Below are positions 1 through 64,000 of a stretch of 64,000 nt of DNA, in pieces; the first letter of the stretch is position 1; each line of letters starts with the position of its first letter. The stretch is from Arthrobacter jinronghuae (GTDB taxonomy: Bacteria; Actinomycetota; Actinomycetes; Actinomycetales; Micrococcaceae), in the NCBI RefSeq assembly GCF_025244825.1, contig NZ_CP104263.1:2852001-2916000 (forward strand). The letters are read 5' to 3'. The notes below the pieces were generated by a model. The model made no database searches and was not told where the DNA came from. It was given only the letters and a program-made list of their open reading frames with translations. Made by a program: the position numbers and the translations under genes.

Positions 1-1737
1 AGCTTCTTCGGGGGCAGCCGCAGGCTTCTTCTTGAGGCTGACGGTTGCCGCCATTGAAGCCGCGGATTCGGATGCCGGGGCGGGAGATGACGGGACCGGT
101 GGTGCCGGTTGTGCCGGTTGTGCCGGCACGGGCACAGGCTTGTTGCCCTGTGCCGCAGCCGGTGCCTGCGGATCGGAAGCCCCTGTTCGTACAGTTCCCG
201 CCTCCGGGCGGGAACGCTCGTCGACGTCCCGGTCCAAAGGCAGCCCGGTGCTCTTGGCGGCCACCTGCAACAGGGCTGCTGCACCGTACATGGGGCGGCG
301 TGCCAGGACCCCTGCCGTCTGGACCGCAACCTGCACCGCGAAAGCGAGCAGCGTCAGCTGGGTGCTGTCCGTAACGGAATAGAACAGGGACGTAAGTCCC
401 ACGGTGCCGGCCGCCCGCAGCCCATAGCTGTTGACGAGCTGGTGGCGGGCGGGGCCCTGCCAGAGCATTACGGCGTAGTAGAGGGCGAATGCGAGGAACA
501 GGATCCCCAGCTGCGCCGAGCTTAGCTGGCCGGAGATCTGGACGGAGGCGATGGCCGTAGCCGGAACCAGGTAGCGGTGGGAGCGGACAAATGCATCTAC
601 GTAGAGATTGTTCAGCCAGCCCGGACGCCGGACCGCAGCGAGGCTGATCAGGGTGGCCAGAATGACCGTGAAGAGGAAGTACCAGACGATTCCCCAGCGC
701 AGTGCCGCACCGGAAGCCAGGCCCGAGGACAGCAGGAACGTCAAGGCAAGATAGGTGACTACCCGGCTTTCAATCTTTGCGGCGGCGTACGCAAACGCCG
801 CGGTTCCAACCACCGAGGTGACCAGCCAGGCCGCAGGTCCGTCCGGAAGCACAAAATTGAACAGGGCTAGTCCGACCACGGGGATCAAGGCCAGGCCGGT
901 ACCCGTAAATGCTACGGCTGCCGGCCGAAGGCGGGCGCTTCGGGCATGTATGACCAGTCCCGAGATATAGAACAGGGCCGTGACAGCGACAACTCCGAAG
1001 AAGCGGGCCTCTGCCGGGATGGCCAGCCCGATGAACAGTGCGGCAGCAGCCACCAGCAGGAGGCTGGCGGAGTAGAGCGTGATGTTGATGTTGCGCAGGT
1101 CCCGGCGTCGTTTTTCTTCCTTCAACTCGGCTTCGGTCTTGACCAGCGGAACCGGTCGAGGCGGAACCGGTCGAGGCGGAACCGGTCGAGGCGGAACCGG
1201 AACGTTCCGGTTCGGGGCACCGGGCGCTGGGACGGCAACCGGCGGGTGGCCGCCCGGCACTCCGACAGGAGGCACAGCGGCTGACGGAGCATGGGACTGA
1301 GACGACGGAACCGTGTATGAGGAGACATACGAAGCAGTGGGGGCCGGTGCGGCAGCGGGGGCAGGTGCGGCAGCAGGGGCAGGTGCGGCAGCAGGGGCAG
1401 GTGCGGCAGCAGGGGCCGGTACAGCAGCAGGGGCCGGTACAGCAGCGGGAGCAGGTGCGGCAGCGGGTGCAGCAAGAGCCGGCGTGACGGCAGGAGGCCC
1501 AGCAGGGGCCGGCGCCGCGGCAGGATCCGAAGCGGCGGGAGCAGGTGCCGCGGCGGGTTGCTGGAAGCGCAGTGCTGCGTCGTTGAATCCCGCCCGGTAA
1601 CCGTCTTCGTAGATTTGGGCCGGCGGCGGCAGCGGCCTGCCCTGGCTGTCCACGGGGCGGGCGGCTTTTTTACCTGCCGACCGCCCTATGGCGAAACTGG
1701 CAGCGGCTGCTGCCAGGAAAAAAAGAAAGACCCCCAT
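1..1737 (-). CDS. Large multi-spanning membrane protein with Pro/Ala repeats (3' end outside window)
   Basis: The reading frame opens at ATG 1737 and stays open to the window edge, giving 579 visible codons with no stop. It starts with a short hydrophobic segment (MGVFLFFLAAAASFAIG) that could be a signal anchor. Residues about 50-200 are Ala/Pro-rich, with an APAAAP-type repeat (about 89-132) and PVPPR repeats (about 180-197). A charged stretch (KEEKRRRD) leads into a polytopic domain of many hydrophobic segments (about 210-480). The visible C-terminal part is again Pro/Ala/Gln-rich. I do not recognise the family; a DUF2339-like envelope protein is only a guess. The gene is divergent from the cluster starting at 2125. 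Confidence 0.75.
   Translation of the reverse strand, partial: MGVFLFFLAAAAASFAIGRSAGKKAARPVDSQGRPLPPPAQIYEDGYRAGFNDAALRFQQPAAAPAPAASDPAAAPAPAGPPAVTPALAAPAAAPAPAAVPAPAAVPAPAAAPAPAAAPAPAAAPAPAAAPAPTASYVSSYTVPSSQSHAPSAAVPPVGVPGGHPPVAVPAPGAPNRNVPVPPRPVPPRPVPPRPVPLVKTEAELKEEKRRRDLRNINITLYSASLLLVAAAALFIGLAIPAEARFFGVVAVTALFYISGLVIHARSARLRPAAVAFTGTGLALIPVVGLALFNFVLPDGPAAWLVTSVVGTAAFAYAAAKIESRVVTYLALTFLLSSGLASGAALRWGIVWYFLFTVILATLISLAAVRRPGWLNNLYVDAFVRSHRYLVPATAIASVQISGQLSSAQLGILFLAFALYYAVMLWQGPARHQLVNSYGLRAAGTVGLTSLFYSVTDSTQLTLLAFAVQVAVQTAGVLARRPMYGAAALLQVAAKSTGLPLDRDVDERSRPEAGTVRTGASDPQAPAAAQGNKPVPVPAQPAQPAPPVPSSPAPASESAASMAATVSLKKKPAAAPEEA
1147..1200. repeat. 15-bp tandem repeat (3 full copies plus a partial one)
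   Basis: The unit cggaaccggtcgagg occurs at 1147-1161, 1162-1176 and 1177-1191, followed by a 9-bp partial copy. The unit is a multiple of three, so read on the minus strand it encodes a repeated PVPPR pentapeptide inside the membrane-protein gene. Copies are exact, so copy number may vary between strains. Confidence 0.9.
1341..1470. repeat. 18-bp imperfect tandem repeat coding for Ala/Pro
   Basis: About seven copies of a unit close to gcaggtgcggcagcaggg run through this stretch. On the minus strand they encode an alternating Ala-Pro tract just after the N-terminal hydrophobic segment of the membrane protein. Such tracts usually act as extended spacers. Confidence 0.85.
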
Positions 1738-2124
1738 GAAACTGCTACCTTCCGGTTCGAGTTCGACTGGAGACCATCCTAGGGTGCTGCAGCTCACATG
1801 CTGGTAACTGTTCGATCCCGGTGGGTACAACATTCCGTGCCGGCCGCACCCAGGCGTCCTGTGCAGGAATAGTGCCTGACTGCCTGCGGGCACAGGGCAG
1901 GCCGCGTGGCGGCGCCCGGTCCGGTCCGGCACCGGCAGGCGGCGCAGCGCCCCCAGCCGACCCGCAGCGGCCCCCAACCGACCCCACAACCTGCCCCCGG
2001 CGGAAATGTGCCCCGCCTGCCGATCTGCCGCAAAGGCTGTTCCAGCCCGGATAACAAACTGGTAGCGTCGGCGCACTAGGGGTCAGGGGGAAGGCGCCAC
2101 ACGAACGGAAAGGGCCTTGCGGCC
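1738..2124. other. Divergent intergenic region, no gene seen
   Basis: This 387-bp gap separates the minus-strand membrane-protein gene from the plus-strand cluster and should hold both promoters. I see no convincing -35/-10 pair. From roughly 1937 to 1998 the plus strand is dominated by cytosine with few guanines, unlike its surroundings. The short open frames here lack ribosome-binding sites and coding character. Confidence 0.5.
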
Positions 2125-5100
2125 ATGTATCTTTCGGTCCTTGGAACGCACTCCGGCATCACCGGTTCGGTGCAGGTTCCCAACTCCAAATACCACGCCC
2201 ACCGGGCGCTGATACTGGCTTCCCTCGCTCCGGGGACCAGCCGCATTTCCGGTCTGACCGATGCCCGCCATGTGCAGTACACGGTGGCCGCGCTACGCCA
2301 GCTCGGTACTGCGATAGACGTGCAGGATGACACCTTTATTGTCCACGGCGGCCCGTACCGCCCACGGCGTGCCGTTGTCTCCGCCGGCAGCTCCGGAACC
2401 ACGCTGTACTTCATGGCCGGACTCGCCTCGCTGGGGACACGCGACGTCGTCGTCACCGGGCAGAAATACTTCCAGCGCCGCCCCATCGGTGCCTTGTTGG
2501 CTGCCCTCCGCGAGATGGGTGTGGACATCGCCTCGAACGGCGGCTGCCCTCCCCTGCAGGTTGCCCACGGACGGCCGCGCGGCGGCGAAGTCCATATCTC
2601 CGGGACCCTCTCACAGTGGATTTCCGGCCTGCTCCTGCTGGCACCGTTTGCCCGTTCCGAAACGACGGTGCTGGTGGACGGCCCGCAGAATGAAACCAGC
2701 TATGTGGAACTGACCCTCGCCATGATGGCCCGCTTCGGATTGCAGGTGGAGGCCTCCGAGGACCTCAGGCGCTTCCGCATCCCGGCGGACCAGCAGGCCG
2801 TCCCCGCGGACCTGCGGCTGCCACCGGATATCGGGTCGGCTGCCTTCGGACTCGCGGCGGCGGCCCTTCATCCGGCAGATATTTCCCTGACCGGGCTGAG
2901 CGCCACCTCCTCGTCCGGATCCGACCATCCCGAGGCTGACTTCCTGGACCTTGCGGCGCAGATGGGGGTGCCCATGGACTACGACCAGGCAGCCGACGCG
3001 GTGAGGGTCCGCCATCAGGGCCTGGACCTGCAACCCGTCGACGTCGACTGCCGGCGCGTGCCGGACATGCTTCCGGTGCTGTCTGTGATGGCATGCCTCG
3101 CCGCGGGCCGGAGCGTTTTCCGCAACATCGACCACGTACGGATGAAGGAGTCCGATCGGGTGGCCGCCATGCTGCAGCTGAACTCAATGGGCGCGGACCT
3201 CACCGTGGAGGGCTCTACCTTGACGATCCGCGGAGTCGGCAGCCTGGGCGGCGCGGATCTCTCCTCCTTTAATGACCACCGGGTCCTGATGTCCCTGGCC
3301 GTGGCGGCTTCCGCCGCAGAAGGACGCAGTACGCTCACTTATCCAAACGCCTACCGCATTTCCTACCCCGAATATCTGGCGGCCATGACCACTTTCGGGC
3401 TGCACATGAAGGTCGAAGACGGCGTGCTCCAGCGTCCCCGCCCCAGCCGGCCGGCCCGAACCGCACGCGGAAGCCGCCCCCGGAGCATTTACGGACCGGC
3501 CGCAGTAGAGGCGGCAGCGGCCGTCACCGGTCCGGACTGGGTACGGCGCTGGGCTGCGGAACGTCCCAATGAAACAGCGGTGGTCGACGGCGGCCCGCGG
3601 ATATCGGGGCACCTCACCTGGTCCGAGCTCGACACGCAGGCCCACCGCGTCGCCGCAGCACTGCTGGAGCTGGGGGTGCGGCCGGGTGACCGGGTGGCTT
3701 TCCAACTCCCCAACCGAAGCGAGTTCGTTGTCCTCACCGTGGCTGTCCTGCGCCTGGGCGCCGTCGCCGCGCCCGTGATGCCGATCTTCCGGGAGCGGGA
3801 GGTCGCGCTGGTACTGGACCGGGCCGGTGCCCGCGTCTTCGTTGCCGTGGAGGAGTTCCGCGGACGCCATCCGGCGGAGGAACTGGCCGGGCTGCTGCAG
3901 CGCGCGGACCGAACCGATGCGGTGCCCGCCCCCAAGGTGGCGGATGTTCTGGTGCTGCGGAATGCCGAGTCGCCGCGCCCCCTCCCCTCTGTAGCCGGCG
4001 GCCCGCGGTTCCACGACTGGGACGCCGTGCTGAACCGCGTGCACCCCGCGGCTGTGCTCCCTCCCGGTGCTGCGCCAACCGTCGGGGACCCTGCACAGTT
4101 GCTTTTCACGTCCGGCACCTCCGGGGAACCCAAGGGGGTGGTGCACCGTCATGGGGCGCTTAGCCGCGCTGCGGCCATGGAGGCGGCGCATCTGGGCCTC
4201 ACCAGCGATGACGCCGTCTTCATCCCCTCACCCCTGGCCCACCAGACCGGTTTCCTGTACGGAATGTGGCTCTCGTTCGTACTCGGCTGCCCGCAGATCC
4301 TGCAGCCGGTGTGGGACGCGGAACGGGCCGTGAAACTCATGCGGGGGTGGCGTGCCACCTTCGTCCAGGCTGCCACCCCGTTCCTCACCGACCTGGTTGC
4401 CGCCGTGGACGCGGGAACCGCAGCTCCGCCCAGCCTGCGCATCTTCGTCGCGACAGGTGCCGCCGTCCCCCGGCACCTCGCCGAGCGTGCCACACGTGTT
4501 CTGGGTGCGGGCATCTGCGGTGCGTTTGGAACCACTGAAACCTGTCTGGCCACCCTGGCGTCACCCGGGGATGAACCGGTAAAGGTGTGGGGCACCGACG
4601 GGCGGGCGTTGGAGGGGGTGCGGACCCGGATTGTCGACGACGACGGCCGCCTCCTGCCGCCCGGCGTCGAGGGCAACTTCGAGCTTCTCAGTCCCACCGT
4701 CTTTGACGGGTACCTTGACCGTCCGGACCTGACCAAGGAAGCCTTGACCGAAGACGGCTGGTACCGCACGGGAGACACCGCCATCCTTGATGATGCCGGG
4801 TACCTGCGCATCACCGGACGGGTTCGCGACATCATCAACCGCGGAGGGGAGAAAATCCCGGTGGCCGAGATCGAGCAGCTCCTCTACCGCCATCCCGCCG
4901 TGCGGGATGTTGCCCTGGCGGCCATGCCCGATGATCGGCTGGGCGAGCGGGCCTGCGCCTTTGTAGTCCCCGTGGAGGGGTCGCGCCTGCAGCTGGCGGA
5001 TCTCACCGGGTTCCTCGACCGGCACAGCGTCTCCAGGCATTACTGGCCTGAACGCCTCGAGCTGGTCGACGCACTCCCCCGCAATGCCGTGGGCAAAGTG

Positions 5101-5190
5101 CAGAAGTTCCTGCTGCGGGACACGGCCCGCAGCTTCGCCGCCGGCGGCGGACCGCCCGAACCCGGAACACCGGATTGGAGCAGCCAGTGA
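2125..5190 (+). CDS. EPSP-synthase-like / acyl-CoA ligase fusion (AnsJ-AnsK or PlmJK type)
   Basis: A 1021-residue two-domain protein. Residues 1-430 are a complete EPSP-synthase (AroA) fold: K22, R27, GTT 91-93, R119, Q164, D314, K341-E342-x-x-R345 and N383-D-H-R386 match E. coli catalytic or ligand positions. By eye, however, S23 is Y23, N94 is S89, R100 is Y95, S169 is L162, S197 is E190, N336 is H337 and K411 is I412 (next to R411). Several of these contact the shikimate-3-phosphate phosphate or PEP, so ordinary AroA activity is doubtful. After an Arg/Pro-rich linker (about 437-462), residues 465-1021 are an ANL-superfamily ligase with the P-loop FTSGTSGEPKG (about 659), FGTTE (about 801), YRTGD, and the A10 lysine in NAVGKVQK (about 990). 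It overlaps the next gene (GTGA). The layout matches the fused PlmJK protein of cyclohexanecarboxyl-CoA biosynthesis, so a ring dehydration plus CoA activation is inferred. Confidence 0.85.
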   Translation: MYLSVLGTHSGITGSVQVPNSKYHAHRALILASLAPGTSRISGLTDARHVQYTVAALRQLGTAIDVQDDTFIVHGGPYRPRRAVVSAGSSGTTLYFMAGLASLGTRDVVVTGQKYFQRRPIGALLAALREMGVDIASNGGCPPLQVAHGRPRGGEVHISGTLSQWISGLLLLAPFARSETTVLVDGPQNETSYVELTLAMMARFGLQVEASEDLRRFRIPADQQAVPADLRLPPDIGSAAFGLAAAALHPADISLTGLSATSSSGSDHPEADFLDLAAQMGVPMDYDQAADAVRVRHQGLDLQPVDVDCRRVPDMLPVLSVMACLAAGRSVFRNIDHVRMKESDRVAAMLQLNSMGADLTVEGSTLTIRGVGSLGGADLSSFNDHRVLMSLAVAASAAEGRSTLTYPNAYRISYPEYLAAMTTFGLHMKVEDGVLQRPRPSRPARTARGSRPRSIYGPAAVEAAAAVTGPDWVRRWAAERPNETAVVDGGPRISGHLTWSELDTQAHRVAAALLELGVRPGDRVAFQLPNRSEFVVLTVAVLRLGAVAAPVMPIFREREVALVLDRAGARVFVAVEEFRGRHPAEELAGLLQRADRTDAVPAPKVADVLVLRNAESPRPLPSVAGGPRFHDWDAVLNRVHPAAVLPPGAAPTVGDPAQLLFTSGTSGEPKGVVHRHGALSRAAAMEAAHLGLTSDDAVFIPSPLAHQTGFLYGMWLSFVLGCPQILQPVWDAERAVKLMRGWRATFVQAATPFLTDLVAAVDAGTAAPPSLRIFVATGAAVPRHLAERATRVLGAGICGAFGTTETCLATLASPGDEPVKVWGTDGRALEGVRTRIVDDDGRLLPPGVEGNFELLSPTVFDGYLDRPDLTKEALTEDGWYRTGDTAILDDAGYLRITGRVRDIINRGGEKIPVAEIEQLLYRHPAVRDVALAAMPDDRLGERACAFVVPVEGSRLQLADLTGFLDRHSVSRHYWPERLELVDALPRNAVGKVQKFLLRDTARSFAAGGGPPEPGTPDWSSQ

Positions 5191-6425
5191 GTACTGCAGC
5201 CATCGCAGCCGACGGACGGGGCAGCAGTATCCCGGACCCGGAATACAGAGACCTGCTCGCGTCCGTTACCGAGTGGGTCGAGGGCCCCGGCGAGGAATGG
5301 GCCGACCGCATCGAAACCGGCGGCACCGTGCCCGACGCCCTGTGGAAGGAGCTCCGCGAGGCCGGCTTCCTTTCGCTGGCGGCACCGGCGGAACTCGGCG
5401 GCCGGGGGCTGAGCTTTGTCCAGTGGATGGGCCTGATGGAAGTCTTCTCCCGTTCACACGCCTCGGTCCGCATGATCGTGCACGTGGTCAACGGCACCTG
5501 GCGTGCCATGAATCCGCATGCCGACGAGGTGCAGCGAAGGAAGTTCGTCCTTCCGTCCGTGGCAGGAGACCTGGTTGTTGCTTTCACCCTGACGGAACCC
5601 GGCAACGGCACGGGAGCGGACATCACCTCGAGTGTCCGGCGGGTCGGTGACACCTATTACCTCACCGGCCGCAAGCACCTGATCACTTTCGGTGTGCGCT
5701 GCGACTACTGGCTGCTTTTTGCCCGGTTGGAAGGCACCTCCGGCAGTGCAGGAACGGTGGCGCTGCTGGTGGACCGGCATGCGCCCGGCGTCGAAGTGGA
5801 AGACACCTCGCAGACCATGGGGGTCCGCGGCACCGACCATGCCTCCCTGGCTTTCCGAGATACTCCCGTCCCCGTTGCCGACCGCCTCGGAGCGGAGGGA
5901 GATGGACTCTCCATTGCCCTCGGCGGCTTCCTCACCCCCAGCCGGATCTCCGTGGCGATGAGCTGCGTCGGGCTGGCCCAACGCGCCCAGCAGCTCGCAG
6001 TCGACCATGCCCTGGAGCGCACCACCTTCGGGAAACCGCTCGCCGCGCGGCAGGCCATCGCCTTTGCCCTGGCGGAAAACGCCGCCGATATCGAGGCGGC
6101 CCGCGCCTTGACCCTCCATGCAGCCTCGGCTTGGCAGGACGGTGTTCCCGATGCCGGTTCCCTGTCCTCCATGGCCAAGCTGACCGCAGTGGACATGCTC
6201 ACCCGGGTAACGGACAAGGCCCTGCAGGTCCACGGCGGCATCGGGTACTGGAAGACCGCACCCATCGAACGGGTGTACCGCGACGCGCGGGCGCAGCGCT
6301 TCGAAGAAGGGACCAATGAAATCCAGAAAACGGTGATTGCCCGCGGTATCCTGCGCCAGGCCCAGGGCCCGCGGGCCGACGCCGCCCCGGCCGATCCGTC
6401 TGCGGCATCCGCCGCCCGCCTCTGA
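5187..6425 (+). CDS. Acyl-CoA dehydrogenase (AnsL/PlmL-like)
   Basis: A 412-residue FAD-dependent acyl-CoA dehydrogenase. The start is GTG 5187, overlapping the fusion gene's TGA, with GGAG at 5177-5180; a TTG at 5175 lies inside that ribosome site and is less likely. Family motifs are visible: FTLTEPGNGTGAD in the middle domain, RTTFGKPLAARQAIAF, and the C-terminal VHGGIGYWKTAPIER followed by FEEGTNEIQ, where E374 is the expected catalytic base (E376 in medium-chain ACAD). In cyclohexanecarboxyl-CoA pathways an ACAD-like protein sits between the ligase and the dienoyl-CoA reductase, acting on ring acyl-CoA intermediates. Substrate is inferred only from context. Confidence 0.9.
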   Translation: MSTAAIAADGRGSSIPDPEYRDLLASVTEWVEGPGEEWADRIETGGTVPDALWKELREAGFLSLAAPAELGGRGLSFVQWMGLMEVFSRSHASVRMIVHVVNGTWRAMNPHADEVQRRKFVLPSVAGDLVVAFTLTEPGNGTGADITSSVRRVGDTYYLTGRKHLITFGVRCDYWLLFARLEGTSGSAGTVALLVDRHAPGVEVEDTSQTMGVRGTDHASLAFRDTPVPVADRLGAEGDGLSIALGGFLTPSRISVAMSCVGLAQRAQQLAVDHALERTTFGKPLAARQAIAFALAENAADIEAARALTLHAASAWQDGVPDAGSLSSMAKLTAVDMLTRVTDKALQVHGGIGYWKTAPIERVYRDARAQRFEEGTNEIQKTVIARGILRQAQGPRADAAPADPSAASAARL

Positions 6426-6432
6426 CACCGAC

Positions 6433-8445
6433 ATGCTTGACCGGGTCTTCTCCCCCGTTTCCCTCGGGCGGCTGAAGCTGGACCACCGGATCATCATGGG
6501 GTCAATGCACCTGAACCGGGAGGATGACCCACGTGCCCTGGCCGCGTTCTACGGCGAACGGGCGGCCGCCGGCGCCGGGCTGATCGTCACGGGGGGCGCG
6601 GCAGTGAACCGCGCCGGCGCCGGCGGGCCCAACTACCTGCTGATCAATGAGCCCGAAGCCGCCGCCCGGGTCTCCCCGATGCTCGATGGGGTGCATGATG
6701 CGGGCGGCAGGCTCGCCCTTCAGTTGTTCCACGCGGGACGCTACGCCCGGGAAAGCACGTACGGGCTGCGTCCTGCCGCGCCGTCGGAGGTGTATTCCGA
6801 CTTTTCACGCGCTCTGCCCCGCGCGCTCACGCCGGGGCAGATCGAGGACACGCTTGCCGACTTCGCTGCGGGTGCCGCTGCCGCCCGCACCCTGGGCTTC
6901 GATGCGGTGGAGATCATGGGGTCCGAAGGTTACCTGATCAACCAGTTCGCCTCGCCCCTGACCAACCTGCGCCAGGACCGTTGGGGCGGGGATCCGCACC
7001 GCAGGCAGGCTTTTCCACTGGCGGTGCTGCAGGCGGTCCGGGACGCAGTTGGGCCCGGCTATCCGGTCATCTACCGGACATCGGGTGCCGACTTCGTCGC
7101 CGGATCGAGCTCCCGGGAAGAATCTGCAGCCCTGGCGGTGGCACTGGCCCGGGAGGGGGCCGATGCGGTCAACATCGGCATCGGGTGGCACGAGTCAGGG
7201 GTGCCGTCCGTGCAGGGCCTGGTTCCGCACGGCCGCTGGATGGAAGTTGCAGGGGGGATCCGCACGGCCCTGACGGCTGCGGGAGTGCCCGTTCCGGTCA
7301 TCGGCAGCAACCGGATCAACTCGCTGGAGCTTGCGGAGCGTGCCCTTGCCGCCGGACACGCGGACCTGGTTTCAATGGCCCGCCCTTTCCTCGCCGACCC
7401 GGCAATCGTGGACAAGACCCGGCGCGGCGAGTCGAACCTCGTCAACACCTGCATCGCCTGCAACGAGGCCTGCATCGACCGTTCCCTGGGAGCCGAACCT
7501 GTCTCCTGCCTGGTCAACCCGCGGGCCGGCCGCGAAACAGAATTTCCGCTTCCGCTACGGCCGCCCCGGCGACGGGGCGGTGCCCCCGTCCGGGTCGCCG
7601 TAGTGGGAGCCGGTCCGGCGGGGATGCAGGCTGCCGCAACGGTGGCGCAGGCGGGACATCCCGTGGACCTCTATGAGCAGGACAGCTCCATCGGCGGGCA
7701 GTTCCGGCTGGCCGGCAAGGTGCCGGGCAAGGCAGACTTCCTGCAGACCATCCGCTATTTCACCCATGAACTGGCGCGGCTCGGCGTCCGCGTCCTGACG
7801 GGCACCGCCCCCGAGGCCGCGCACTTGGCCCGCTATGCACACGTCCTGCTGGCCACGGGTGTCCGGCCTCGAACCGTCCGTCTGCCGGGCACCGGCCTGC
7901 TCCCCGTGCTGGACTACCGGCAGGCCTTCGCGGACCCGGCCCGGCTGGGCCGACAGGTAGTCATCATCGGTGCCGGCGGCATTGCAGTGGACCTTTCCCG
8001 CCTCCTGGCGGATACCGGGGCGGCCGGCGGGACGGCAGGCGGTTCCAGGGACGTAACCATAATGCGCCGGGGGTCCCGGATCGGTCACGGCATCGGCCCG
8101 TCCACGCGGTGGGCTGTGCTTCAGGAAATCCGCGCTGCCGGTGTCCGGACCCTCGCTGGAACCACGCCGCTGGAAGTGACCCCCCTCGGGCTTCGCGTCC
8201 GGAACGCGGACGGCACGACGGCGGTCCTGCCGGCTGACGCCGTCGTCCTGGCTGCCGGGCAGGTCCCGCACAACCCGCTCCAGTTCCAGCTGGGCGCCCT
8301 CGGCATCCCCTGTACGGTGATCGGCGGTGCCCTGGACGCCTCGGGCCTGAACGCTGTCCGTGCCTTCGAACAGGGGCTGGCGGCCGGCACCACCGTGGCG
8401 CGCTTACTCGAGCCGGCACGAACCGGAGGACGGACTCCGGCTTAA
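6433..8445 (+). CDS. 2,4-dienoyl-CoA reductase-like FMN/FAD/4Fe-4S oxidoreductase (AnsM/PlmM-like)
   Basis: A 670-residue protein with the full FadH architecture. Residues 1 to about 335 form the FMN-binding old-yellow-enzyme barrel, with Y167 (GSEGYLINQF) and H253 (GIGWHESG) matching the acid/base pair of E. coli FadH (Y166, H252). C340, C343, C347 and C359 form the 4Fe-4S motif CIACNEAC...C. A Rossmann motif VVGAGPAGMQAA (about 389-400) opens the FAD/NADPH part. The start is ATG 6433, 7 bases after the dehydrogenase stop; the frame is open upstream but that would overlap the dehydrogenase. It probably reduces a conjugated cyclic dienoyl-CoA made by the cluster rather than an open-chain fatty acid; that last point is inference. 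Confidence 0.88.
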   Translation: MLDRVFSPVSLGRLKLDHRIIMGSMHLNREDDPRALAAFYGERAAAGAGLIVTGGAAVNRAGAGGPNYLLINEPEAAARVSPMLDGVHDAGGRLALQLFHAGRYARESTYGLRPAAPSEVYSDFSRALPRALTPGQIEDTLADFAAGAAAARTLGFDAVEIMGSEGYLINQFASPLTNLRQDRWGGDPHRRQAFPLAVLQAVRDAVGPGYPVIYRTSGADFVAGSSSREESAALAVALAREGADAVNIGIGWHESGVPSVQGLVPHGRWMEVAGGIRTALTAAGVPVPVIGSNRINSLELAERALAAGHADLVSMARPFLADPAIVDKTRRGESNLVNTCIACNEACIDRSLGAEPVSCLVNPRAGRETEFPLPLRPPRRRGGAPVRVAVVGAGPAGMQAAATVAQAGHPVDLYEQDSSIGGQFRLAGKVPGKADFLQTIRYFTHELARLGVRVLTGTAPEAAHLARYAHVLLATGVRPRTVRLPGTGLLPVLDYRQAFADPARLGRQVVIIGAGGIAVDLSRLLADTGAAGGTAGGSRDVTIMRRGSRIGHGIGPSTRWAVLQEIRAAGVRTLAGTTPLEVTPLGLRVRNADGTTAVLPADAVVLAAGQVPHNPLQFQLGALGIPCTVIGGALDASGLNAVRAFEQGLAAGTTVARLLEPARTGGRTPA

Positions 8446-8449
8446 AAGC

Positions 8450-8486
8450 AGCAGGGCCCCGCTGCCATAAGCAACGGGGCCCTGCT
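8450..8486. terminator. Bidirectional terminator between the cluster and tuf
   Basis: A perfect 12-bp stem (agcagggccccg, 8450-8461, with its complement 8475-8486) and a 13-base loop lie between two convergent genes. The A-rich flank on the left gives a weak U-tract for the tuf transcript. Confidence 0.8.
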
Positions 8487-8519
8487 AAGAACCGATGAGG
8501 TTCAGGCTAAACCATCAAA

Positions 8520-9710
8520 TTACTTGATGATCTTGGTGACGCGGCCTGATCCAACGGTGCGGCCGCCTTCGCGGATAGCGAAGCCGAGGCCCTCTTCCAT
8601 AGCGATCGGCTGGATGAGCTCAACGGTCATCTCAGTGTTATCGCCGGGCATAACCATTTCAGTGCCCTCGGGGAGGGTGATGACGCCGGTTACGTCCGTG
8701 GTACGGAAGTAGAACTGCGGGCGGTAGTTCGAGTAGAACGGGTTGTGGCGTCCGCCTTCATCCTTGGACAGGATGTAGACGTTGGCTTCGAAGTCGGTGT
8801 GCGGGGTAATGGAACCCGGCTTCACGACAACCTGGCCACGCTCTACGTCTTCGCGCTTGATACCGCGGAGCAGCAGGCCACAGTTCTCGCCGGCCCATGC
8901 TTCGTCAAGCTGCTTGTGGAACATCTCGATACCGGTAACCGTGGTCTTCTGGACCGGACGGATGCCGACGATCTCGACCTCGGAGTTGATGGCGAGGGTA
9001 CCGCGCTCGGCGCGGCCCGTGACGACGGTTCCACGACCGGTGATCGTGAAGACGTCCTCGATCGGCATCAGGAACGGCTTGTCCTTGTCGCGAACGGGGT
9101 CCGGCACGTTGTTGTCAACGGCTTCCATGAGCTCTTCGACGGCTGCAACCCACTTGGGGTCGCCTTCGAGAGCCTTCAGGCCGGAAACGCGGACGACGGG
9201 AGCGTTGTCGCCGTCGAAGTCCTGGGAGCTCAGCAGTTCGCGAACTTCCATTTCCACGAGGTCGAGCAGTTCTTCGTCGTCAACCATGTCGGACTTGTTC
9301 AGTGCGACCAGCAGGTAGGGAACACCAACCTGGCGGGCGAGCAGGACGTGCTCGCGGGTCTGTGCCATCGGACCGTCGGTAGCGGCAACCACGAGGATTG
9401 CGCCGTCCATCTGAGCTGCACCAGTGATCATGTTCTTGATGTAGTCAGCGTGGCCGGGGGCGTCTACGTGTGCGTAGTGGCGCTTCTCGGTCTGGTACTC
9501 GATGTGCGAGATGTTGATGGTGATGCCGCGCTGGCGCTCTTCAGGTGCAGAGTCGATAGCAGCGAAATCGCGCTTTTCATTCAGATCAGGGTACTTGTCA
9601 GCAAGCACCTTCGAAATGGCAGCGGTCAACGTCGTCTTTCCATGGTCAACGTGACCAATGGTGCCGATGTTGACGTGCGGCTTAGTCCGCTCGAACTTTG
9701 CCTTCGCCAC
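8520..9710 (-). CDS. tuf: Elongation factor Tu
   Basis: A 396-residue EF-Tu, full length. It delivers aminoacyl-tRNA to the ribosome as a GTP complex. The G-domain motifs GHVDHGKTT (P-loop), DAPGHADY and NKSD are intact, as is the typical C-terminus [10 protein letters not shown]. It is the last gene of the str operon and is separated from fusA by about 220 bp containing a strong hairpin. The conserved start [16 protein letters not shown] is preceded by AGGAGG. Confidence 0.98.
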
Positions 9711-9857
9711 GGGTTCCTCCTAGAGAGTTAGAAGACTCAATCTCCAGCCGCGCTTTTCGCAACTGAAACTGATGTAAGTCTACTTGGGGCTGTTTATTTG
9801 ATGAAATTGCCGATTTCCGCAGCAGCCTCGGAAGGCCGCTCAGTCTGGCTATGCGCC

Positions 9858-9881
9858 CGGTCCGGGCCGAAGCCCGGACCG
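9858..9881 (-). other. Strong intergenic hairpin between fusA and tuf
   Basis: cggtccgggc (9858-9867) pairs perfectly with gcccggaccg (9872-9881) around a CGAA tetraloop. No U-run follows on the minus strand, so it is not an ordinary intrinsic terminator. It may be an RNA processing or stability element that sets the ratio of fusA to tuf mRNA. Confidence 0.6.
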
Positions 9882-9929
9882 ACCGCACACGGTGGGTGGC
9901 CCGGCGTGAACCGGTCCACCCTCCAAGTT

Positions 9930-12044
<2,115 letters not shown>

Positions 12045-12094
12045 GGTTTCTCCCTTTTTTGGTTGCTTCCGTCAACGGCGCTTATCCGGCTGAA

Positions 12095-12126
12095 GCCCTG
12101 CGGCCCGCAAATGCGGGCCACAGGGC
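12095..12126 (-). other. Strong intergenic hairpin between rpsG and fusA
   Basis: gccctg (12095-12100) pairs with cagggc (12121-12126), and ggcccgc (12102-12108) with gcgggcc (12113-12119), with one C-A mismatch between the two helices. No U-tract follows on the minus strand. In E. coli this gap holds the S7 repressor site; whether this hairpin has that role here is unknown. Confidence 0.55.
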
Positions 12127-12154
12127 CTTCAACGGCTGCCGTCAGCTTGGCGTA

Positions 12155-12625
12155 TTACCAGCGGTAGTGGGCGAAGGCCTTGTTGGACTCGGCCATCTTG
12201 TGGGTGTCCTCGCGGCGCTTCACAGCTGCACCAAGACCGTTGGAAGCGTCCAGGATTTCGTTGCGCAGACGCTCAGTCATCGTCTTTTCGCGGCGGGCCT
12301 TGGAGTAGCCGACCAGCCAGCGCAGCGCCAGTGCAGTTGCACGGCCCGGCTTGACCTCGACCGGAACCTGGTAAGTAGCGCCGCCAACACGGCGGGACTT
12401 GACCTCAAGGCTCGGCTTGATGTTGTCCATGGCCTTCTTCAGGGCTGCAACCGGATCCTGTCCGGTCTTCTCCTGAGCGCCTGCAAGTGCACCGTAAACG
12501 ATGCGCTCTGCGGTGGACTTCTTGCCGTCTACCAGAACCTTGTTGATCAGCTGCGTGACCAGCGGGGAGCCGTAGACGGGATCCAGTACGAGCGGCCGCT
12601 TGGGGGCCGGACCCTTGCGGGGCAT
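12155..12625 (-). CDS. rpsG: 30S ribosomal protein S7
   Basis: A 156-residue S7, which nucleates assembly of the 3' domain of 16S rRNA. I chose ATG 12625 because it gives the conserved N-terminus [11 protein letters not shown]; the frame is open further upstream only into rpsL. The C-terminus [12 protein letters not shown] is typical. rpsL ends one base upstream, so the two genes are almost certainly translationally coupled. Confidence 0.98.
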
Positions 12626-12626
12626 A

Positions 12627-13001
12627 TTACTTCTTCTCCATCTTCGCGCCGTAGCGGCTGCGAGCCTGCTTGCGGTTCTTGACACCCTGGGTATCGAGGG
12701 CACCGCGGACAATCTTGTAGCGGACACCGGGAAGGTCCTTCACACGACCGCCGCGCACCAGCACGATGGAGTGTTCCTGAAGGTTGTGACCCACACCGGG
12801 GATGTAAGCGGTTACTTCGATGCCGCCGTTGAGGCGGACACGAGCAACCTTACGCAGAGCCGAGTTCGGCTTCTTCGGGGTGGTGGTGTAAACGCGGGTG
12901 CAGACACCACGGCGCATCGGGCTGCCCTTGAGGGCAGGAGCCTTGGTCTTGGAGACCTTGGGTGAGCGGCCCTTGCGGACCAGCTGCTGAATCGTAGGCA
13001 C
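12627..13001 (-). CDS. rpsL: 30S ribosomal protein S12
   Basis: A 124-residue S12, part of the decoding centre. The start is GTG 13001, giving [12 protein letters not shown], with GGAG about 11 bases upstream. The streptomycin-relevant lysines in [12 protein letters not shown] and [12 protein letters not shown] are the wild-type form, so no target-site resistance is visible. It is the first gene of the str operon. Confidence 0.98.
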
Positions 13002-13341
13002 TTTCGTGTTCTCCGTTTTTTCTCGAGATAATTCTCTGGTTGCCCCGCCCCGCTGCCGGCTGAAACCAACTAAAGGGGCGGCGCGCTTCAAGTCGTTGCC
13101 GCAATGCCCCGAGAAGTTCCGTATTCTCGCCGAAAGCGACCGTAGGCGTGCAAAAGTGTGGCATTCGTTGCGCAAGGACCCCGCAACCCGGAAACAGGCC
13201 CGCCCATTCCTTACGGAATGCATTCCTCCGAGTATCTCTCCACGGAGGGCACGCGAGCGGCCTTCATCCACTGCCACACAAACAATTGGTTTTCAGTCTA
13301 GCAGACTTAACGACTCCCGGACGAAAGTGCGAGCAGCGTCA
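13002..13341. other. Upstream region of the str operon, no gene seen
   Basis: This 340-bp stretch lies between rpsL and the 3' end of the IclR gene and must hold the str operon promoter and leader, plus any terminator for the pca operon. A TAGACT hexamer (minus strand, about 13300) could be a -10, but I see no good -35 partner and no clear terminator stem. Open frames extending rpsL upstream lack coding features. Confidence 0.5.
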
Positions 13342-14124
13342 CTAGCTGCGGGCACTCAGGGCCGAGGTAATCGTGGCCGAAGCCTGCTGCAGGTGCGGCA
13401 GCACTCGTGCGGCCGCCTCTTCCAGAGTAAGCCCCATGGTTGCCTGCATCGACGTATTCAGGGCCGCGACCACGTTTCCCCGAGGGTCCAGGACGGGAAC
13501 GGCCACGGAGCGCAGGCCCAGTTCCAGCTCCTGGTCCACGATGGCCCAGCCCTGTTCCCGTGCCCGCGCCACGAGGGTACGCAGCCGGTCCGGGTCCGTG
13601 ACCGTGCGCTCCGTCAAGGGACTCAGGCTGGCTTTGGACAGGTAGTCGTCGAACCGGTCCTCGGGGAGCCCTGCCAGCAGGACCCTGCCCATGGAGGTGG
13701 CGTAGGCCGGGAACCGGGTCCCCACGCTGATACCCACGGTCATCAGCCGCCGGGTATGGATCCGGGCGATGTAGACGATCTCGTCGCCGTCCAGCACCGA
13801 GGCCGACGTCGACTCCGAGATTTCCCTGGACAGGTCCTCCAGCACCGGCTGTGCGAGCTGGGGCAGGGATTGGCCGGAGAGGTAGGAGTACCCCAGCTGC
13901 AGGACCAGGGCGGTCAGTTCGAAAGTCCGCCCGTCCGTGCGTACGTAGCCGAGTTCCACGAGGGTGAGCAGGAAGCGGCGGGCCGTGGCCCGGGTCAGTC
14001 CGGTTCGGCGCGATACCTCGCTCAGGGTCATCTGCACGTGGTCGGCGTCGAAGGCCCGGATCACCGTCAGGCCGCGGGCCAGCGACTGTACGAACTGGTC
14101 GCTGGCCGATGCCGTCTCGCTCAC
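13342..14124 (-). CDS. pcaR: IclR-family regulator of the beta-ketoadipate pathway
   Basis: A 260-residue IclR-type regulator. The N-terminal winged helix (about 12-75, ARGLTVIRAFDADHVQMTL, then SRRTGLTRATARRFLLTL) is followed by the IclR effector domain. The start is GTG, 20 bases after the pcaJ stop on the same strand, so it is probably the last gene of the pca operon. PcaR, PcaU and PobR regulators belong to this subgroup and sense beta-ketoadipate, protocatechuate or 4-hydroxybenzoate. The exact effector cannot be told from sequence; pcaR is chosen from context. Confidence 0.75.
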   Translation of the reverse strand: MSETASASDQFVQSLARGLTVIRAFDADHVQMTLSEVSRRTGLTRATARRFLLTLVELGYVRTDGRTFELTALVLQLGYSYLSGQSLPQLAQPVLEDLSREISESTSASVLDGDEIVYIARIHTRRLMTVGISVGTRFPAYATSMGRVLLAGLPEDRFDDYLSKASLSPLTERTVTDPDRLRTLVARAREQGWAIVDQELELGLRSVAVPVLDPRGNVVAALNTSMQATMGLTLEEAAARVLPHLQQASATITSALSARS

Positions 14125-14144
14125 ATGTCCCCTTTTGTTCTCGG

Positions 14145-14810
14145 TTACTGCTGGCTGTCGGCCGCGGAGCGGATCAGCGGGATGTCCATCTTTGCCGCCA
14201 GTTCCTCGAACGTGGTTCCGAAGGTGTCGCGGACGTGGACGCCGTCCTCCTTCAGCAGGAAGACCGCTTCATTAGTGTAGACGCGGGTAACGCATCCGAC
14301 GCCGGTGAGGGGGTAGGTGCACTCCTTCACCAGTTTGCTGAGGCCTTCCTTGGTGAACAGCGACATCATGACGTAGACGTCCTTGGCACCGGTGGCCAGG
14401 TCCATGGCGCCGCCCACTGCCGGGATGGCATCAGGTGCACCGGTATGCCAGTTGGCCAGGTCCCCGGAGGCGGAGACCTGGAAGGCGCCCAGGACACACA
14501 CGTCCAGGTGTCCGCCGCGCATGATCGCGAAGGAATCGGCATGGTGGAAGTAGGCAGCACCCGGCAGTTCGGTCACCGGAATCTTTCCGGCGTTGATCAG
14601 GTCCGGGTCCACCTCTTCCCCGGTGGCTTCGGGGCCCATACCCAGCATCCCGTTTTCGGTGTGCAGGGTGATGTTCTGCTCGGGCCGAAGGTAGTTGGAG
14701 ACCAGGGTCGGCTGGCCGATGCCCAGGTTCACGAAGGACCCGGGGGCAATATCGGCCGCCACCAGCGCAGCGAGGTCGTTCTTGCCCAGCTTTTCGGTTC
14801 TGTTGCTCAT
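14145..14810 (-). CDS. pcaJ: 3-oxoadipate CoA-transferase subunit B
   Basis: A 221-residue beta subunit of the succinyl-CoA:3-oxoadipate CoA-transferase. The motif LHTENGMLGMGP contains the glutamate that forms the enzyme-CoA thioester in this family. The start ATG 14810 overlaps the pcaI stop (ATGA), implying translational coupling and 1:1 subunits. A related acetoacetate CoA-transferase is the alternative, but the pca neighbourhood decides it. Confidence 0.9.
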   Translation of the reverse strand: MSNRTEKLGKNDLAALVAADIAPGSFVNLGIGQPTLVSNYLRPEQNITLHTENGMLGMGPEATGEEVDPDLINAGKIPVTELPGAAYFHHADSFAIMRGGHLDVCVLGAFQVSASGDLANWHTGAPDAIPAVGGAMDLATGAKDVYVMMSLFTKEGLSKLVKECTYPLTGVGCVTRVYTNEAVFLLKEDGVHVRDTFGTTFEELAAKMDIPLIRSAADSQQ

Positions 14811-15490
14811 GCTGCAGCCGGCGCTTTCTCCCGGTCCACGCGGACCAGGCTGTTGACGTAGATTCCCGGGGTGACCACGACTTCGGGGTCCATTTCTCCG
14901 ACGTCGACGATTTCGCGGACCTGCACAATTGCGGTCTTCGCAGCGGCGGCCATGATCGGACCGAAGTTCCGGGCGGTCTTCCGGTAGACCAGGTTCCCTG
15001 CCTTGTCGGCGCGCAGTGCCTTGACCAGTGCGAAGTCAGCGTGCAGCGGGGTTTCGAAGACATAGCCGCGGCCGTCGATCATCCGGGTTTCCTTGCCTTC
15101 GGCCAGCGGGGTGCCGTAAGCGGTGGGAGTAAAGAACCCGCCGATGCCCGCGCCGGCGGCGCGGATACGCTCGGCGAGGTTGCCCTGGGGCACCAGTTCC
15201 AGTTCTATTTCCCCGGCGCGGTACTTGGCGTCGAAGATCTGCGAGTCGGACTGACGCGGGAAGGAGCAGATGATCTTCTTCACCCGTCCGGCACCGATCA
15301 GGGCGGCCAGGCCCTGTTCTCCGTTGCCGGCGTTGTTGTTGACCACGGTCAGGTCCTTGGCGCCCTGGCGCAGCAGCGCCTCGATGAGCTCCACGGGCTG
15401 TCCGGCCCGGCCGAACCCGCCGATCATGACGGTGGCGCCGTCGTGGATGGGCGCAACGGCCTCATCAACGTCCTGCACAATGTTGAGCAC
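14807..15490 (-). CDS. pcaI: 3-oxoadipate CoA-transferase subunit A
   Basis: A 227-residue alpha subunit of the CoA-transferase that converts 3-oxoadipate to 3-oxoadipyl-CoA. The N-terminal GATVMIGGFGRAGQP and the NNAGNGEQGLAALI segment are typical of class I CoA-transferase A subunits. It lies between pcaF and pcaJ and overlaps pcaJ by four bases. Confidence 0.9.
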   Translation of the reverse strand: MLNIVQDVDEAVAPIHDGATVMIGGFGRAGQPVELIEALLRQGAKDLTVVNNNAGNGEQGLAALIGAGRVKKIICSFPRQSDSQIFDAKYRAGEIELELVPQGNLAERIRAAGAGIGGFFTPTAYGTPLAEGKETRMIDGRGYVFETPLHADFALVKALRADKAGNLVYRKTARNFGPIMAAAAKTAIVQVREIVDVGEMDPEVVVTPGIYVNSLVRVDREKAPAAA

Positions 15491-15522
15491 GGTTTTTCCT
15501 TACGTCTTCGGTTGCTGGATTC

Positions 15523-16722
15523 TCAGTTGGCGTTTTCGAGCACGACGGCGAGGCCCTGGCCCACGCCGATGCAGATGGCGGCCACGCCCCAGCGCTCACC
15601 CGATTCCTGCAGCCGGCGGGCCAGCGTGCCGAGGATGCGGGTGCCGGAGGCTCCGAGCGGGTGGCCGATGGCGACGGCGCCGCCCCAGGCGTTGACGATA
15701 GCCGGGTCGACATCCCAGGCGTCCAGGCAGGCGAGGGACTGGGCTGCAAAGGCCTCGTTGAGCTCAATGGCGCCGACGTCGCTCCAGCTGATGCCGGCCC
15801 GCTTCAGCGCTGTGTTGGCTGCTTCCACCGGGGCGTAACCGAAGTACTGCGGCTCGTTGGCTGCAGCGCCGCGGCCGGCGATCCGGGCCAGCGGGTCCAG
15901 GCCGAGGATGCCGGCGGCGTTCTCGCTGCCCAGCCAGGCCGCGGAGGCGCCGTCGTTCAGGGGGGAAGCGTTGCCGGCGGTGACGGTGCCGCCGGAGACG
16001 TCCTCCGACGCCGGCCGGAACACGGTGCGCAGCGTGGCCAGCTTCTCGACCGTGGAGCCGGCGCGGATGCTTTCATCCCGGTCCAGGTCCACGCCGTCGA
16101 CGGCGACCGTCAGGTTCGCGTATTTGCCCTCGTCCCACGCCTTTGCGGCGAGGGCGTGCGAGGCTGCGGCGAACGCATCTTGGCGTTCCCGCGTGATGCC
16201 GTACTTCTCGCGCAGCTGCTCGGTGGCCTCACCGAGGGAGACGGTCCATTCCTTCGGCATGGCCGGGTTGACCAGCCGCCAGCCCAGCGTGGTGGAGGCC
16301 AGGGTCTGATCTCCGGCGGGGTACGGCTTCTCGTTCTTGGGCAGCACCCAGGGCGCACGGCTCATGGACTCGGCGCCGCCGATGAGCATCAGGTCCGCTT
16401 CGCCGGTGTTGATCTGCCGCGACGCGATCAGTGCTGCGTCGAGGGACGAGCCGCAGAGCCGGTTGACCGTGGTGCCCGGGATCGAGGTGGGCAGGCCGGC
16501 CAGCAGCGTGGCCATCCGCGCGACATTGCGGTTCTCCTCGCCTGCGCCGTTGGCGTTGCCGAAGACCACCTCGTCGATCCGCTCGGGGTCCAGGCCGGGC
16601 GCCCGGGACACGGAAGCCTTCAGGACCTGGGCGGCCAGGTCGTCCGGGCGGACGCCGGCGAGGGCTCCGCCGAATTTGCCGAAGGGGGTGCGGACTGCGT
16701 CGTAGATATAGGCCTGGTTCAC
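15523..16722 (-). CDS. pcaF: 3-oxoadipyl-CoA thiolase
   Basis: A 399-residue thiolase that splits 3-oxoadipyl-CoA into succinyl-CoA and acetyl-CoA, the last step of the pathway. The nucleophile is in NRLCGSSLDAALIA, the histidine in GGAVAIGHPLGASG, and the second cysteine in AICIGVGQGLA. The start is GTG 16722 (MNQAYIYDAVRTPFGKFGG). Its position between pcaC and pcaI supports the specific assignment over a generic acetyl-CoA acetyltransferase. Confidence 0.92.
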   Translation of the reverse strand: MNQAYIYDAVRTPFGKFGGALAGVRPDDLAAQVLKASVSRAPGLDPERIDEVVFGNANGAGEENRNVARMATLLAGLPTSIPGTTVNRLCGSSLDAALIASRQINTGEADLMLIGGAESMSRAPWVLPKNEKPYPAGDQTLASTTLGWRLVNPAMPKEWTVSLGEATEQLREKYGITRERQDAFAAASHALAAKAWDEGKYANLTVAVDGVDLDRDESIRAGSTVEKLATLRTVFRPASEDVSGGTVTAGNASPLNDGASAAWLGSENAAGILGLDPLARIAGRGAAANEPQYFGYAPVEAANTALKRAGISWSDVGAIELNEAFAAQSLACLDAWDVDPAIVNAWGGAVAIGHPLGASGTRILGTLARRLQESGERWGVAAICIGVGQGLAVVLENAN

Positions 16723-16780
16723 CGGTGCTCCTTGAACTGGAAAGCGAAAACTGGAAGTGGCAGTTGGGACGGACTGAGGC

Positions 16781-17185
16781 TCAGGCCGCGGCGTCGATCT
16801 CGCGGAAGACGCCCTGGGCCACCTTGAAGGCGGAGTTGGCGGAGGGGACGCCGCAGTAGATGGCGGACTGCAATACGATCTCCTTGATCTCGTCCCGGTC
16901 CAGCCCGTTGCGCAGCGCTGCCCGGACGTGCATGGCGAACTCCTCCAGGTGGCCGTGGGCGATCAGCGCCGTCAGGGTGATGGCGCTGCGCATGGTGCGC
17001 GGCAGGCCCGGCCGGGTCCAGATGGTGCCCCAGGCGTACTGGGTGATCAGGTCCTGGAAGTCGGTGGTGAACTCGTCCTTGCCTGCGTTGGCGCGGTCCA
17101 CATGCTCGGCTCCGAGGACCTCGCGGCGCACCGCCATGCCCTCGTTGTATACGTCCTGCCGGCTCTTGTTGGCGTCTGCGATCAC
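16781..17185 (-). CDS. pcaC: 4-carboxymuconolactone decarboxylase
   Basis: A 134-residue protein of the CMD/AhpD fold that decarboxylates 4-carboxymuconolactone to 3-oxoadipate enol-lactone. Typical motifs are WTRPGLPRTMRSAITLTALIA, in part, and EIKEIVLQSAIYCGVP. The start is GTG 17185, four bases after the pcaD stop. In many actinobacteria pcaD and pcaC are fused as pcaL; here they are separate. Confidence 0.92.
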   Translation of the reverse strand: MIADANKSRQDVYNEGMAVRREVLGAEHVDRANAGKDEFTTDFQDLITQYAWGTIWTRPGLPRTMRSAITLTALIAHGHLEEFAMHVRAALRNGLDRDEIKEIVLQSAIYCGVPSANSAFKVAQGVFREIDAAA

Positions 17186-17189
17186 TGGG

Positions 17190-18002
17190 TTATTTCCCTT
17201 CGAGGTACTGGGCGCCGAAGAAGTCCTTCAGCAGTTCTGCGGTAACGGCCGGCTGCTCCACCGGCACCAGGTGCGCTGCGTCTTCGACGACGGCGGCGGT
17301 TCCGTTGGCCACCCGGTCGGCAATGAGCTGCGCGAACGACGGCGGGGTGACGACGTCTTCGGCGCCGGCGACAGCGAGCACGGGGACCGTGATGTCCGGC
17401 AGCCGTCCGCGGACATCGAAGGTCGCCAGTGCCCGGCAGCAGAGGGCGTAGGAGAAGCGGTCCGCGTCCTGCAGCGAGTGGAGCAGGGCGGCGGCAGCGG
17501 CGGGCTCACGGTCCATAAAGCCCGGAGCGAACCAGCGCTGCCCGGAGCCGACGACCTGGGTGGGCGTGCCCTGGACGCGCACCGTTTCAGCGCGTTCCTC
17601 CCAGGCTCCGGTTTCGCCGATCTTGGCGCCGGAACAGAGGACGGCCACGCCGTCGAACAGCGCCCCGTGGTCCAGGGCGAGCTGGAGCCCGACGGCGCCG
17701 CCCAGCGATACTCCGGCATAGAAAACCGGGACATCTGCGGGAATGTCTCCGGCATCGCGGGCTCCCGTGACCATCGCGGCGACTGCGGCGGCCAGGTCCG
17801 CGATGCTGAAGGATTCGCCTGCAGCGGGGCTCGCGCCGTGGCCGGGCAGGTCCCAGGCAATGACGGTGAAGGTGTCCAGGGCTGCCGCGGCCCGGCTCCA
17901 CAACGGCATGGACGCTGTGCCCAGCGACGGGCCGGCGATCAGGACCGGGGCCGCGGGGCCGGCGTTGGAAAGGCGGGAGGCCTTAATAGCGGGGATACTC
18001 AT
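17190..18002 (-). CDS. pcaD: 3-oxoadipate enol-lactonase
   Basis: A 270-residue alpha/beta hydrolase that opens 3-oxoadipate enol-lactone. The nucleophile elbow is GVSLGGAVGLQLA (G-x-S-x-G). The acid lies near VLAVAGAEDVVTPP and the histidine in EDAAHLVPVEQP. Its start overlaps the pcaB stop by four bases, and pcaC follows directly. It is a free-standing enzyme rather than the N-half of a PcaL fusion. Confidence 0.9.
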   Translation of the reverse strand: MSIPAIKASRLSNAGPAAPVLIAGPSLGTASMPLWSRAAAALDTFTVIAWDLPGHGASPAAGESFSIADLAAAVAAMVTGARDAGDIPADVPVFYAGVSLGGAVGLQLALDHGALFDGVAVLCSGAKIGETGAWEERAETVRVQGTPTQVVGSGQRWFAPGFMDREPAAAAALLHSLQDADRFSYALCCRALATFDVRGRLPDITVPVLAVAGAEDVVTPPSFAQLIADRVANGTAAVVEDAAHLVPVEQPAVTAELLKDFFGAQYLEGK

Positions 18003-19414
18003 GCTGAGGGCTTTCCGGGGTAGGCAGCGGTGATCCGCTCAATGAGGGCGGTGGCCTCCCCTAGGTATTCGGCGGGGTCGAGGATGTTCTTGAGTTCCGC
18101 ATCGGAAAGGACCTCCGGCGGGACCGCAGCACGCAGCAGCTCTTCGAAGGGCTCGCCGGAGGACAGCGAGCGGGCCACCGTGTCGGCGATGATTTCCTTG
18201 CCGCGTCCGGGCACGCCGTCGTCAAGCAGCGGGGCGGCCACGGCCATGATTTTCTCGCTGACCACGAGCGGCCCGGCGGATTCCAGGTTGCGGGTCAGCG
18301 CCTCCGGGTGGATCTGCAGGCCCTCGGCCAGTTCGGCCAGCTTGGCGGCCGCTCCCCCGGCGAGGCGCAGCAGGGAGCGCAGGGCCTGCCATTCCACGTG
18401 CCAGGAGCCGCTGGGCCGTTCATCGTCCGCGGCGGCCGCAGCGGCGTTCAGCTGCATGCCGTAGCCCGGTGCTGCCAGGGCCGCACTGCGGATCAGGACG
18501 GACAGGACGGGGTTCTGCTTCTGCGGCATGGCGGAGGATCCTCCGCGTCCGGCGGCGCGGGGTTCGGAGACCTCCCCGATTTCCGGCCGGCTGAGCAGCA
18601 GGACGTCGTTGGCAACCTTCCCGGCCGCGGCGGTGAAGTCCTGCAGTGCAGCGCCGAGGGCGGTCACCGGCAGCCGGTTGGTCTGCCACGGCGCCAGGGG
18701 CTCGGCCAGGCCGAGGCCGCGTGCCAGGCGTGCGGTGAGGTCGAAGGCGGTGGGGCGTTCCACACCGGGGTCAGCGGAGGCGGCGGCCAGGGAAACCGCT
18801 GCAAGGGTTCCGGAGGCGCCGCCCCACTGCAGCTGGAGGTTGTCGGCGGCGGTACGCAGTCCCTGCGCGGCGCTGCCCACCCCGTGCAGCCACTGGGCGG
18901 CGCGCAGGCCGAAGGTGGAGGGCAGCGAGTGCTGGGTCAGGGTCCGGGCCACGCACAGGGTCGCGGCGTGGCGCCGGGCGGTAGCCCCCAGGGCAGCGGC
19001 GGCCCGGTCGGCATCCGCCAGGATGACTTCCAGGGCGCGGCGGGCCAGCAGCATCAGGGCGGTGTCCATGATGTCCTGGCTGGTGGCTCCGCGGTGGATG
19101 GCGGCCGCGGCCTTCGGCGAAGATTCCCGTGCCTGGGTCCGGAGGTCGGCCAGCAGCGGAATCACGGGATTGCCGCCGCCCTGCGCCCGCTCGGCGAGGG
19201 ACGCGGCGTCGTACCGGGAGGCATCGCTGACGGCGGCGACCGCGGCAGGAGCCTCCGGATCGGCCAGGCCGGCCGACGCAAGCACGCGCACCCATTCGAG
19301 TTCCACGTCCAGGAGGGCCTGGAGCAGCTGTCGGTCTCCGGTCAGTTCCGCGACCGGCGTTCCCGCCCAGGCCGGGGAAAGCAGGCCGTAGTCCGCACTG
19401 TCCGCTGCGCCCAC
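17999..19414 (-). CDS. pcaB: 3-carboxy-cis,cis-muconate cycloisomerase
   Basis: A 471-residue member of the fumarase/aspartase superfamily that lactonises 3-carboxymuconate, the ring-cleavage product of protocatechuate. The superfamily signature GSSAMPQKQNPVLS is intact, as are the TSQDIMDTA and LTQHSLPSTFG regions that build the active site. The start is GTG 19414, two bases after the pcaG stop. The C-terminal tail is somewhat longer than in adenylosuccinate lyases, which fits PcaB. Confidence 0.9.
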   Translation of the reverse strand: MGAADSADYGLLSPAWAGTPVAELTGDRQLLQALLDVELEWVRVLASAGLADPEAPAAVAAVSDASRYDAASLAERAQGGGNPVIPLLADLRTQARESSPKAAAAIHRGATSQDIMDTALMLLARRALEVILADADRAAAALGATARRHAATLCVARTLTQHSLPSTFGLRAAQWLHGVGSAAQGLRTAADNLQLQWGGASGTLAAVSLAAASADPGVERPTAFDLTARLARGLGLAEPLAPWQTNRLPVTALGAALQDFTAAAGKVANDVLLLSRPEIGEVSEPRAAGRGGSSAMPQKQNPVLSVLIRSAALAAPGYGMQLNAAAAAADDERPSGSWHVEWQALRSLLRLAGGAAAKLAELAEGLQIHPEALTRNLESAGPLVVSEKIMAVAAPLLDDGVPGRGKEIIADTVARSLSSGEPFEELLRAAVPPEVLSDAELKNILDPAEYLGEATALIERITAAYPGKPSA

Positions 19415-19416
19415 GG

Positions 19417-19983
19417 TTACGCCCCGGGGTAGGTGAGGAAGACGGTTTCGTCCTCGCCCTGCAGGCAGATGTTCCAGCGGAGTCCGCCGTCGGCTTCACG
19501 GGTGGCGATCAGGGTGCGCCGGCGGTCCTCCGGCAGCGAGGACAGCAGGGCGTCGCGGGCCAGCGCCTCTTCGTCATCCGGCAGGTACATCCGGGTGTGC
19601 AGCTTGTTGAGCAGGCCGCGGGCAAAGATGACGAATGAAATGAAGGGTGCCGATCCCTCTTCCGTGGGACCGGGGTTGACCGTAGTGAAGGTGTAGTTGC
19701 CGACGTTGTCGACGGCGGTGCGGCCCCAGCCGGTGAAGGTGTAGCCGTCACGGACCAGCGATCCGGTCCGCTGCGGGATATTGCCGTCGGCGTCGGCCTG
19801 CCAGATTTCCAGCAGGGCATCCGGAATGGTTTCTCCGGCGCCGTCGGTCACGGTGCCCTGGAGGCGGACGCTGCCGGGCATGCCCGGGGGCAGCAGCTGG
19901 TTGTCCTTCTCGAAGGGGAGGGCGTAGCCGTAGAAGGGGCCGATGGTTTGGCCGGGCGTGGCGGTTAGCTTCTGCTCGCTCAT
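19417..19983 (-). CDS. pcaG: Protocatechuate 3,4-dioxygenase alpha subunit
   Basis: A 188-residue intradiol dioxygenase alpha subunit. I chose ATG 19983 (MSEQKLTATPGQTIGPFYGY), which overlaps the pcaH stop as TAATG; the frame extends upstream only inside pcaH. The fold is that of PcaG, but the iron ligands of the beta subunit are not conserved, as expected for the structural partner. It assembles with PcaH. Confidence 0.93.
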   Translation of the reverse strand: MSEQKLTATPGQTIGPFYGYALPFEKDNQLLPPGMPGSVRLQGTVTDGAGETIPDALLEIWQADADGNIPQRTGSLVRDGYTFTGWGRTAVDNVGNYTFTTVNPGPTEEGSAPFISFVIFARGLLNKLHTRMYLPDDEEALARDALLSSLPEDRRRTLIATREADGGLRWNICLQGEDETVFLTYPGA

Positions 19984-20807
19984 TACTCTGCGTCCTCGTC
20001 TTCCATCCAGGTGCGGTTGCTGCCGGTGAGCACGATGTCCCAGTTGTAGCCGGTGGCCCACTCGTGCGAGGTGATGTTGTGGTCATACGTGGCCACGAGG
20101 CGGTCGCGTGCCTTGGGGTCGGTAATCGACTGGTAGATCGGGTCCAGCGCGAAAAGCGGATCCCCGGGGAAGTACATCTGGGTGATCATGCGCTGGGTGA
20201 AGTCGGTGCCGAAAAGCGAGAAGTGGATGTGTGCCGGCCGCCAGGCGTTGTAGTGGTTCTTCCACGGGTACGGACCGGGCTTGATGGTGGTGAACTCGTA
20301 GGAACCGTCATCGGTGGTGATGCAGCGGCCGACGCCGGTGAAGTTCGGGTCCAGCGGAGCCGGGTGCTGGTCGCGCTTGTGGATGTAGCGGCCGGCGGAG
20401 TTGGCCTGCCAGATTTCCACCAGCTGGTTGCGGACCGGATGCCCGTCACCGTCGAGGATGCGGCCGCGGACGATGATCCGCTCCCCCATCGGCTCGCCGT
20501 TGTGCTGGATGGTCAGGTCGCTCTCGAGCGCATGGACGTCCTGGTGGCCGAATGCCGGGGACCACAGCTCAATGGTTTCGGGGTCCACGTGGTGCGGATC
20601 CTTGGTGGGGTGGCGCAGGAGGGAACTGCGGTAGGGCCGGAAGTCGATGCGGGGCTGGGTTTCCTCGGCGGCGCCGTCGTCCACCCCCTTGGAGTACTCG
20701 GCGTGGACCGCGGCGATTTCAGCGGAGATCTGGTCCTGCGAGGCCTCGGCCGCGTCCAGCTTCTCGATGACATGGCTGTTCGAGAAAAGGTTCTCTTCCA
20801 TTTCCAT
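19983..20807 (-). CDS. pcaH: Protocatechuate 3,4-dioxygenase beta subunit
   Basis: A 274-residue catalytic subunit that cleaves protocatechuate to 3-carboxy-cis,cis-muconate using non-heme Fe(III). WRPAHIHFSLFG carries the two histidine ligands; tyrosine ligands are expected in GRYIHKRDQHP and KPGPYPWKNHYN. The start ATG 20807 has GAAAGGAAA seven bases upstream; an upstream ATG at 20861 lacks such a site and falls in the regulatory gap. The N-terminal 55 or so residues are acidic. It is the first pca gene after pobA. Confidence 0.93.
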   Translation of the reverse strand: MEMEENLFSNSHVIEKLDAAEASQDQISAEIAAVHAEYSKGVDDGAAEETQPRIDFRPYRSSLLRHPTKDPHHVDPETIELWSPAFGHQDVHALESDLTIQHNGEPMGERIIVRGRILDGDGHPVRNQLVEIWQANSAGRYIHKRDQHPAPLDPNFTGVGRCITTDDGSYEFTTIKPGPYPWKNHYNAWRPAHIHFSLFGTDFTQRMITQMYFPGDPLFALDPIYQSITDPKARDRLVATYDHNITSHEWATGYNWDIVLTGSNRTWMEDEDAE

Positions 20808-20859
20808 GGGTTTTCCTTTCAATGAAGCGCACCTTCGCGCTCCGGATTTCCAAGCATCC

Positions 20860-20877
20860 ACGTGGTCGAGACCACGT
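20860..20877. promoter_or_regulatory. Perfect palindrome upstream of pcaH (candidate operator)
   Basis: acgtggtc (20860-20867) and gaccacgt (20870-20877) form a perfect 8-2-8 inverted repeat about 53 bases upstream of the pcaH start. The position fits a promoter-proximal operator for the IclR regulator of the pathway or for another regulator. Function is inferred. Confidence 0.55.
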
Positions 20878-20887
20878 TACACCGCCT

Positions 20888-20921
20888 GTTCGTTGGATGT
20901 ACAGATGTTCGTTATGCGAAC
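20888..20921. promoter_or_regulatory. GTTCG-type repeats upstream of pcaH (candidate PcaR/PobR-family operator)
   Basis: GTTCGTT occurs at 20888 and 20907, and the second copy forms an inverted repeat GTTCG-N5-CGAAC (20907-20921) ending at the pobA stop. IclR regulators of aromatic catabolism bind GTTCG-type half-sites in several species. The match is by eye. Confidence 0.5.
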
Positions 20922-20922
20922 G

Positions 20923-22119
20923 CTAGTCGTGCGGCCATCCCGTGTAGGCCTCGGCCAGGTACGCACTGCCGTGCCGGGAGGAGACGACGCCGCTGAGCTC
21001 TCCCAGCGCACGCTTGCGTTCGAAGGGGCTGGCGTCCGTCCGGGTGTGCAGCATCGACGTCATCCAATAGGAGAAGTTCTGCGCACGCCAGACCCGCTGC
21101 AGGGCCTTGTCGCTGTAGCCGTCCAGCAGGTCCGGGGACTTGGTGGCGTAGAACGAGTCGATGGCCTCGAACAGGACTTTCACGTCGGCCAGGGCGAGAT
21201 TGAGGCCCTTGGCGCCGGTGGGCGGAACCGTGTGCCCGGCATCGCCCGCCAGGAACAAGTTGCCGTACCGCAGGGGTTCACACACGTAGCTGCGGAACTT
21301 CAGGACGGTCTTTTCAAAGATGGGGCCACGTGTCAGCTCGAAACCGTCCGGGCCGTCGACCCGTGCCTGGAGTTCGTCCCAGATGCGGTCCTCGCTCCAC
21401 GCGCCTGCGTCCTCGTTCGGGTCACATTGGAAGTACATCCGCTGGACGGAGTCGTTGCGCTGGCTGATCAGGGCAAAGCCACGGTCGGAATTGGCATAAA
21501 TCAGTTCCGGGGCACTGGGAGCGGCCTTGGTGAGGATGCCGAACCAGGCAAAGGGGTACTCGATGAAGTTATCCGTGCGCGCTTCCTTGGGGATGGAGCG
21601 CTTGCAGATCCCGCCGGAACCGTCGGAGCCCACCAGGATGTCGCAGTGGATTTCAAAGTCCCGGCCGTTACTGTCCGTGAACAGGATCTTAGGGGTGTCG
21701 GTCGCCAGATCGGTGACGGATGTTTCGCTAACTCCGTAGCGGACATCGCCGTGATCCCGTTCGCGGGCCGCCGCCAGGTCGGTAAAGACCTCATTCTGCG
21801 GGTACAGCCACACGGACTCCCCCACCAGGTCTTCAAAATCGATCCGGTGGCTCTCGCCGCCGAAGCGCAGGTCAATTCCCTCGTGGCGGTACCCCTCCGT
21901 AAGCACCCGGTCGCTTACCCCCGTCTCAGTCAGCATGCGGACACTTCCGTGCTCCAGGATGCCGGCCCGGTGGGTGGTGCGGATGGTTTCGTGGTCCCGC
22001 TTCTCCACTACGATATTGTCGATCCCGGACTTCGACAGCAGGTGCGAAAGCATCAGTCCGGCGGGGCCGCCGCCCACTATGCCGACCTGCGTCTTGAGGA
22101 TAGTGCGCTCTGCACCCAT
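20923..22119 (-). CDS. pobA: 4-hydroxybenzoate 3-monooxygenase
   Basis: A 398-residue flavoprotein hydroxylase that converts 4-hydroxybenzoate to protocatechuate, feeding the pca genes downstream. VGGGPAGLMLSHLL is the FAD Rossmann motif, DILVGSDGSGG the DG motif and FLAGDAGHTVPPTGAKG the GD motif that binds the FAD ribityl chain. The length is typical (about 394). It is 115 bp upstream of pcaH on the same strand. Confidence 0.95.
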   Translation of the reverse strand: MGAERTILKTQVGIVGGGPAGLMLSHLLSKSGIDNIVVEKRDHETIRTTHRAGILEHGSVRMLTETGVSDRVLTEGYRHEGIDLRFGGESHRIDFEDLVGESVWLYPQNEVFTDLAAARERDHGDVRYGVSETSVTDLATDTPKILFTDSNGRDFEIHCDILVGSDGSGGICKRSIPKEARTDNFIEYPFAWFGILTKAAPSAPELIYANSDRGFALISQRNDSVQRMYFQCDPNEDAGAWSEDRIWDELQARVDGPDGFELTRGPIFEKTVLKFRSYVCEPLRYGNLFLAGDAGHTVPPTGAKGLNLALADVKVLFEAIDSFYATKSPDLLDGYSDKALQRVWRAQNFSYWMTSMLHTRTDASPFERKRALGELSGVVSSRHGSAYLAEAYTGWPHD

Positions 22120-22250
22120 CTATTACTCCCTTGAAAACTTTGTAACGGACACTACCTCCCAGTGTGACTGCCGGCACATGGGGAGCTACAAAGTGATTCT
22201 CATTGAATGGGAAACGGGCCCGGATCCAGCCCGCCGCGGGTGGTTGCGGT

Positions 22251-23612
22251 TCACGCTCCAGCGGGCAGGGTCTCCGGCTCCCCGGGAAGCTCCGAAGGCA
22301 GCAGCGCACCCCGCCGGGGAACCCCTATCCGGAGCAGGAACACGCACTGGCCCAGTGCCACCGCCACGGCCAGCCAGAGCGTTGGCACAGCGCCGACGGT
22401 GCCCAGCAGCACCGCTCCGAGGACACCGCCCAGCACGACGGCGCCCTGGGTGAGGGTGCGGCGGGTGGACGAGACGCGGGCCAGGAGATCATCCGGGATC
22501 AGTGCAGTGGTCAGGGCAGAGCTGTTCACCATCATCAGGCCAAGCGCCAGGCCAAAGAGGGTGAACGATACCCCGATGCTCAGCACCGCGAGATGCGGCC
22601 AGAGCGCTGTGAGCGGGACGAGCGCGAAGTTCAGCGGCATCATCAGCGCTGCCAGCAGCATTGCGCGGAGCGGGCCGATGGCCCTTCCGATACGCGGGGC
22701 CAGCACCGCACCGACGATGCCGCCCACGGCACTGACGGACCAGACGGCGCCGAAGACCGCCGGGTCCATTGCCAGATCGGAAAGGATGAACCAGGACTCG
22801 GCAGCCTGGTAGAGACCGGCGGCAAAGTTGTTCGTGGCGGTTGTCATGATCAATGCCAGCAGAACGCGATGACCGGCGATGAACCTGACCCCCGTCGCAA
22901 CGGCTTCCCGGATGCCCGGCCGATCCGTCTTCCGCGGTACGGGGTTGTCCGGGGGCAGCCGGGCCAGACCTGCGGCGGCGACAAGCTGTGTGGCTGCGCT
23001 TACCGCAAGCACTGCCGGTGCCGGCAGGAGCCGCACCAGAACCCCGCCGGCCGCCGGTCCGGCCAAGGACACCACCTGCTCGGACGCCATCAGTGAAGAC
23101 GCGGCATCCGCAATGCGGTGCCGTCCCACCAGCCGCGGCAATACCGAGGTGTGGGCGGCCATAAAAAACACGTCGGCGATCCCGACCACCAGGATCACCA
23201 GCAGCAGCTGCCATGCCGCCAACCAGCCCAGGAAGAACGATGCAACGGCCCAGGCATAGGCTGCTGCACGGACCCAGGTCATGGCGAGCATGGTCCGCCG
23301 CTGCCCCCACCGGTCAACAGCCACGCCGGCTACCAGTCCGAAGAGCAGCGGCCCGGCGCTGCTTAGGGGCGCGGCCAGCCCGGCCTCGAACGGGGTAGCG
23401 CCGAGCACGGAGATCATTCCCACCGATACGGCAAATACGGCGACGTCGCGGCCAGCATGCACGGCCGTGGTGGCCAGCCACAGACCACGGAAAGCAGGCA
23501 GCGCCCACACGCCTGCCTCTGATTTTGCCAATGTGTCCCCCGTTGTGCCGCGCCCATTGAGTGCCGGCACGGATTTACCGGTGACGGTCTCCGTGTGCTG
23601 CCGGCCCGGCAC
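22251..23612 (-). CDS. MFS transporter (EntS-like, DHA3 type)
   Basis: A 453-residue protein with about 12 hydrophobic segments. The loop 2-3 motif DRWGQRRTMLAM and the overall pattern place it in the major facilitator superfamily, closest in appearance to the enterobactin-exporter/macrolide-efflux group rather than the aromatic-acid importers (AAHS) often found with pca genes. The exact start is uncertain because several in-frame starts precede the first hydrophobic segment. It sits 131 bp upstream of pobA and shares its strand. Confidence 0.8.
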   Translation of the reverse strand: MPGRQHTETVTGKSVPALNGRGTTGDTLAKSEAGVWALPAFRGLWLATTAVHAGRDVAVFAVSVGMISVLGATPFEAGLAAPLSSAGPLLFGLVAGVAVDRWGQRRTMLAMTWVRAAAYAWAVASFFLGWLAAWQLLLVILVVGIADVFFMAAHTSVLPRLVGRHRIADAASSLMASEQVVSLAGPAAGGVLVRLLPAPAVLAVSAATQLVAAAGLARLPPDNPVPRKTDRPGIREAVATGVRFIAGHRVLLALIMTTATNNFAAGLYQAAESWFILSDLAMDPAVFGAVWSVSAVGGIVGAVLAPRIGRAIGPLRAMLLAALMMPLNFALVPLTALWPHLAVLSIGVSFTLFGLALGLMMVNSSALTTALIPDDLLARVSSTRRTLTQGAVVLGGVLGAVLLGTVGAVPTLWLAVAVALGQCVFLLRIGVPRRGALLPSELPGEPETLPAGA

Positions 23613-23683
23613 TACTATTCCCCGGACGTCCGCCGCCTGCCTGCAGCGCCACGCGGCACGGCCGGTTCCGGCCTGCCAGGGGG

Positions 23684-24451
23684 TCAGCGCTGGTAGTGGG
23701 GACCCGCGGCCTCCGCACGGACACCCAGGCCGCGGGAAATCCCGCGGGCAGCAGTCATCAGCGCCGGGATGGTCGAGGAGATGTGTTCGCTGCCGGTGGG
23801 CACCACTACTCCGATGGCGGCCACGGCAGTGCCTCCTGCGCCGAAGACGGGCACGGCTATTCCGGTGGTGTCCGGAACGACGGCGCCGGGCAGGCGTGCG
23901 CTGCCTTCCAGGCGCATCTTGGCCCAGGACGAACGCAGCCGCTTTTCTTCGGAGGCATCGGGGTTCTGCTGCGCCAGGTACTCCTCCTGTACGTGCCGCG
24001 GCGAGTGGGCCATCATGACCATCCCCGATGAGGAGACGTGGACAGGGAGCCGCCCGGCGACCTTCGCGTGGTTCAGCACCGAGCCGTGGCTGGAAAGGCG
24101 CTCGATGAACAGGACCTCATCCTGGCGCAGCACCGACAGCTGGGTGTGCTGCCGAACCACTGCCTGGATGTCTTCCATGAAGGGCATGGCAATCTGCTTT
24201 AGACCCAGGGCAGCGGAACTGCGGTTGGCCAGTTCCCAGAGGCGGAGGCCAAGGCGGACGCTGCCGTCGGCCTCTCGCTGCAGGAAGCCGTGCCCCATCA
24301 ACTCATTCACGATCCGGTGCGCGGTGGATAGCGGCAGCCCGGCACGGCGAGCCAGCACGGCGATGGGCATGGCCTGGTGGGTTTCGTCGAAGGCGCTGAT
24401 CACCCGCACAATGCGGCTGGTCATGGACTCACCGCTCGGGGAATTGGCCAT
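23684..24451 (-). CDS. IclR-family transcriptional regulator
   Basis: A 255-residue IclR protein. The N-terminal helix-turn-helix (MPIAVLARRAGLPLSTAHRI, about 28-47) is followed by the effector-binding domain ending in HISSTIPALMTAARGIS. The start is ATG 24451. It lies 71 bp upstream of the MFS gene on the same strand, so it may control that transporter, or it could be a PobR for pobA further along. It differs clearly from the IclR protein at the end of the pca operon. Confidence 0.88.
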   Translation of the reverse strand: MANSPSGESMTSRIVRVISAFDETHQAMPIAVLARRAGLPLSTAHRIVNELMGHGFLQREADGSVRLGLRLWELANRSSAALGLKQIAMPFMEDIQAVVRQHTQLSVLRQDEVLFIERLSSHGSVLNHAKVAGRLPVHVSSSGMVMMAHSPRHVQEEYLAQQNPDASEEKRLRSSWAKMRLEGSARLPGAVVPDTTGIAVPVFGAGGTAVAAIGVVVPTGSEHISSTIPALMTAARGISRGLGVRAEAAGPHYQR

Positions 24452-24510
24452 GGTTTAAGTCTTGCACAGCCGGTATCCGCCACTGCGGTTATTTGACACA
24501 GCCGTTAAAC

Positions 24511-24548
24511 ACGGCAGGTCCCGCACCCTGGGGTGCGGGACCTGCCGT
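24511..24548 (-). terminator. Terminator downstream of rpoC
   Basis: A perfect 16-bp stem (24511-24526 with 24533-24548, hexaloop) lies just after the rpoC stop on the minus strand, and a short U-containing tail (GTTTAA) follows it. It should end the rpoBC transcript before the IclR gene. Confidence 0.85.
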
Positions 24549-24585
24549 TGACGCTGCGCTTTACGCGCGGCGCCGGTTGCCTTGG

Positions 24586-28476
<3,891 letters not shown>

Positions 28477-28634
28477 GGGTCCCTGTTCTCTCTTGTTCTC
28501 TAAATCTGAATGTCTCGGGGTACGGAAAGAGCTCTAGGTGACCATCCCACTGGCGCCAGGCGGTCCGGGTTAGGCGGCTTTAATATTCCGTTGCGAGCTC
28601 TGCGAGCCGCGGAATTTCGTTGCCGCCGTTCCGG

Positions 28635-28660
28635 ACCGTCCCGGCGCCAGCCGGGACGGT
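28635..28660 (-). other. Strong hairpin between rpoB and rpoC
   Basis: accgtcccggc (28635-28645) pairs perfectly with gccgggacggt (28650-28660) around a GCCA loop. It has no U-tract on the minus strand, and rpoC must be read through it. A processing or partial-pausing role is possible. Confidence 0.55.
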
Positions 28661-28667
28661 GATACTG

Positions 28668-32168
<3,501 letters not shown>

Positions 32169-32686
32169 GAGGGATCCTTCCACAGACCTTCAGGCGTGTT
32201 TCACGCCTCCTCCCCTGCACTATGCGGACCGAGTCCGTGTGCGTCCCGATGTCCGGCATGGGGCCTATCCACAGGTTGCGGATACTGCCCGGCACGGAAC
32301 GAAGCCCACCGCTATATGAAGGCTGAAGGTTAACAGGAGGAAGCAAATATCCACTATAGGGCATTATGGGCAGACAAGTCTACCCGGTATCTGAACCCTG
32401 CTTCGCTCAACCCCTCCGAAAGGACGTTCCGGGGATCGGATTCCCGGGTGACTATCCCGGATCAATCCCGGTCTAATCCCGGAATCGAGGGGGAGCTACA
32501 GGCTGCACCGGCGCACCGTTCACGCATCGGATACAGATACCTTACCGCACAACGGCGCTTTTATGCTTGCCGGCATCGTGTGCGGTGCCGCGGACCCCTG
32601 TGACGGCGCTCTCCCCCGGCGCGCCGGGGTGGCGTAGCCTTATCCCTGTCTTCAATGACGAATACACCGACGAAAGCGATGCACGA
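32169..32686. other. Divergent intergenic region between rpoB and the thiolase gene
   Basis: This 518-bp gap must hold the rpoBC promoter (minus) and the thiolase promoter (plus). On the minus strand TATAGT (32353-32358) is a candidate rpoB -10, with TAGACT 19 bases upstream (32378-32383) as a poor -35. The leader would then be about 185 bases. No gene or convincing RNA fold was seen in the rest. Confidence 0.45.
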
Positions 32687-33901
32687 GTGACTAACGCACC
32701 CATAAGCACCTCCGTTCCCGAAGTGGTTATTGTCGGGGGCGCACGTACGCCCCAGGGCCGCCTGAACGGCCAGCTGTCCGCCTTCACGGCCGTCGAGCTC
32801 GGCGCGTTTGCCATCAAGGGCGCCCTGGATAAAGCCGGCGTCGATGCCGCGGATGTCGACTCCGTCATCATGGGTCATGTGGTGCAGGCCGGCTGCGGCC
32901 AGAACCCCGCCCGCCAGGCCTCCATCAAAGCCGGTATCGGCTGGAACGTCCCGGCAGTCACCGTGAACAAGGTCTGCCTGTCCGGCCTGGCTGCGGTGAT
33001 TGATGCCGCCCGGCTGATCCGCGGCGGCGAGGCCACCGTGGTGGTGGCCGGCGGCCAGGAATCCATGACCCGCGGGCCGCACCTGCTTCCCGGTTCCCGG
33101 CAGGGCTGGAACTACGGCAACATCTCCGCACTGGATTCGGTGGCCCACGACGGGCTCACTGATGCCTTCGACAACGATTCCATGGGTATCTCCACCGAGC
33201 GGGGAAACACGAAACTGGCCATCAAGCGCCTGGAGCAGGACGAAGTAGCAGCTGCCTCGCACCAGCGTGCGGCAGCGGCGATGGCGGCGGGAGTCTTCGA
33301 CGCGGAAATCGTTCCCGTGACGGTGCCGCAGCGCCGCGGAGAGCCCCTTGTCCTTACCTCGGACGAGGGCGTGCGGCCCAACACCACCGTGGAGACGCTG
33401 GCGGGCCTCCGTCCGGCGTTCGATTCCGAAGGAACCATCACGGCGGGCAACTCCTCTCCCCTGTCCGACGGCGCGGCAGCCCTGATCGTCACGACCCGGG
33501 ACTATGCCGAAGCCAACGGGTTGAACGTCCTCGCCGCCGTCGGGCTTCCCGGACAGGTGGCGGGACCGGACAACACCCTGCATTCCCAGCCCTCCAATGC
33601 CCTCTTCGCCGCTCTCGGGCGGGCCGGCTGGAGCACCTCGGACCTGGACTTCATCGAGATCAACGAGGCCTTTGGCGCCGTGGCGGTCCAGTCCCTGAAT
33701 GAACTGGGCATGGACCTGGAACAGTGCAACGTGCACGGCGGAGCCATCGCGCTCGGGCATCCGATCGGCGCCTCGGGCGCCCGCCTGGCCCTCACGGCGG
33801 CACATGAGCTTGCCCGGCGCGGATCCGGCCGGGCCGGCGTCGCGCTCTGCGGCGGCGGCGGGCAGGGCGAGGCGCTGCTGCTTTACCGCGAAGAGGCGTA
33901 A
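32687..33901 (+). CDS. Acetyl-CoA C-acetyltransferase (thiolase)
   Basis: A 404-residue thiolase II, joining or splitting acetoacetyl-CoA. The catalytic set is complete: NKVCLSGLAAV (nucleophile), GGAIALGHPIGASGARL (His) and ALCGGGGQGEALLL (second Cys). I chose GTG 32687 (MTNAPISTSVPEVVIVGGA), the usual distance before the family's N-terminal strand; a longer frame from 32567 has no coding character. It is read against the flanking ribosomal and RNA polymerase genes. Confidence 0.9.
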   Translation: MTNAPISTSVPEVVIVGGARTPQGRLNGQLSAFTAVELGAFAIKGALDKAGVDAADVDSVIMGHVVQAGCGQNPARQASIKAGIGWNVPAVTVNKVCLSGLAAVIDAARLIRGGEATVVVAGGQESMTRGPHLLPGSRQGWNYGNISALDSVAHDGLTDAFDNDSMGISTERGNTKLAIKRLEQDEVAAASHQRAAAAMAAGVFDAEIVPVTVPQRRGEPLVLTSDEGVRPNTTVETLAGLRPAFDSEGTITAGNSSPLSDGAAALIVTTRDYAEANGLNVLAAVGLPGQVAGPDNTLHSQPSNALFAALGRAGWSTSDLDFIEINEAFGAVAVQSLNELGMDLEQCNVHGGAIALGHPIGASGARLALTAAHELARRGSGRAGVALCGGGGQGEALLLYREEA

Positions 33902-33946
33902 CCGCCCCGGAGCAACTGCCCCGGAGCGACCCCTCCAGGTAGAACA

Positions 33947-33982
33947 CAAAAGGCCCCGTTCCTTGCGGAACGGAGCCTTTTG
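33947..33982. terminator. Bidirectional terminator between the thiolase gene and rplL
   Basis: The arms 33947-33962 and 33967-33982 pair with one C-A mismatch, with A and T runs at the stem ends on both sides, which suits termination in both directions between the two convergent genes. Confidence 0.85.
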
Positions 33983-34014
33983 TAAAGCGTTTTTATGCGG
34001 TTAGGCAGTAAAAA

Positions 34015-34389
34015 CTACTTGACGGTGACGGTGGCGCCGGCAGCTTCGAGAGCTTCCTTGGCCTTGTCAGCGGCTTCCTTGTTGGCGCCTTCGAGGACGG
34101 CCTTCGGAGCGCTGTCAACCAGGTCCTTGGCTTCCTTCAGACCCAGCGAGGTCAGGGAGCGAACTTCCTTGATCACTGCGATCTTCTTGTCGCCGGCAGC
34201 TTCGAGGATGACGTCGAATTCGGTCTTCTCTTCAGCGGCTTCAGCGGCACCGGCAGCGGGGCCGGCAACTGCAACAGCAGCAGCGGTGACGTCGAACGTC
34301 TCCTCGAAGAGCTTCACGAAATCGGAGAGCTCGATGATGGACAGTTCCTTGAAAGCTTCAATGAGCTCTTCGTTGGTGAGCTTCGCCAT
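34015..34389 (-). CDS. rplL: 50S ribosomal protein L7/L12
   Basis: A 124-residue L7/L12 stalk protein that recruits translation GTPases. It has the N-terminal dimerisation part ([20 protein letters not shown]), an Ala-rich hinge and the conserved C-terminal domain ([19 protein letters not shown]). It follows rplJ by 61 bp and ends at a terminator. Confidence 0.98.
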
Positions 34390-34450
34390 GGTGTGGCGTC
34401 CTTCCTATAGTTGGTGCACGCAGGCACCGGAGATTGATGGAGAAGAGGAT

Positions 34451-35020
34451 TTACTCTTCGGTGGCTGCTTCTGCTGCCGGAGCTTCTTCTGCAGCGGCCG
34501 GAGCCTCTTCTGCAGCGGAGGCAGCGGGGGCGCCGCTTTCCTCTTCAAGCTTCATGCGCAGTGCATCAGCCGTGCGGGCGAGCATGGACATCGGTGCCTT
34601 GAGGACACCGGCGACGCGTGCAAGCTGGAACTCACGGGACTCAAGGGCAGCCAGTGCGGCTACGCCGGAGGCATCCAGGGCATTGCCCTCGAAGACACCG
34701 GTCTTGATGATGAGCTGCGGGTTGGTCTTTGCAAAATCCGTCAGGCTCTTTGCAGCTGCAACTGCGTCACCCTTGATGAAGGCAATTGCAGTAGGTCCGG
34801 CAAGCTGGCCTTCGAACGCGTCGATGCCGGCTTCCTTGGCTGCAATGCCAGTCAGGGTGTTCTTTACGACCGAGTACTTGGTGTCCTGGCCGAGCGAACG
34901 ACGCAGCTCCTTGAGCTGTGCAACGGTGAGCCCGCGGTATTCGGTTAGGACAGCAGCGGTCGATTCCTTGAAATCGGTGGTGATTTCCTCGACTGCTGAC
35001 ACCTTTGTTGGCGTTGCCAT
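34451..35020 (-). CDS. rplJ: 50S ribosomal protein L10
   Basis: A 189-residue L10, the base of the L12 stalk. The start is ATG 35020 (MATPTKVSAVEEITTDF), with GGAAGGAGGG directly upstream; the frame continues upstream only through the leader. The C-terminal tail beyond about residue 165 is Ala/Glu-rich. In bacteria the L10-L12 complex represses its own mRNA through the leader, which is present here. Confidence 0.97.
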   Translation of the reverse strand: MATPTKVSAVEEITTDFKESTAAVLTEYRGLTVAQLKELRRSLGQDTKYSVVKNTLTGIAAKEAGIDAFEGQLAGPTAIAFIKGDAVAAAKSLTDFAKTNPQLIIKTGVFEGNALDASGVAALAALESREFQLARVAGVLKAPMSMLARTADALRMKLEEESGAPAASAAEEAPAAAEEAPAAEAATEE

Positions 35021-35069
35021 AACCCTCCTTCCGGGGAAATAGTGCCGGTGGATCGGGTCCCGAACATAA

Positions 35070-35097
35070 AAAACGCCCCGGGCAGATGCACGGGGCT
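35070..35097 (-). terminator. Intrinsic terminator/attenuator in the rplJ leader
   Basis: On the minus strand GCCCCG (35092-35097 region) pairs with CGGGGC (35074-35080 region), and the stem is followed at once by G then six T residues. It lies between the L10 leader and the rplJ start, so it would stop transcription before rplJL unless an alternative fold forms. Confidence 0.7.
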
Positions 35098-35109
35098 TCA
35101 CTCTACGGA

Positions 35110-35275
35110 CACACTGGGGTTCCGGAGTTCAGTTCGTTCACCTGCGCAGGCCGCCCTATCAAGGGACTTTCGGATGTTTCTCCAACCGGGTTCCACACGT
35201 GGAGGGCTGAAGGTTCAGCCTTACGGTGGGATTGAATGCACATCGACCGACGGTCTTTGGTAGTTCCAGAGTACG
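35110..35275 (-). promoter_or_regulatory. Putative L10 leader RNA
   Basis: On the minus strand the segment contains CAAAGACCGTCGGT, a self-complementary GGCTGAACCTTCAGCC and GCCTGCGCAGG. These resemble conserved parts of the ribosomal L10 leader element that binds the L10-L12 complex. Boundaries are approximate, and an Rfam L10_leader search would settle it. Confidence 0.65.
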
Positions 35276-35340
35276 GGAGAATCCGGCAGGGAACAAATCC
35301 CCCTGCCGGGGCCTGGACGGTCTGCAGCCGCACCCGGATG

Positions 35341-36435
35341 TCAGCGGGCAGAGAGCTCCTTTTGCCACTCCCCGGAGTAACCGATGGCCCGGAACCCCAG
35401 CTGCTCGTTGATGGAGAGCATGTGGCGGTTTTCCTCGGCGTTCCAGGTGTAGACCCTGAGGGCTTGGGGAACCACTTCCCGGAGGCGGACCAGGTTCGCT
35501 GCCTTGAGCAGCATGCCCAGCCGGTTCCCCCGGTGGCTTTCCAGAACAAGGGTGTCGTCCTGGTAAGCCACGGCGGGGTTATTGCGGAAAACCTCCAGGA
35601 CGGTGTGGCCGGCAAGTTCACCGGTGGCAACATGCCGGACGGCGCTGACCAGCACCTCGGCGTCCATGTCGCGGGCCAGGCCCTCGGCTTCCCGCACCCG
35701 GGCTTCATCCCAGGCTTCTTCCGCAAGGTCCAGCCCGCCCATTGGTGCATCGGTGCTCATCTTCTGCCGCAGCCGCGCGTAGGCCTCCACGAGGTCCTCC
35801 GGACAGGCGCCGCTCCAGAACTCGAGTTCGTACCCTGCACCCGCGGCCGCCCCGGCCTGCTGCAGCACAGCTGCACCGGCGGCAGTGCTTCCCAGCTCGA
35901 GCCGACTGATCCGGTCCACCAACTCCAGCCGGAATCCGAGCCCTGTGGCAAATGCGGCTGCGGCGTCCTGCGGGATCGTTGACGCCGTGCCGGTGACCGG
36001 TCCAGCCGTGTCACTGGATAGGAGATGGTCCGTCTCCGCCATCAGCATCCGGCGGTTATCCGCCGCTGCCAGCTTTTCGGCTGCGGCATAGAGCTGTGTC
36101 CCGACCCCTTGGCTGCGGGCCGAAGGAGCCACGACCACGTTGACGGTCCCGGTATGGAGGTTGTCCGTAAGCGGCAGGTTGACCAGGGCCACACCCACGA
36201 TCGGTCCCCCGGGCCCCCTCCCGGGACGGGCAGCCAGGATCTCGCGCCGACGGGTTTCCGTGCTGCGCCGGCCCGCCAGCTGGGCCTGCGGCGGGCCGTA
36301 GAAGTCGTCATTGCCCCAGAACTCGCGCAGCTGGGCATTCAGCAGCTCGGCAACGGTGAGAAAATCCTCCGCCCCCGGTGCGTCCAGGCTGTCCGGAACG
36401 GCAATCGGGTCAATGGAGACCGGAGTTTGTGTCAT
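35341..36435 (-). CDS. GNAT N-acetyltransferase with two GNAT domains
   Basis: A 364-residue protein with two acetyltransferase-like halves. The N-terminal half has VNVVVAPSARSQGVGTQLYAAA, containing the acetyl-CoA-binding R/Q-x-x-G-x-G/A pattern. The C-terminal half has VLESHRGNRLGMLLKAANL and ends like other GNAT folds (NEQLGFRAIGYSGEWQKEL). The tandem layout resembles MshD, but the true mshD is at 51314. I chose ATG 36435 (MTQTPVSIDPIAV). The substrate is unknown. It sits between rplKA and rplJL. Confidence 0.85.
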   Translation of the reverse strand: MTQTPVSIDPIAVPDSLDAPGAEDFLTVAELLNAQLREFWGNDDFYGPPQAQLAGRRSTETRRREILAARPGRGPGGPIVGVALVNLPLTDNLHTGTVNVVVAPSARSQGVGTQLYAAAEKLAAADNRRMLMAETDHLLSSDTAGPVTGTASTIPQDAAAAFATGLGFRLELVDRISRLELGSTAAGAAVLQQAGAAAGAGYELEFWSGACPEDLVEAYARLRQKMSTDAPMGGLDLAEEAWDEARVREAEGLARDMDAEVLVSAVRHVATGELAGHTVLEVFRNNPAVAYQDDTLVLESHRGNRLGMLLKAANLVRLREVVPQALRVYTWNAEENRHMLSINEQLGFRAIGYSGEWQKELSAR

Positions 36436-36488
36436 GGACCACATCCTGCCGTACGGACTCCCCGGAACCAAAAGCTGACACCCGGAAA

Positions 36489-36528
36489 CAAAAAGAGCGG
36501 CCCCAGCCTAAGGCTGCGACCGCTCTTC
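36489..36528 (-). terminator. Terminator downstream of rplA
   Basis: aagagcgg (36493-36500) pairs with ccgctctt (36520-36527), with an inner cagcc/ggctg helix. On the minus strand the stem is followed by TTTTTGTTT. It closes the rplKA unit before the GNAT gene. Confidence 0.85.
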
Positions 36529-36558
36529 GGGGGAGCAATCCCCAGGTACTACTGCTGA

Positions 36559-37266
36559 CTATGCGTCGGCGAGAACCTTGGTGACGTTCGGGTCAACGCT
36601 GATGCTCGGGCCGAACGTGGTGGACACGGTCGCCTTGGAGATGTAGCGGCCCTTGGCTGCCGACGGCTTGAGGCGAAGGACCTCTTCCAGTGCTGCTGCG
36701 TAGTTCTCAGCCAGCTTCTGGGCGTCGAAGGACACCTTGCCGATGATGAAGTGCAGGTTGGAGTGCTTGTCGACGCGGAAGTCGATCTTGCCACCCTTGA
36801 TGTCCGTGACAGCCTTCGCCACGTTCGGGGTAACCGTACCGGTCTTCGGGTTCGGCATGAGGTTACGCGGGCCGAGCACGCGGCCCAGGCGGCCGACCTT
36901 GCCCATCATGTCCGGGGTAGCCACTGCGGCGTCGAAGTCGGTCCAGCCTGCTGCAACCTTTTCGATCATGTCATCGGAACCAACGAAGTCGGCGCCGGCA
37001 GCGATTGCTGCTTCAGCCTTCTCGCCGGTTGCGAAAACGAGGACGCGGGCCGTCTTGCCGGTGCCGTGGGGCAGGTTGACCGTGCCGCGGACCATCTGGT
37101 CGGCCTTACGGGGGTCAACGCCCAGGCGGAAAGCCACCTCAACGGTTGCGTCGAACTTGGAAGGATTGGTGTCCTTCGCCAGCTCTACAGCCTCGACCGG
37201 TGCGTACAGCTTGTCCGCATCGATCTTGGCTGCAGCTGCTTCATATGCTTTGCTGCGCTTTGCCAT
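36559..37266 (-). CDS. rplA: 50S ribosomal protein L1
   Basis: A 235-residue L1, which binds 23S rRNA at the mobile E-site stalk. Motifs such as [20 protein letters not shown] and [18 protein letters not shown] are characteristic. The start [16 protein letters not shown] is preceded by AAGGAGAAA. It follows rplK by 114 bp and ends at a strong terminator. Confidence 0.98.
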
Positions 37267-37380
37267 CTGCTTTTTCTCCTTGTGCAGTTGTGGTCTGTCG
37301 GACCGCGCCGGGCCCTGCCACGCGCCGTCGCCCGTCAGGGGCGGCGGCAGTTATGTGAATTGTGAAACGAGTACGGGGAC

Positions 37381-37812
37381 TTAGCCCTGTACCGTGATGC
37401 CCATCGAACGGGCGGTGCCGGCGATGATCTTGGCAGCTGCCTGAACATCGTTGGCGTTGAGGTCTTCCATCTTCATGGTGGCAATCTCTTCGACCTGAGC
37501 CTGGGTCAGGTTGGCAACCTTGGAGGTGTGCGGGGTCGCGGAACCCTTGGCAACACCGGCGGCCTTCTTGATCAGCTGTGCAGCCGGAGGAGTCTTCGTG
37601 ATGAAGGTGAAGGAACGGTCTTCGTAGACGGTGATTTCCACCGGGATAACGTTGCCGCGCTGGGATTCCGTTGCAGCGTTGTACTGCTTGCAGAATTCCA
37701 TGATGTTGACACCGTGCTGGCCAAGTGCCGGACCAATCGGAGGAGCCGGGTTGGCGGCACCTGCGTTGATCTGCAGCTTGATGAGGCCGGTGACCTTTTT
37801 CTTGGGGGCCAT
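37381..37812 (-). CDS. rplK: 50S ribosomal protein L11
   Basis: A 143-residue L11, part of the GTPase-associated centre. The N-terminal Pro-rich motif ([20 protein letters not shown]) and the C-terminal rRNA-binding domain ([14 protein letters not shown]) are typical. The start is [14 protein letters not shown] at 37812. It lies in the usual nusG-rplK-rplA order. Confidence 0.98.
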
Positions 37813-37870
37813 GAAAGGGTCCTTCTCTAAATTATGTTCCCGAAGGACAGGAGCGTCCGTCCGGGGTGGT

Positions 37871-37891
37871 GGCCGCCATGGCTTGGCGGCC
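37871..37891 (-). other. Hairpin between nusG and rplK
   Basis: ggccgcc (37871-37877) pairs with ggcggcc (37885-37891) around a seven-base loop. There is no U-tract, so rplK is probably read through. A weaker second stem may form just downstream. Confidence 0.4.
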
Positions 37892-37941
37892 GGACGCTGC
37901 CTGCAGGTTAAAGCGGACCTGCGGACAGCGAAATCTATAAG

Positions 37942-38715
37942 CTACTGGAGCTTGGTGACCTGGCCGAAGCCGAGGGTTACCGGCGTTTCACGCTCGAAGA
38001 TGGTCACGAGGACCACCAGCTGCTGGGATTCGGGCTTGATCTCGGAGATCGTGGCCTGGAGCGTTTCGAACGGGCCTTCGTTGACCGTTACGGGCTCGCC
38101 GATCTCGAAGTCAACGGCAATGTTGGAGGACTGCTGCTGTGCGGGCTTGCCGGCCTCGGTCTTCGGGGAAACGATGGTGTGCTCGAGCATCGAGTACACC
38201 TCGGAAAGGCTCAGCGGAGTCGGGTTGTGGGCGTTGCCCACGAAGCCGGTGACGCCGGGAGTGTGACGGACAACGCCCCAGGACTCGTCGGTGAGGTTCA
38301 TGCGCACCAGGACGTAGCCGGGAATGCGGACGCGGTTGACGATCTTCCGCGTGGTGTTCTTGATCTCGACGACTTCTTCCATCGGGACCTGGATTTCGAA
38401 GATGTCCTCTTCCATGTCCAGGGTCTGGATGCGGGTCTCAAGGTTGGACTTCACGCGGTTTTCGTAGCCGGCGTAGGAGTGGATGACGTACCAGTCACCC
38501 TCCTGGCGGCGCAGCTTTGCCTTGAAGGCAACAGCCGGATCTTCCTCGGGCTCAGCGTCTTCTGCGGAATCGGCAGCCTCTTCGGATGCGATTTCTTCGT
38601 CTGCCGAAGCATCAACAGCAGCGGGCGCCTCGTCGACGTCGGCTGCGGCCATCTGATCCTCGGTATCCAGATCAGCGTTGTCATTGATCTGTGATTCGAG
38701 TTCTTGCTCGGACAC
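37942..38715 (-). CDS. nusG: Transcription termination/antitermination factor NusG
   Basis: A 257-residue NusG. Residues 1 to about 68 are a highly acidic, Ala-rich extension seen in many actinobacteria. The NGN domain follows ([20 protein letters not shown], then [20 protein letters not shown]), and the KOW domain is at the C-terminus ([19 protein letters not shown]). The start is GTG 38715. It is downstream of secE in the conserved order. Confidence 0.97.
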
Positions 38716-38811
38716 GTAGATTCCTGCTTTCTTCTTCAGAGCACTATCGGGTTTGTCACTAGCTCATGGTCTCCGGTTCAACGTCCAGCGGACGGAACCT
38801 TAGGTCTCTGG

Positions 38812-39093
38812 CTAGCTTTCGCCGCCGCCCGAGCCGAAGATCCACAGTGCGCCCTTGCCAAAGGCAAAGTCGAGAGCCGTAACGATAAGCATCATCACCA
38901 TCACGAACGCGAGGACAACGAGGGTGTACCTCAGCAGTTCCTTGCGGGTGGGGGTGACCACCTTTTTCAGCTCGGCAATCACCTGGCGCAGGAAGAGAGC
39001 TATACCGGCGAAGAACCCGCGCTTCTTGGGCCCGCTGGAGGGGTGTCCCTTGGAGCTGCTGGCAGCTGTCTCGGTCACCTTCGCCTCACTCAT
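38812..39093 (-). CDS. secE: Preprotein translocase subunit SecE
   Basis: A 93-residue SecE, the small subunit that clamps the SecY halves. After a polar N-terminus, the amphipathic helix (FLRQVIAELKKVVTPTRKEL) precedes one membrane span (TLVVLAFVMVMMLIVTALDF). I chose ATG 39093 (MSEAKVTETAAS); upstream starts would run into the tRNA-Trp gene. It is 84 bp downstream of tRNA-Trp and upstream of nusG. Confidence 0.93.
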   Translation of the reverse strand: MSEAKVTETAASSSKGHPSSGPKKRGFFAGIALFLRQVIAELKKVVTPTRKELLRYTLVVLAFVMVMMLIVTALDFAFGKGALWIFGSGGGES

Positions 39094-39177
39094 CTGTGTC
39101 GGTTCACAATCGCAGCAGGTGCTGGGACTGCTCATTCCATGAAGGACTGCTGAGCTGCCGGAAATGACAGTTCTGCG

Positions 39178-39250
39178 CAGGGCAGACAGGACTCGAACCT
39201 GCAACCTGCGGTTTTGGAGACCGCTGCGCTACCAATTGCGCCACTACCCT
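39178..39250 (-). tRNA. tRNA-Trp (CCA anticodon)
   Basis: A 73-base cloverleaf read on the minus strand. The acceptor stem AGGGTAG pairs with CTGCCCT (one G-U pair), the anticodon loop is CTCCAAA with CCA, and the T-loop is GGTTCGAGTCC. The 3' CCA is not encoded. A tryptophan tRNA immediately before secE is common in bacteria. Confidence 0.97.
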
Positions 39251-39278
39251 ATGGAGGAAAACTCACCCTACCGCCACC

Positions 39279-39284
39279 ATTGTA
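39279..39284 (-). promoter_or_regulatory. Candidate -10 of the tRNA-Trp/secE promoter
   Basis: TACAAT on the minus strand lies 29 bases before the tRNA-Trp gene, a plausible -10. No good -35 is seen at 16-18 bases, so the call is tentative. Confidence 0.4.
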
Positions 39285-39523
39285 GCCGCAACGAACCGGA
39301 GACTATTTCCCCGACCGAAAGGCACAAAGCAGCGTGGTGTGCTCAACCACCGAAGAACCAGTCTACGCAAACTTTGCCGTCCCGTCGAACCGGCCCTGTC
39401 CACGGAGTGCCGCGCTGACCTGCGGCGGGGATTCCGAGCGCCTAAACTGGGGGGACGCCGCCGTCGTCCGGCAGGACCGACGCGGCCAACGTAAGCCGCC
39501 GCCACACACCAGACGGGAATCCC

Positions 39524-40744
39524 ATGTCTTCCACCGGCCGTATTTCAGAGCGCATCGCATCCATTGCCGAGTCCGCAACCCTCGCAGTGGATGCCAAGGC
39601 CAAGGCATTAAAGGCCGCCGGGCGCCCGGTGATCGGTTTCGGCGCGGGTGAACCGGATTTCCCCACCCCGGACTACATCGTCGACGCCGCCGTCGACGCC
39701 GCGCGCCAGCCGCGTTTCCACCGCTACTCCCCCGCCGGCGGGCTCCCTGAGCTCAAGAAGGCCATTGCCGCCAAGACCCTGCGGGACTCCGGCTACGCCG
39801 TCGACCCGGCCCAGGTCCTGGTGACCAACGGCGGCAAGCAGGCCGTCTACGAATCCTTCGCCACGCTGCTGAACCCGGGCGACGAAGTCCTGGTTCCCAC
39901 CCCCTACTGGACCACGTACCCGGAGGCCATCCGGCTCGCCGGCGGTGTTCCGGTAGAGGTTTTCGCCGGCCCGGAGCAGGGTTACCTGGTGAGCGTCGAG
40001 CAGCTTGAGGCCGCCCGCACCACAGCCACCAAGGTCCTGCTCTTCGTTTCCCCCTCCAACCCCACAGGTGCCGTGTACCCCGCGGAACAGGTGGCCGAAA
40101 TCGGCCGCTGGGCAGCGGAGAACGGGCTGTGGGTCATCACGGATGAAATCTATGAGCACCTGACGTACGACGGCGTGCCCTTCACCTCGATCGCCACTGC
40201 GGCACCGGAGCTGGGCGACAAGGTTGTGGTGCTGAACGGCGTGGCCAAGACCTACGCCATGACCGGCTGGCGGGTCGGCTGGATGATTGCTGCGGCTGAC
40301 GTCATCAAGGCCGCCACCAACCTGCAGTCCCACCTGTCCTCCAACGTGTCCAACGTGTCGCAGATGGCCGCACTGGCCGCTGTGTCGGGACCGCTGACGG
40401 CCGTGGACGAGATGAAGCAGGCCTTTGACCGGCGCCGGCGCGCCATGGTGGCGGCCCTGAACTCGATCGACGGCGTCGAATGCCCCATGCCCGAAGGCGC
40501 GTTCTACGCCTATGCGGATGTCCGCGGCCTGCTTGGGCGCGAGTTCCCGGGCAAGGAAGGCCCCGTCCGGCCGCAGACTTCGGCCGAGCTGGCGGCACTG
40601 ATCCTCGACACCGTTGAGGTTGCAGTGGTTCCGGGTGAAGCCTTCGGCCCTTCGGGCTACCTGCGCCTCTCCTACGCCCTGGGCGACGAAGACCTCGCCA
40701 CCGGGATGGAGCGGCTGCAGGACTTCCTCGGCAAGGGCCGGTAA
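39524..40744 (+). CDS. Pyridoxal-phosphate aminotransferase, class I (aspartate aminotransferase type)
   Basis: A 406-residue fold-type I aminotransferase. [12 protein letters not shown] contains the conserved Asn, [11 protein letters not shown] the Asp and Tyr that hold the cofactor, and [16 protein letters not shown] the PLP-binding lysine with the following Arg. This resembles the aspartate/aromatic aminotransferase subgroup (AspB/AatA type), but the substrate cannot be fixed from sequence. The start ATG 39524 gives [14 protein letters not shown]. It is the only gene between tRNA-Trp and the two-component system. Confidence 0.9.
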
Positions 40745-40750
40745 GGACTG

Positions 40751-41413
40751 CTAGAGCAGCCGGCGGTCCGCGGCCCAGCGGGTGAGCTCGTGGCGTGAGG
40801 AGAGTTGGAGCTTGCGCAGCACCGAGGAAACGTGGGTTTCCACCGTCTTCACGGAAATGAACAGCTCGCGGGCCACCTCTTTGTAGCTGTAGCCGCGGGC
40901 GATCAGCCGCATGACCTCGAGCTCACGGGCCGAGAGGCGGTCCAGCTCGTCATCCACTGCAGCCACGCTCGCCGTGCCGAAGGCGTCCAGCACGAATCCC
41001 GCCAAGCGCGGCGAGAACACCGCGTCACCGCCGGCCACCCGCAGGACGGCGTCGGAAATCTCCGGACCCGAAATGGTCTTGGTGACGTAGCCGCGGGCAC
41101 CGGCCCGGATGACCGTGACCACGTCTTCGGCGGCATCGGAGACGCTCAGCGCCAGGAACCGGGTCACTCCCAGCAGCCCGGCGCACCCCGCCAGCACTTC
41201 CGCTCCGCCGCCGCCGTTGCCGCCGGGCAGGTGGACATCGAGGAGAACGACGGCGGGACGCCGGGCCGTGATCGCTGCAACCGCGGTTTCGACGCTGTCC
41301 GCTTCCGCCACCACGTTGATGCGGGCGTCGAGGTCCGCACGGAGCCCGGAGCGGAAGATGGCATGGTCATCAACCACGACGACGTCGATCGGCGGCGAGG
41401 GGTGGATTGTCAT
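40751..41413 (-). CDS. LuxR/NarL-type response regulator
   Basis: A 220-residue regulator. The receiver domain (about 8-130) has the acidic pair in DVVVVDDHAIF and the phosphorylatable Asp in VVLLDVHLPGG, with Lys in GYVTKTISGPE. The C-terminal LuxR helix-turn-helix reads LSARELEVMRLIARGYSYKE, followed by TVETHVSSVLRKL. Its start overlaps the sensor-kinase stop by four bases (ATGA). It probably binds the TCAGGG array upstream of the kinase gene. Confidence 0.93.
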   Translation of the reverse strand: MTIHPSPPIDVVVVDDHAIFRSGLRADLDARINVVAEADSVETAVAAITARRPAVVLLDVHLPGGNGGGGAEVLAGCAGLLGVTRFLALSVSDAAEDVVTVIRAGARGYVTKTISGPEISDAVLRVAGGDAVFSPRLAGFVLDAFGTASVAAVDDELDRLSARELEVMRLIARGYSYKEVARELFISVKTVETHVSSVLRKLQLSSRHELTRWAADRRLL

Positions 41414-42813
41414 TGAGGTTGTGCTCCGTTGCTTGATACGCGGTTATCCGTCGAGGGGATCTTCTGTGCTGCGCCGGCGTCTGCCGTACTGCCGTTCCGT
41501 GGGCTGCCGTTGCCAGTGCTGCCGTTGCCCGTGCTGTTTGCTGCCCCGGGTACGTCGTCACGGGAACCGTTTTCCGTGCCTTTCGGCAGCGGCAGCACCA
41601 GCCGGACCTCCGTGCCGTCGGCAGTGCTGCGGATAGCCGCACTGCCCCCTGCACGCTGCATCCGTCCGATGATGGATCCCCGCACGCCGATCCGGTCAGC
41701 AGGCACGGCATCCAGGTCGAATCCGGAGCCGCGGTCCCGCACAAAGACTTCAAGCTGCTCCGGCCTGCATTCAACATAGACCGAAACCGTGCCGCCGGCA
41801 TGCTGGGCGGCATTCAGCATGGCAGCCCGCGTAGCGGAGGCCAGAGCTTCAGTCCGCTCATCCAGCGCGGCGTCCGAGACTGCCACCAGCTCAATCGGGT
41901 GGCCGTAGGCGTCCTCGATTTCTGCTGCAATCCGGCGCATGCATTCCACGAGGTGGTCTTCGGCCCGGGCACGGTCGGAATACAACCACTGCCTCAGCTC
42001 CCTTTCCTGGGCGCGGGCAAGGCGGATGACGTCCTGCTCGGACCCGGCGCGCTTCTGGATCAGGGCCAGGGTCTGCAGGACCGAATCGTGCAGGTGGGCC
42101 GCAATTTCGGCCCGCTCCGTCTGCCGAATCCGTCCGGACCGCTCGGCTTCCAGGTCCCGCCAGTGCTTTATCGCCCACGGAGTGAACACCAGTGCCACGC
42201 CGGCCAGCACCGCGGCGGAGGCCAGCAGCCCCGACATCAGGACATCCCAGCTCACCGCGCCCGAGACCACTACCAGCACACCGGCGACCACCAGCAGGAG
42301 GCCCGCCGCCAGGCGGATCAGCCCTGAGGCCCGGTCAGCTCCGGCACTGTTCATCAGCCCGGCCCGCCGGCTCTCGTCCAGCTGCATCCATGCCAGCACC
42401 GCGCCGCCGGCGATGGCGGCGACGGGAACAAACAGCCCCCAGTTCAGGTTGGCACCCAACCGCTGGGCAATAAAGGCCGCTGCCACCAGCAGCAGGGCAA
42501 GGCCCGCCGCAACCTCCCGGTGCCCGGTCTTACCCGGCTGCGGGGTGGGGACTGCACCTTCCCGAAGCTGCCTCGCGTAGTTTTCGGCGATACTGCGCGG
42601 GTTGGCGGATACCTGTTCCTTCTTCTCCTGCTCCTCCTGAGTGGGAACCATGATCCACAGCCACCCGTAGAGGATGAAGCCGCTTCCAGCGCCAAGCACC
42701 AGCACGGCCATAACGATCCGGGTCAGCTTCACGGGCCAGCCCAAGTGCGCGGCCAGCCCGGCGCAGACGCCGGCAATGATCCGTTCGCGGGGACGCACCA
42801 AGGGTTCTCTCAT
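41410..42813 (-). CDS. PspC-domain sensor histidine kinase
   Basis: A 467-residue membrane kinase. The N-terminal 60 residues are a PspC domain (RERIIAGVCAGLAAHLGWPVK). Several membrane segments follow (about 85-225), then a HisKA_3 domain with AEIAAHLHDSVLQTLALIQ (phospho-accepting His) and a HATPase domain (VFVRDRGSGFDLD). The C-terminus is Asn/Gly/Ser-rich. I chose ATG 42813 over TTG 42825 because a GGATAGG site precedes it. PspC kinases in actinobacteria are linked to envelope stress. It is transcribed with the response regulator. Confidence 0.92.
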   Translation of the reverse strand: MREPLVRPRERIIAGVCAGLAAHLGWPVKLTRIVMAVLVLGAGSGFILYGWLWIMVPTQEEQEKKEQVSANPRSIAENYARQLREGAVPTPQPGKTGHREVAAGLALLLVAAAFIAQRLGANLNWGLFVPVAAIAGGAVLAWMQLDESRRAGLMNSAGADRASGLIRLAAGLLLVVAGVLVVVSGAVSWDVLMSGLLASAAVLAGVALVFTPWAIKHWRDLEAERSGRIRQTERAEIAAHLHDSVLQTLALIQKRAGSEQDVIRLARAQERELRQWLYSDRARAEDHLVECMRRIAAEIEDAYGHPIELVAVSDAALDERTEALASATRAAMLNAAQHAGGTVSVYVECRPEQLEVFVRDRGSGFDLDAVPADRIGVRGSIIGRMQRAGGSAAIRSTADGTEVRLVLPLPKGTENGSRDDVPGAANSTGNGSTGNGSPRNGSTADAGAAQKIPSTDNRVSSNGAQPQ

Positions 42814-42850
42814 GGACCTATCCAAACACGGGGAAGCCGCCGTACACCGG

Positions 42851-42913
42851 CCCTGACGGCAATAATTCCCGATCTTCAGGGGCCGTTCAGGGGCGGGTCA
42901 GGGTAGTCCCTGA
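42851..42913. promoter_or_regulatory. TCAGGG repeat array between divergent PspC operons
   Basis: TCAGGG occurs at 42876, 42887 and 42898, exactly 11 bases apart, and inverted copies (CCCTGA) flank them at 42851-42856 and 42908-42913. The array fills the 134-bp gap between the kinase operon and the plus-strand PspC genes. Helical-turn spacing suggests binding of the co-encoded LuxR-type regulator to one face of the DNA. Confidence 0.6.
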
Positions 42914-42947
42914 TGCAGGATGGCTGCAGCCGGAGAAGACTGGAGGC

Positions 42948-44444
42948 ATGAACCCTTCCCCATCCCCTGATTCCGGGGCCCCAGACCCCGCAGCGCAACC
43001 TTCCGCTGAACATGGGCCGGCCCCCGCGGGCAGCCATGCGGCAGGCAACGGCTCCACGCACACCGGTTCAGCCGCGGGAGGAACCGGCGCACCGTCATCC
43101 GGCGGATTCCACAGCGGTTTCTTTCACTGGGTCCGATCCCTTGGCATCCCGCGCGGCGGGGACCGGTGGTTCGGCGGCGTCGCGACCGGGATCGCGGCAC
43201 GCACCGGGCTGGACCCCGTGCTTGTCCGCGGACTGTTCATAGTCCTCGGCGCTTTTGGTATCGGGTTACTGGTTTACGGAGTCGCCTGGGCGCTGCTCCC
43301 GGAACCGGACGGCCGGATCCATCTCGAAGAAGCGATCCGCGGCGACTGGACATCCGGCATGACCGGAGCACTCATTTTCGCCATCCTCGGAATGGGCGGT
43401 CCCGGTGCCTCCTTCCTCGGCGCAGACGGCTGGTTCGGCGCCGTCGTTTGGACACTGTTCTGGATCGGCGCGGGCGTGGCCGCTGTGTACTGGTTCTCCA
43501 CGGGCAAGGGCCGGTTCCATCTTTCCGGCCAGGCAACCGGCGCGGATGCGTCCGGCGACCCGGGTACCACCGCCTCCGCTCCTCCCACCGGTACCAACGC
43601 TTCGGGAGCCCCCGGGAAGCCCGTATCGCTTGCCAAACCGGGCATTGCCGCCACCGGCACCGCCCCGGCCGGTTCCCCGTCTGCCGGCAGCACGGTCCCC
43701 TTCACTGCTGTACCCCACGAATTTGCCGCCCCCGCCGGACCGGCTCCGTCGCCGGCACCCGATTCAAAGCAGAACGCGGAACGCGCCGCTAAGGCAAAAC
43801 GTGTCCCGGGAGCCCCCGGGTCCTTCGCCGCGGCCCTGTTCGGTGCCGCCCTGCTGGCAGGTGGAACGGTCCTCGCCCTGGACTACGTCAACGTCCTTGC
43901 CCTGGCCGCACCGCTTTCCGTTGCCTTGGCGGCGGCCGCTGCCGTCCTGGGCCTCGGCATCGTGATCCTGGGCGTGGTCGGCAGACACTCCAGCGGGATC
44001 GGCACGGCGGCAGTGGCAGCACTCGTCGCCTCCCTCCTGACCCAGGGCAGCATGGTCAACGACAACCTGTTGGTGGCCAGCAACGCGGACTGGGTGCCCC
44101 GCGACGCTGCCCAGGCAGGCGGCGGCTACACCGTGATCGCCGCCAACGGGACAGTTGACCTCCGCGAAACCGAGACTTCGGGGAACTTCGAGGTCCCGGC
44201 CAGCGTCGCCGCCGGGAACCTCGCCATCCTCGTTCCCGACGACGCGCCGGTAACCATCCGGTTCGGCATGGCTGCGGGAAATGTCGAGGTAAACGACGGG
44301 GCGGACCGGCGGGAATACAGCGGACTGTGGCAGCCGTCCGACGAGCGCACCCTTAACGACGGCGCCGACGGAGACCGGATCACCATTGACGTCCGCGGAC
44401 TCGCGGGCAACGTACTAGTCACGACTGAAGAAAGCGATCTCTAG
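42948..44444 (+). CDS. PspC-domain membrane protein with LiaF-like C-terminus
   Basis: A 498-residue protein. After an Ala/Pro/Gly-rich cytoplasmic start (about 1-60), a PspC domain (GGDRWFGGVATGIAARTGLD) precedes several membrane segments (about 90-190). A long Pro/Ala/Thr-rich linker follows, then three more spans (about 285-370) and a soluble beta-rich end (GGYTVIAANGTVDLRETE onward) resembling the LiaF/DUF2154 type. Start: ATG with GGAG six bases upstream. It heads the operon divergent from the PspC kinase and could act as a repressor or co-sensor of that kinase, as LiaF does in Firmicutes; this is inference. Confidence 0.85.
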   Translation: MNPSPSPDSGAPDPAAQPSAEHGPAPAGSHAAGNGSTHTGSAAGGTGAPSSGGFHSGFFHWVRSLGIPRGGDRWFGGVATGIAARTGLDPVLVRGLFIVLGAFGIGLLVYGVAWALLPEPDGRIHLEEAIRGDWTSGMTGALIFAILGMGGPGASFLGADGWFGAVVWTLFWIGAGVAAVYWFSTGKGRFHLSGQATGADASGDPGTTASAPPTGTNASGAPGKPVSLAKPGIAATGTAPAGSPSAGSTVPFTAVPHEFAAPAGPAPSPAPDSKQNAERAAKAKRVPGAPGSFAAALFGAALLAGGTVLALDYVNVLALAAPLSVALAAAAAVLGLGIVILGVVGRHSSGIGTAAVAALVASLLTQGSMVNDNLLVASNADWVPRDAAQAGGGYTVIAANGTVDLRETETSGNFEVPASVAAGNLAILVPDDAPVTIRFGMAAGNVEVNDGADRREYSGLWQPSDERTLNDGADGDRITIDVRGLAGNVLVTTEESDL

Positions 44445-44446
44445 CC

Positions 44447-44830
44447 ATGGAACAGGACAACGAGAGGGACTATCTGGGCCGCCAGTACGGGCCCGAAAGT
44501 TACGAAGCCCCGGACCGGGAGATGCCGCCGGCAGCCGCAGACCCGGGTCCGGCCAATACCGAAGCAGGACCGGTGGCCCCCCGCGGCGCCGCTGCACCGG
44601 CGGCGGATACCCATGACTCCCCCGACGCCGTTCCGCCCCGCGCACTGCAGGTAGGCACGGTGGTGTGGGGCCTGGTCCTGACTGTCCTGGCCGTCCTCCT
44701 GCTCCTGGTGAACACCGTGAACCTTTCGGTGGATCCCGTCCTGCTGGTCCTCTGCCTCACCCTTGGTGCGGGGCTGGCGCTCCTGCTGGGCGGGTTCCTT
44801 TCCGGCCTTCAGCGCAGCCGTTCCCGCTGA
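44447..44830 (+). CDS. Small membrane protein of the PspC operon
   Basis: A 127-residue protein of unknown family. About 60 polar, Pro/Ala-rich residues precede two predicted membrane segments (TVVWGLVLTVLAVLLLLV and VLLVLCLTLGAGLALLL), with a short basic C-terminus (QRSRSR). It starts two bases after the preceding stop and is followed by a small PspC gene, so it is probably co-expressed with them. Confidence 0.75.
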   Translation: MEQDNERDYLGRQYGPESYEAPDREMPPAAADPGPANTEAGPVAPRGAAAPAADTHDSPDAVPPRALQVGTVVWGLVLTVLAVLLLLVNTVNLSVDPVLLVLCLTLGAGLALLLGGFLSGLQRSRSR

Positions 44831-44906
44831 CGCGGACCCGGTCACCGTATCCGCGGACCGGCACTGGTATTTCCCTATTTCAACACCATCAGATAAGGCT
44901 TAGTAC

Positions 44907-45149
44907 ATGGAAAAGTTCTTCAGCATCGTGCGCTCCTCCCCGGTTAAAAGGCAGAGGGGCTGGGTCGGCGGAGTCTGCGCCGGCCTTGCCGCAACCTACG
45001 GGTGGGATGTTTCCCTGGTCCGGATCGGCGTCCTCCTCAGTTTCCTGCTGCCGTTTGTAGGCCTGGGCACATACGTCGTGGCATGGCTGCTGCTGCCGAA
45101 GACGGACGGAACCATCATCCTGCAGCGCCTGGTGAGCCCCCGCGCTTAG
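44907..45149 (+). CDS. Small PspC-domain protein
   Basis: An 80-residue protein consisting of a PspC domain alone: KRQRGWVGGVCAGLAATYGW followed by a membrane segment (LVRIGVLLSFLLPFVGLGTYVVA) given here only by its ends, LVRIG to YVVA. It is the third gene of the plus-strand PspC operon. Single-domain PspC proteins are often partners of envelope-stress systems. Confidence 0.88.
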   Translation: MEKFFSIVRSSPVKRQRGWVGGVCAGLAATYGWDVSLVRIGVLLSFLLPFVGLGTYVVAWLLLPKTDGTIILQRLVSPRA

Positions 45150-45220
45150 TCCTCCACGGATCTGCTGGCTAGAATCAAAGCCAGGACCTAACAACCGCCA
45201 GCAGATCCAGGGGTAATGAC

Positions 45221-46252
45221 ATGAAGATCGGTATCCTCACCAGCGGAGGGGACTGCCCCGGGCTGAACGCGGTGATCCGCGGTGCCGTCCTCAAAGGCAT
45301 CAAGGAATACGAGGACATCGAGTTCGTCGGTTTCCGTGACGGCTGGCGCGGCGTGGTGGACGGCGACATCATGGACCTGCCCCGCTCCCGTGTCCGCGGC
45401 ATTTCCAAGCAGGGCGGGACGATCCTCGGGACGTCCCGCACCAACCCGTTTGAAGGTCCGAACGGCGGGCCGGAGAAGATCAAGGCCACGCTGGACCGCC
45501 TCGGGATCGACGCCGTTATCGCCATTGGCGGTGAAGGCACCCTCGCAGCCGCCCAGCGGCTTACGGACGCCGGCCTGAGAATCGTCGGCGTGCCCAAGAC
45601 CGTGGACAACGATCTTGATGCCACCGATTACACCTTCGGGTTCGATACCGCAGTGGAGATTGCCACGGAGGCCTGTGACCGCCTGCGGACCACCGGTGAA
45701 TCCCACCACCGCTGCATGGTGGCTGAAGTCATGGGCCGGCATGTGGGCTGGATTGCCCTGCATTCCGGCATGGCAGCCGGTGCCCACGCCATCCTGATTC
45801 CCGAGCACCCGGTCAGCATCGAACAGATCTCCCAGTGGGTCAGCGATGCCCGCGACCGCGGCCGTGCCCCGCTGGTGGTTGTGGCCGAAGGTTTCGTCAC
45901 CACGGATATGGAGATGCCGCACTCGGAGCGTGGCCTGGACAGTTTCGGCCGCCCGCGGCTGGGCGGCATCGGCGAACTGCTGGCTCCCGAAATCGAGGCG
46001 CGGACCGGCATTGAAACCCGTGCCACGGTTCTTGGCCACATCCAGCGCGGCGGTGTACCAACGGCCTACGACCGGGTCCTTGCCACCCGCCTGGGCATGG
46101 CCGCAGTGGATTCGGTGGTGGACAGCCTGTGGGGAACCATGGTGTCGCTGCACGGTACGGACATTGTCCATGTGGGCTTCGAAAAGGCCCTCGGCAATCT
46201 CAAGACCGTTCCCGAGCACCGCTACGACGAGGCCGCCATCCTCTTCGGCTAG
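45221..46252 (+). CDS. pfkA: 6-phosphofructokinase
   Basis: A 343-residue PFK. SGGDCPGLNAVIRG binds the nucleotide, GGEGTLAAAQRL has Gly at the position (104 in E. coli) that favours ATP over pyrophosphate, and PKTVDNDLDATD contains the catalytic Asp. The lysine in PKTVDND is found in the actinobacterial group III enzymes. The later MGRHVGWIALHSG and HIQRGGVPTAYDR are substrate-binding. It converts fructose-6-phosphate to fructose-1,6-bisphosphate in glycolysis. ATP dependence is inferred from one residue. Confidence 0.93.
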   Translation: MKIGILTSGGDCPGLNAVIRGAVLKGIKEYEDIEFVGFRDGWRGVVDGDIMDLPRSRVRGISKQGGTILGTSRTNPFEGPNGGPEKIKATLDRLGIDAVIAIGGEGTLAAAQRLTDAGLRIVGVPKTVDNDLDATDYTFGFDTAVEIATEACDRLRTTGESHHRCMVAEVMGRHVGWIALHSGMAAGAHAILIPEHPVSIEQISQWVSDARDRGRAPLVVVAEGFVTTDMEMPHSERGLDSFGRPRLGGIGELLAPEIEARTGIETRATVLGHIQRGGVPTAYDRVLATRLGMAAVDSVVDSLWGTMVSLHGTDIVHVGFEKALGNLKTVPEHRYDEAAILFG

Positions 46253-46401
46253 GCGGGGCCGGGTTCTGCCCGCCCGCCGTCTGCCGCGCCCTGCCGTCGG
46301 CGTACGGATTCCGTCAGGCATGCTGTGTATTTGCTGAGGATTCCGTATGCTTCGGCAGGGCGTTTGCATGCGTGTGCATGCCGCGGTGTAGGTTGAAAAC
46401 C

Positions 46402-47118
46402 ATGAATCTGGACTCGGGAACCATCGCGATCATCCAGCTGGCCTGGTCCCGCCATCTGGGCCTGGCGGATAATGCCCTGGCGGAAACGGACACCGGCGAA
46501 CGCATCTACAGCGTTCAGGAACAGGCTGACACAGCATGCTTCCTGCGCCTTTTCGGTGCCGAGGTGTTCAGCGGCCCCGAATGGGCTGCCGACCGCGCCA
46601 GGACCCAAAGCGCCGCGCAGCTCACCCGTCATTCAGGGCTTATCCAGATGTCCATGGAACACGGCGGACGGGTCCTGGGCGCCGAGCAGCTGTTTTTCGC
46701 CGACGCTTTCCCGAGCGTCATTCCACTCGACGAGCTTGCCGTCAGCAACGAACCCGCTCTCGCCGTCGCCCTGGAGCGCCTGTGTCCTCCGGATGACGTC
46801 GCGGAGGCCGGCCTCGCGGAGAAGGAAGAAGTCTTTGTCCTGGTGGACGATTCCCAGGACGAACCACGCCCTGTGGCAGGTGCGGGATACAGCATCACCG
46901 ACGGAATCCTGGCGGACATGAGCGTGCTGACCGCCCCGGGCCACCGGCTGCGCGGGCTGGGCAGCTACATCAGTTCGGTGGCCCTCGAGGACGCCATGGC
47001 AGGCGGCTTAATCCCCCAGTGGCGGGCCCGTCTGGACAACGTGGGCGCCGCCAGGACCGCAGTCGGGTCCGGTTTCATCCCCGCCGGAAGCCGCACCTCC
47101 GTGGCCCTGAACGCCTAG
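46402..47118 (+). CDS. GNAT-like acetyltransferase domain protein
   Basis: A 238-residue protein from ATG 46402 (MNLDSGTIAIIQLAWSR). The C-terminal half has a GNAT-like pattern: GAGYSITDGILADMSVLTAP, then GHRLRGLGSYISSVALEDAM, resembling the acetyl-CoA-binding R-G-x-G step, and RLDNVGAARTAVGSGF. The N-terminal half has no motif that I recognise. Frames opening further upstream overlap pfkA. Function is unknown. Confidence 0.75.
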   Translation: MNLDSGTIAIIQLAWSRHLGLADNALAETDTGERIYSVQEQADTACFLRLFGAEVFSGPEWAADRARTQSAAQLTRHSGLIQMSMEHGGRVLGAEQLFFADAFPSVIPLDELAVSNEPALAVALERLCPPDDVAEAGLAEKEEVFVLVDDSQDEPRPVAGAGYSITDGILADMSVLTAPGHRLRGLGSYISSVALEDAMAGGLIPQWRARLDNVGAARTAVGSGFIPAGSRTSVALNA

Positions 47119-47134
47119 GCGCTACGCACCCGCC

Positions 47135-47536
47135 CTAGCCGAGCAGGTCCAGCATTTCCTGCCGCTTGAAGAACCCGGCGGTATCCCGCCCGGTGGGCGA
47201 TCCGGCGTCGGGATCCGCACCCGCTTCCGCCAGGATCCGGAAAATCTCTACGTACCCCTTGAACGCGGCACCGGCAAGCGGGGTCTGGCCGCGGTCATTC
47301 TGCGTGTTGACGTCCGCACCGCGTTCCACCAGCAGTGCGGTCAGCTCCGCGTGGCCGTGGTACGAGGCCAGCATCAGCAGGTTGTCTCCCGAGCTGTTCG
47401 TCAGGTTCACGGGCACGCCGGCGTCGAGGTAGCGGCGGATCCCTTCGGTGTCGCCTGCACGCGCAGCATCAAAAACCATGCCTGCGAGTTCAATAACGTC
47501 ATCATCGATCTGGGGGCGGGATTCGGGGGTGCTCAT
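47135..47536 (-). CDS. Ankyrin-repeat protein
   Basis: A 133-residue protein with about three ankyrin repeats: DAARAGDTEGIRRYLDAGVP, SGDNLLMLASYHGHAELTALL and RGQTPLAGAAFKGYVEIFRIL. I chose ATG 47536 (MSTPESRPQID). Such small cytoplasmic ankyrin proteins occur in many actinobacteria, sometimes beside catalase genes; here the neighbour is ygfZ and the role is unknown. Confidence 0.88.
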   Translation of the reverse strand: MSTPESRPQIDDDVIELAGMVFDAARAGDTEGIRRYLDAGVPVNLTNSSGDNLLMLASYHGHAELTALLVERGADVNTQNDRGQTPLAGAAFKGYVEIFRILAEAGADPDAGSPTGRDTAGFFKRQEMLDLLG

Positions 47537-47592
47537 GGCGCTCCTGGAGGTATTGATTTTTCTGGCTGTCAATCGGGAAAAGAAGCTTGCGG

Positions 47593-48684
47593 TCAGCGCC
47601 GCGGTGCCTTCAGGAAGCCCGAGGCACGTCCCACCACGGCTCCCGCATCCGGCGCCACGATGGGTTCCTGCGCGGCGGCGTAGAGCTCCCCGTCGTCGTT
47701 CACTACCAGCTGCACGGAGGGATCCACGGACCGCTTCACCACTGCCAGGCCCACGGGGCCCATTTCATAGTGGGCACCGACGGAGGTCAGGGTTCCGACC
47801 TGCCGCTCCCCCAGCATTACCGGGCTGCCGGCGGCCGGAAGGGTGTGCTGCGAACCGTCCAGCTGCAGGAACACCAGCCGGCGGGGCGGGTGCCCCAGGT
47901 TGTGGACCCGTGCAACGGTTTCCTGGCCCTTGTAGCAGCCCTTGGCCAGATGAACGGCGGTGCGGATCAGGTCCAGCTCGTGCGGGATGGTCTTCTCGTC
48001 GGTCTCCGCTCCCAGCCGCGGCCGCCAGGCGGCAATGCGCAGCGCCTCGGAAGCCATGGAGCCGGCCAAGGTGCGCCCGGAGGCGTCCATTGCGGCCTCG
48101 AACCCGGCCCGCGGAATCAGGTATTCGTACCAGGGCCGCTCAAGCCCGGGGTGGGCATCTTCCGGCACGGCAGTGTAGGCAAACCCGCCGGCACCAATGT
48201 GCGGCCAGGGATCGGTCCACCGCAGGTACTGCTCCCACTGCGGCACCTCAACCGTCGCACCGGCCACGGCCCACTGGTCCGTGACGTCTGCGATTTCGAC
48301 CCGGAGCATAAATTTCATGCGCTGCAGCCACTCGGTCAGGCCCGGTGCTTCGGCGGATTCGACCAGCAGCCAGGAAGTGGCGCCGTCGTCGATGATCCGC
48401 GCGTCATAGTCAATGCGGCCCTGCACGCTGAGCAGCAGCAGCTCCGAGCTCACGCCGGGCTGAAGATCCGCCACCTGCTGGGAGGACAGCGTGTTCAGCC
48501 AGCTGAGGCGGTCGGGGCCCGAAACGGTAACCACGCCGCGGAAGGAAAGGTCGACGACGGCGCTGCCGCGTGCAAGATCGCGCTGTTCACGGAGCGGATC
48601 GCCGTAGTGCGAGGCCGTACCGGCGTCGAGGCCGCCGGCTTCAACGGCGCCGTGGCGGGAAAGCAGGGGGCTGGAATACGTCAT
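47593..48684 (-). CDS. ygfZ: Folate-binding Fe-S cluster protein YgfZ
   Basis: A 363-residue member of the YgfZ/GcvT family, which helps maintain some Fe-S enzymes in a folate-dependent way. The diagnostic KGCYKGQETVARVHNLG contains the conserved cysteine. The N-terminal GcvT-like fold includes VVDLSFRGVVTVSGPDRLSW. It lies between an ankyrin protein and a nitrobindin-like gene on the same strand. Confidence 0.93.
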   Translation of the reverse strand: MTYSSPLLSRHGAVEAGGLDAGTASHYGDPLREQRDLARGSAVVDLSFRGVVTVSGPDRLSWLNTLSSQQVADLQPGVSSELLLLSVQGRIDYDARIIDDGATSWLLVESAEAPGLTEWLQRMKFMLRVEIADVTDQWAVAGATVEVPQWEQYLRWTDPWPHIGAGGFAYTAVPEDAHPGLERPWYEYLIPRAGFEAAMDASGRTLAGSMASEALRIAAWRPRLGAETDEKTIPHELDLIRTAVHLAKGCYKGQETVARVHNLGHPPRRLVFLQLDGSQHTLPAAGSPVMLGERQVGTLTSVGAHYEMGPVGLAVVKRSVDPSVQLVVNDDGELYAAAQEPIVAPDAGAVVGRASGFLKAPRR

Positions 48685-48745
48685 AACAGGTGCAACGTCC
48701 TAGCGGCTCGGGCCTATTCCTCCGGCCGGCTTTACCGGAGGATGT

Positions 48746-49345
48746 TTAGGAGGTCTTGTTCAGGATTGCCGAGGCATGGGCCTTCAAGGCTTCACCCTCG
48801 GAGGCAACATCCCAGCGCCAGTAAAGGTCGCCGTTGACCAGGCCGTAGATCCGGGTGGCTGCTGAGTACTCCTTGGAGTTCACGCCGCGCATCACCACAT
48901 CGGTGCTCAGCTGGATCTGCGGCCCCTTGATCTGCCCGTAATACAGCTCGGCGATGCCTCCGGGGTGCACGATGGTGGCGGTGATATCGAAACCACCTGC
49001 GTCATTGCGCAGCTCTTCGACCTCATCAGCGCTGCGGAGCGCCGGCACGATATCCGCCGGAACCAGGCCGGGGCCGCCGTCGGCGTCGTTCAGGGGGCGG
49101 TCCAGGGCCCAGAACCCCGTCTCGACGGCCAGCGGCCGCAGGCGGGTGCCCTGCTCGTCGGTGAGCCAGCTTTCCGCGGTGTACTGCAGGTACGGAAGGC
49201 CGTTCTGGGTGAACGTAACCTTCTGTGCGAAGTGCTCCGAATCAGCTTCACCCTCGCCCAGCCGTCCGGAGCCTTCCCAAGTGCCGAGGAGCCAGGACAG
49301 CGGTACCAGTTCCGGAGTCAGATCGGTGGGGATCTCCATTGGCAT
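48746..49345 (-). CDS. Nitrobindin-like heme-binding beta-barrel protein (FABP-like)
   Basis: A 199-residue protein of the THAP4/nitrobindin group. The family GxWxGxG motif is present as GTWEGSG, and the C-terminal LKAHASAIL holds the histidine expected to bind heme iron. Actinobacterial members are reported as peroxynitrite isomerases. The start ATG 49345 (MPMEIPTDLTPELVPLS) has AGGACAGG upstream. It is 61 bp upstream of ygfZ on the same strand. Confidence 0.85.
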   Translation of the reverse strand: MPMEIPTDLTPELVPLSWLLGTWEGSGRLGEGEADSEHFAQKVTFTQNGLPYLQYTAESWLTDEQGTRLRPLAVETGFWALDRPLNDADGGPGLVPADIVPALRSADEVEELRNDAGGFDITATIVHPGGIAELYYGQIKGPQIQLSTDVVMRGVNSKEYSAATRIYGLVNGDLYWRWDVASEGEALKAHASAILNKTS

Positions 49346-49409
49346 GGTGGAACCTGTCCTTCGGTGTAACGGGTGGCTGGTGCCGGCGGGCGGAGCCGGT
49401 GTTCTTCCG

Positions 49410-49443
49410 GGTGTTTACTTCTGGCCGGTGTTTACTTCTGGCC
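49410..49443. repeat. 17-bp exact tandem duplication at the end of a small gene
   Basis: ggtgtttacttctggcc occurs twice without a gap (49410-49426 and 49427-49443). The right-hand copy contains the stop codon of the 35-residue protein and the left-hand copy lies just after it, so the duplication leaves the protein intact. Confidence 0.9.
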
Positions 49444-49539
49444 TTTGTACAGGCGGGAGATAACCAGTGCAGCGAATCCGGCCATCGCGAGGCCGGTGAT
49501 GCCCAGCAGGGCAATAAAGAAAATTTCGAGAGCAACCAT
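49432..49539 (-). CDS. 35-residue single-span membrane protein
   Basis: ATG 49539 to TAA 49432 encodes MVALEIFFIALLGITGLAMA followed by about 15 more residues ending in a basic tail (RLYKGQK). It is one hydrophobic helix with positive charges at the C-terminus. AGGATG lies six bases before the start. It is too small for family assignment, but the ribosome site and composition support expression. It is 86 bp upstream of the nitrobindin-like gene on the same strand. Confidence 0.6.
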   Translation of the reverse strand: MVALEIFFIALLGITGLAMAGFAALVISRLYKGQK

Positions 49540-49660
49540 GGCTACATCCTAACGCGCGGGAGGAACAGTTTCCTTCCCGCCATTCGATCATGACAGGGAC
49601 CTGCGGGCCAAACCCCGGCAGGACATCAAACACTCCGCCCTACGCACCGGTTTGCAGCTG

Positions 49661-50404
49661 TTAGGAAATCAGCAGCCGGCCGAGGAAGTAGACCACGGAT
49701 CCGAGGGTGACCACCGGAGCCAGCCCGAGCGCCAGGCGTCCTGCAGCATTGGAAGCATCGTTGCGGGAAAGCGCCAGCCGGCGGAAGGCCATCACAACGG
49801 CGGCTATCACCACGCCGCTGAACGCTGCCGCCTGCCAGGAAACGCCCGCCACGACCAGGGCCACCAGGGCTGAGGTCAGGCCGCCGGCCAGCAGGCCCAG
49901 CGGTGCGGCCATCCGGTCCGGGAGCGGAATAAGCGACACGGCAACGGCCGCCAATGCGGCACTGCCGGTCACGCTCAGGAGTCCGGGATTCCCGTCGGTA
50001 CCGGCCAAACGGTCAGCGGCCACCCAGCCGGAGCCCATGGCAGTAACCAGCACGCCGGAGATAATGCCGACGATCGATTCGAGCCGGTGCGCCTGTCCGG
50101 TGCCGCGGAGCAGCTGGATCAGGAAGACCGCTCCGACGCCTACGGCGACGGCGGCCGGCAACCAGGTCAGCATGGCCGCGGCGGGCGCGAAGTATGCTGC
50201 CGCCACTGCGCCTGCGCCTACCAGGCCCAGGGTTGCGCCCTGCGTTTTGCGGGCAGGCACCCCTATCAGGTGCGGCCAGCAGACGCCGGTGAGGACGGCG
50301 GCCAGACCGCTGATCACGGCCACCGCGGGCACGGACAGGTAGGAAGCGCTCACGATACCGATAATGGCAAGCGCCGCCGGCACCGCTAAGCTCCAAAGTT
50401 TCAC
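49661..50404 (-). CDS. Polytopic membrane protein of unknown function
   Basis: A 247-residue protein made almost wholly of hydrophobic helices (about seven), starting [19 protein letters not shown] do not recognise the family. It is divergent from glnR with 142 bp between them, so it may be regulated with it, but nothing in the sequence proves that. Confidence 0.8.
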
Positions 50405-50546
50405 CCTAGTTATCCTGCCTTATTACGGCGTCCAGAAGAAAAACGACAGGCCCGTCAGCTCGATGGGTATACTTTCGATCACTTCAAGCCAAGCGGATCG
50501 GCGAAGGAAAATGCCCGATGGTGTGCGCCCAACATTCGGAGGACCT

Positions 50547-51251
50547 ATGTCGCACATTTTGCTTCTTACCAACAGCTCGGGTTCCTCGGTCAACGTCCTG
50601 CCCGCCCTGGAACTCCTGAACCACAAGGTCCACGTTGTGCCGGCGGAACCTACGGCCCTTCTGGACACCGATCCCAGTGACGTCATCCTGGTGGATGCCC
50701 GCAGGGATCTCGTCGGCGCGCGGTCCCTGACCCAGCTGCTGAAGGCCACGGGCCTGGGCACTCCGCTTATCCTTATCCTCACGGAAGGCGGGATGGCTGC
50801 GGTCGCCCCCAACTGGCTCGCTGACGATGTCATCCTCGATTCCGCCGGCCCGGCCGAGCTCGAAGCGCGGCTCCGCCTGGCGTCGGCCCGCGGCGCCGGC
50901 GCAGTCGAGGCTCCTTCAACCGAGATCCGCGCCTCCGGCGTCGTTATTGATGAGGCCAGCTACACGGCCCGCGTGAACGGCACGGCCCTGAACCTCACCT
51001 ATAAGGAGTTCGAACTCCTTAAATACCTGGCGCAGCATCCCGGCCGCGTCTTTACCCGCGACCAGCTGCTCCACGAGGTGTGGGGCTACGACTACTACGG
51101 CGGCACCCGGACCGTGGATGTCCATGTACGGCGGCTGCGGGCCAAGCTGGGGCCGGACCACGAGACGCTGATCGGTACGGTGCGGAATGTCGGTTACCGG
51201 TTCACCCGCTCGCGGGCGGAAACCACGGCAGCCGCCAGCCAGGACGCCTGA
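50547..51251 (+). CDS. glnR: GlnR-type orphan response regulator
   Basis: A 234-residue OmpR-family regulator. The N-terminal receiver-like domain ([30 protein letters not shown]) and the winged helix ([43 protein letters not shown]) match actinobacterial GlnR, the global nitrogen regulator, which works without a partner kinase. GGAGGA precedes ATG 50547. No histidine kinase is adjacent. mshD follows, an arrangement I recall from other actinobacteria. Confidence 0.88.
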
Positions 51252-51313
51252 CCGGCGTACTTCCCGCGGCGCCGCGCCCTGCGCAGGGGCACCAGCCGCG
51301 CTAGGCTTTCGGC

Positions 51314-52303
51314 ATGAGTGAAGAACCGCAGACAGCCTGGCCCGTAGTCGAGACCCGTGGCACGCCCGAGCCCGCCGCCCTCGCCGATATCCTGCAGCTG
51401 GCGTCCGCCGCGCAGGACTCGGACGGCAATCCGCCGCTGTCCGAGCAGACGCTCGTGGACCTGCGCTCCCCCGACGCCGATCCGGACACTCTCTCCGTCT
51501 TCACCACCTACGCCAATGACTCCGGTTCCGACACCGGCAGCGGGCAATGGCTGGCCGGCGTCGCCGTCCTCGTATCCGAAACCCCGCAGGATGCGGGAGT
51601 GCTGGAACTGGTGGTACACCCGAACTACCGAAACCAGGGCGTCGGCACGGCCCTTGCCGCGGCAGTGCAGGATGCAGTGCGGGCCAACTCCTCCGAGGGC
51701 GACGGCGATCCCCGGCCCGCTGCCTGGTCGCATGGAAACCATGAGGCGGCAGTGGAGCTTGCCGCCCGCTTCGGCTACCGTCCCGTCCGTGACCTGTGGA
51801 AGATGCGCCTGAGCCGGTCCAATGCCTCGCTGCCCGAAACCCGGTTCCCTGCCGGGGTATCGGTGCGTCCCTTTGAACCCGGCCAGGATGAGCAGGCCTG
51901 GCTGGACGTCAACGCCGCCGCCTTTGCCCACCACCCGGAGCAGGGGTCCATGAGCCTTGCCGATCTTCAGGCCCGCATGGACGAGGATTGGTTTGACCCG
52001 GCCGGTTTCCTCCTGGCCGTGGACGACGAAGGCACGATCCTCGGTTTCCACTGGACCAAGGTCCACCCCGGCACCGGCGGGCACCCGCCCATCGGCGAGG
52101 TGTATGTGGTCGGCGTCAGCCCCGAGGCGCAGGGCCGGGGACTGGGCAAAGCCCTGACGGTAGCCGGAATCCAGCATCTCCACGCCGCGGGACTGGATGC
52201 CGTCATGCTGTACGTCGACGCCGACAACACCGCCGCCGTCGCCCTGTACCGCCGGCTCGGCTTCGTCCGCTGGGACCAGGACGTGATGTACGCACCCGCA
52301 TAG
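51314..52303 (+). CDS. mshD: Mycothiol synthase
   Basis: A 329-residue tandem-GNAT enzyme that acetylates Cys-GlcN-inositol in the last step of mycothiol synthesis. The N-terminal domain has VVHPNYRNQGVGTALAAAV. The C-terminal, catalytic domain has HPPIGEVYVVGVSPEAQGRG and VMLYVDADNTAAVALYRRLG. Mycothiol is limited to actinobacteria, supporting the taxonomic call. Confidence 0.93.
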   Translation: MSEEPQTAWPVVETRGTPEPAALADILQLASAAQDSDGNPPLSEQTLVDLRSPDADPDTLSVFTTYANDSGSDTGSGQWLAGVAVLVSETPQDAGVLELVVHPNYRNQGVGTALAAAVQDAVRANSSEGDGDPRPAAWSHGNHEAAVELAARFGYRPVRDLWKMRLSRSNASLPETRFPAGVSVRPFEPGQDEQAWLDVNAAAFAHHPEQGSMSLADLQARMDEDWFDPAGFLLAVDDEGTILGFHWTKVHPGTGGHPPIGEVYVVGVSPEAQGRGLGKALTVAGIQHLHAAGLDAVMLYVDADNTAAVALYRRLGFVRWDQDVMYAPA

Positions 52304-52393
52304 GGCTGCGCAGCTTGTAATGTTGTTTGCAGGGCCAGGCGGTCCGCCCGTAACGCCTGCCCTGATCCGCCGCCAGCACCTCAGGGAGACACT

Positions 52394-54619
52394 ATGAGTT
52401 TCGATACCGACGCAGAGCCCCGCTCGACCTTCGGGTCCGCAGAGGCGATGTCGGCACCGCGGGCCACCCAGGACCGCATCGACATCCCGGACTTCGGCCC
52501 TGCCCTTGTTCCGAGCGGAGATATCACGCCGGAACGGTTCCTGGACCGGGAGATCAGCTGGCTGCATTTCAACGCCAGGGTCCTGGAACTCGCCGAAGAC
52601 CCTGAGCTGTACCTGTTGGAACGGGTGAACTTCCTGTCCATCTTCGCCTCCAATCTCGACGAGTTCTTCATGGTCCGGGTTGCCGGCCTCAAGCGCCGCA
52701 TTGCCACCGGCCTGGCGGTCCCCTCCGCTGCAGGCCAGAGCCCGATCGAACAGCTCGAGGAAATCGTGGCAGCGGGCTACCGGCTGCAGCAGCGCCATGC
52801 GGACGTCTTCGCCAGCCAGATCCGGCCGGCCCTGGCGGAAGAGCAGATCTACCTGGTCAGCTGGGACGAACTGGACGACGCCGCCAAGGCGAGCCTGCAC
52901 AAGCAGTTCGCGGCGAAGGTCTTCCCCATCCTGACCCCCCTTGCCGTAGACCCGGCACACCCCTTCCCTTACATTTCCGGCCTCTCCCTGAATCTGGCAG
53001 TGGTGGTCCGCAACCCGGTCAGCGGCAAGGAATTCTTTGCACGCGTAAAGGTCCCGGACCAGCTCCCCCGCCTCATCTCCGTGGACGGCCCCCGCGCGGG
53101 CAACGTGGCGGGGCGCACGGCCCGGTTCATCGCGCTGGAAGACATCATTGCCCAGCACCTGGACCAGCTCTTCCCGGGCATGGACGTTATTGAGCACTAC
53201 ACCTTCCGCGTCACCCGCAACGAAGACCTCGAGGTGGAAGAGGACGACGCCGAGAACCTCCTGCAGGCCCTGGAAAAGGAGCTGCTGCGCCGCCGCTTCG
53301 GTCCTCCCGTGCGCCTGGAAGTCACCCCGGAGATGAACCCGAATATCCGGGAACTGCTCGAACGCGAGCTGGGCGTGGAATCGGACGAGGTCTACGTCCT
53401 TCCCGCGCCGCTGGACCTCCGCGGCCTTTCCCCGATCAGCCGGATCGACCGGCCGGACCTGCACTACCCGAAGCAGGTGCCGCACACCAACCGCCACCTG
53501 AAGGAGTCCGAGACTTCGAAGCCGGCAAACGTGTTCGCGGCCATGCGCCGTCGGGACATCCTCCTGCACCATCCGTACGATTCCTTCTCGACATCCGTGC
53601 AGGCGTTCCTGGAGCAGGCCGCCGCCGATCCGCGGGTGCAGGCGATCAAGCAGACGCTGTACCGCACCTCCGGCGATTCGCCCATCGTTGACGCCCTGAT
53701 CGACGCCGCCGAGGCCGGCAAGCAGGTCCTGGCACTGGTGGAAATCAAGGCCCGGTTCGACGAACAGGCCAACATTTCCTGGGCACGCAAGCTCGAGCAG
53801 GCCGGCGTGCACGTGGTGTACGGCATCGTGGGCCTGAAGACGCACTGCAAGCTGTCCCTGGTGGTCCGGCAGGAAGTGGACGGACTGCGCCGCTACTGCC
53901 ACATCGGCACGGGCAACTACCATCCGCGCACCGCCCGCTACTACGAGGATCTGGGCCTGCTCACCGCCAATGAGCAGGTGGGCGAGGACCTGACGAAGCT
54001 ATTCAACCAGCTCTCCGGCTACGCGCCGAAGTCCACTTTCAAGCGGCTGCTCGTGGCTCCGCGCTCGGTCCGGTCCGGACTGATTGACCGGATTGAGCGC
54101 GAGATTGCGAACAAGAAGGCCGGCCTCGCCGCGCGGGTGATCATCAAGGTCAACTCCATGGTGGACGAGGCGATCATCGACTCCCTCTACCGTGCCTCCC
54201 AGGCGGGGGTCCAGGTGGACGTCATTGTCCGCGGTATCTGCTCGGTCCGTCCGGGCGTACCCGGCCTGAGCGAGAACATCACCGTACGCTCGGTGCTGGG
54301 CCGCTTCCTGGAACACTCCCGGGTGTTCGCCTTCGCCAACGGCGGAGACCCGGTGGTCTTCATCGGATCCGCGGACATGATGCACCGCAACCTGGACCGC
54401 CGGGTGGAGGCCCTGGTCCAGCTGGTGGCCCGCGACGACGTCGCCGATCTGATCGCCCTGATGGACCGGTACATGGACCCCGGCACGGCGAGTTGGCATC
54501 TGGACCCGGAAGGCACCTGGATCCGCCACAGCAAGGACGAGGAAGGCAACCCGCTGCAGGACGTGCAGTCCTGGCTGCTGGCCTCCCGTTCCCGCCAGCG
54601 TTCCGTGGCCCGGCGCTGA
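52394..54619 (+). CDS. ppk: Polyphosphate kinase 1
   Basis: A 741-residue PPK1 that reversibly polymerises ATP gamma-phosphate into polyphosphate. The N-terminal domain has [19 protein letters not shown]. The histidine expected to be phosphorylated is about residue 483 ([13 protein letters not shown]), and the second conserved histidine is about 664 ([16 protein letters not shown]). Start ATG 52394 follows AGGGAG. Its stop overlaps the next gene's ATG. Confidence 0.96.
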
Positions 54620-55584
54620 TGGAAGCAATTCAGTCCCCCGCCGCCGCTCCAGTCCAGGACACCCCGGTCAAGGTAGTGGCGGCGGGCGCCCTGTGCTGGC
54701 GCGAGCGGGAGGGCAAACTGCAGGTCCTCATGATCCACCGCCCCCGGTATGACGACTGGTCCTGGCCCAAGGGCAAGCTCGATGTCGGCGAAACCACCCC
54801 GGAATGCGCCGTGCGGGAAGTCCGTGAGGAAGTGGGCCTGAGGATCAGCCTGGGCATTCCGCTGCCCTCCACGCTTTACCCGGTGGCTTCGGGCATGAAG
54901 ATGGTGCATTACTGGGCCTCCCATGTGGACTCGGACAAAGCACGGCCGGACGGCAAGGAAGTGGACGGCACACGCTGGTGCACTCCGGAGGAAGCCGCCG
55001 AAGCACTTACCAACCCCACGGACAAACTGCCGCTGATGGAACTGGTGGCGGCCTGGAACGAGCAGCGGCTGAGGACCTGGCCGCTGATCGTTGTCCGGCA
55101 TGCCAAGGCCAAGCCCCGGTCCGCGTGGACCCGGGCAGAGGGCGAACGTCCGTTGGTAGCCACGGGCCTGCGGCAGGCCATGGCGGTCTCGCGGCTGCTG
55201 GTGGCCTGGCGGCCGAAACGGGTGGTTTCCAGTCCCTGGGTGCGCTGCGTGCAGACCGTCCGCCCGTACGTGAAGGCGGAAGGCACCAAGTTCAAGACGG
55301 TTGACGCGCTTACCGAGCACAGTGCCAAGCGCAAGCCAGGCAAGGCCCGGAACGCCGTTGAGGGCTTGTTCGACAAGGCCAAACCCGTGGCGGTGTGCAC
55401 GCATCGGCCGGTGCTGCCCCTGGTCTTCGACGTGCTGGCGGGACACATGCCCGTGGACATGGCCGCAGGCCTGCCGGCCAAGGACCCGTACCTGGCACCC
55501 GGCGAGTCCGTGATCTGCCAGGTGAGCAGCGCGGATGAGGGCCGGATCGTTTCGCTGGAAAAATACCGGGCCTTCGACGACTAG
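54619..55584 (+). CDS. MutT1-like Nudix hydrolase with histidine phosphatase domain
   Basis: A 321-residue two-domain protein. Residues 15 to about 150 are a Nudix domain with the complete box (GKLDVGE, then REVREEVGL). The C-terminal part is a histidine-phosphatase domain whose motif is RHAK (LIVVRHAKAKPRSAW). This matches mycobacterial MutT1, which hydrolyses 8-oxo-dGTP and diadenosine polyphosphates. ATG 54619 overlaps the ppk TGA, suggesting coupled translation and a link with polyphosphate/nucleotide metabolism. Confidence 0.9.
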   Translation: MEAIQSPAAAPVQDTPVKVVAAGALCWREREGKLQVLMIHRPRYDDWSWPKGKLDVGETTPECAVREVREEVGLRISLGIPLPSTLYPVASGMKMVHYWASHVDSDKARPDGKEVDGTRWCTPEEAAEALTNPTDKLPLMELVAAWNEQRLRTWPLIVVRHAKAKPRSAWTRAEGERPLVATGLRQAMAVSRLLVAWRPKRVVSSPWVRCVQTVRPYVKAEGTKFKTVDALTEHSAKRKPGKARNAVEGLFDKAKPVAVCTHRPVLPLVFDVLAGHMPVDMAAGLPAKDPYLAPGESVICQVSSADEGRIVSLEKYRAFDD

Positions 55585-55660
55585 CTCGGGCCGCCCGGTG
55601 CCGTTGTGGCACGGCTCGCATTCCCCCTGCCTGCGCGTCGACCTGAACTAGACTGGCCGG

Positions 55661-56464
55661 GTGAGCATTCCTACCCCGTATGAAGACCTGCTGCGCGACG
55701 TCATGGCCAACGGCACGCAGAAGTCGGACCGCACCGGCACCGGCACGCGCAGCGTGTTCGGCCGCCAGATGCGCTTTGACCTGAGCGAATCCTTTCCGCT
55801 GATCACCACCAAGCGGGTGCATTTCAAGTCCGTTGCCCTCGAGCTGCTCTGGTTCCTGCGCGGCGACTCCAACGTCCGCTGGCTGCAGGAACAGGGAGTG
55901 AGCATCTGGGACGAGTGGGCGGATGAGGACGGCGAACTCGGCCCGGTTTACGGCGTCCAGTGGCGCTCCTGGCCCACTCCCGACGGCGGGCACATCGACC
56001 AGATCGCGAAGCTGGTGGAAGGCATCCGGAAGAACCCGGATTCCCGCCGCCACATCGTCACGGCCTGGAACCCGGCGGAGGTCGAGAACATGGCCCTGCC
56101 GCCGTGCCATGCCCTGTTCCAGTTCTACGTGGCGGACGGAAAACTGTCCTGCCAGCTGTACCAGCGTTCGGCGGACACCTTCCTGGGGGTCCCGTTCAAC
56201 ATCGCCTCCTACGCCCTCCTCACCCTGATGGTGGCCCAGCAGACCGGGCTGGAGCCCGGCGAATTCGTCTGGAGCGGCGGCGACGTCCACATTTACGACA
56301 ACCATGTGGACCAGGTCCGTGAACAGCTCAGCCGGGAGCCCTTCCCCTACCCGAAGCTGCGGATCCGCCGCACTCCGGAGAGCATCTTCGACTACACCCT
56401 TGAGGACTTCGAGGTCCTCGACTACCGGCACCACCCCGGTATCAAAGCGCCTATCGCCGTTTGA
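55661..56464 (+). CDS. thyA: Thymidylate synthase
   Basis: A 267-residue ThyA that methylates dUMP using methylene-tetrahydrofolate. The active-site cysteine is in [13 protein letters not shown], and [19 protein letters not shown] and [16 protein letters not shown] complete the family pattern. The start is GTG 55661. folA begins ten bases after its stop; the pair is functionally linked because ThyA generates dihydrofolate. Confidence 0.97.
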
Positions 56465-56474
56465 GAGGACAACC

Positions 56475-57185
56475 ATGACCGAGTCCCTTCCCGTAACAAC
56501 TGCTGCCGCCCCGGCCGGCCCCACCCGCTACTTCCCGGTGGGCGGCGGCTCCCATGCGGGCGCGGACCTCGGTCAGGTCCTCCGGGAGCGCGGCACGGTA
56601 CCCGACGGCGGCCCCGTCATCGGCATGGTGTGGGCGCAGACCGTAGACGGCGTCATCGGGCGCGACGGCGGCATGCCGTGGCACCTGCCCGAGGACATGG
56701 CGCACTTCAAGGCGACGACGGCGGGACACCCGGTCATCATGGGCCGCCGCACCTGGGAGTCCTTCCCGGCCGCCTACCGGCCGCTGCCCGGAAGGACGAA
56801 CATCATTGTGTCCTCCAGTGCCGCGCTGCACGCCGAAGCCGCGGACTCCGGCGCCGTCGTCGTCGGCTCCCTCGAGGATGCCCTGGCCGTGGCCCGAACA
56901 AGTCCCGGCAACGAGGAAATCTGGATCATCGGGGGTGCACAGCTGTATGAAGCGGCCGTCCCGGTGGCCAATACCGCGGTGGTGACGGTCATCGACATGG
57001 AGACCGAAGGCGACACATTCGCCCCCGCGCTGGGCCAGGACTGGACCTTCAGCGCCGTCAGTCCTGCCGCCGATTGGTACACGTCTTCCAACGGCACCCG
57101 GTACCGGATTGCCCTCTGGACCCGGGACCGTGAGACAGCCGACCGTGACGCAGCCAACCAAGACGCAGCCGCACCGCTGGCCTAA
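56475..57185 (+). CDS. folA: Dihydrofolate reductase with N-terminal extension
   Basis: A 236-residue DHFR. The catalytic domain starts only near residue 48 ([20 protein letters not shown]) and includes [14 protein letters not shown], the NADPH-binding [10 protein letters not shown] and [15 protein letters not shown] 56475 has AGAGGA seven bases upstream, so the extension appears genuine; ATG 56625, next to the domain, lacks a ribosome site. It recycles the dihydrofolate made by ThyA. Confidence 0.93.
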
Positions 57186-57195
57186 GGTGGAAACC

Positions 57196-58338
57196 ATGAC
57201 TTCTTCCTCCATTCCCGCTTTCCCTACTGCAGGTTTCGTCGGCTGGCGCGGCATGGTCGGTTCCGTCCTGATGCAGCGCATGCAGGACGAGGGCGACTTC
57301 GACCTGGTCAACCCGGTGTTCTTCTCGACCTCCAACGCCGGCGGCAACGCGCCGTCCTTCGCGGCCGGAGCCGGACCGCTGCAGGATGCGTACGACGTCG
57401 ACGCGTTGGCCAAGCTGCCGATCATCGTCACCGCCCAGGGCGGAGACTATACGGCGGAAATCTTCCCGAAGCTGCGTGCCGCCGGCTGGGACGGCATCTG
57501 GATTGACGCCGCTTCCACGCTGCGCATGGACGATGACGCGATCATCGTGCTGGATCCGGTCAACCGGGACGTTATTGACGCCGGTCTGGCCCGGGGCGTG
57601 AAGAACTTCGTGGGCGGCAACTGCACCGTGTCCTGCATGCTGATGGGCCTCGGCGGGCTGTTCCGCAACGGCCTCGTCGAGTGGGGCACGTCCATGACCT
57701 ACCAGGCAGCCTCCGGCGGCGGTGCCCGGCACATGCGCGAACTGCTCAACCAGTTCGGGGCGCTGAACGCTGCGGTGGCGCCGAACCTCGCCGATCCCGC
57801 GTCGGCCATCCTGGAGATTGACCGTGCCGTCCTGGCCCAGCAGAAGAACCCGTCCATGGACTCCTCCCAGTTCGGTGTGCCGCTGGCCGGCTCAGTGATT
57901 CCCTGGATCGATGCGGACCTGGGCAACGGCATGTCCAAGGAAGAGTGGAAGGGCGGCGCGGAGACCAACAAGATCCTCGGCCGCGGGGCCGACGGGCGGA
58001 TTCCGTTTGACGGGCTGTGCGTTCGGATCGGTGCCATGCGTTCCCACTCCCAGGCCCTGACGCTGAAGCTGACCGAGGACCTCTCCGTGGCCGAGATCGA
58101 GAAGATCATCGATGCCGACAATGAATGGTCCAAGGTGGTGCCCAACACCAAGGAAGCCACCATGGCCGAACTGACTCCGGTGGCGGTCACCGGCACGCTG
58201 GACATCCCGGTGGGCCGCATCCGCAAGCTGGAAATGGGTCCGGAGTACATCAGCGCCTTCACCATCGGGGACCAGTTGCTCTGGGGCGCCGCCGAGCCGC
58301 TGCGCCGGATGCTGCGCATCGCCACCGGCAACCTCTGA
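57196..58338 (+). CDS. asd: Aspartate-semialdehyde dehydrogenase (E. coli-type)
   Basis: A 380-residue Asd. The NADP Rossmann start [17 protein letters not shown] and the active-site region [19 protein letters not shown] are close to the E. coli enzyme, as is [12 protein letters not shown]. It makes aspartate semialdehyde for lysine, diaminopimelate, threonine and methionine. ATG 57196 follows AAGGTGG. It is not beside lysC, the common actinobacterial place for asd. Confidence 0.95.
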
Positions 58339-58355
58339 TTTTCCGTTCCCGTTCC

Positions 58356-58382
58356 GGGTCCGCTCCCCCGTGGAGCGGACCC
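58356..58382 (+). terminator. Terminator downstream of asd
   Basis: gggtccgctcc (58356-58366) pairs perfectly with ggagcggaccc (58372-58382) around a five-base loop. The following tail is not T-rich, so its efficiency is uncertain. Confidence 0.6.
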
Positions 58383-58527
58383 GTGCTGCGTTGACGGGGG
58401 TGGCGCCTAGCGGACGCTTGCCTGGCGGGGGCTGCCTAGCTGGGGCCGCCGGGCGGGAGCGCCTAAGACATGGCGGCCAAAACCGGGGCGCTCAAAAACT
58501 GTCAGTGCCGGGTGGCATGTTGTCCGC

Positions 58528-59034
58528 ATGGAGCAGCAAAGCGTGGATTCGATCCTTAGCACCTTCTTCGCCTTCAGCTGTGCCGGCAAGCAGACCCCCA
58601 CCCGGGCCCGGTATCTCCGTGTGGCCCTGCAACTGCGCCGGTATCTGGAGGCCGAGGGCCCAGGGGTCCTCTGTGCCCAGGACAAAGCGCTGCTGGCGCT
58701 TGAGCGGACGCTGGAGCCGGAGGCGGCCTTCGCCCGGCTGTTCGGCGCCCACGAGCTCGCCTATGCCCTCAGCGGCTTCCTGGAGCCGGAGTGGCTGCTG
58801 CCGGACCTGCAGGACCGGCGTACCCAGGTGGCCCTGACGCCCCGGCTGATCCAATGGCTGTGCAACAGCTGCCTGCTGGACCCGCGCCGAGACCGCCCGG
58901 CTATCCGGAGTGCGCAGGCAGCAGCCGCCGAGGCGCGGAAAGGACCTGCACGGAAAGGGCCGCCGGAGAAGGGACCGGCGGAGGAAGGACCGCTGCGGCC
59001 GGGACCCGAACCCGGCGACAGTCCCGGCGGTTGA
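58528..59034 (+). CDS. Hypothetical protein
   Basis: A 168-residue protein without a family that I recognise. It is rich in Leu, Ala and Arg and looks helical up to about residue 125; the last 40 residues are a low-complexity Lys/Gly/Pro/Glu tail (GPARKGPPEKGPAEEGP). Start ATG 58528 lacks a clear ribosome site. Neighbours are asd and, converging, murB. Confidence 0.6.
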   Translation: MEQQSVDSILSTFFAFSCAGKQTPTRARYLRVALQLRRYLEAEGPGVLCAQDKALLALERTLEPEAAFARLFGAHELAYALSGFLEPEWLLPDLQDRRTQVALTPRLIQWLCNSCLLDPRRDRPAIRSAQAAAAEARKGPARKGPPEKGPAEEGPLRPGPEPGDSPGG

Positions 59035-59055
59035 TTCCTGCCGTGCCGGTGGCGG

Positions 59056-60129
59056 CTACAACGTGCAGTTGACCAGCAGGGGCTCGGGGTGGAGCCGGAT
59101 GCCGAAAGCCTTCTCCACGCCGGCAGCGACCGTGCGGGCTACCACCAGCAGGTCCTCGGCAGTGGCGTCGCCGCGGTTGGTGACGGCCAGGGTGTGCTTG
59201 GTGGACAGTGAGGCCCGCCCGCCCGTGCCATCCTCTGGTGCCAGCCCGAAGCCCTTGCGGAAACCGGCGTGGCTGATCAGCCACGCGGCGCTCAGCTTCA
59301 CCCTTCCGGGCTCCGCCACCGGATAGCGGGGAGCGTCTGCCGGCAGCGCTGCCGCGGTTGCCTCATCAACGATGGGGTTGGTGAAGAAGGAACCGGTGCT
59401 GTAGGTGTCCGGGTCCGAGGCGTCCAGGACCATGCCCTTACCCGCCCGCAGCCGAAGGACCTCGCGGCGCACGTCCGCGGCGTCGGCCTGCTCGCCGATG
59501 TCCACTCCCAGAGCCCGGGCGAGCTCGGCGTAGCGGACCGGGGCGCTGGTGGAGCCCTTGGACAAGGCAAACTCCACGGTCAGCACCACGTAGCGGGGAG
59601 AACCGTTCTTCGTGCTGCGCTTGAGCACCGAATCCCGGTAGCCGAACCCGAGATCCGCGTTCGCGAATTCCACCACCGTGCGCTCGGAGCGGTCCCAGGC
59701 GCGCACCGAAGTGATGGACTGCGAGACATCGGCGCCGTAGGCACCCACGTTCTGCACCGGCGTCGCACCGGCCAGCCCCGGGATACCGGACAGCGCTTCC
59801 AGGCCGGAGTAGCCCTCCGACAGGGTGTACGCCACCAGTTCGTCCCACGGGTGCCCGGCCTCGGCGCGCAGGACGGCGGTTCCGTCCCCGGCCTCCCGGA
59901 TGTCCAACCCGCGGCTGGCAATGTGTATGACGGCGCCGTCGAAACCTTCGTCCGAGATCAAGAGGTTGGAACCGCCGCCGATGATCAGCAGCGGCTCCCC
60001 CGCCTCATCCGCGGCACGGACGGCAATGATCAGTTCGTCTTCGGTTTCTGCTTCAAGGTAGCGGCGGGCGGGGCCGCCCACGCGTGCGGTGGTCAGGGAT
60101 GCCAGCGGCATCCGGGTCAAAGCAGTCAC
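59056..60129 (-). CDS. murB: UDP-N-acetylenolpyruvoylglucosamine reductase
   Basis: A 357-residue FAD enzyme that completes UDP-N-acetylmuramic acid for peptidoglycan. The FAD domain has PLLIIGGGSNLLISDEGFDG, the substrate side has SGIPGLAGATPVQNVGAYG and GSFFTNPIV with the serine acid, and SAAWLISHAGF is near the C-terminus. Its start overlaps the hadB-like stop by four bases. Confidence 0.96.
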   Translation of the reverse strand: MTALTRMPLASLTTARVGGPARRYLEAETEDELIIAVRAADEAGEPLLIIGGGSNLLISDEGFDGAVIHIASRGLDIREAGDGTAVLRAEAGHPWDELVAYTLSEGYSGLEALSGIPGLAGATPVQNVGAYGADVSQSITSVRAWDRSERTVVEFANADLGFGYRDSVLKRSTKNGSPRYVVLTVEFALSKGSTSAPVRYAELARALGVDIGEQADAADVRREVLRLRAGKGMVLDASDPDTYSTGSFFTNPIVDEATAAALPADAPRYPVAEPGRVKLSAAWLISHAGFRKGFGLAPEDGTGGRASLSTKHTLAVTNRGDATAEDLLVVARTVAAGVEKAFGIRLHPEPLLVNCTL

Positions 60130-60557
60130 CAGACCCGCACCACTGCCTGTGCCTTGACCAGCACCTTCTGCCCGTTGAAGGTCACGGTGAGATCCACGCG
60201 TGCCGTCGAGTTGTCCGCGTCGATGGCGCCGATAACACCGGCGACCTCCACGACCGCTCCTGGAGCGCCGTCGATATCTTCCACCAGGACGGGCCGGGTG
60301 AAACGCGTCTGGTAGTCAATCACCGCTCCCGGATCGCCGATCCAGTCACTCACCAGCTGGACAGCGGTGCCCATGGTGAACATGCCGTGCGCAATAACGC
60401 CGGGCAGCTCCACCTCGCGGGCGAAGCGTTCGTTCCAGTGGATGGGGTTGAAATCGCCGGAGGCACCGGCGTAGCGGACGAGGTCGGCACGGGAAATTTC
60501 CAGCGCGGCGGAACCGATCTCGGTGCCCTTGGACAGTTCACTTAGTGCAATGGACAT
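60126..60557 (-). CDS. MaoC-family hydratase/dehydratase (HadB-like)
   Basis: A 143-residue hot-dog-fold protein. DFNPIHWNERFAREVELPG carries the Asp and His of the catalytic hydratase motif, and IAHGMFTMG follows. It resembles mycobacterial HadB, the catalytic subunit of (3R)-hydroxyacyl-ACP dehydratase. It lies five bases after its partner and overlaps murB, so they form one operon. Function in fatty-acid synthesis is inferred from homology. Confidence 0.88.
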   Translation of the reverse strand: MSIALSELSKGTEIGSAALEISRADLVRYAGASGDFNPIHWNERFAREVELPGVIAHGMFTMGTAVQLVSDWIGDPGAVIDYQTRFTRPVLVEDIDGAPGAVVEVAGVIGAIDADNSTARVDLTVTFNGQKVLVKAQAVVRVW

Positions 60558-60562
60558 AGCGG

Positions 60563-61012
60563 TTACTGCCCCTCTCCGCGGACGAGGATGGATGAAAGGG
60601 TGGTGGCTACCTGCTCGCCCTCGGTCGTGGAAATTTCCGCGCGGGTGGTGATCAGGGCGCCGTCGCCCATTGCCCGCACCGAGTCCACGTGCAGCTCGGC
60701 CACGAGTTCGTCTCCGGCCACGATGGGACGGTGATGGGTGAAGCGCTGGTCGGCATGGACCACCCGGGAAAAGTCGATGCCGGCATCGGGATCAGCAACC
60801 AGCAGCGCGTCGGCACGCTGGGCAACGATGATGGCGAAGGTAGGCGGGGCAACGAGGTCTGCATAGCCCAGTTCCTGGGCGCTGGCGACGTCGAAGTGGG
60901 CCGGATTGGTGGCCTTGACGGCTGCAGCGAATTCGCGGATCTTTTCACGGCCCACGGAGTACGCAGCCCCTGCCGGGTAGGTGCGTCCCTGGAGTTGGGG
61001 GTTGATGCTCAT
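60563..61012 (-). CDS. MaoC-like dehydratase partner subunit (HadA-like)
   Basis: A 149-residue hot-dog protein with the FAS1-type N-terminal dehydratase look (RTYPAGAAYSVGREKIREFA, VVHADQRFTHHRPIVAGDEL). The catalytic D-x-x-x-x-H motif of the partner is not evident, as in HadA-type subunits that bind the acyl chain. Start ATG 61012 overlaps the preceding small membrane gene by four bases. Confidence 0.85.
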   Translation of the reverse strand: MSINPQLQGRTYPAGAAYSVGREKIREFAAAVKATNPAHFDVASAQELGYADLVAPPTFAIIVAQRADALLVADPDAGIDFSRVVHADQRFTHHRPIVAGDELVAELHVDSVRAMGDGALITTRAEISTTEGEQVATTLSSILVRGEGQ

Positions 61013-61248
61013 TTTTTGCCCTCCGTGCCTTTGATGCGGCGTCGGGTGTCCCTGGCGCGGACCACCATCCCGCTCAGGTGCGTGCTCAGGCCCACCACGA
61101 TCAGGGGAAGGGCGATGTACATCAGGACCTGGTTATCCAGGACCGCTCCCAGAAGCACCAGCAGCACCCCGAGGCCACTGAGCGCCAGTGCGCTCACGAC
61201 AAGTTTCCGGTACAGGGGCGAGCCGGTTTCCCAGGGGGTATTTAGCAT
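61009..61248 (-). CDS. Small membrane protein
   Basis: A 79-residue protein with two hydrophobic segments (LVVSALALSGLGVLLVLLGA and a second ending in VVGLSTHLSGM) and a basic C-terminus (RRRIKGTEGKK). It heads the hadA-hadB-murB operon with a four-base overlap. Function is unknown. Confidence 0.8.
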   Translation of the reverse strand: MLNTPWETGSPLYRKLVVSALALSGLGVLLVLLGAVLDNQVLMYIALPLIVVGLSTHLSGMVVRARDTRRRIKGTEGKK

Positions 61249-61326
61249 GTCTTCAGAATACAGGGGCGGGCGGGAAGGGCCCGAAACGGTGTCCGCGAAG
61301 CTCCCGCTAGAACAGTGAAGCTCCCG

Positions 61327-62277
61327 CTAGAACAGTGCGGCCTGGAGTGCAGGCACGGCCGTGCGGAAAGGACCGTACTGCAGCCGGCGTCCCTTCAGGC
61401 GGGACAGGTCCGCTGCGAACAGGGTTTCTTCGCCGTCCACCTGGACCAGGGCCGTTGCGCCCAAGACCGCCTGGATGACCATGCCGTGCTCACCCGAACC
61501 GGGGTCGCACGGATACAGTTCGCACGGCGTCTCCAGCACCGTACGGAACTGGGCGGGAGGTTCCCAGACTTCGTCGGCCGTCCGGAAACCGGCGATCGCC
61601 AGGTCCGCCAGCATGGAACGCACCGACTCCGCGGCCTCGGCATTGCGGGCGTCCAGTTCCGTGGCGGCCAGGGGCCGGGCCAGCGCCGCTGTTTTGGTTC
61701 CTGCCCGGACAGCCTGCTGCAGGCCGACCACGGCCGTCACGGCGTCTTCGAGTATCCGCACCACCAGCCCGTCGCCGGCACGGGCAACATACCTGGCGTG
61801 GACGGCCCCCTGTTCGATCAGGCGGAGCTGCTTGCGCCCGTCCGCGGCCGTGCCGACCTTGGTGGAACCGTCGGCGAACGTGGCCACGTACAGCCAGTGC
61901 GGCTGGTCCAGGTAGCGCCGGAGCGCATCCGGGATGCTGTCCGCACGGTGGCTGTTGTGGATGCCCCGCACCTCGTCCCGGATGAAGCAACTGCTGCACT
62001 GATAACCGCGCTCGGCAGGAGCCTGGCCTGGACAGGGAGTGTGGGACTGGACGCCGTCGTCGTTCACCTGCCAGGAGCCAAGGCAGAACTTCTCGTTCCC
62101 GTTGTTGTCCGCCAGGACACGGAACCGGAGTTCGGTGCCCGGAACGAGCGGCTGCTTTTCGGCCCGCCCACTGGGAAGGTGCAGTGACAGGTTCGGGCCG
62201 GCAATGTCCCAGGAGGTCCCCGAGCACAGGAACCTGCCGGCGTCGGCGGATGCTGCGGTGCCTCCGGCTGCAGGCAT
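61327..62277 (-). CDS. DUF2797-like protein
   Basis: A 316-residue protein. CPGQAPAERGYQCSSCFIRDE, cited here only in part as CPGQ and QCSSC, is a cysteine cluster typical of the DUF2797 family, and ALRRYLDQPHWLYVATFADG continues the pattern. KVGTAADGRKQLRLIEQGAV resembles a GIY-YIG-like segment. I chose ATG 62277 (MPAAGGTAASADAG) because GGGAGG lies seven bases upstream. Its biochemical role is not known to me. Confidence 0.75.
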   Translation of the reverse strand: MPAAGGTAASADAGRFLCSGTSWDIAGPNLSLHLPSGRAEKQPLVPGTELRFRVLADNNGNEKFCLGSWQVNDDGVQSHTPCPGQAPAERGYQCSSCFIRDEVRGIHNSHRADSIPDALRRYLDQPHWLYVATFADGSTKVGTAADGRKQLRLIEQGAVHARYVARAGDGLVVRILEDAVTAVVGLQQAVRAGTKTAALARPLAATELDARNAEAAESVRSMLADLAIAGFRTADEVWEPPAQFRTVLETPCELYPCDPGSGEHGMVIQAVLGATALVQVDGEETLFAADLSRLKGRRLQYGPFRTAVPALQAALF

Positions 62278-62301
62278 GGTGGACCTCCCGGTGAACGCCA
62301 A

Positions 62302-62337
62302 AAGGGTGGGGTAACGTTTTCACGCTACCCCACCCTT
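62302..62337. terminator. Terminator between the DJ-1 gene and the DUF2797-like gene
   Basis: aagggtggggta (62302-62313) pairs perfectly with taccccaccctt (62326-62337), giving a 12-bp stem. It lies 21 bases after the DJ-1/PfpI stop on the minus strand. Confidence 0.8.
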
Positions 62338-62357
62338 CGGTACTGTTTTGGGAGGTG

Positions 62358-62924
62358 TCAGGCGTGCTGGCCTGCGTGTTCGCCTTCGGCGATTTCCTCA
62401 ACGAGCTTGTCGTTGAAAGCCGGCAGATCGCCCGGGTTGCGGCTGGTCACGAACCCCTGGTCCACCACCACTTCCTCGTCGGTCCAGTTCGCGCCGGCGT
62501 TCTTCAGGTCCGTTGCCAGCGTGTGGTAGGACGTCAGGTCGCGGCCCTTGACGACGCCGGCCTCGATCAGCAGCCAGGGGCCGTGGCAGATGGATGCCAC
62601 GGGCTTGTGCGCCTCGAAGAAGGCACGGGCAAACTGCTGGGCGTTCTTGTCCACGCGGAGGAAGTCTGCGTTGACGACGCCGCCGGGCAGGACCAGCGCG
62701 TCGAAGTCGCTTGCGTCGGCGTCGGCTACGTCGAGGTCGACGGTGAAGGTCTCACCCTTGTCCATGCCGTCGAAGCCCTGAATGGTGCCCTTCTTCGGGG
62801 ACACGAGGACCGGCTCGCCGCCGGCGTTCTTGACGGCTTCCCAGGGGCTGGTCAGCTCAATCTGCTCCACGCCGTCGGTGAGGAGGAAAGCTACCTTCTT
62901 GCCGGAAATATCGTGCTCTGCCAT
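62358..62924 (-). CDS. DJ-1/PfpI family protein
   Basis: A 188-residue class I glutamine-amidotransferase-like protein. The nucleophile cysteine is in VASICHGPWLLIEAG, and VLPGGVVNADFLRVD supplies the acidic partner region. The length and order match the YhbO/general-stress 18 group, involved in protection against carbonyl or oxidative damage. Start ATG 62924 (MAEHDISGKKVAFLL). Confidence 0.92.
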   Translation of the reverse strand: MAEHDISGKKVAFLLTDGVEQIELTSPWEAVKNAGGEPVLVSPKKGTIQGFDGMDKGETFTVDLDVADADASDFDALVLPGGVVNADFLRVDKNAQQFARAFFEAHKPVASICHGPWLLIEAGVVKGRDLTSYHTLATDLKNAGANWTDEEVVVDQGFVTSRNPGDLPAFNDKLVEEIAEGEHAGQHA

Positions 62925-63104
62925 GGTGACTCCGTTCGTTTCAGCTGCGGCCGGAAACCTGCGGGCCGCAGCGATGCTTCTACGGTGGTGGTGCTGGATC
63001 GGGATACCTTTCGGTTCCCGCTATGCCCACCCTATGGAGAACCGGCAATGATAAGCAACCTTAGGGAGCTTGCGAGCCGCTGCGGCATGCGGTTCAAGGC
63101 AAAC

Positions 63105-63148
63105 AAAAAGGGCAGGTACCGGAAGAATGAAATCTTCAGGACCTGCCC
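63105..63148 (-). terminator. Terminator downstream of tRNA-Met
   Basis: gggcaggt (63110-63117) pairs with acctgccc (63141-63148), and on the minus strand the stem is followed by TTTTTG. It lies seven bases after the tRNA. Confidence 0.8.
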
Positions 63149-63154
63149 TGTTTG

Positions 63155-63228
63155 TAGCGGTGGGGAGGCTCGATCTCCCGACCTCACGATTATGAGTCGT
63201 GCGCTCTAACCAACTGAGCTACACCGCC
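63155..63228 (-). tRNA. tRNA-Met (CAT anticodon, elongator type)
   Basis: A 74-base cloverleaf on the minus strand. The acceptor GGCGGTG pairs with CACCGCT (one G-U), the anticodon stem-loop is ACGACTCATAATCGT, and the T-loop is AGATCGAGCCTCC. The initiator features (three G-C pairs in the anticodon stem) are absent. tRNA-Ile with modified CAT cannot be excluded by anticodon alone, but the body is more like elongator Met. Confidence 0.9.
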
Positions 63229-63301
63229 AAAAATGAGTGAAGCCCGCCCTACACAGGCCTCTGCAGAACATACAGCCTTTGCAACGCGGGCCCTCCCATT
63301 G

Positions 63302-63375
63302 AGAGCCCCGACCGGGAATCGATCCCGGGACCTCCATCTTACCAAGATGGCGCTCTACCACTGAGCTATCGGGGC
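63302..63375 (-). tRNA. tRNA-Thr (GGT anticodon)
   Basis: A 74-base cloverleaf on the minus strand. The acceptor GCCCCGA pairs with TCGGGGC, the anticodon loop is CTTGGTAAG with GGT, and the T-loop is GGATCGATTCC. The 3' CCA is not encoded. It lies 73 bases upstream of tRNA-Met on the same strand. Confidence 0.95.
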
Positions 63376-63386
63376 AACGACATAAA

Positions 63387-63415
63387 ACTCTACCAGCACT
63401 TTTCGGGAACATGAA
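63387..63415 (-). promoter_or_regulatory. Candidate promoter of the tRNA-Thr/tRNA-Met unit
   Basis: On the minus strand TTCATG (63410-63415) and TAGAGT (63387-63392) are 17 bases apart, ending 11 bases before the tRNA-Thr gene. Spacing is ideal but both hexamers are only fair matches. Confidence 0.4.
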
Positions 63416-63550
63416 ATCGAGATGGGCCATTTGCCCGAAAGGTGACGAGGGACACTTTTGAACCGGTCCGGGACACGGTTCCAGGCTCCAAAATGGTGAA
63501 CTTTCTGCCCGTTTTGTCAGTATGCTTATGCTACGAGAAAGCGAGGGCAC

Positions 63551-64000
63551 GTGAGCATAGTGCCGAACCACGTTTCGGAGGGCCTCTTCCTGGGTGGAAG
63601 ATACCGACTCCTGAATAAGATCGGGGCAGGTGCCATGGGCACCGTCCACCGGGCCAAGGATGAGTTCCTGGACCGGGACGTAGCGGTGAAAATCATCCGC
63701 CCGTCGGCCACCAGTGAGATGGACCTCCGGCGCAGCGACGCCGAGGCCAAGATCCTGGCGCGCCTGAACCACCACAGCCTAGTCACCCTGCTGGATGCAG
63801 GATCGGACACGTCCGACCCGGCGTCGCCGCTGATCTACCTCGTTATGGAACTTGTCGAGGGCCTCGATCTGCGCGAACGGCTGAAGCAGGGCACTCTGCC
63901 CCGCCGCCAGACCGCACTGCTCGGCTACGACCTCGCCATCGGCCTGGAGTACATCCACGACAACGGCGTAGTGCACCGGGACGTGAAGCCCGCAAACATC
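63551..64000 (+). CDS. Serine/threonine protein kinase (3' end outside window)
   Basis: The first 150 codons of a Hanks-type kinase from GTG 63551 (MSIVPNHVSEGLFLGG). The Gly-rich loop IGAGAMGTVHRA, the ATP-anchoring lysine in DVAVKIIRP, and the catalytic loop VVHRDVKPANI, at the window edge, are intact. Hence an active kinase is expected, probably with a membrane anchor and sensor domain beyond the edge. CGAGGG precedes the start. It is divergent from tRNA-Thr. Confidence 0.93.
   Translation, partial: MSIVPNHVSEGLFLGGRYRLLNKIGAGAMGTVHRAKDEFLDRDVAVKIIRPSATSEMDLRRSDAEAKILARLNHHSLVTLLDAGSDTSDPASPLIYLVMELVEGLDLRERLKQGTLPRRQTALLGYDLAIGLEYIHDNGVVHRDVKPANI

What the first reader, a model, noticed from the sequence alone, without database searches (positions are those of the whole stretch)
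2125..8445. Shikimate-to-cyclic-acyl-CoA gene cluster (fused J-K, L, M) in a Micrococcaceae chromosome
Three overlapping or abutting plus-strand genes encode an EPSP-synthase-like/acyl-CoA-ligase fusion, an acyl-CoA dehydrogenase and a FadH-like reductase with intact cofactor motifs. Established knowledge: the ansatrienin (ansJ, K, L, M with chcA) and phoslactomycin (plmJK, L, M) clusters of Streptomyces use this set to turn shikimate into cyclohexanecarboxyl-CoA. Here the set stands alone beside the str operon, with no chcA-like enoyl reductase and no polyketide synthase in view. Inference: the cell makes a cyclohexenyl- or cyclohexyl-type CoA ester, perhaps to prime omega-alicyclic fatty acids, or a new metabolite.
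Basis: partly seen in the sequence, partly recalled or inferred. Interest (0 to 1): 0.82.

Follow-up and report, generated by a model that had tools for sequence, protein, structure and literature searches.

The report
Split cyclohexane-acid pathway in Arthrobacter
A soil-type bacterium carries the enzymes expected to turn shikimate into a cyclohexane-ring building block, but the gene set is split between two distant places, and the second place adds a matching reductase, a ligase and a special chain-building enzyme, which suggests ring-tipped fatty acids that could be checked with one lipid test.

Summary
Window 2125-8445 holds JK (EPSP-synthase-like/AMP-ligase fusion), L (acyl-CoA dehydrogenase) and M (FadH-like reductase), abutting, with intact motifs. 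They match the published phoslactomycin cassette plmJK-L-chcA-M, which makes cyclohexanecarboxyl-CoA (CHC-CoA).

The "missing" chcA is elsewhere in the genome, about 1.0 Mb away (shorter way, if circular), heading chcA - AMP-ligase (LIG) - FabF-like ketosynthase (KAS). This split occurs in 12 of 12 genomes of one JK clade (the window's, nine Arthrobacter, two Cellulomonas). Sinomonas keeps chcA inside the cluster at the same rpsJ/tuf site. Six Streptomyces loci have all six genes in a row.

In 197 Micrococcaceae genomes LIG accompanied JK in 18 of 18 cases (2 of 179 others had it). LIG is also in all five Curtobacterium, Gryllotalpicola and Humibacter genomes tested, and was not found in 11 others, including two with PKS and one with NRPS beside JK. 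The window genome has two full ketosynthase domains, presumed FabF and KAS, and no modular PKS.

Most likely, CHC-CoA feeds type II fatty-acid synthesis to give omega-cyclohexyl acyl chains. CHC-CoA is well supported by orthology; the lipid is inferred. New variant of a known pathway.

The parts
2125..5190 (+). JK: AroA-like (J) domain fused to an AMP-forming acyl-CoA ligase (K) domain
   Evidence: TIGR01356 aroA 314.9 bits; TIGR03208 cyclohexanecarboxylate-CoA ligase 449.2 bits, under its cut-off of 792.3; homologues; tree
5187..6425 (+). L: acyl-CoA dehydrogenase; preferred start overlaps the JK stop (TTG 5175 also possible)
   Evidence: motif FEEGTNEI, the form found in 61 of 76 L rows; PDB relatives
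6433..8445 (+). M: FadH-like FMN / Fe-S / FAD reductase
   Evidence: (Cys cluster and the GSEGYLI / GWHE stretches aligned to 1ps9)
8520..9710 (-). tuf (by eye): right-hand edge of the conserved site; rpsJ and the S10 operon lie on the left, outside the window
   Evidence: the same site in Sinomonas L016

Best explanation
JK-L-M is half of a two-locus pathway. K makes a CoA ester of shikimate or of an early product, J removes water, and L, M and ChcA (encoded at 218,703-219,542 of the same chromosome) carry out the reductions and double-bond adjustments that lead to cyclohexanecarboxyl-CoA. That ester then enters type II fatty-acid synthesis, with the dedicated KAS (and possibly a KAS III) as condensing enzyme and LIG as an acyl-CoA ligase, to give omega-cyclohexyl acyl chains. 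Shown here: gene content, motifs, orthology, the split, its conservation, and the co-occurrence of the parts. Established for the known cassette, partly from memory: the reactions to CHC-CoA. Inferred: the use in lipids and the roles of KAS and LIG.
For: Cassette: 62 of 81 JK loci have JK-L-chcA in order and 12 have JK-L-M; published genes plmJK, plmL, ChcA, plmM listed in that order for phoslactomycin and lactomycin (PMC5852498 table). chcA elsewhere: 433 bits against 102 for the next SDR of the genome; one chcA match at E<=1e-50 in each of 26 JK genomes. Split: 12 of 12 genomes of the clade have chcA-LIG-KAS contiguous; the clade is one group, SH-aLRT 100, quick tree. Six Streptomyces loci hold JK-L-chcA-M-KAS-LIG in a row. 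KAS: 20 second-locus rows and 12 JK-locus rows (one gene counted twice) form a clade, 100/99, with none of the 10 sampled other ketosynthases inside; catalytic Cys, His, Lys, His stretches intact in 32 of 32 rows. Co-occurrence in 197 Micrococcaceae: JK 18; chcA in 18 of 18, LIG in 18 of 18, KAS in 16 of 18. LIG in five of five Curtobacterium, Gryllotalpicola and Humibacter genomes tested. Only two full ketosynthase domains; three KAS III family matches. dN/dS 0.065-0.214 over all six genes.
Against: No lipid or metabolite data. One search for omega-cyclohexyl with fatty acid and Arthrobacter gave one unrelated paper; lipid descriptions of the species were not read (listing only). KAS is absent from the two Curtobacterium, one Gryllotalpicola, one Humibacter and two Sinomonas genomes tested, so it is not needed for the known lipid, or the KAS lineages make something else. 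Two of 179 genomes without JK have LIG-KAS: G030 (with chcA) and G043 (without). LIG was not found in S. albus, Acidothermus, Streptosporangium or two Eremiobacterota either, so its absence does not mark PKS use alone. Eremiobacterota have a separate KAS next to JK. Specibacter-type genomes have no M at the locus and only a 45-47 % homologue elsewhere.
Confidence: 0.6

Rival explanations
1. CHC-CoA is made, but KAS and LIG send it to a product other than ordinary omega-cyclohexyl fatty acids, such as a short cyclohexyl beta-keto acid or a specialised lipid.
For: KAS forms its own clade with residues fixed against seven compared FabF-type enzymes (for example A106, V107 and L201 in 32 of 32 rows; G, I and F in 7 of 7). 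The Curtobacterium, Gryllotalpicola and Humibacter genomes tested lack it.
Against: I saw no further conserved partner gene beside LIG-KAS across the lineages in the gene-order tables. LIG is shared with Curtobacterium, Gryllotalpicola and Humibacter.
Confidence: 0.22
2. The JK-L-M operon works without ChcA and yields cyclohexenyl-CoA, a dihydrobenzoyl-type CoA or benzoyl-CoA.
For: chcA lies apart from JK-L-M in this clade and could be regulated apart.
Against: chcA is present in 12 of 12 genomes of the clade and in all 18 JK genomes among 197 of the family, with dN/dS 0.069-0.116.
Confidence: 0.08
3. The genes take part in breakdown of alicyclic or aromatic acids, not synthesis, in line with the pca-type genes further along the window.
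For: A PcaR/PcaU/PobR-type regulator and pca-type genes lie at 13,342-20,807; K and L resemble families that, from memory, also serve cyclohexanecarboxylate degradation.
Against: L scores 137.9 bits against a cut-off of 575.35 for TIGR03207 cyclohexanecarboxyl-CoA dehydrogenase and K 449.2 against 792.3 for TIGR03208. The Cellulomonas loci show none of the pca cluster labels in the stretch read. Homologous cassettes sit beside modular PKS genes in Streptomyces L078 and Actinoplanes L060.
Confidence: 0.05

Closest known systems
CHC-CoA cassette of phoslactomycin/lactomycin (plmJK, plmL, chcA, plmM; pnP1-4; lmP1-4) and, from memory, ansatrienin ansJ-M + chcA
   Same: Fused JK, L and M, with a matching chcA in the genome; order JK-L-chcA-M in 29 of 81 loci, and with further genes added in others; gene names in PMC5852498 (passage)
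   Different: chcA lies ~1 Mb away in a chcA-LIG-KAS operon; no modular PKS in the genome
Omega-cyclohexyl fatty-acid makers (Curtobacterium pusillum, Propionibacterium cyclohexanicum, Alicyclobacillus: passages in PMC5023266)
   Same: Curtobacterium loci L079, L080, L081 carry JK-L-chcA-M and their genomes the LIG subfamily
   Different: The Arthrobacter clade also has the dedicated KAS, not found in the two Curtobacterium genomes tested; no lipid data for Arthrobacter; Propionibacterium and Alicyclobacillus genomes were not examined
FabF (beta-ketoacyl-ACP synthase II)
   Same: KAS passes NCBI's fabF cut-off (496.6 against 493.75 bits); catalytic stretches intact
   Different: 38-42 % identical to the further ketosynthases listed for the KAS-bearing genomes; separate clade with altered residues
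AroA (EPSP synthase)
   Same: J passes the aroA cut-off (314.9 against 287.25 bits), and databases name many JK proteins 3-phosphoshikimate 1-carboxyvinyltransferase
   Different: The genome has another AroA (359.8 bits); J has SKY for SKS, LSQ for SSQ, and no Lys in the stretch that matches TAKT, where the alignment is gapped

Membership tests
plm/ans-type CHC-CoA biosynthetic cassette | AroA-like/AMP-ligase JK, acyl-CoA dehydrogenase L, FadH-like M | tested here: met
plm/ans-type CHC-CoA biosynthetic cassette | ChcA (1-cyclohexenylcarbonyl-CoA reductase, SDR) in the genome | tested here: met
   72 % to the Sinomonas protein that sits between L and M; closest PDB chain FabL with the Y-x6-K spacing
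plm/ans-type CHC-CoA biosynthetic cassette | chcA between L and M | tested here: not met
   Absent in the window and in the 11 other loci of its clade; 62 of 81 loci have JK-L-chcA
plm/ans-type CHC-CoA biosynthetic cassette | ChcB-type enoyl-CoA isomerase | not tested
   No search made; family too common to be diagnostic
plm/ans-type CHC-CoA biosynthetic cassette | Conversion of shikimate to CHC-CoA | not testable with these tools
   Needs biochemistry
Omega-cyclohexyl fatty-acid pathway | CHC-CoA cassette plus a type II FAS entry enzyme (KAS III) | tested here: met
   a full ketosynthase domain (presumed FabF) lies about 1 kb from a KAS III match at 2.33 Mb
Omega-cyclohexyl fatty-acid pathway | Omega-cyclohexyl acids in the lipids | not testable with these tools
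   No lipid profile at hand; library searches
PKS starter-unit cassette | Modular PKS in the genome | tested here: not met
   Two full ketosynthase domains only. NRPS was not searched

The most novel reading that the evidence does not exclude
LIG and KAS define an uncharacterised branch of alicyclic lipid chemistry: a FabF-derived ketosynthase adapted to a ring-bearing starter, present in Arthrobacter, Cellulomonas, Specibacter-type bacteria, Microbacterium and Streptomyces, giving a cyclohexyl lipid different from the omega-cyclohexyl fatty acids of Curtobacterium, with a ketosynthase recruited a second time in Eremiobacterota.
Probability: 0.25. Interest if true: 0.75.

Novelty: new variant of a known kind. 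Interest (0 to 1): 0.55.

Why it matters
It predicts a ring-tipped lipid or related product in a common genus for which my one direct search found no report, and names two further genes (LIG, KAS) that none of the listings I saw ties to cyclohexanecarboxyl-CoA (subscription papers mostly not held). It also points to a misleading annotation (JK named as EPSP synthase), and shows that asking only for genes near a cluster can miss half of a pathway. The prediction can be tested with one fatty-acid profile of a culture-collection strain such as A. koreensis DSM 16760, whose genome carries both loci (L015, L139).

Tried and rejected
Rejected: an M gene in the Specibacter-type second loci. A 659-714 aa gene beside LIG-KAS in three of them looked like M by size; BLAST found no M there, and the one tested (L148) is PaaZ, while the 632 aa gene in L143 is a propionate-CoA-ligase-like protein. 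Those five genomes have only a 45-47 % M homologue elsewhere. Rejected: KAS as the general key to omega-cyclohexyl fatty acids. Rejected: the GH1 beta-glucosidase gene (481 aa) next to M in Sinomonas as a pathway gene; M runs straight to tuf in the Arthrobacter loci. Rejected: PF00275 hits L001 and L004 as extra J copies; they are MurA.

Rows dropped before a count: G031, G159 and G174, which match only the ligase part of JK at 38-40 % (G124, matched in two pieces, was kept). From the FabF set: L121, L122 and L126 (7 of 10 used). Limits: one search kept the best 80 of 345 candidate stretches. The labels c3, c4 and c5 are loose homology clusters: for example a c5 ligase lies upstream of JK in L069 and L074, and L048 and L065 have extra c4 genes; these were not tested as LIG or KAS, except that the c4 rows are in the KAS tree. 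In the family searches only some top candidates per genome were scored (4 for JK, up to 9 for KAS, 7 for LIG, 12 for chcA), at E<=1e-100, 1e-115, 1e-150 and 1e-70. In one search at most 54 candidates were scored in the large genomes, at E<=1e-90.

Papers: listings only; passages only of PMC8742107, PMC10562698, PMC5118839, PMC7760578, PMC5023266, PMC9730843, PMC5852498. No paper was read whole. Not done: ChcB search, structure models, a second protein-database search, NRPS search in the window genome.

Recalled, not from a call: roles of AnsJ-M and ChcB, E. coli FabF residues I108/F202, EPSP-synthase phosphate-site residues, lipids of Gryllotalpicola and Humibacter, the degradative role of TIGR03207/TIGR03208.
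Full report
What is in the window. JK (2125-5190), L (5187-6425) and M (6433-8445) run on the plus strand with a stop/start overlap and a seven-base gap (a gene caller of my own, trained on the JK frames). Pfam and NCBIfam place J in the EPSP-synthase family, K with AMP-forming acyl-CoA ligases (best family TIGR03208 cyclohexanecarboxylate-CoA ligase, 449.2 bits, under its cut-off), L with acyl-CoA dehydrogenases and M with FadH/BaiCD-type proteins. Against E. coli 2,4-dienoyl-CoA reductase (1ps9) M keeps the Cys cluster and the EGYLIN and GWHE segments; L keeps the EGT glutamate motif. J passes NCBI's AroA cut-off, in line with its database name. The genome has another AroA (359.8 bits) and two MurA. 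Aligned with that AroA, J keeps SK and the Arg of the first motif, the (S/R)RP, E(S/T)DR and DHR motifs, but has SKY for SKS and LSQ for SSQ, and no Lys in the stretch matching TAKT, where the alignment is gapped. From memory, some of these positions hold the phosphate of shikimate-3-phosphate in EPSP synthase; this would fit an unphosphorylated substrate, but is inference.

The missing reductase. Among 80 genome loci with JK (the best 80 of 345 candidates) plus the window, 62 have JK-L-chcA in order and 12 have JK-L-M. The SDR after L is taken as ChcA by position: PMC5852498 lists plmJK, plmL, ChcA (cyclohexenylcarbonyl-CoA reductase) and plmM in that order (passage). The closest solved relative of the window genome's copy is the enoyl reductase FabL (3oic), with the same Y-x6-K spacing; 69 of 75 ChcA rows match a pattern for it. 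A search of the window's genome with the Sinomonas ChcA gave 47 SDR matches, of which one stands out: 218,718-219,518, 72 % identity, 433 bits; the next has 102 bits. So the set is complete but split over two places about 1.0 Mb apart by the shorter way, if the chromosome is circular.

The second locus. chcA (218,703-219,542) is followed by LIG, an AMP-forming ligase of 559 aa (219,562-221,241), and KAS, a FabF-like ketosynthase of 410 aa (221,242-222,474). LIG is closest in the PDB to 4-chlorobenzoate-CoA ligase. KAS passes the fabF cut-off by a little; the stretches ACASG, AHGT and KSM(T/V)GH are intact in 32 of 32 rows of its clade, and 31 positions (one a gap in FabF) differ consistently from the seven FabF-type rows compared, including V107 for I and L201 for F. 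These two correspond, from memory, to I108 and F202 near the acyl pocket of E. coli FabF.

The split is shared by a clade. Twenty-six genomes were searched with KAS and ChcA. ChcA: one match per genome in 26 of 26. KAS: 20 of 26 have a copy at 61-99 %; the other six (two Sinomonas, two Curtobacterium, Gryllotalpicola, Humibacter) have only 37-44 % matches. Reading 19 of these 20 second loci plus the window genome's, all 12 genomes whose JK locus lacks chcA have chcA-LIG-KAS contiguous. In the JK tree these 12 (window, nine Arthrobacter, two Cellulomonas) form one group with SH-aLRT 100, next to Sinomonas (quick method). Sinomonas L016 keeps JK-L-chcA-M at the same place, between rpsJ and tuf. 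The simplest reading is that chcA moved to LIG-KAS in the Arthrobacter lineage. In Cellulomonas the two halves also lie apart, on stretches without the Arthrobacter neighbours, and in both trees they fall with the Arthrobacter-type group (JK 100; KAS 99/96 for the 12), as if two unlinked halves had been passed on together; their exact place inside the group is less sure.

KAS and LIG belong with the pathway. Six Streptomyces loci have JK-L-chcA-M-KAS-LIG in a row and six loci JK-L-chcA-M-KAS (one of these, L064, has the Eremiobacterota type of KAS). Specibacter-type genomes have JK-L-chcA in one place and LIG-KAS in another; Homoserinimonas and Microlunatus have JK-L-chcA-M, with LIG-KAS or KAS-LIG apart. 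In the KAS tree 32 rows (one gene counted twice) group at 100/99 with none of 10 other sampled ketosynthases inside; the JK-adjacent KAS of Eremiobacterota form another clade, and a few long-branched paralogues fall elsewhere. In 197 Micrococcaceae genomes (same handles in four searches): full-length JK 18, chcA 19, LIG 20, KAS 18. All 18 JK genomes have chcA and LIG; 16 have KAS (not G144, nor the Sinomonas G176). Of 179 without JK, G030 has chcA-LIG-KAS in a row and G043 has LIG-KAS; both speak against strict dependence. Of the 12 genomes of the window's genus, itself included, 9 have all four and 3 have none. Kinship makes any p-value misleading, so none is given.

What the product may be. 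LIG was found in 15 of 26 chosen JK genomes: two Sinomonas, two Cellulomonas, Microbacterium, Luteimicrobium, Homoserinimonas, Microlunatus, two Streptomyces of the six-gene type, three Curtobacterium, Gryllotalpicola and Humibacter. Curtobacterium pusillum is a reported maker of omega-cyclohexyl fatty acids (PMC5023266 passage); for Gryllotalpicola and Humibacter I rely on memory. It was not found in 11: L078 and L060, with modular PKS beside JK, and L059, with an NRPS nearby; L033, L043 and L057, which share aminotransferase and class II DAHP-synthase clusters and are only presumed to be ansamycin-type (no PKS was seen there); and S. albus, Acidothermus, Streptosporangium and two Eremiobacterota. 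So absence of LIG is not peculiar to PKS or NRPS settings, and remote copies are not excluded. In the window genome the only full ketosynthase domains are one at 2.33 Mb, presumed FabF, near a KAS III match, and KAS. With no modular PKS, the likely consumer of CHC-CoA is type II fatty-acid synthesis, hence omega-cyclohexyl acyl chains. That KAS is missing from the Curtobacterium, Gryllotalpicola and Humibacter genomes is the main point against a simple equation, and leaves room for another product.

Selection. dN/dS of the window genome against L005, L007 and L008: JK 0.107-0.129, L 0.125-0.180, M 0.152-0.214, chcA 0.069-0.116, LIG 0.090-0.113, KAS 0.065-0.092. All parts look kept as working genes.

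Print. Library searches for the cassette and for cyclohexyl lipids listed no paper whose title or abstract start links such a KAS or LIG to CHC-CoA; most subscription papers are not held, and the ansatrienin papers were not seen.

Verdict. Observation confirmed; interpretation partly supported; a relocated, six-gene variant of a known pathway with a testable lipid prediction.

Noticed in passing
window 13342-20807 (-): Beta-ketoadipate-type genes beyond rpsL: PcaR/PcaU/PobR-type regulator, CoA-transferase subunit B and protocatechuate dioxygenase beta over their cut-offs; thiolase, pcaDC-like and pcaB/nitrosuccinate-lyase-like genes under theirs. Regulator and CoA-transferase labels recur in the Arthrobacter loci.
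   Followed up: partly
window 1-2076 (-): Long minus-strand frame with a Pro/Ala-rich low-complexity stretch before what look like membrane segments; a related large gene lies beside JK in eight of the loci (c22), but not in Arthrobacter sp. Edens01 (L012).
   Followed up: no
window genome 213,299-218,607 (L097:9300-14608): A divergent gene pair that looks like an ABC transporter (by eye, not scanned) and a two-component kinase and regulator directly upstream of chcA; kinase and regulator sit just upstream of chcA in 7 of 12 genomes of the clade.
   Followed up: partly
L041, L047, L050, L051, L053, L062, L067: Eremiobacterota MAGs carry KAS-JK-L-chcA-M with a gene of the c21 cluster close by, a DAHP synthase in the one tested, L041; their KAS is from a separate clade.
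   Followed up: partly
L042, L049: Two actinomycete MAGs have JK-L only, without chcA or M beside them.
   Followed up: no
L052, L061, L063: Streptomyces loci with JK alone; in L052 and L063 a large unannotated gene of cluster c20 follows, which also follows the cassette in L033, L034, L036, L043, L057 and L078.
   Followed up: no
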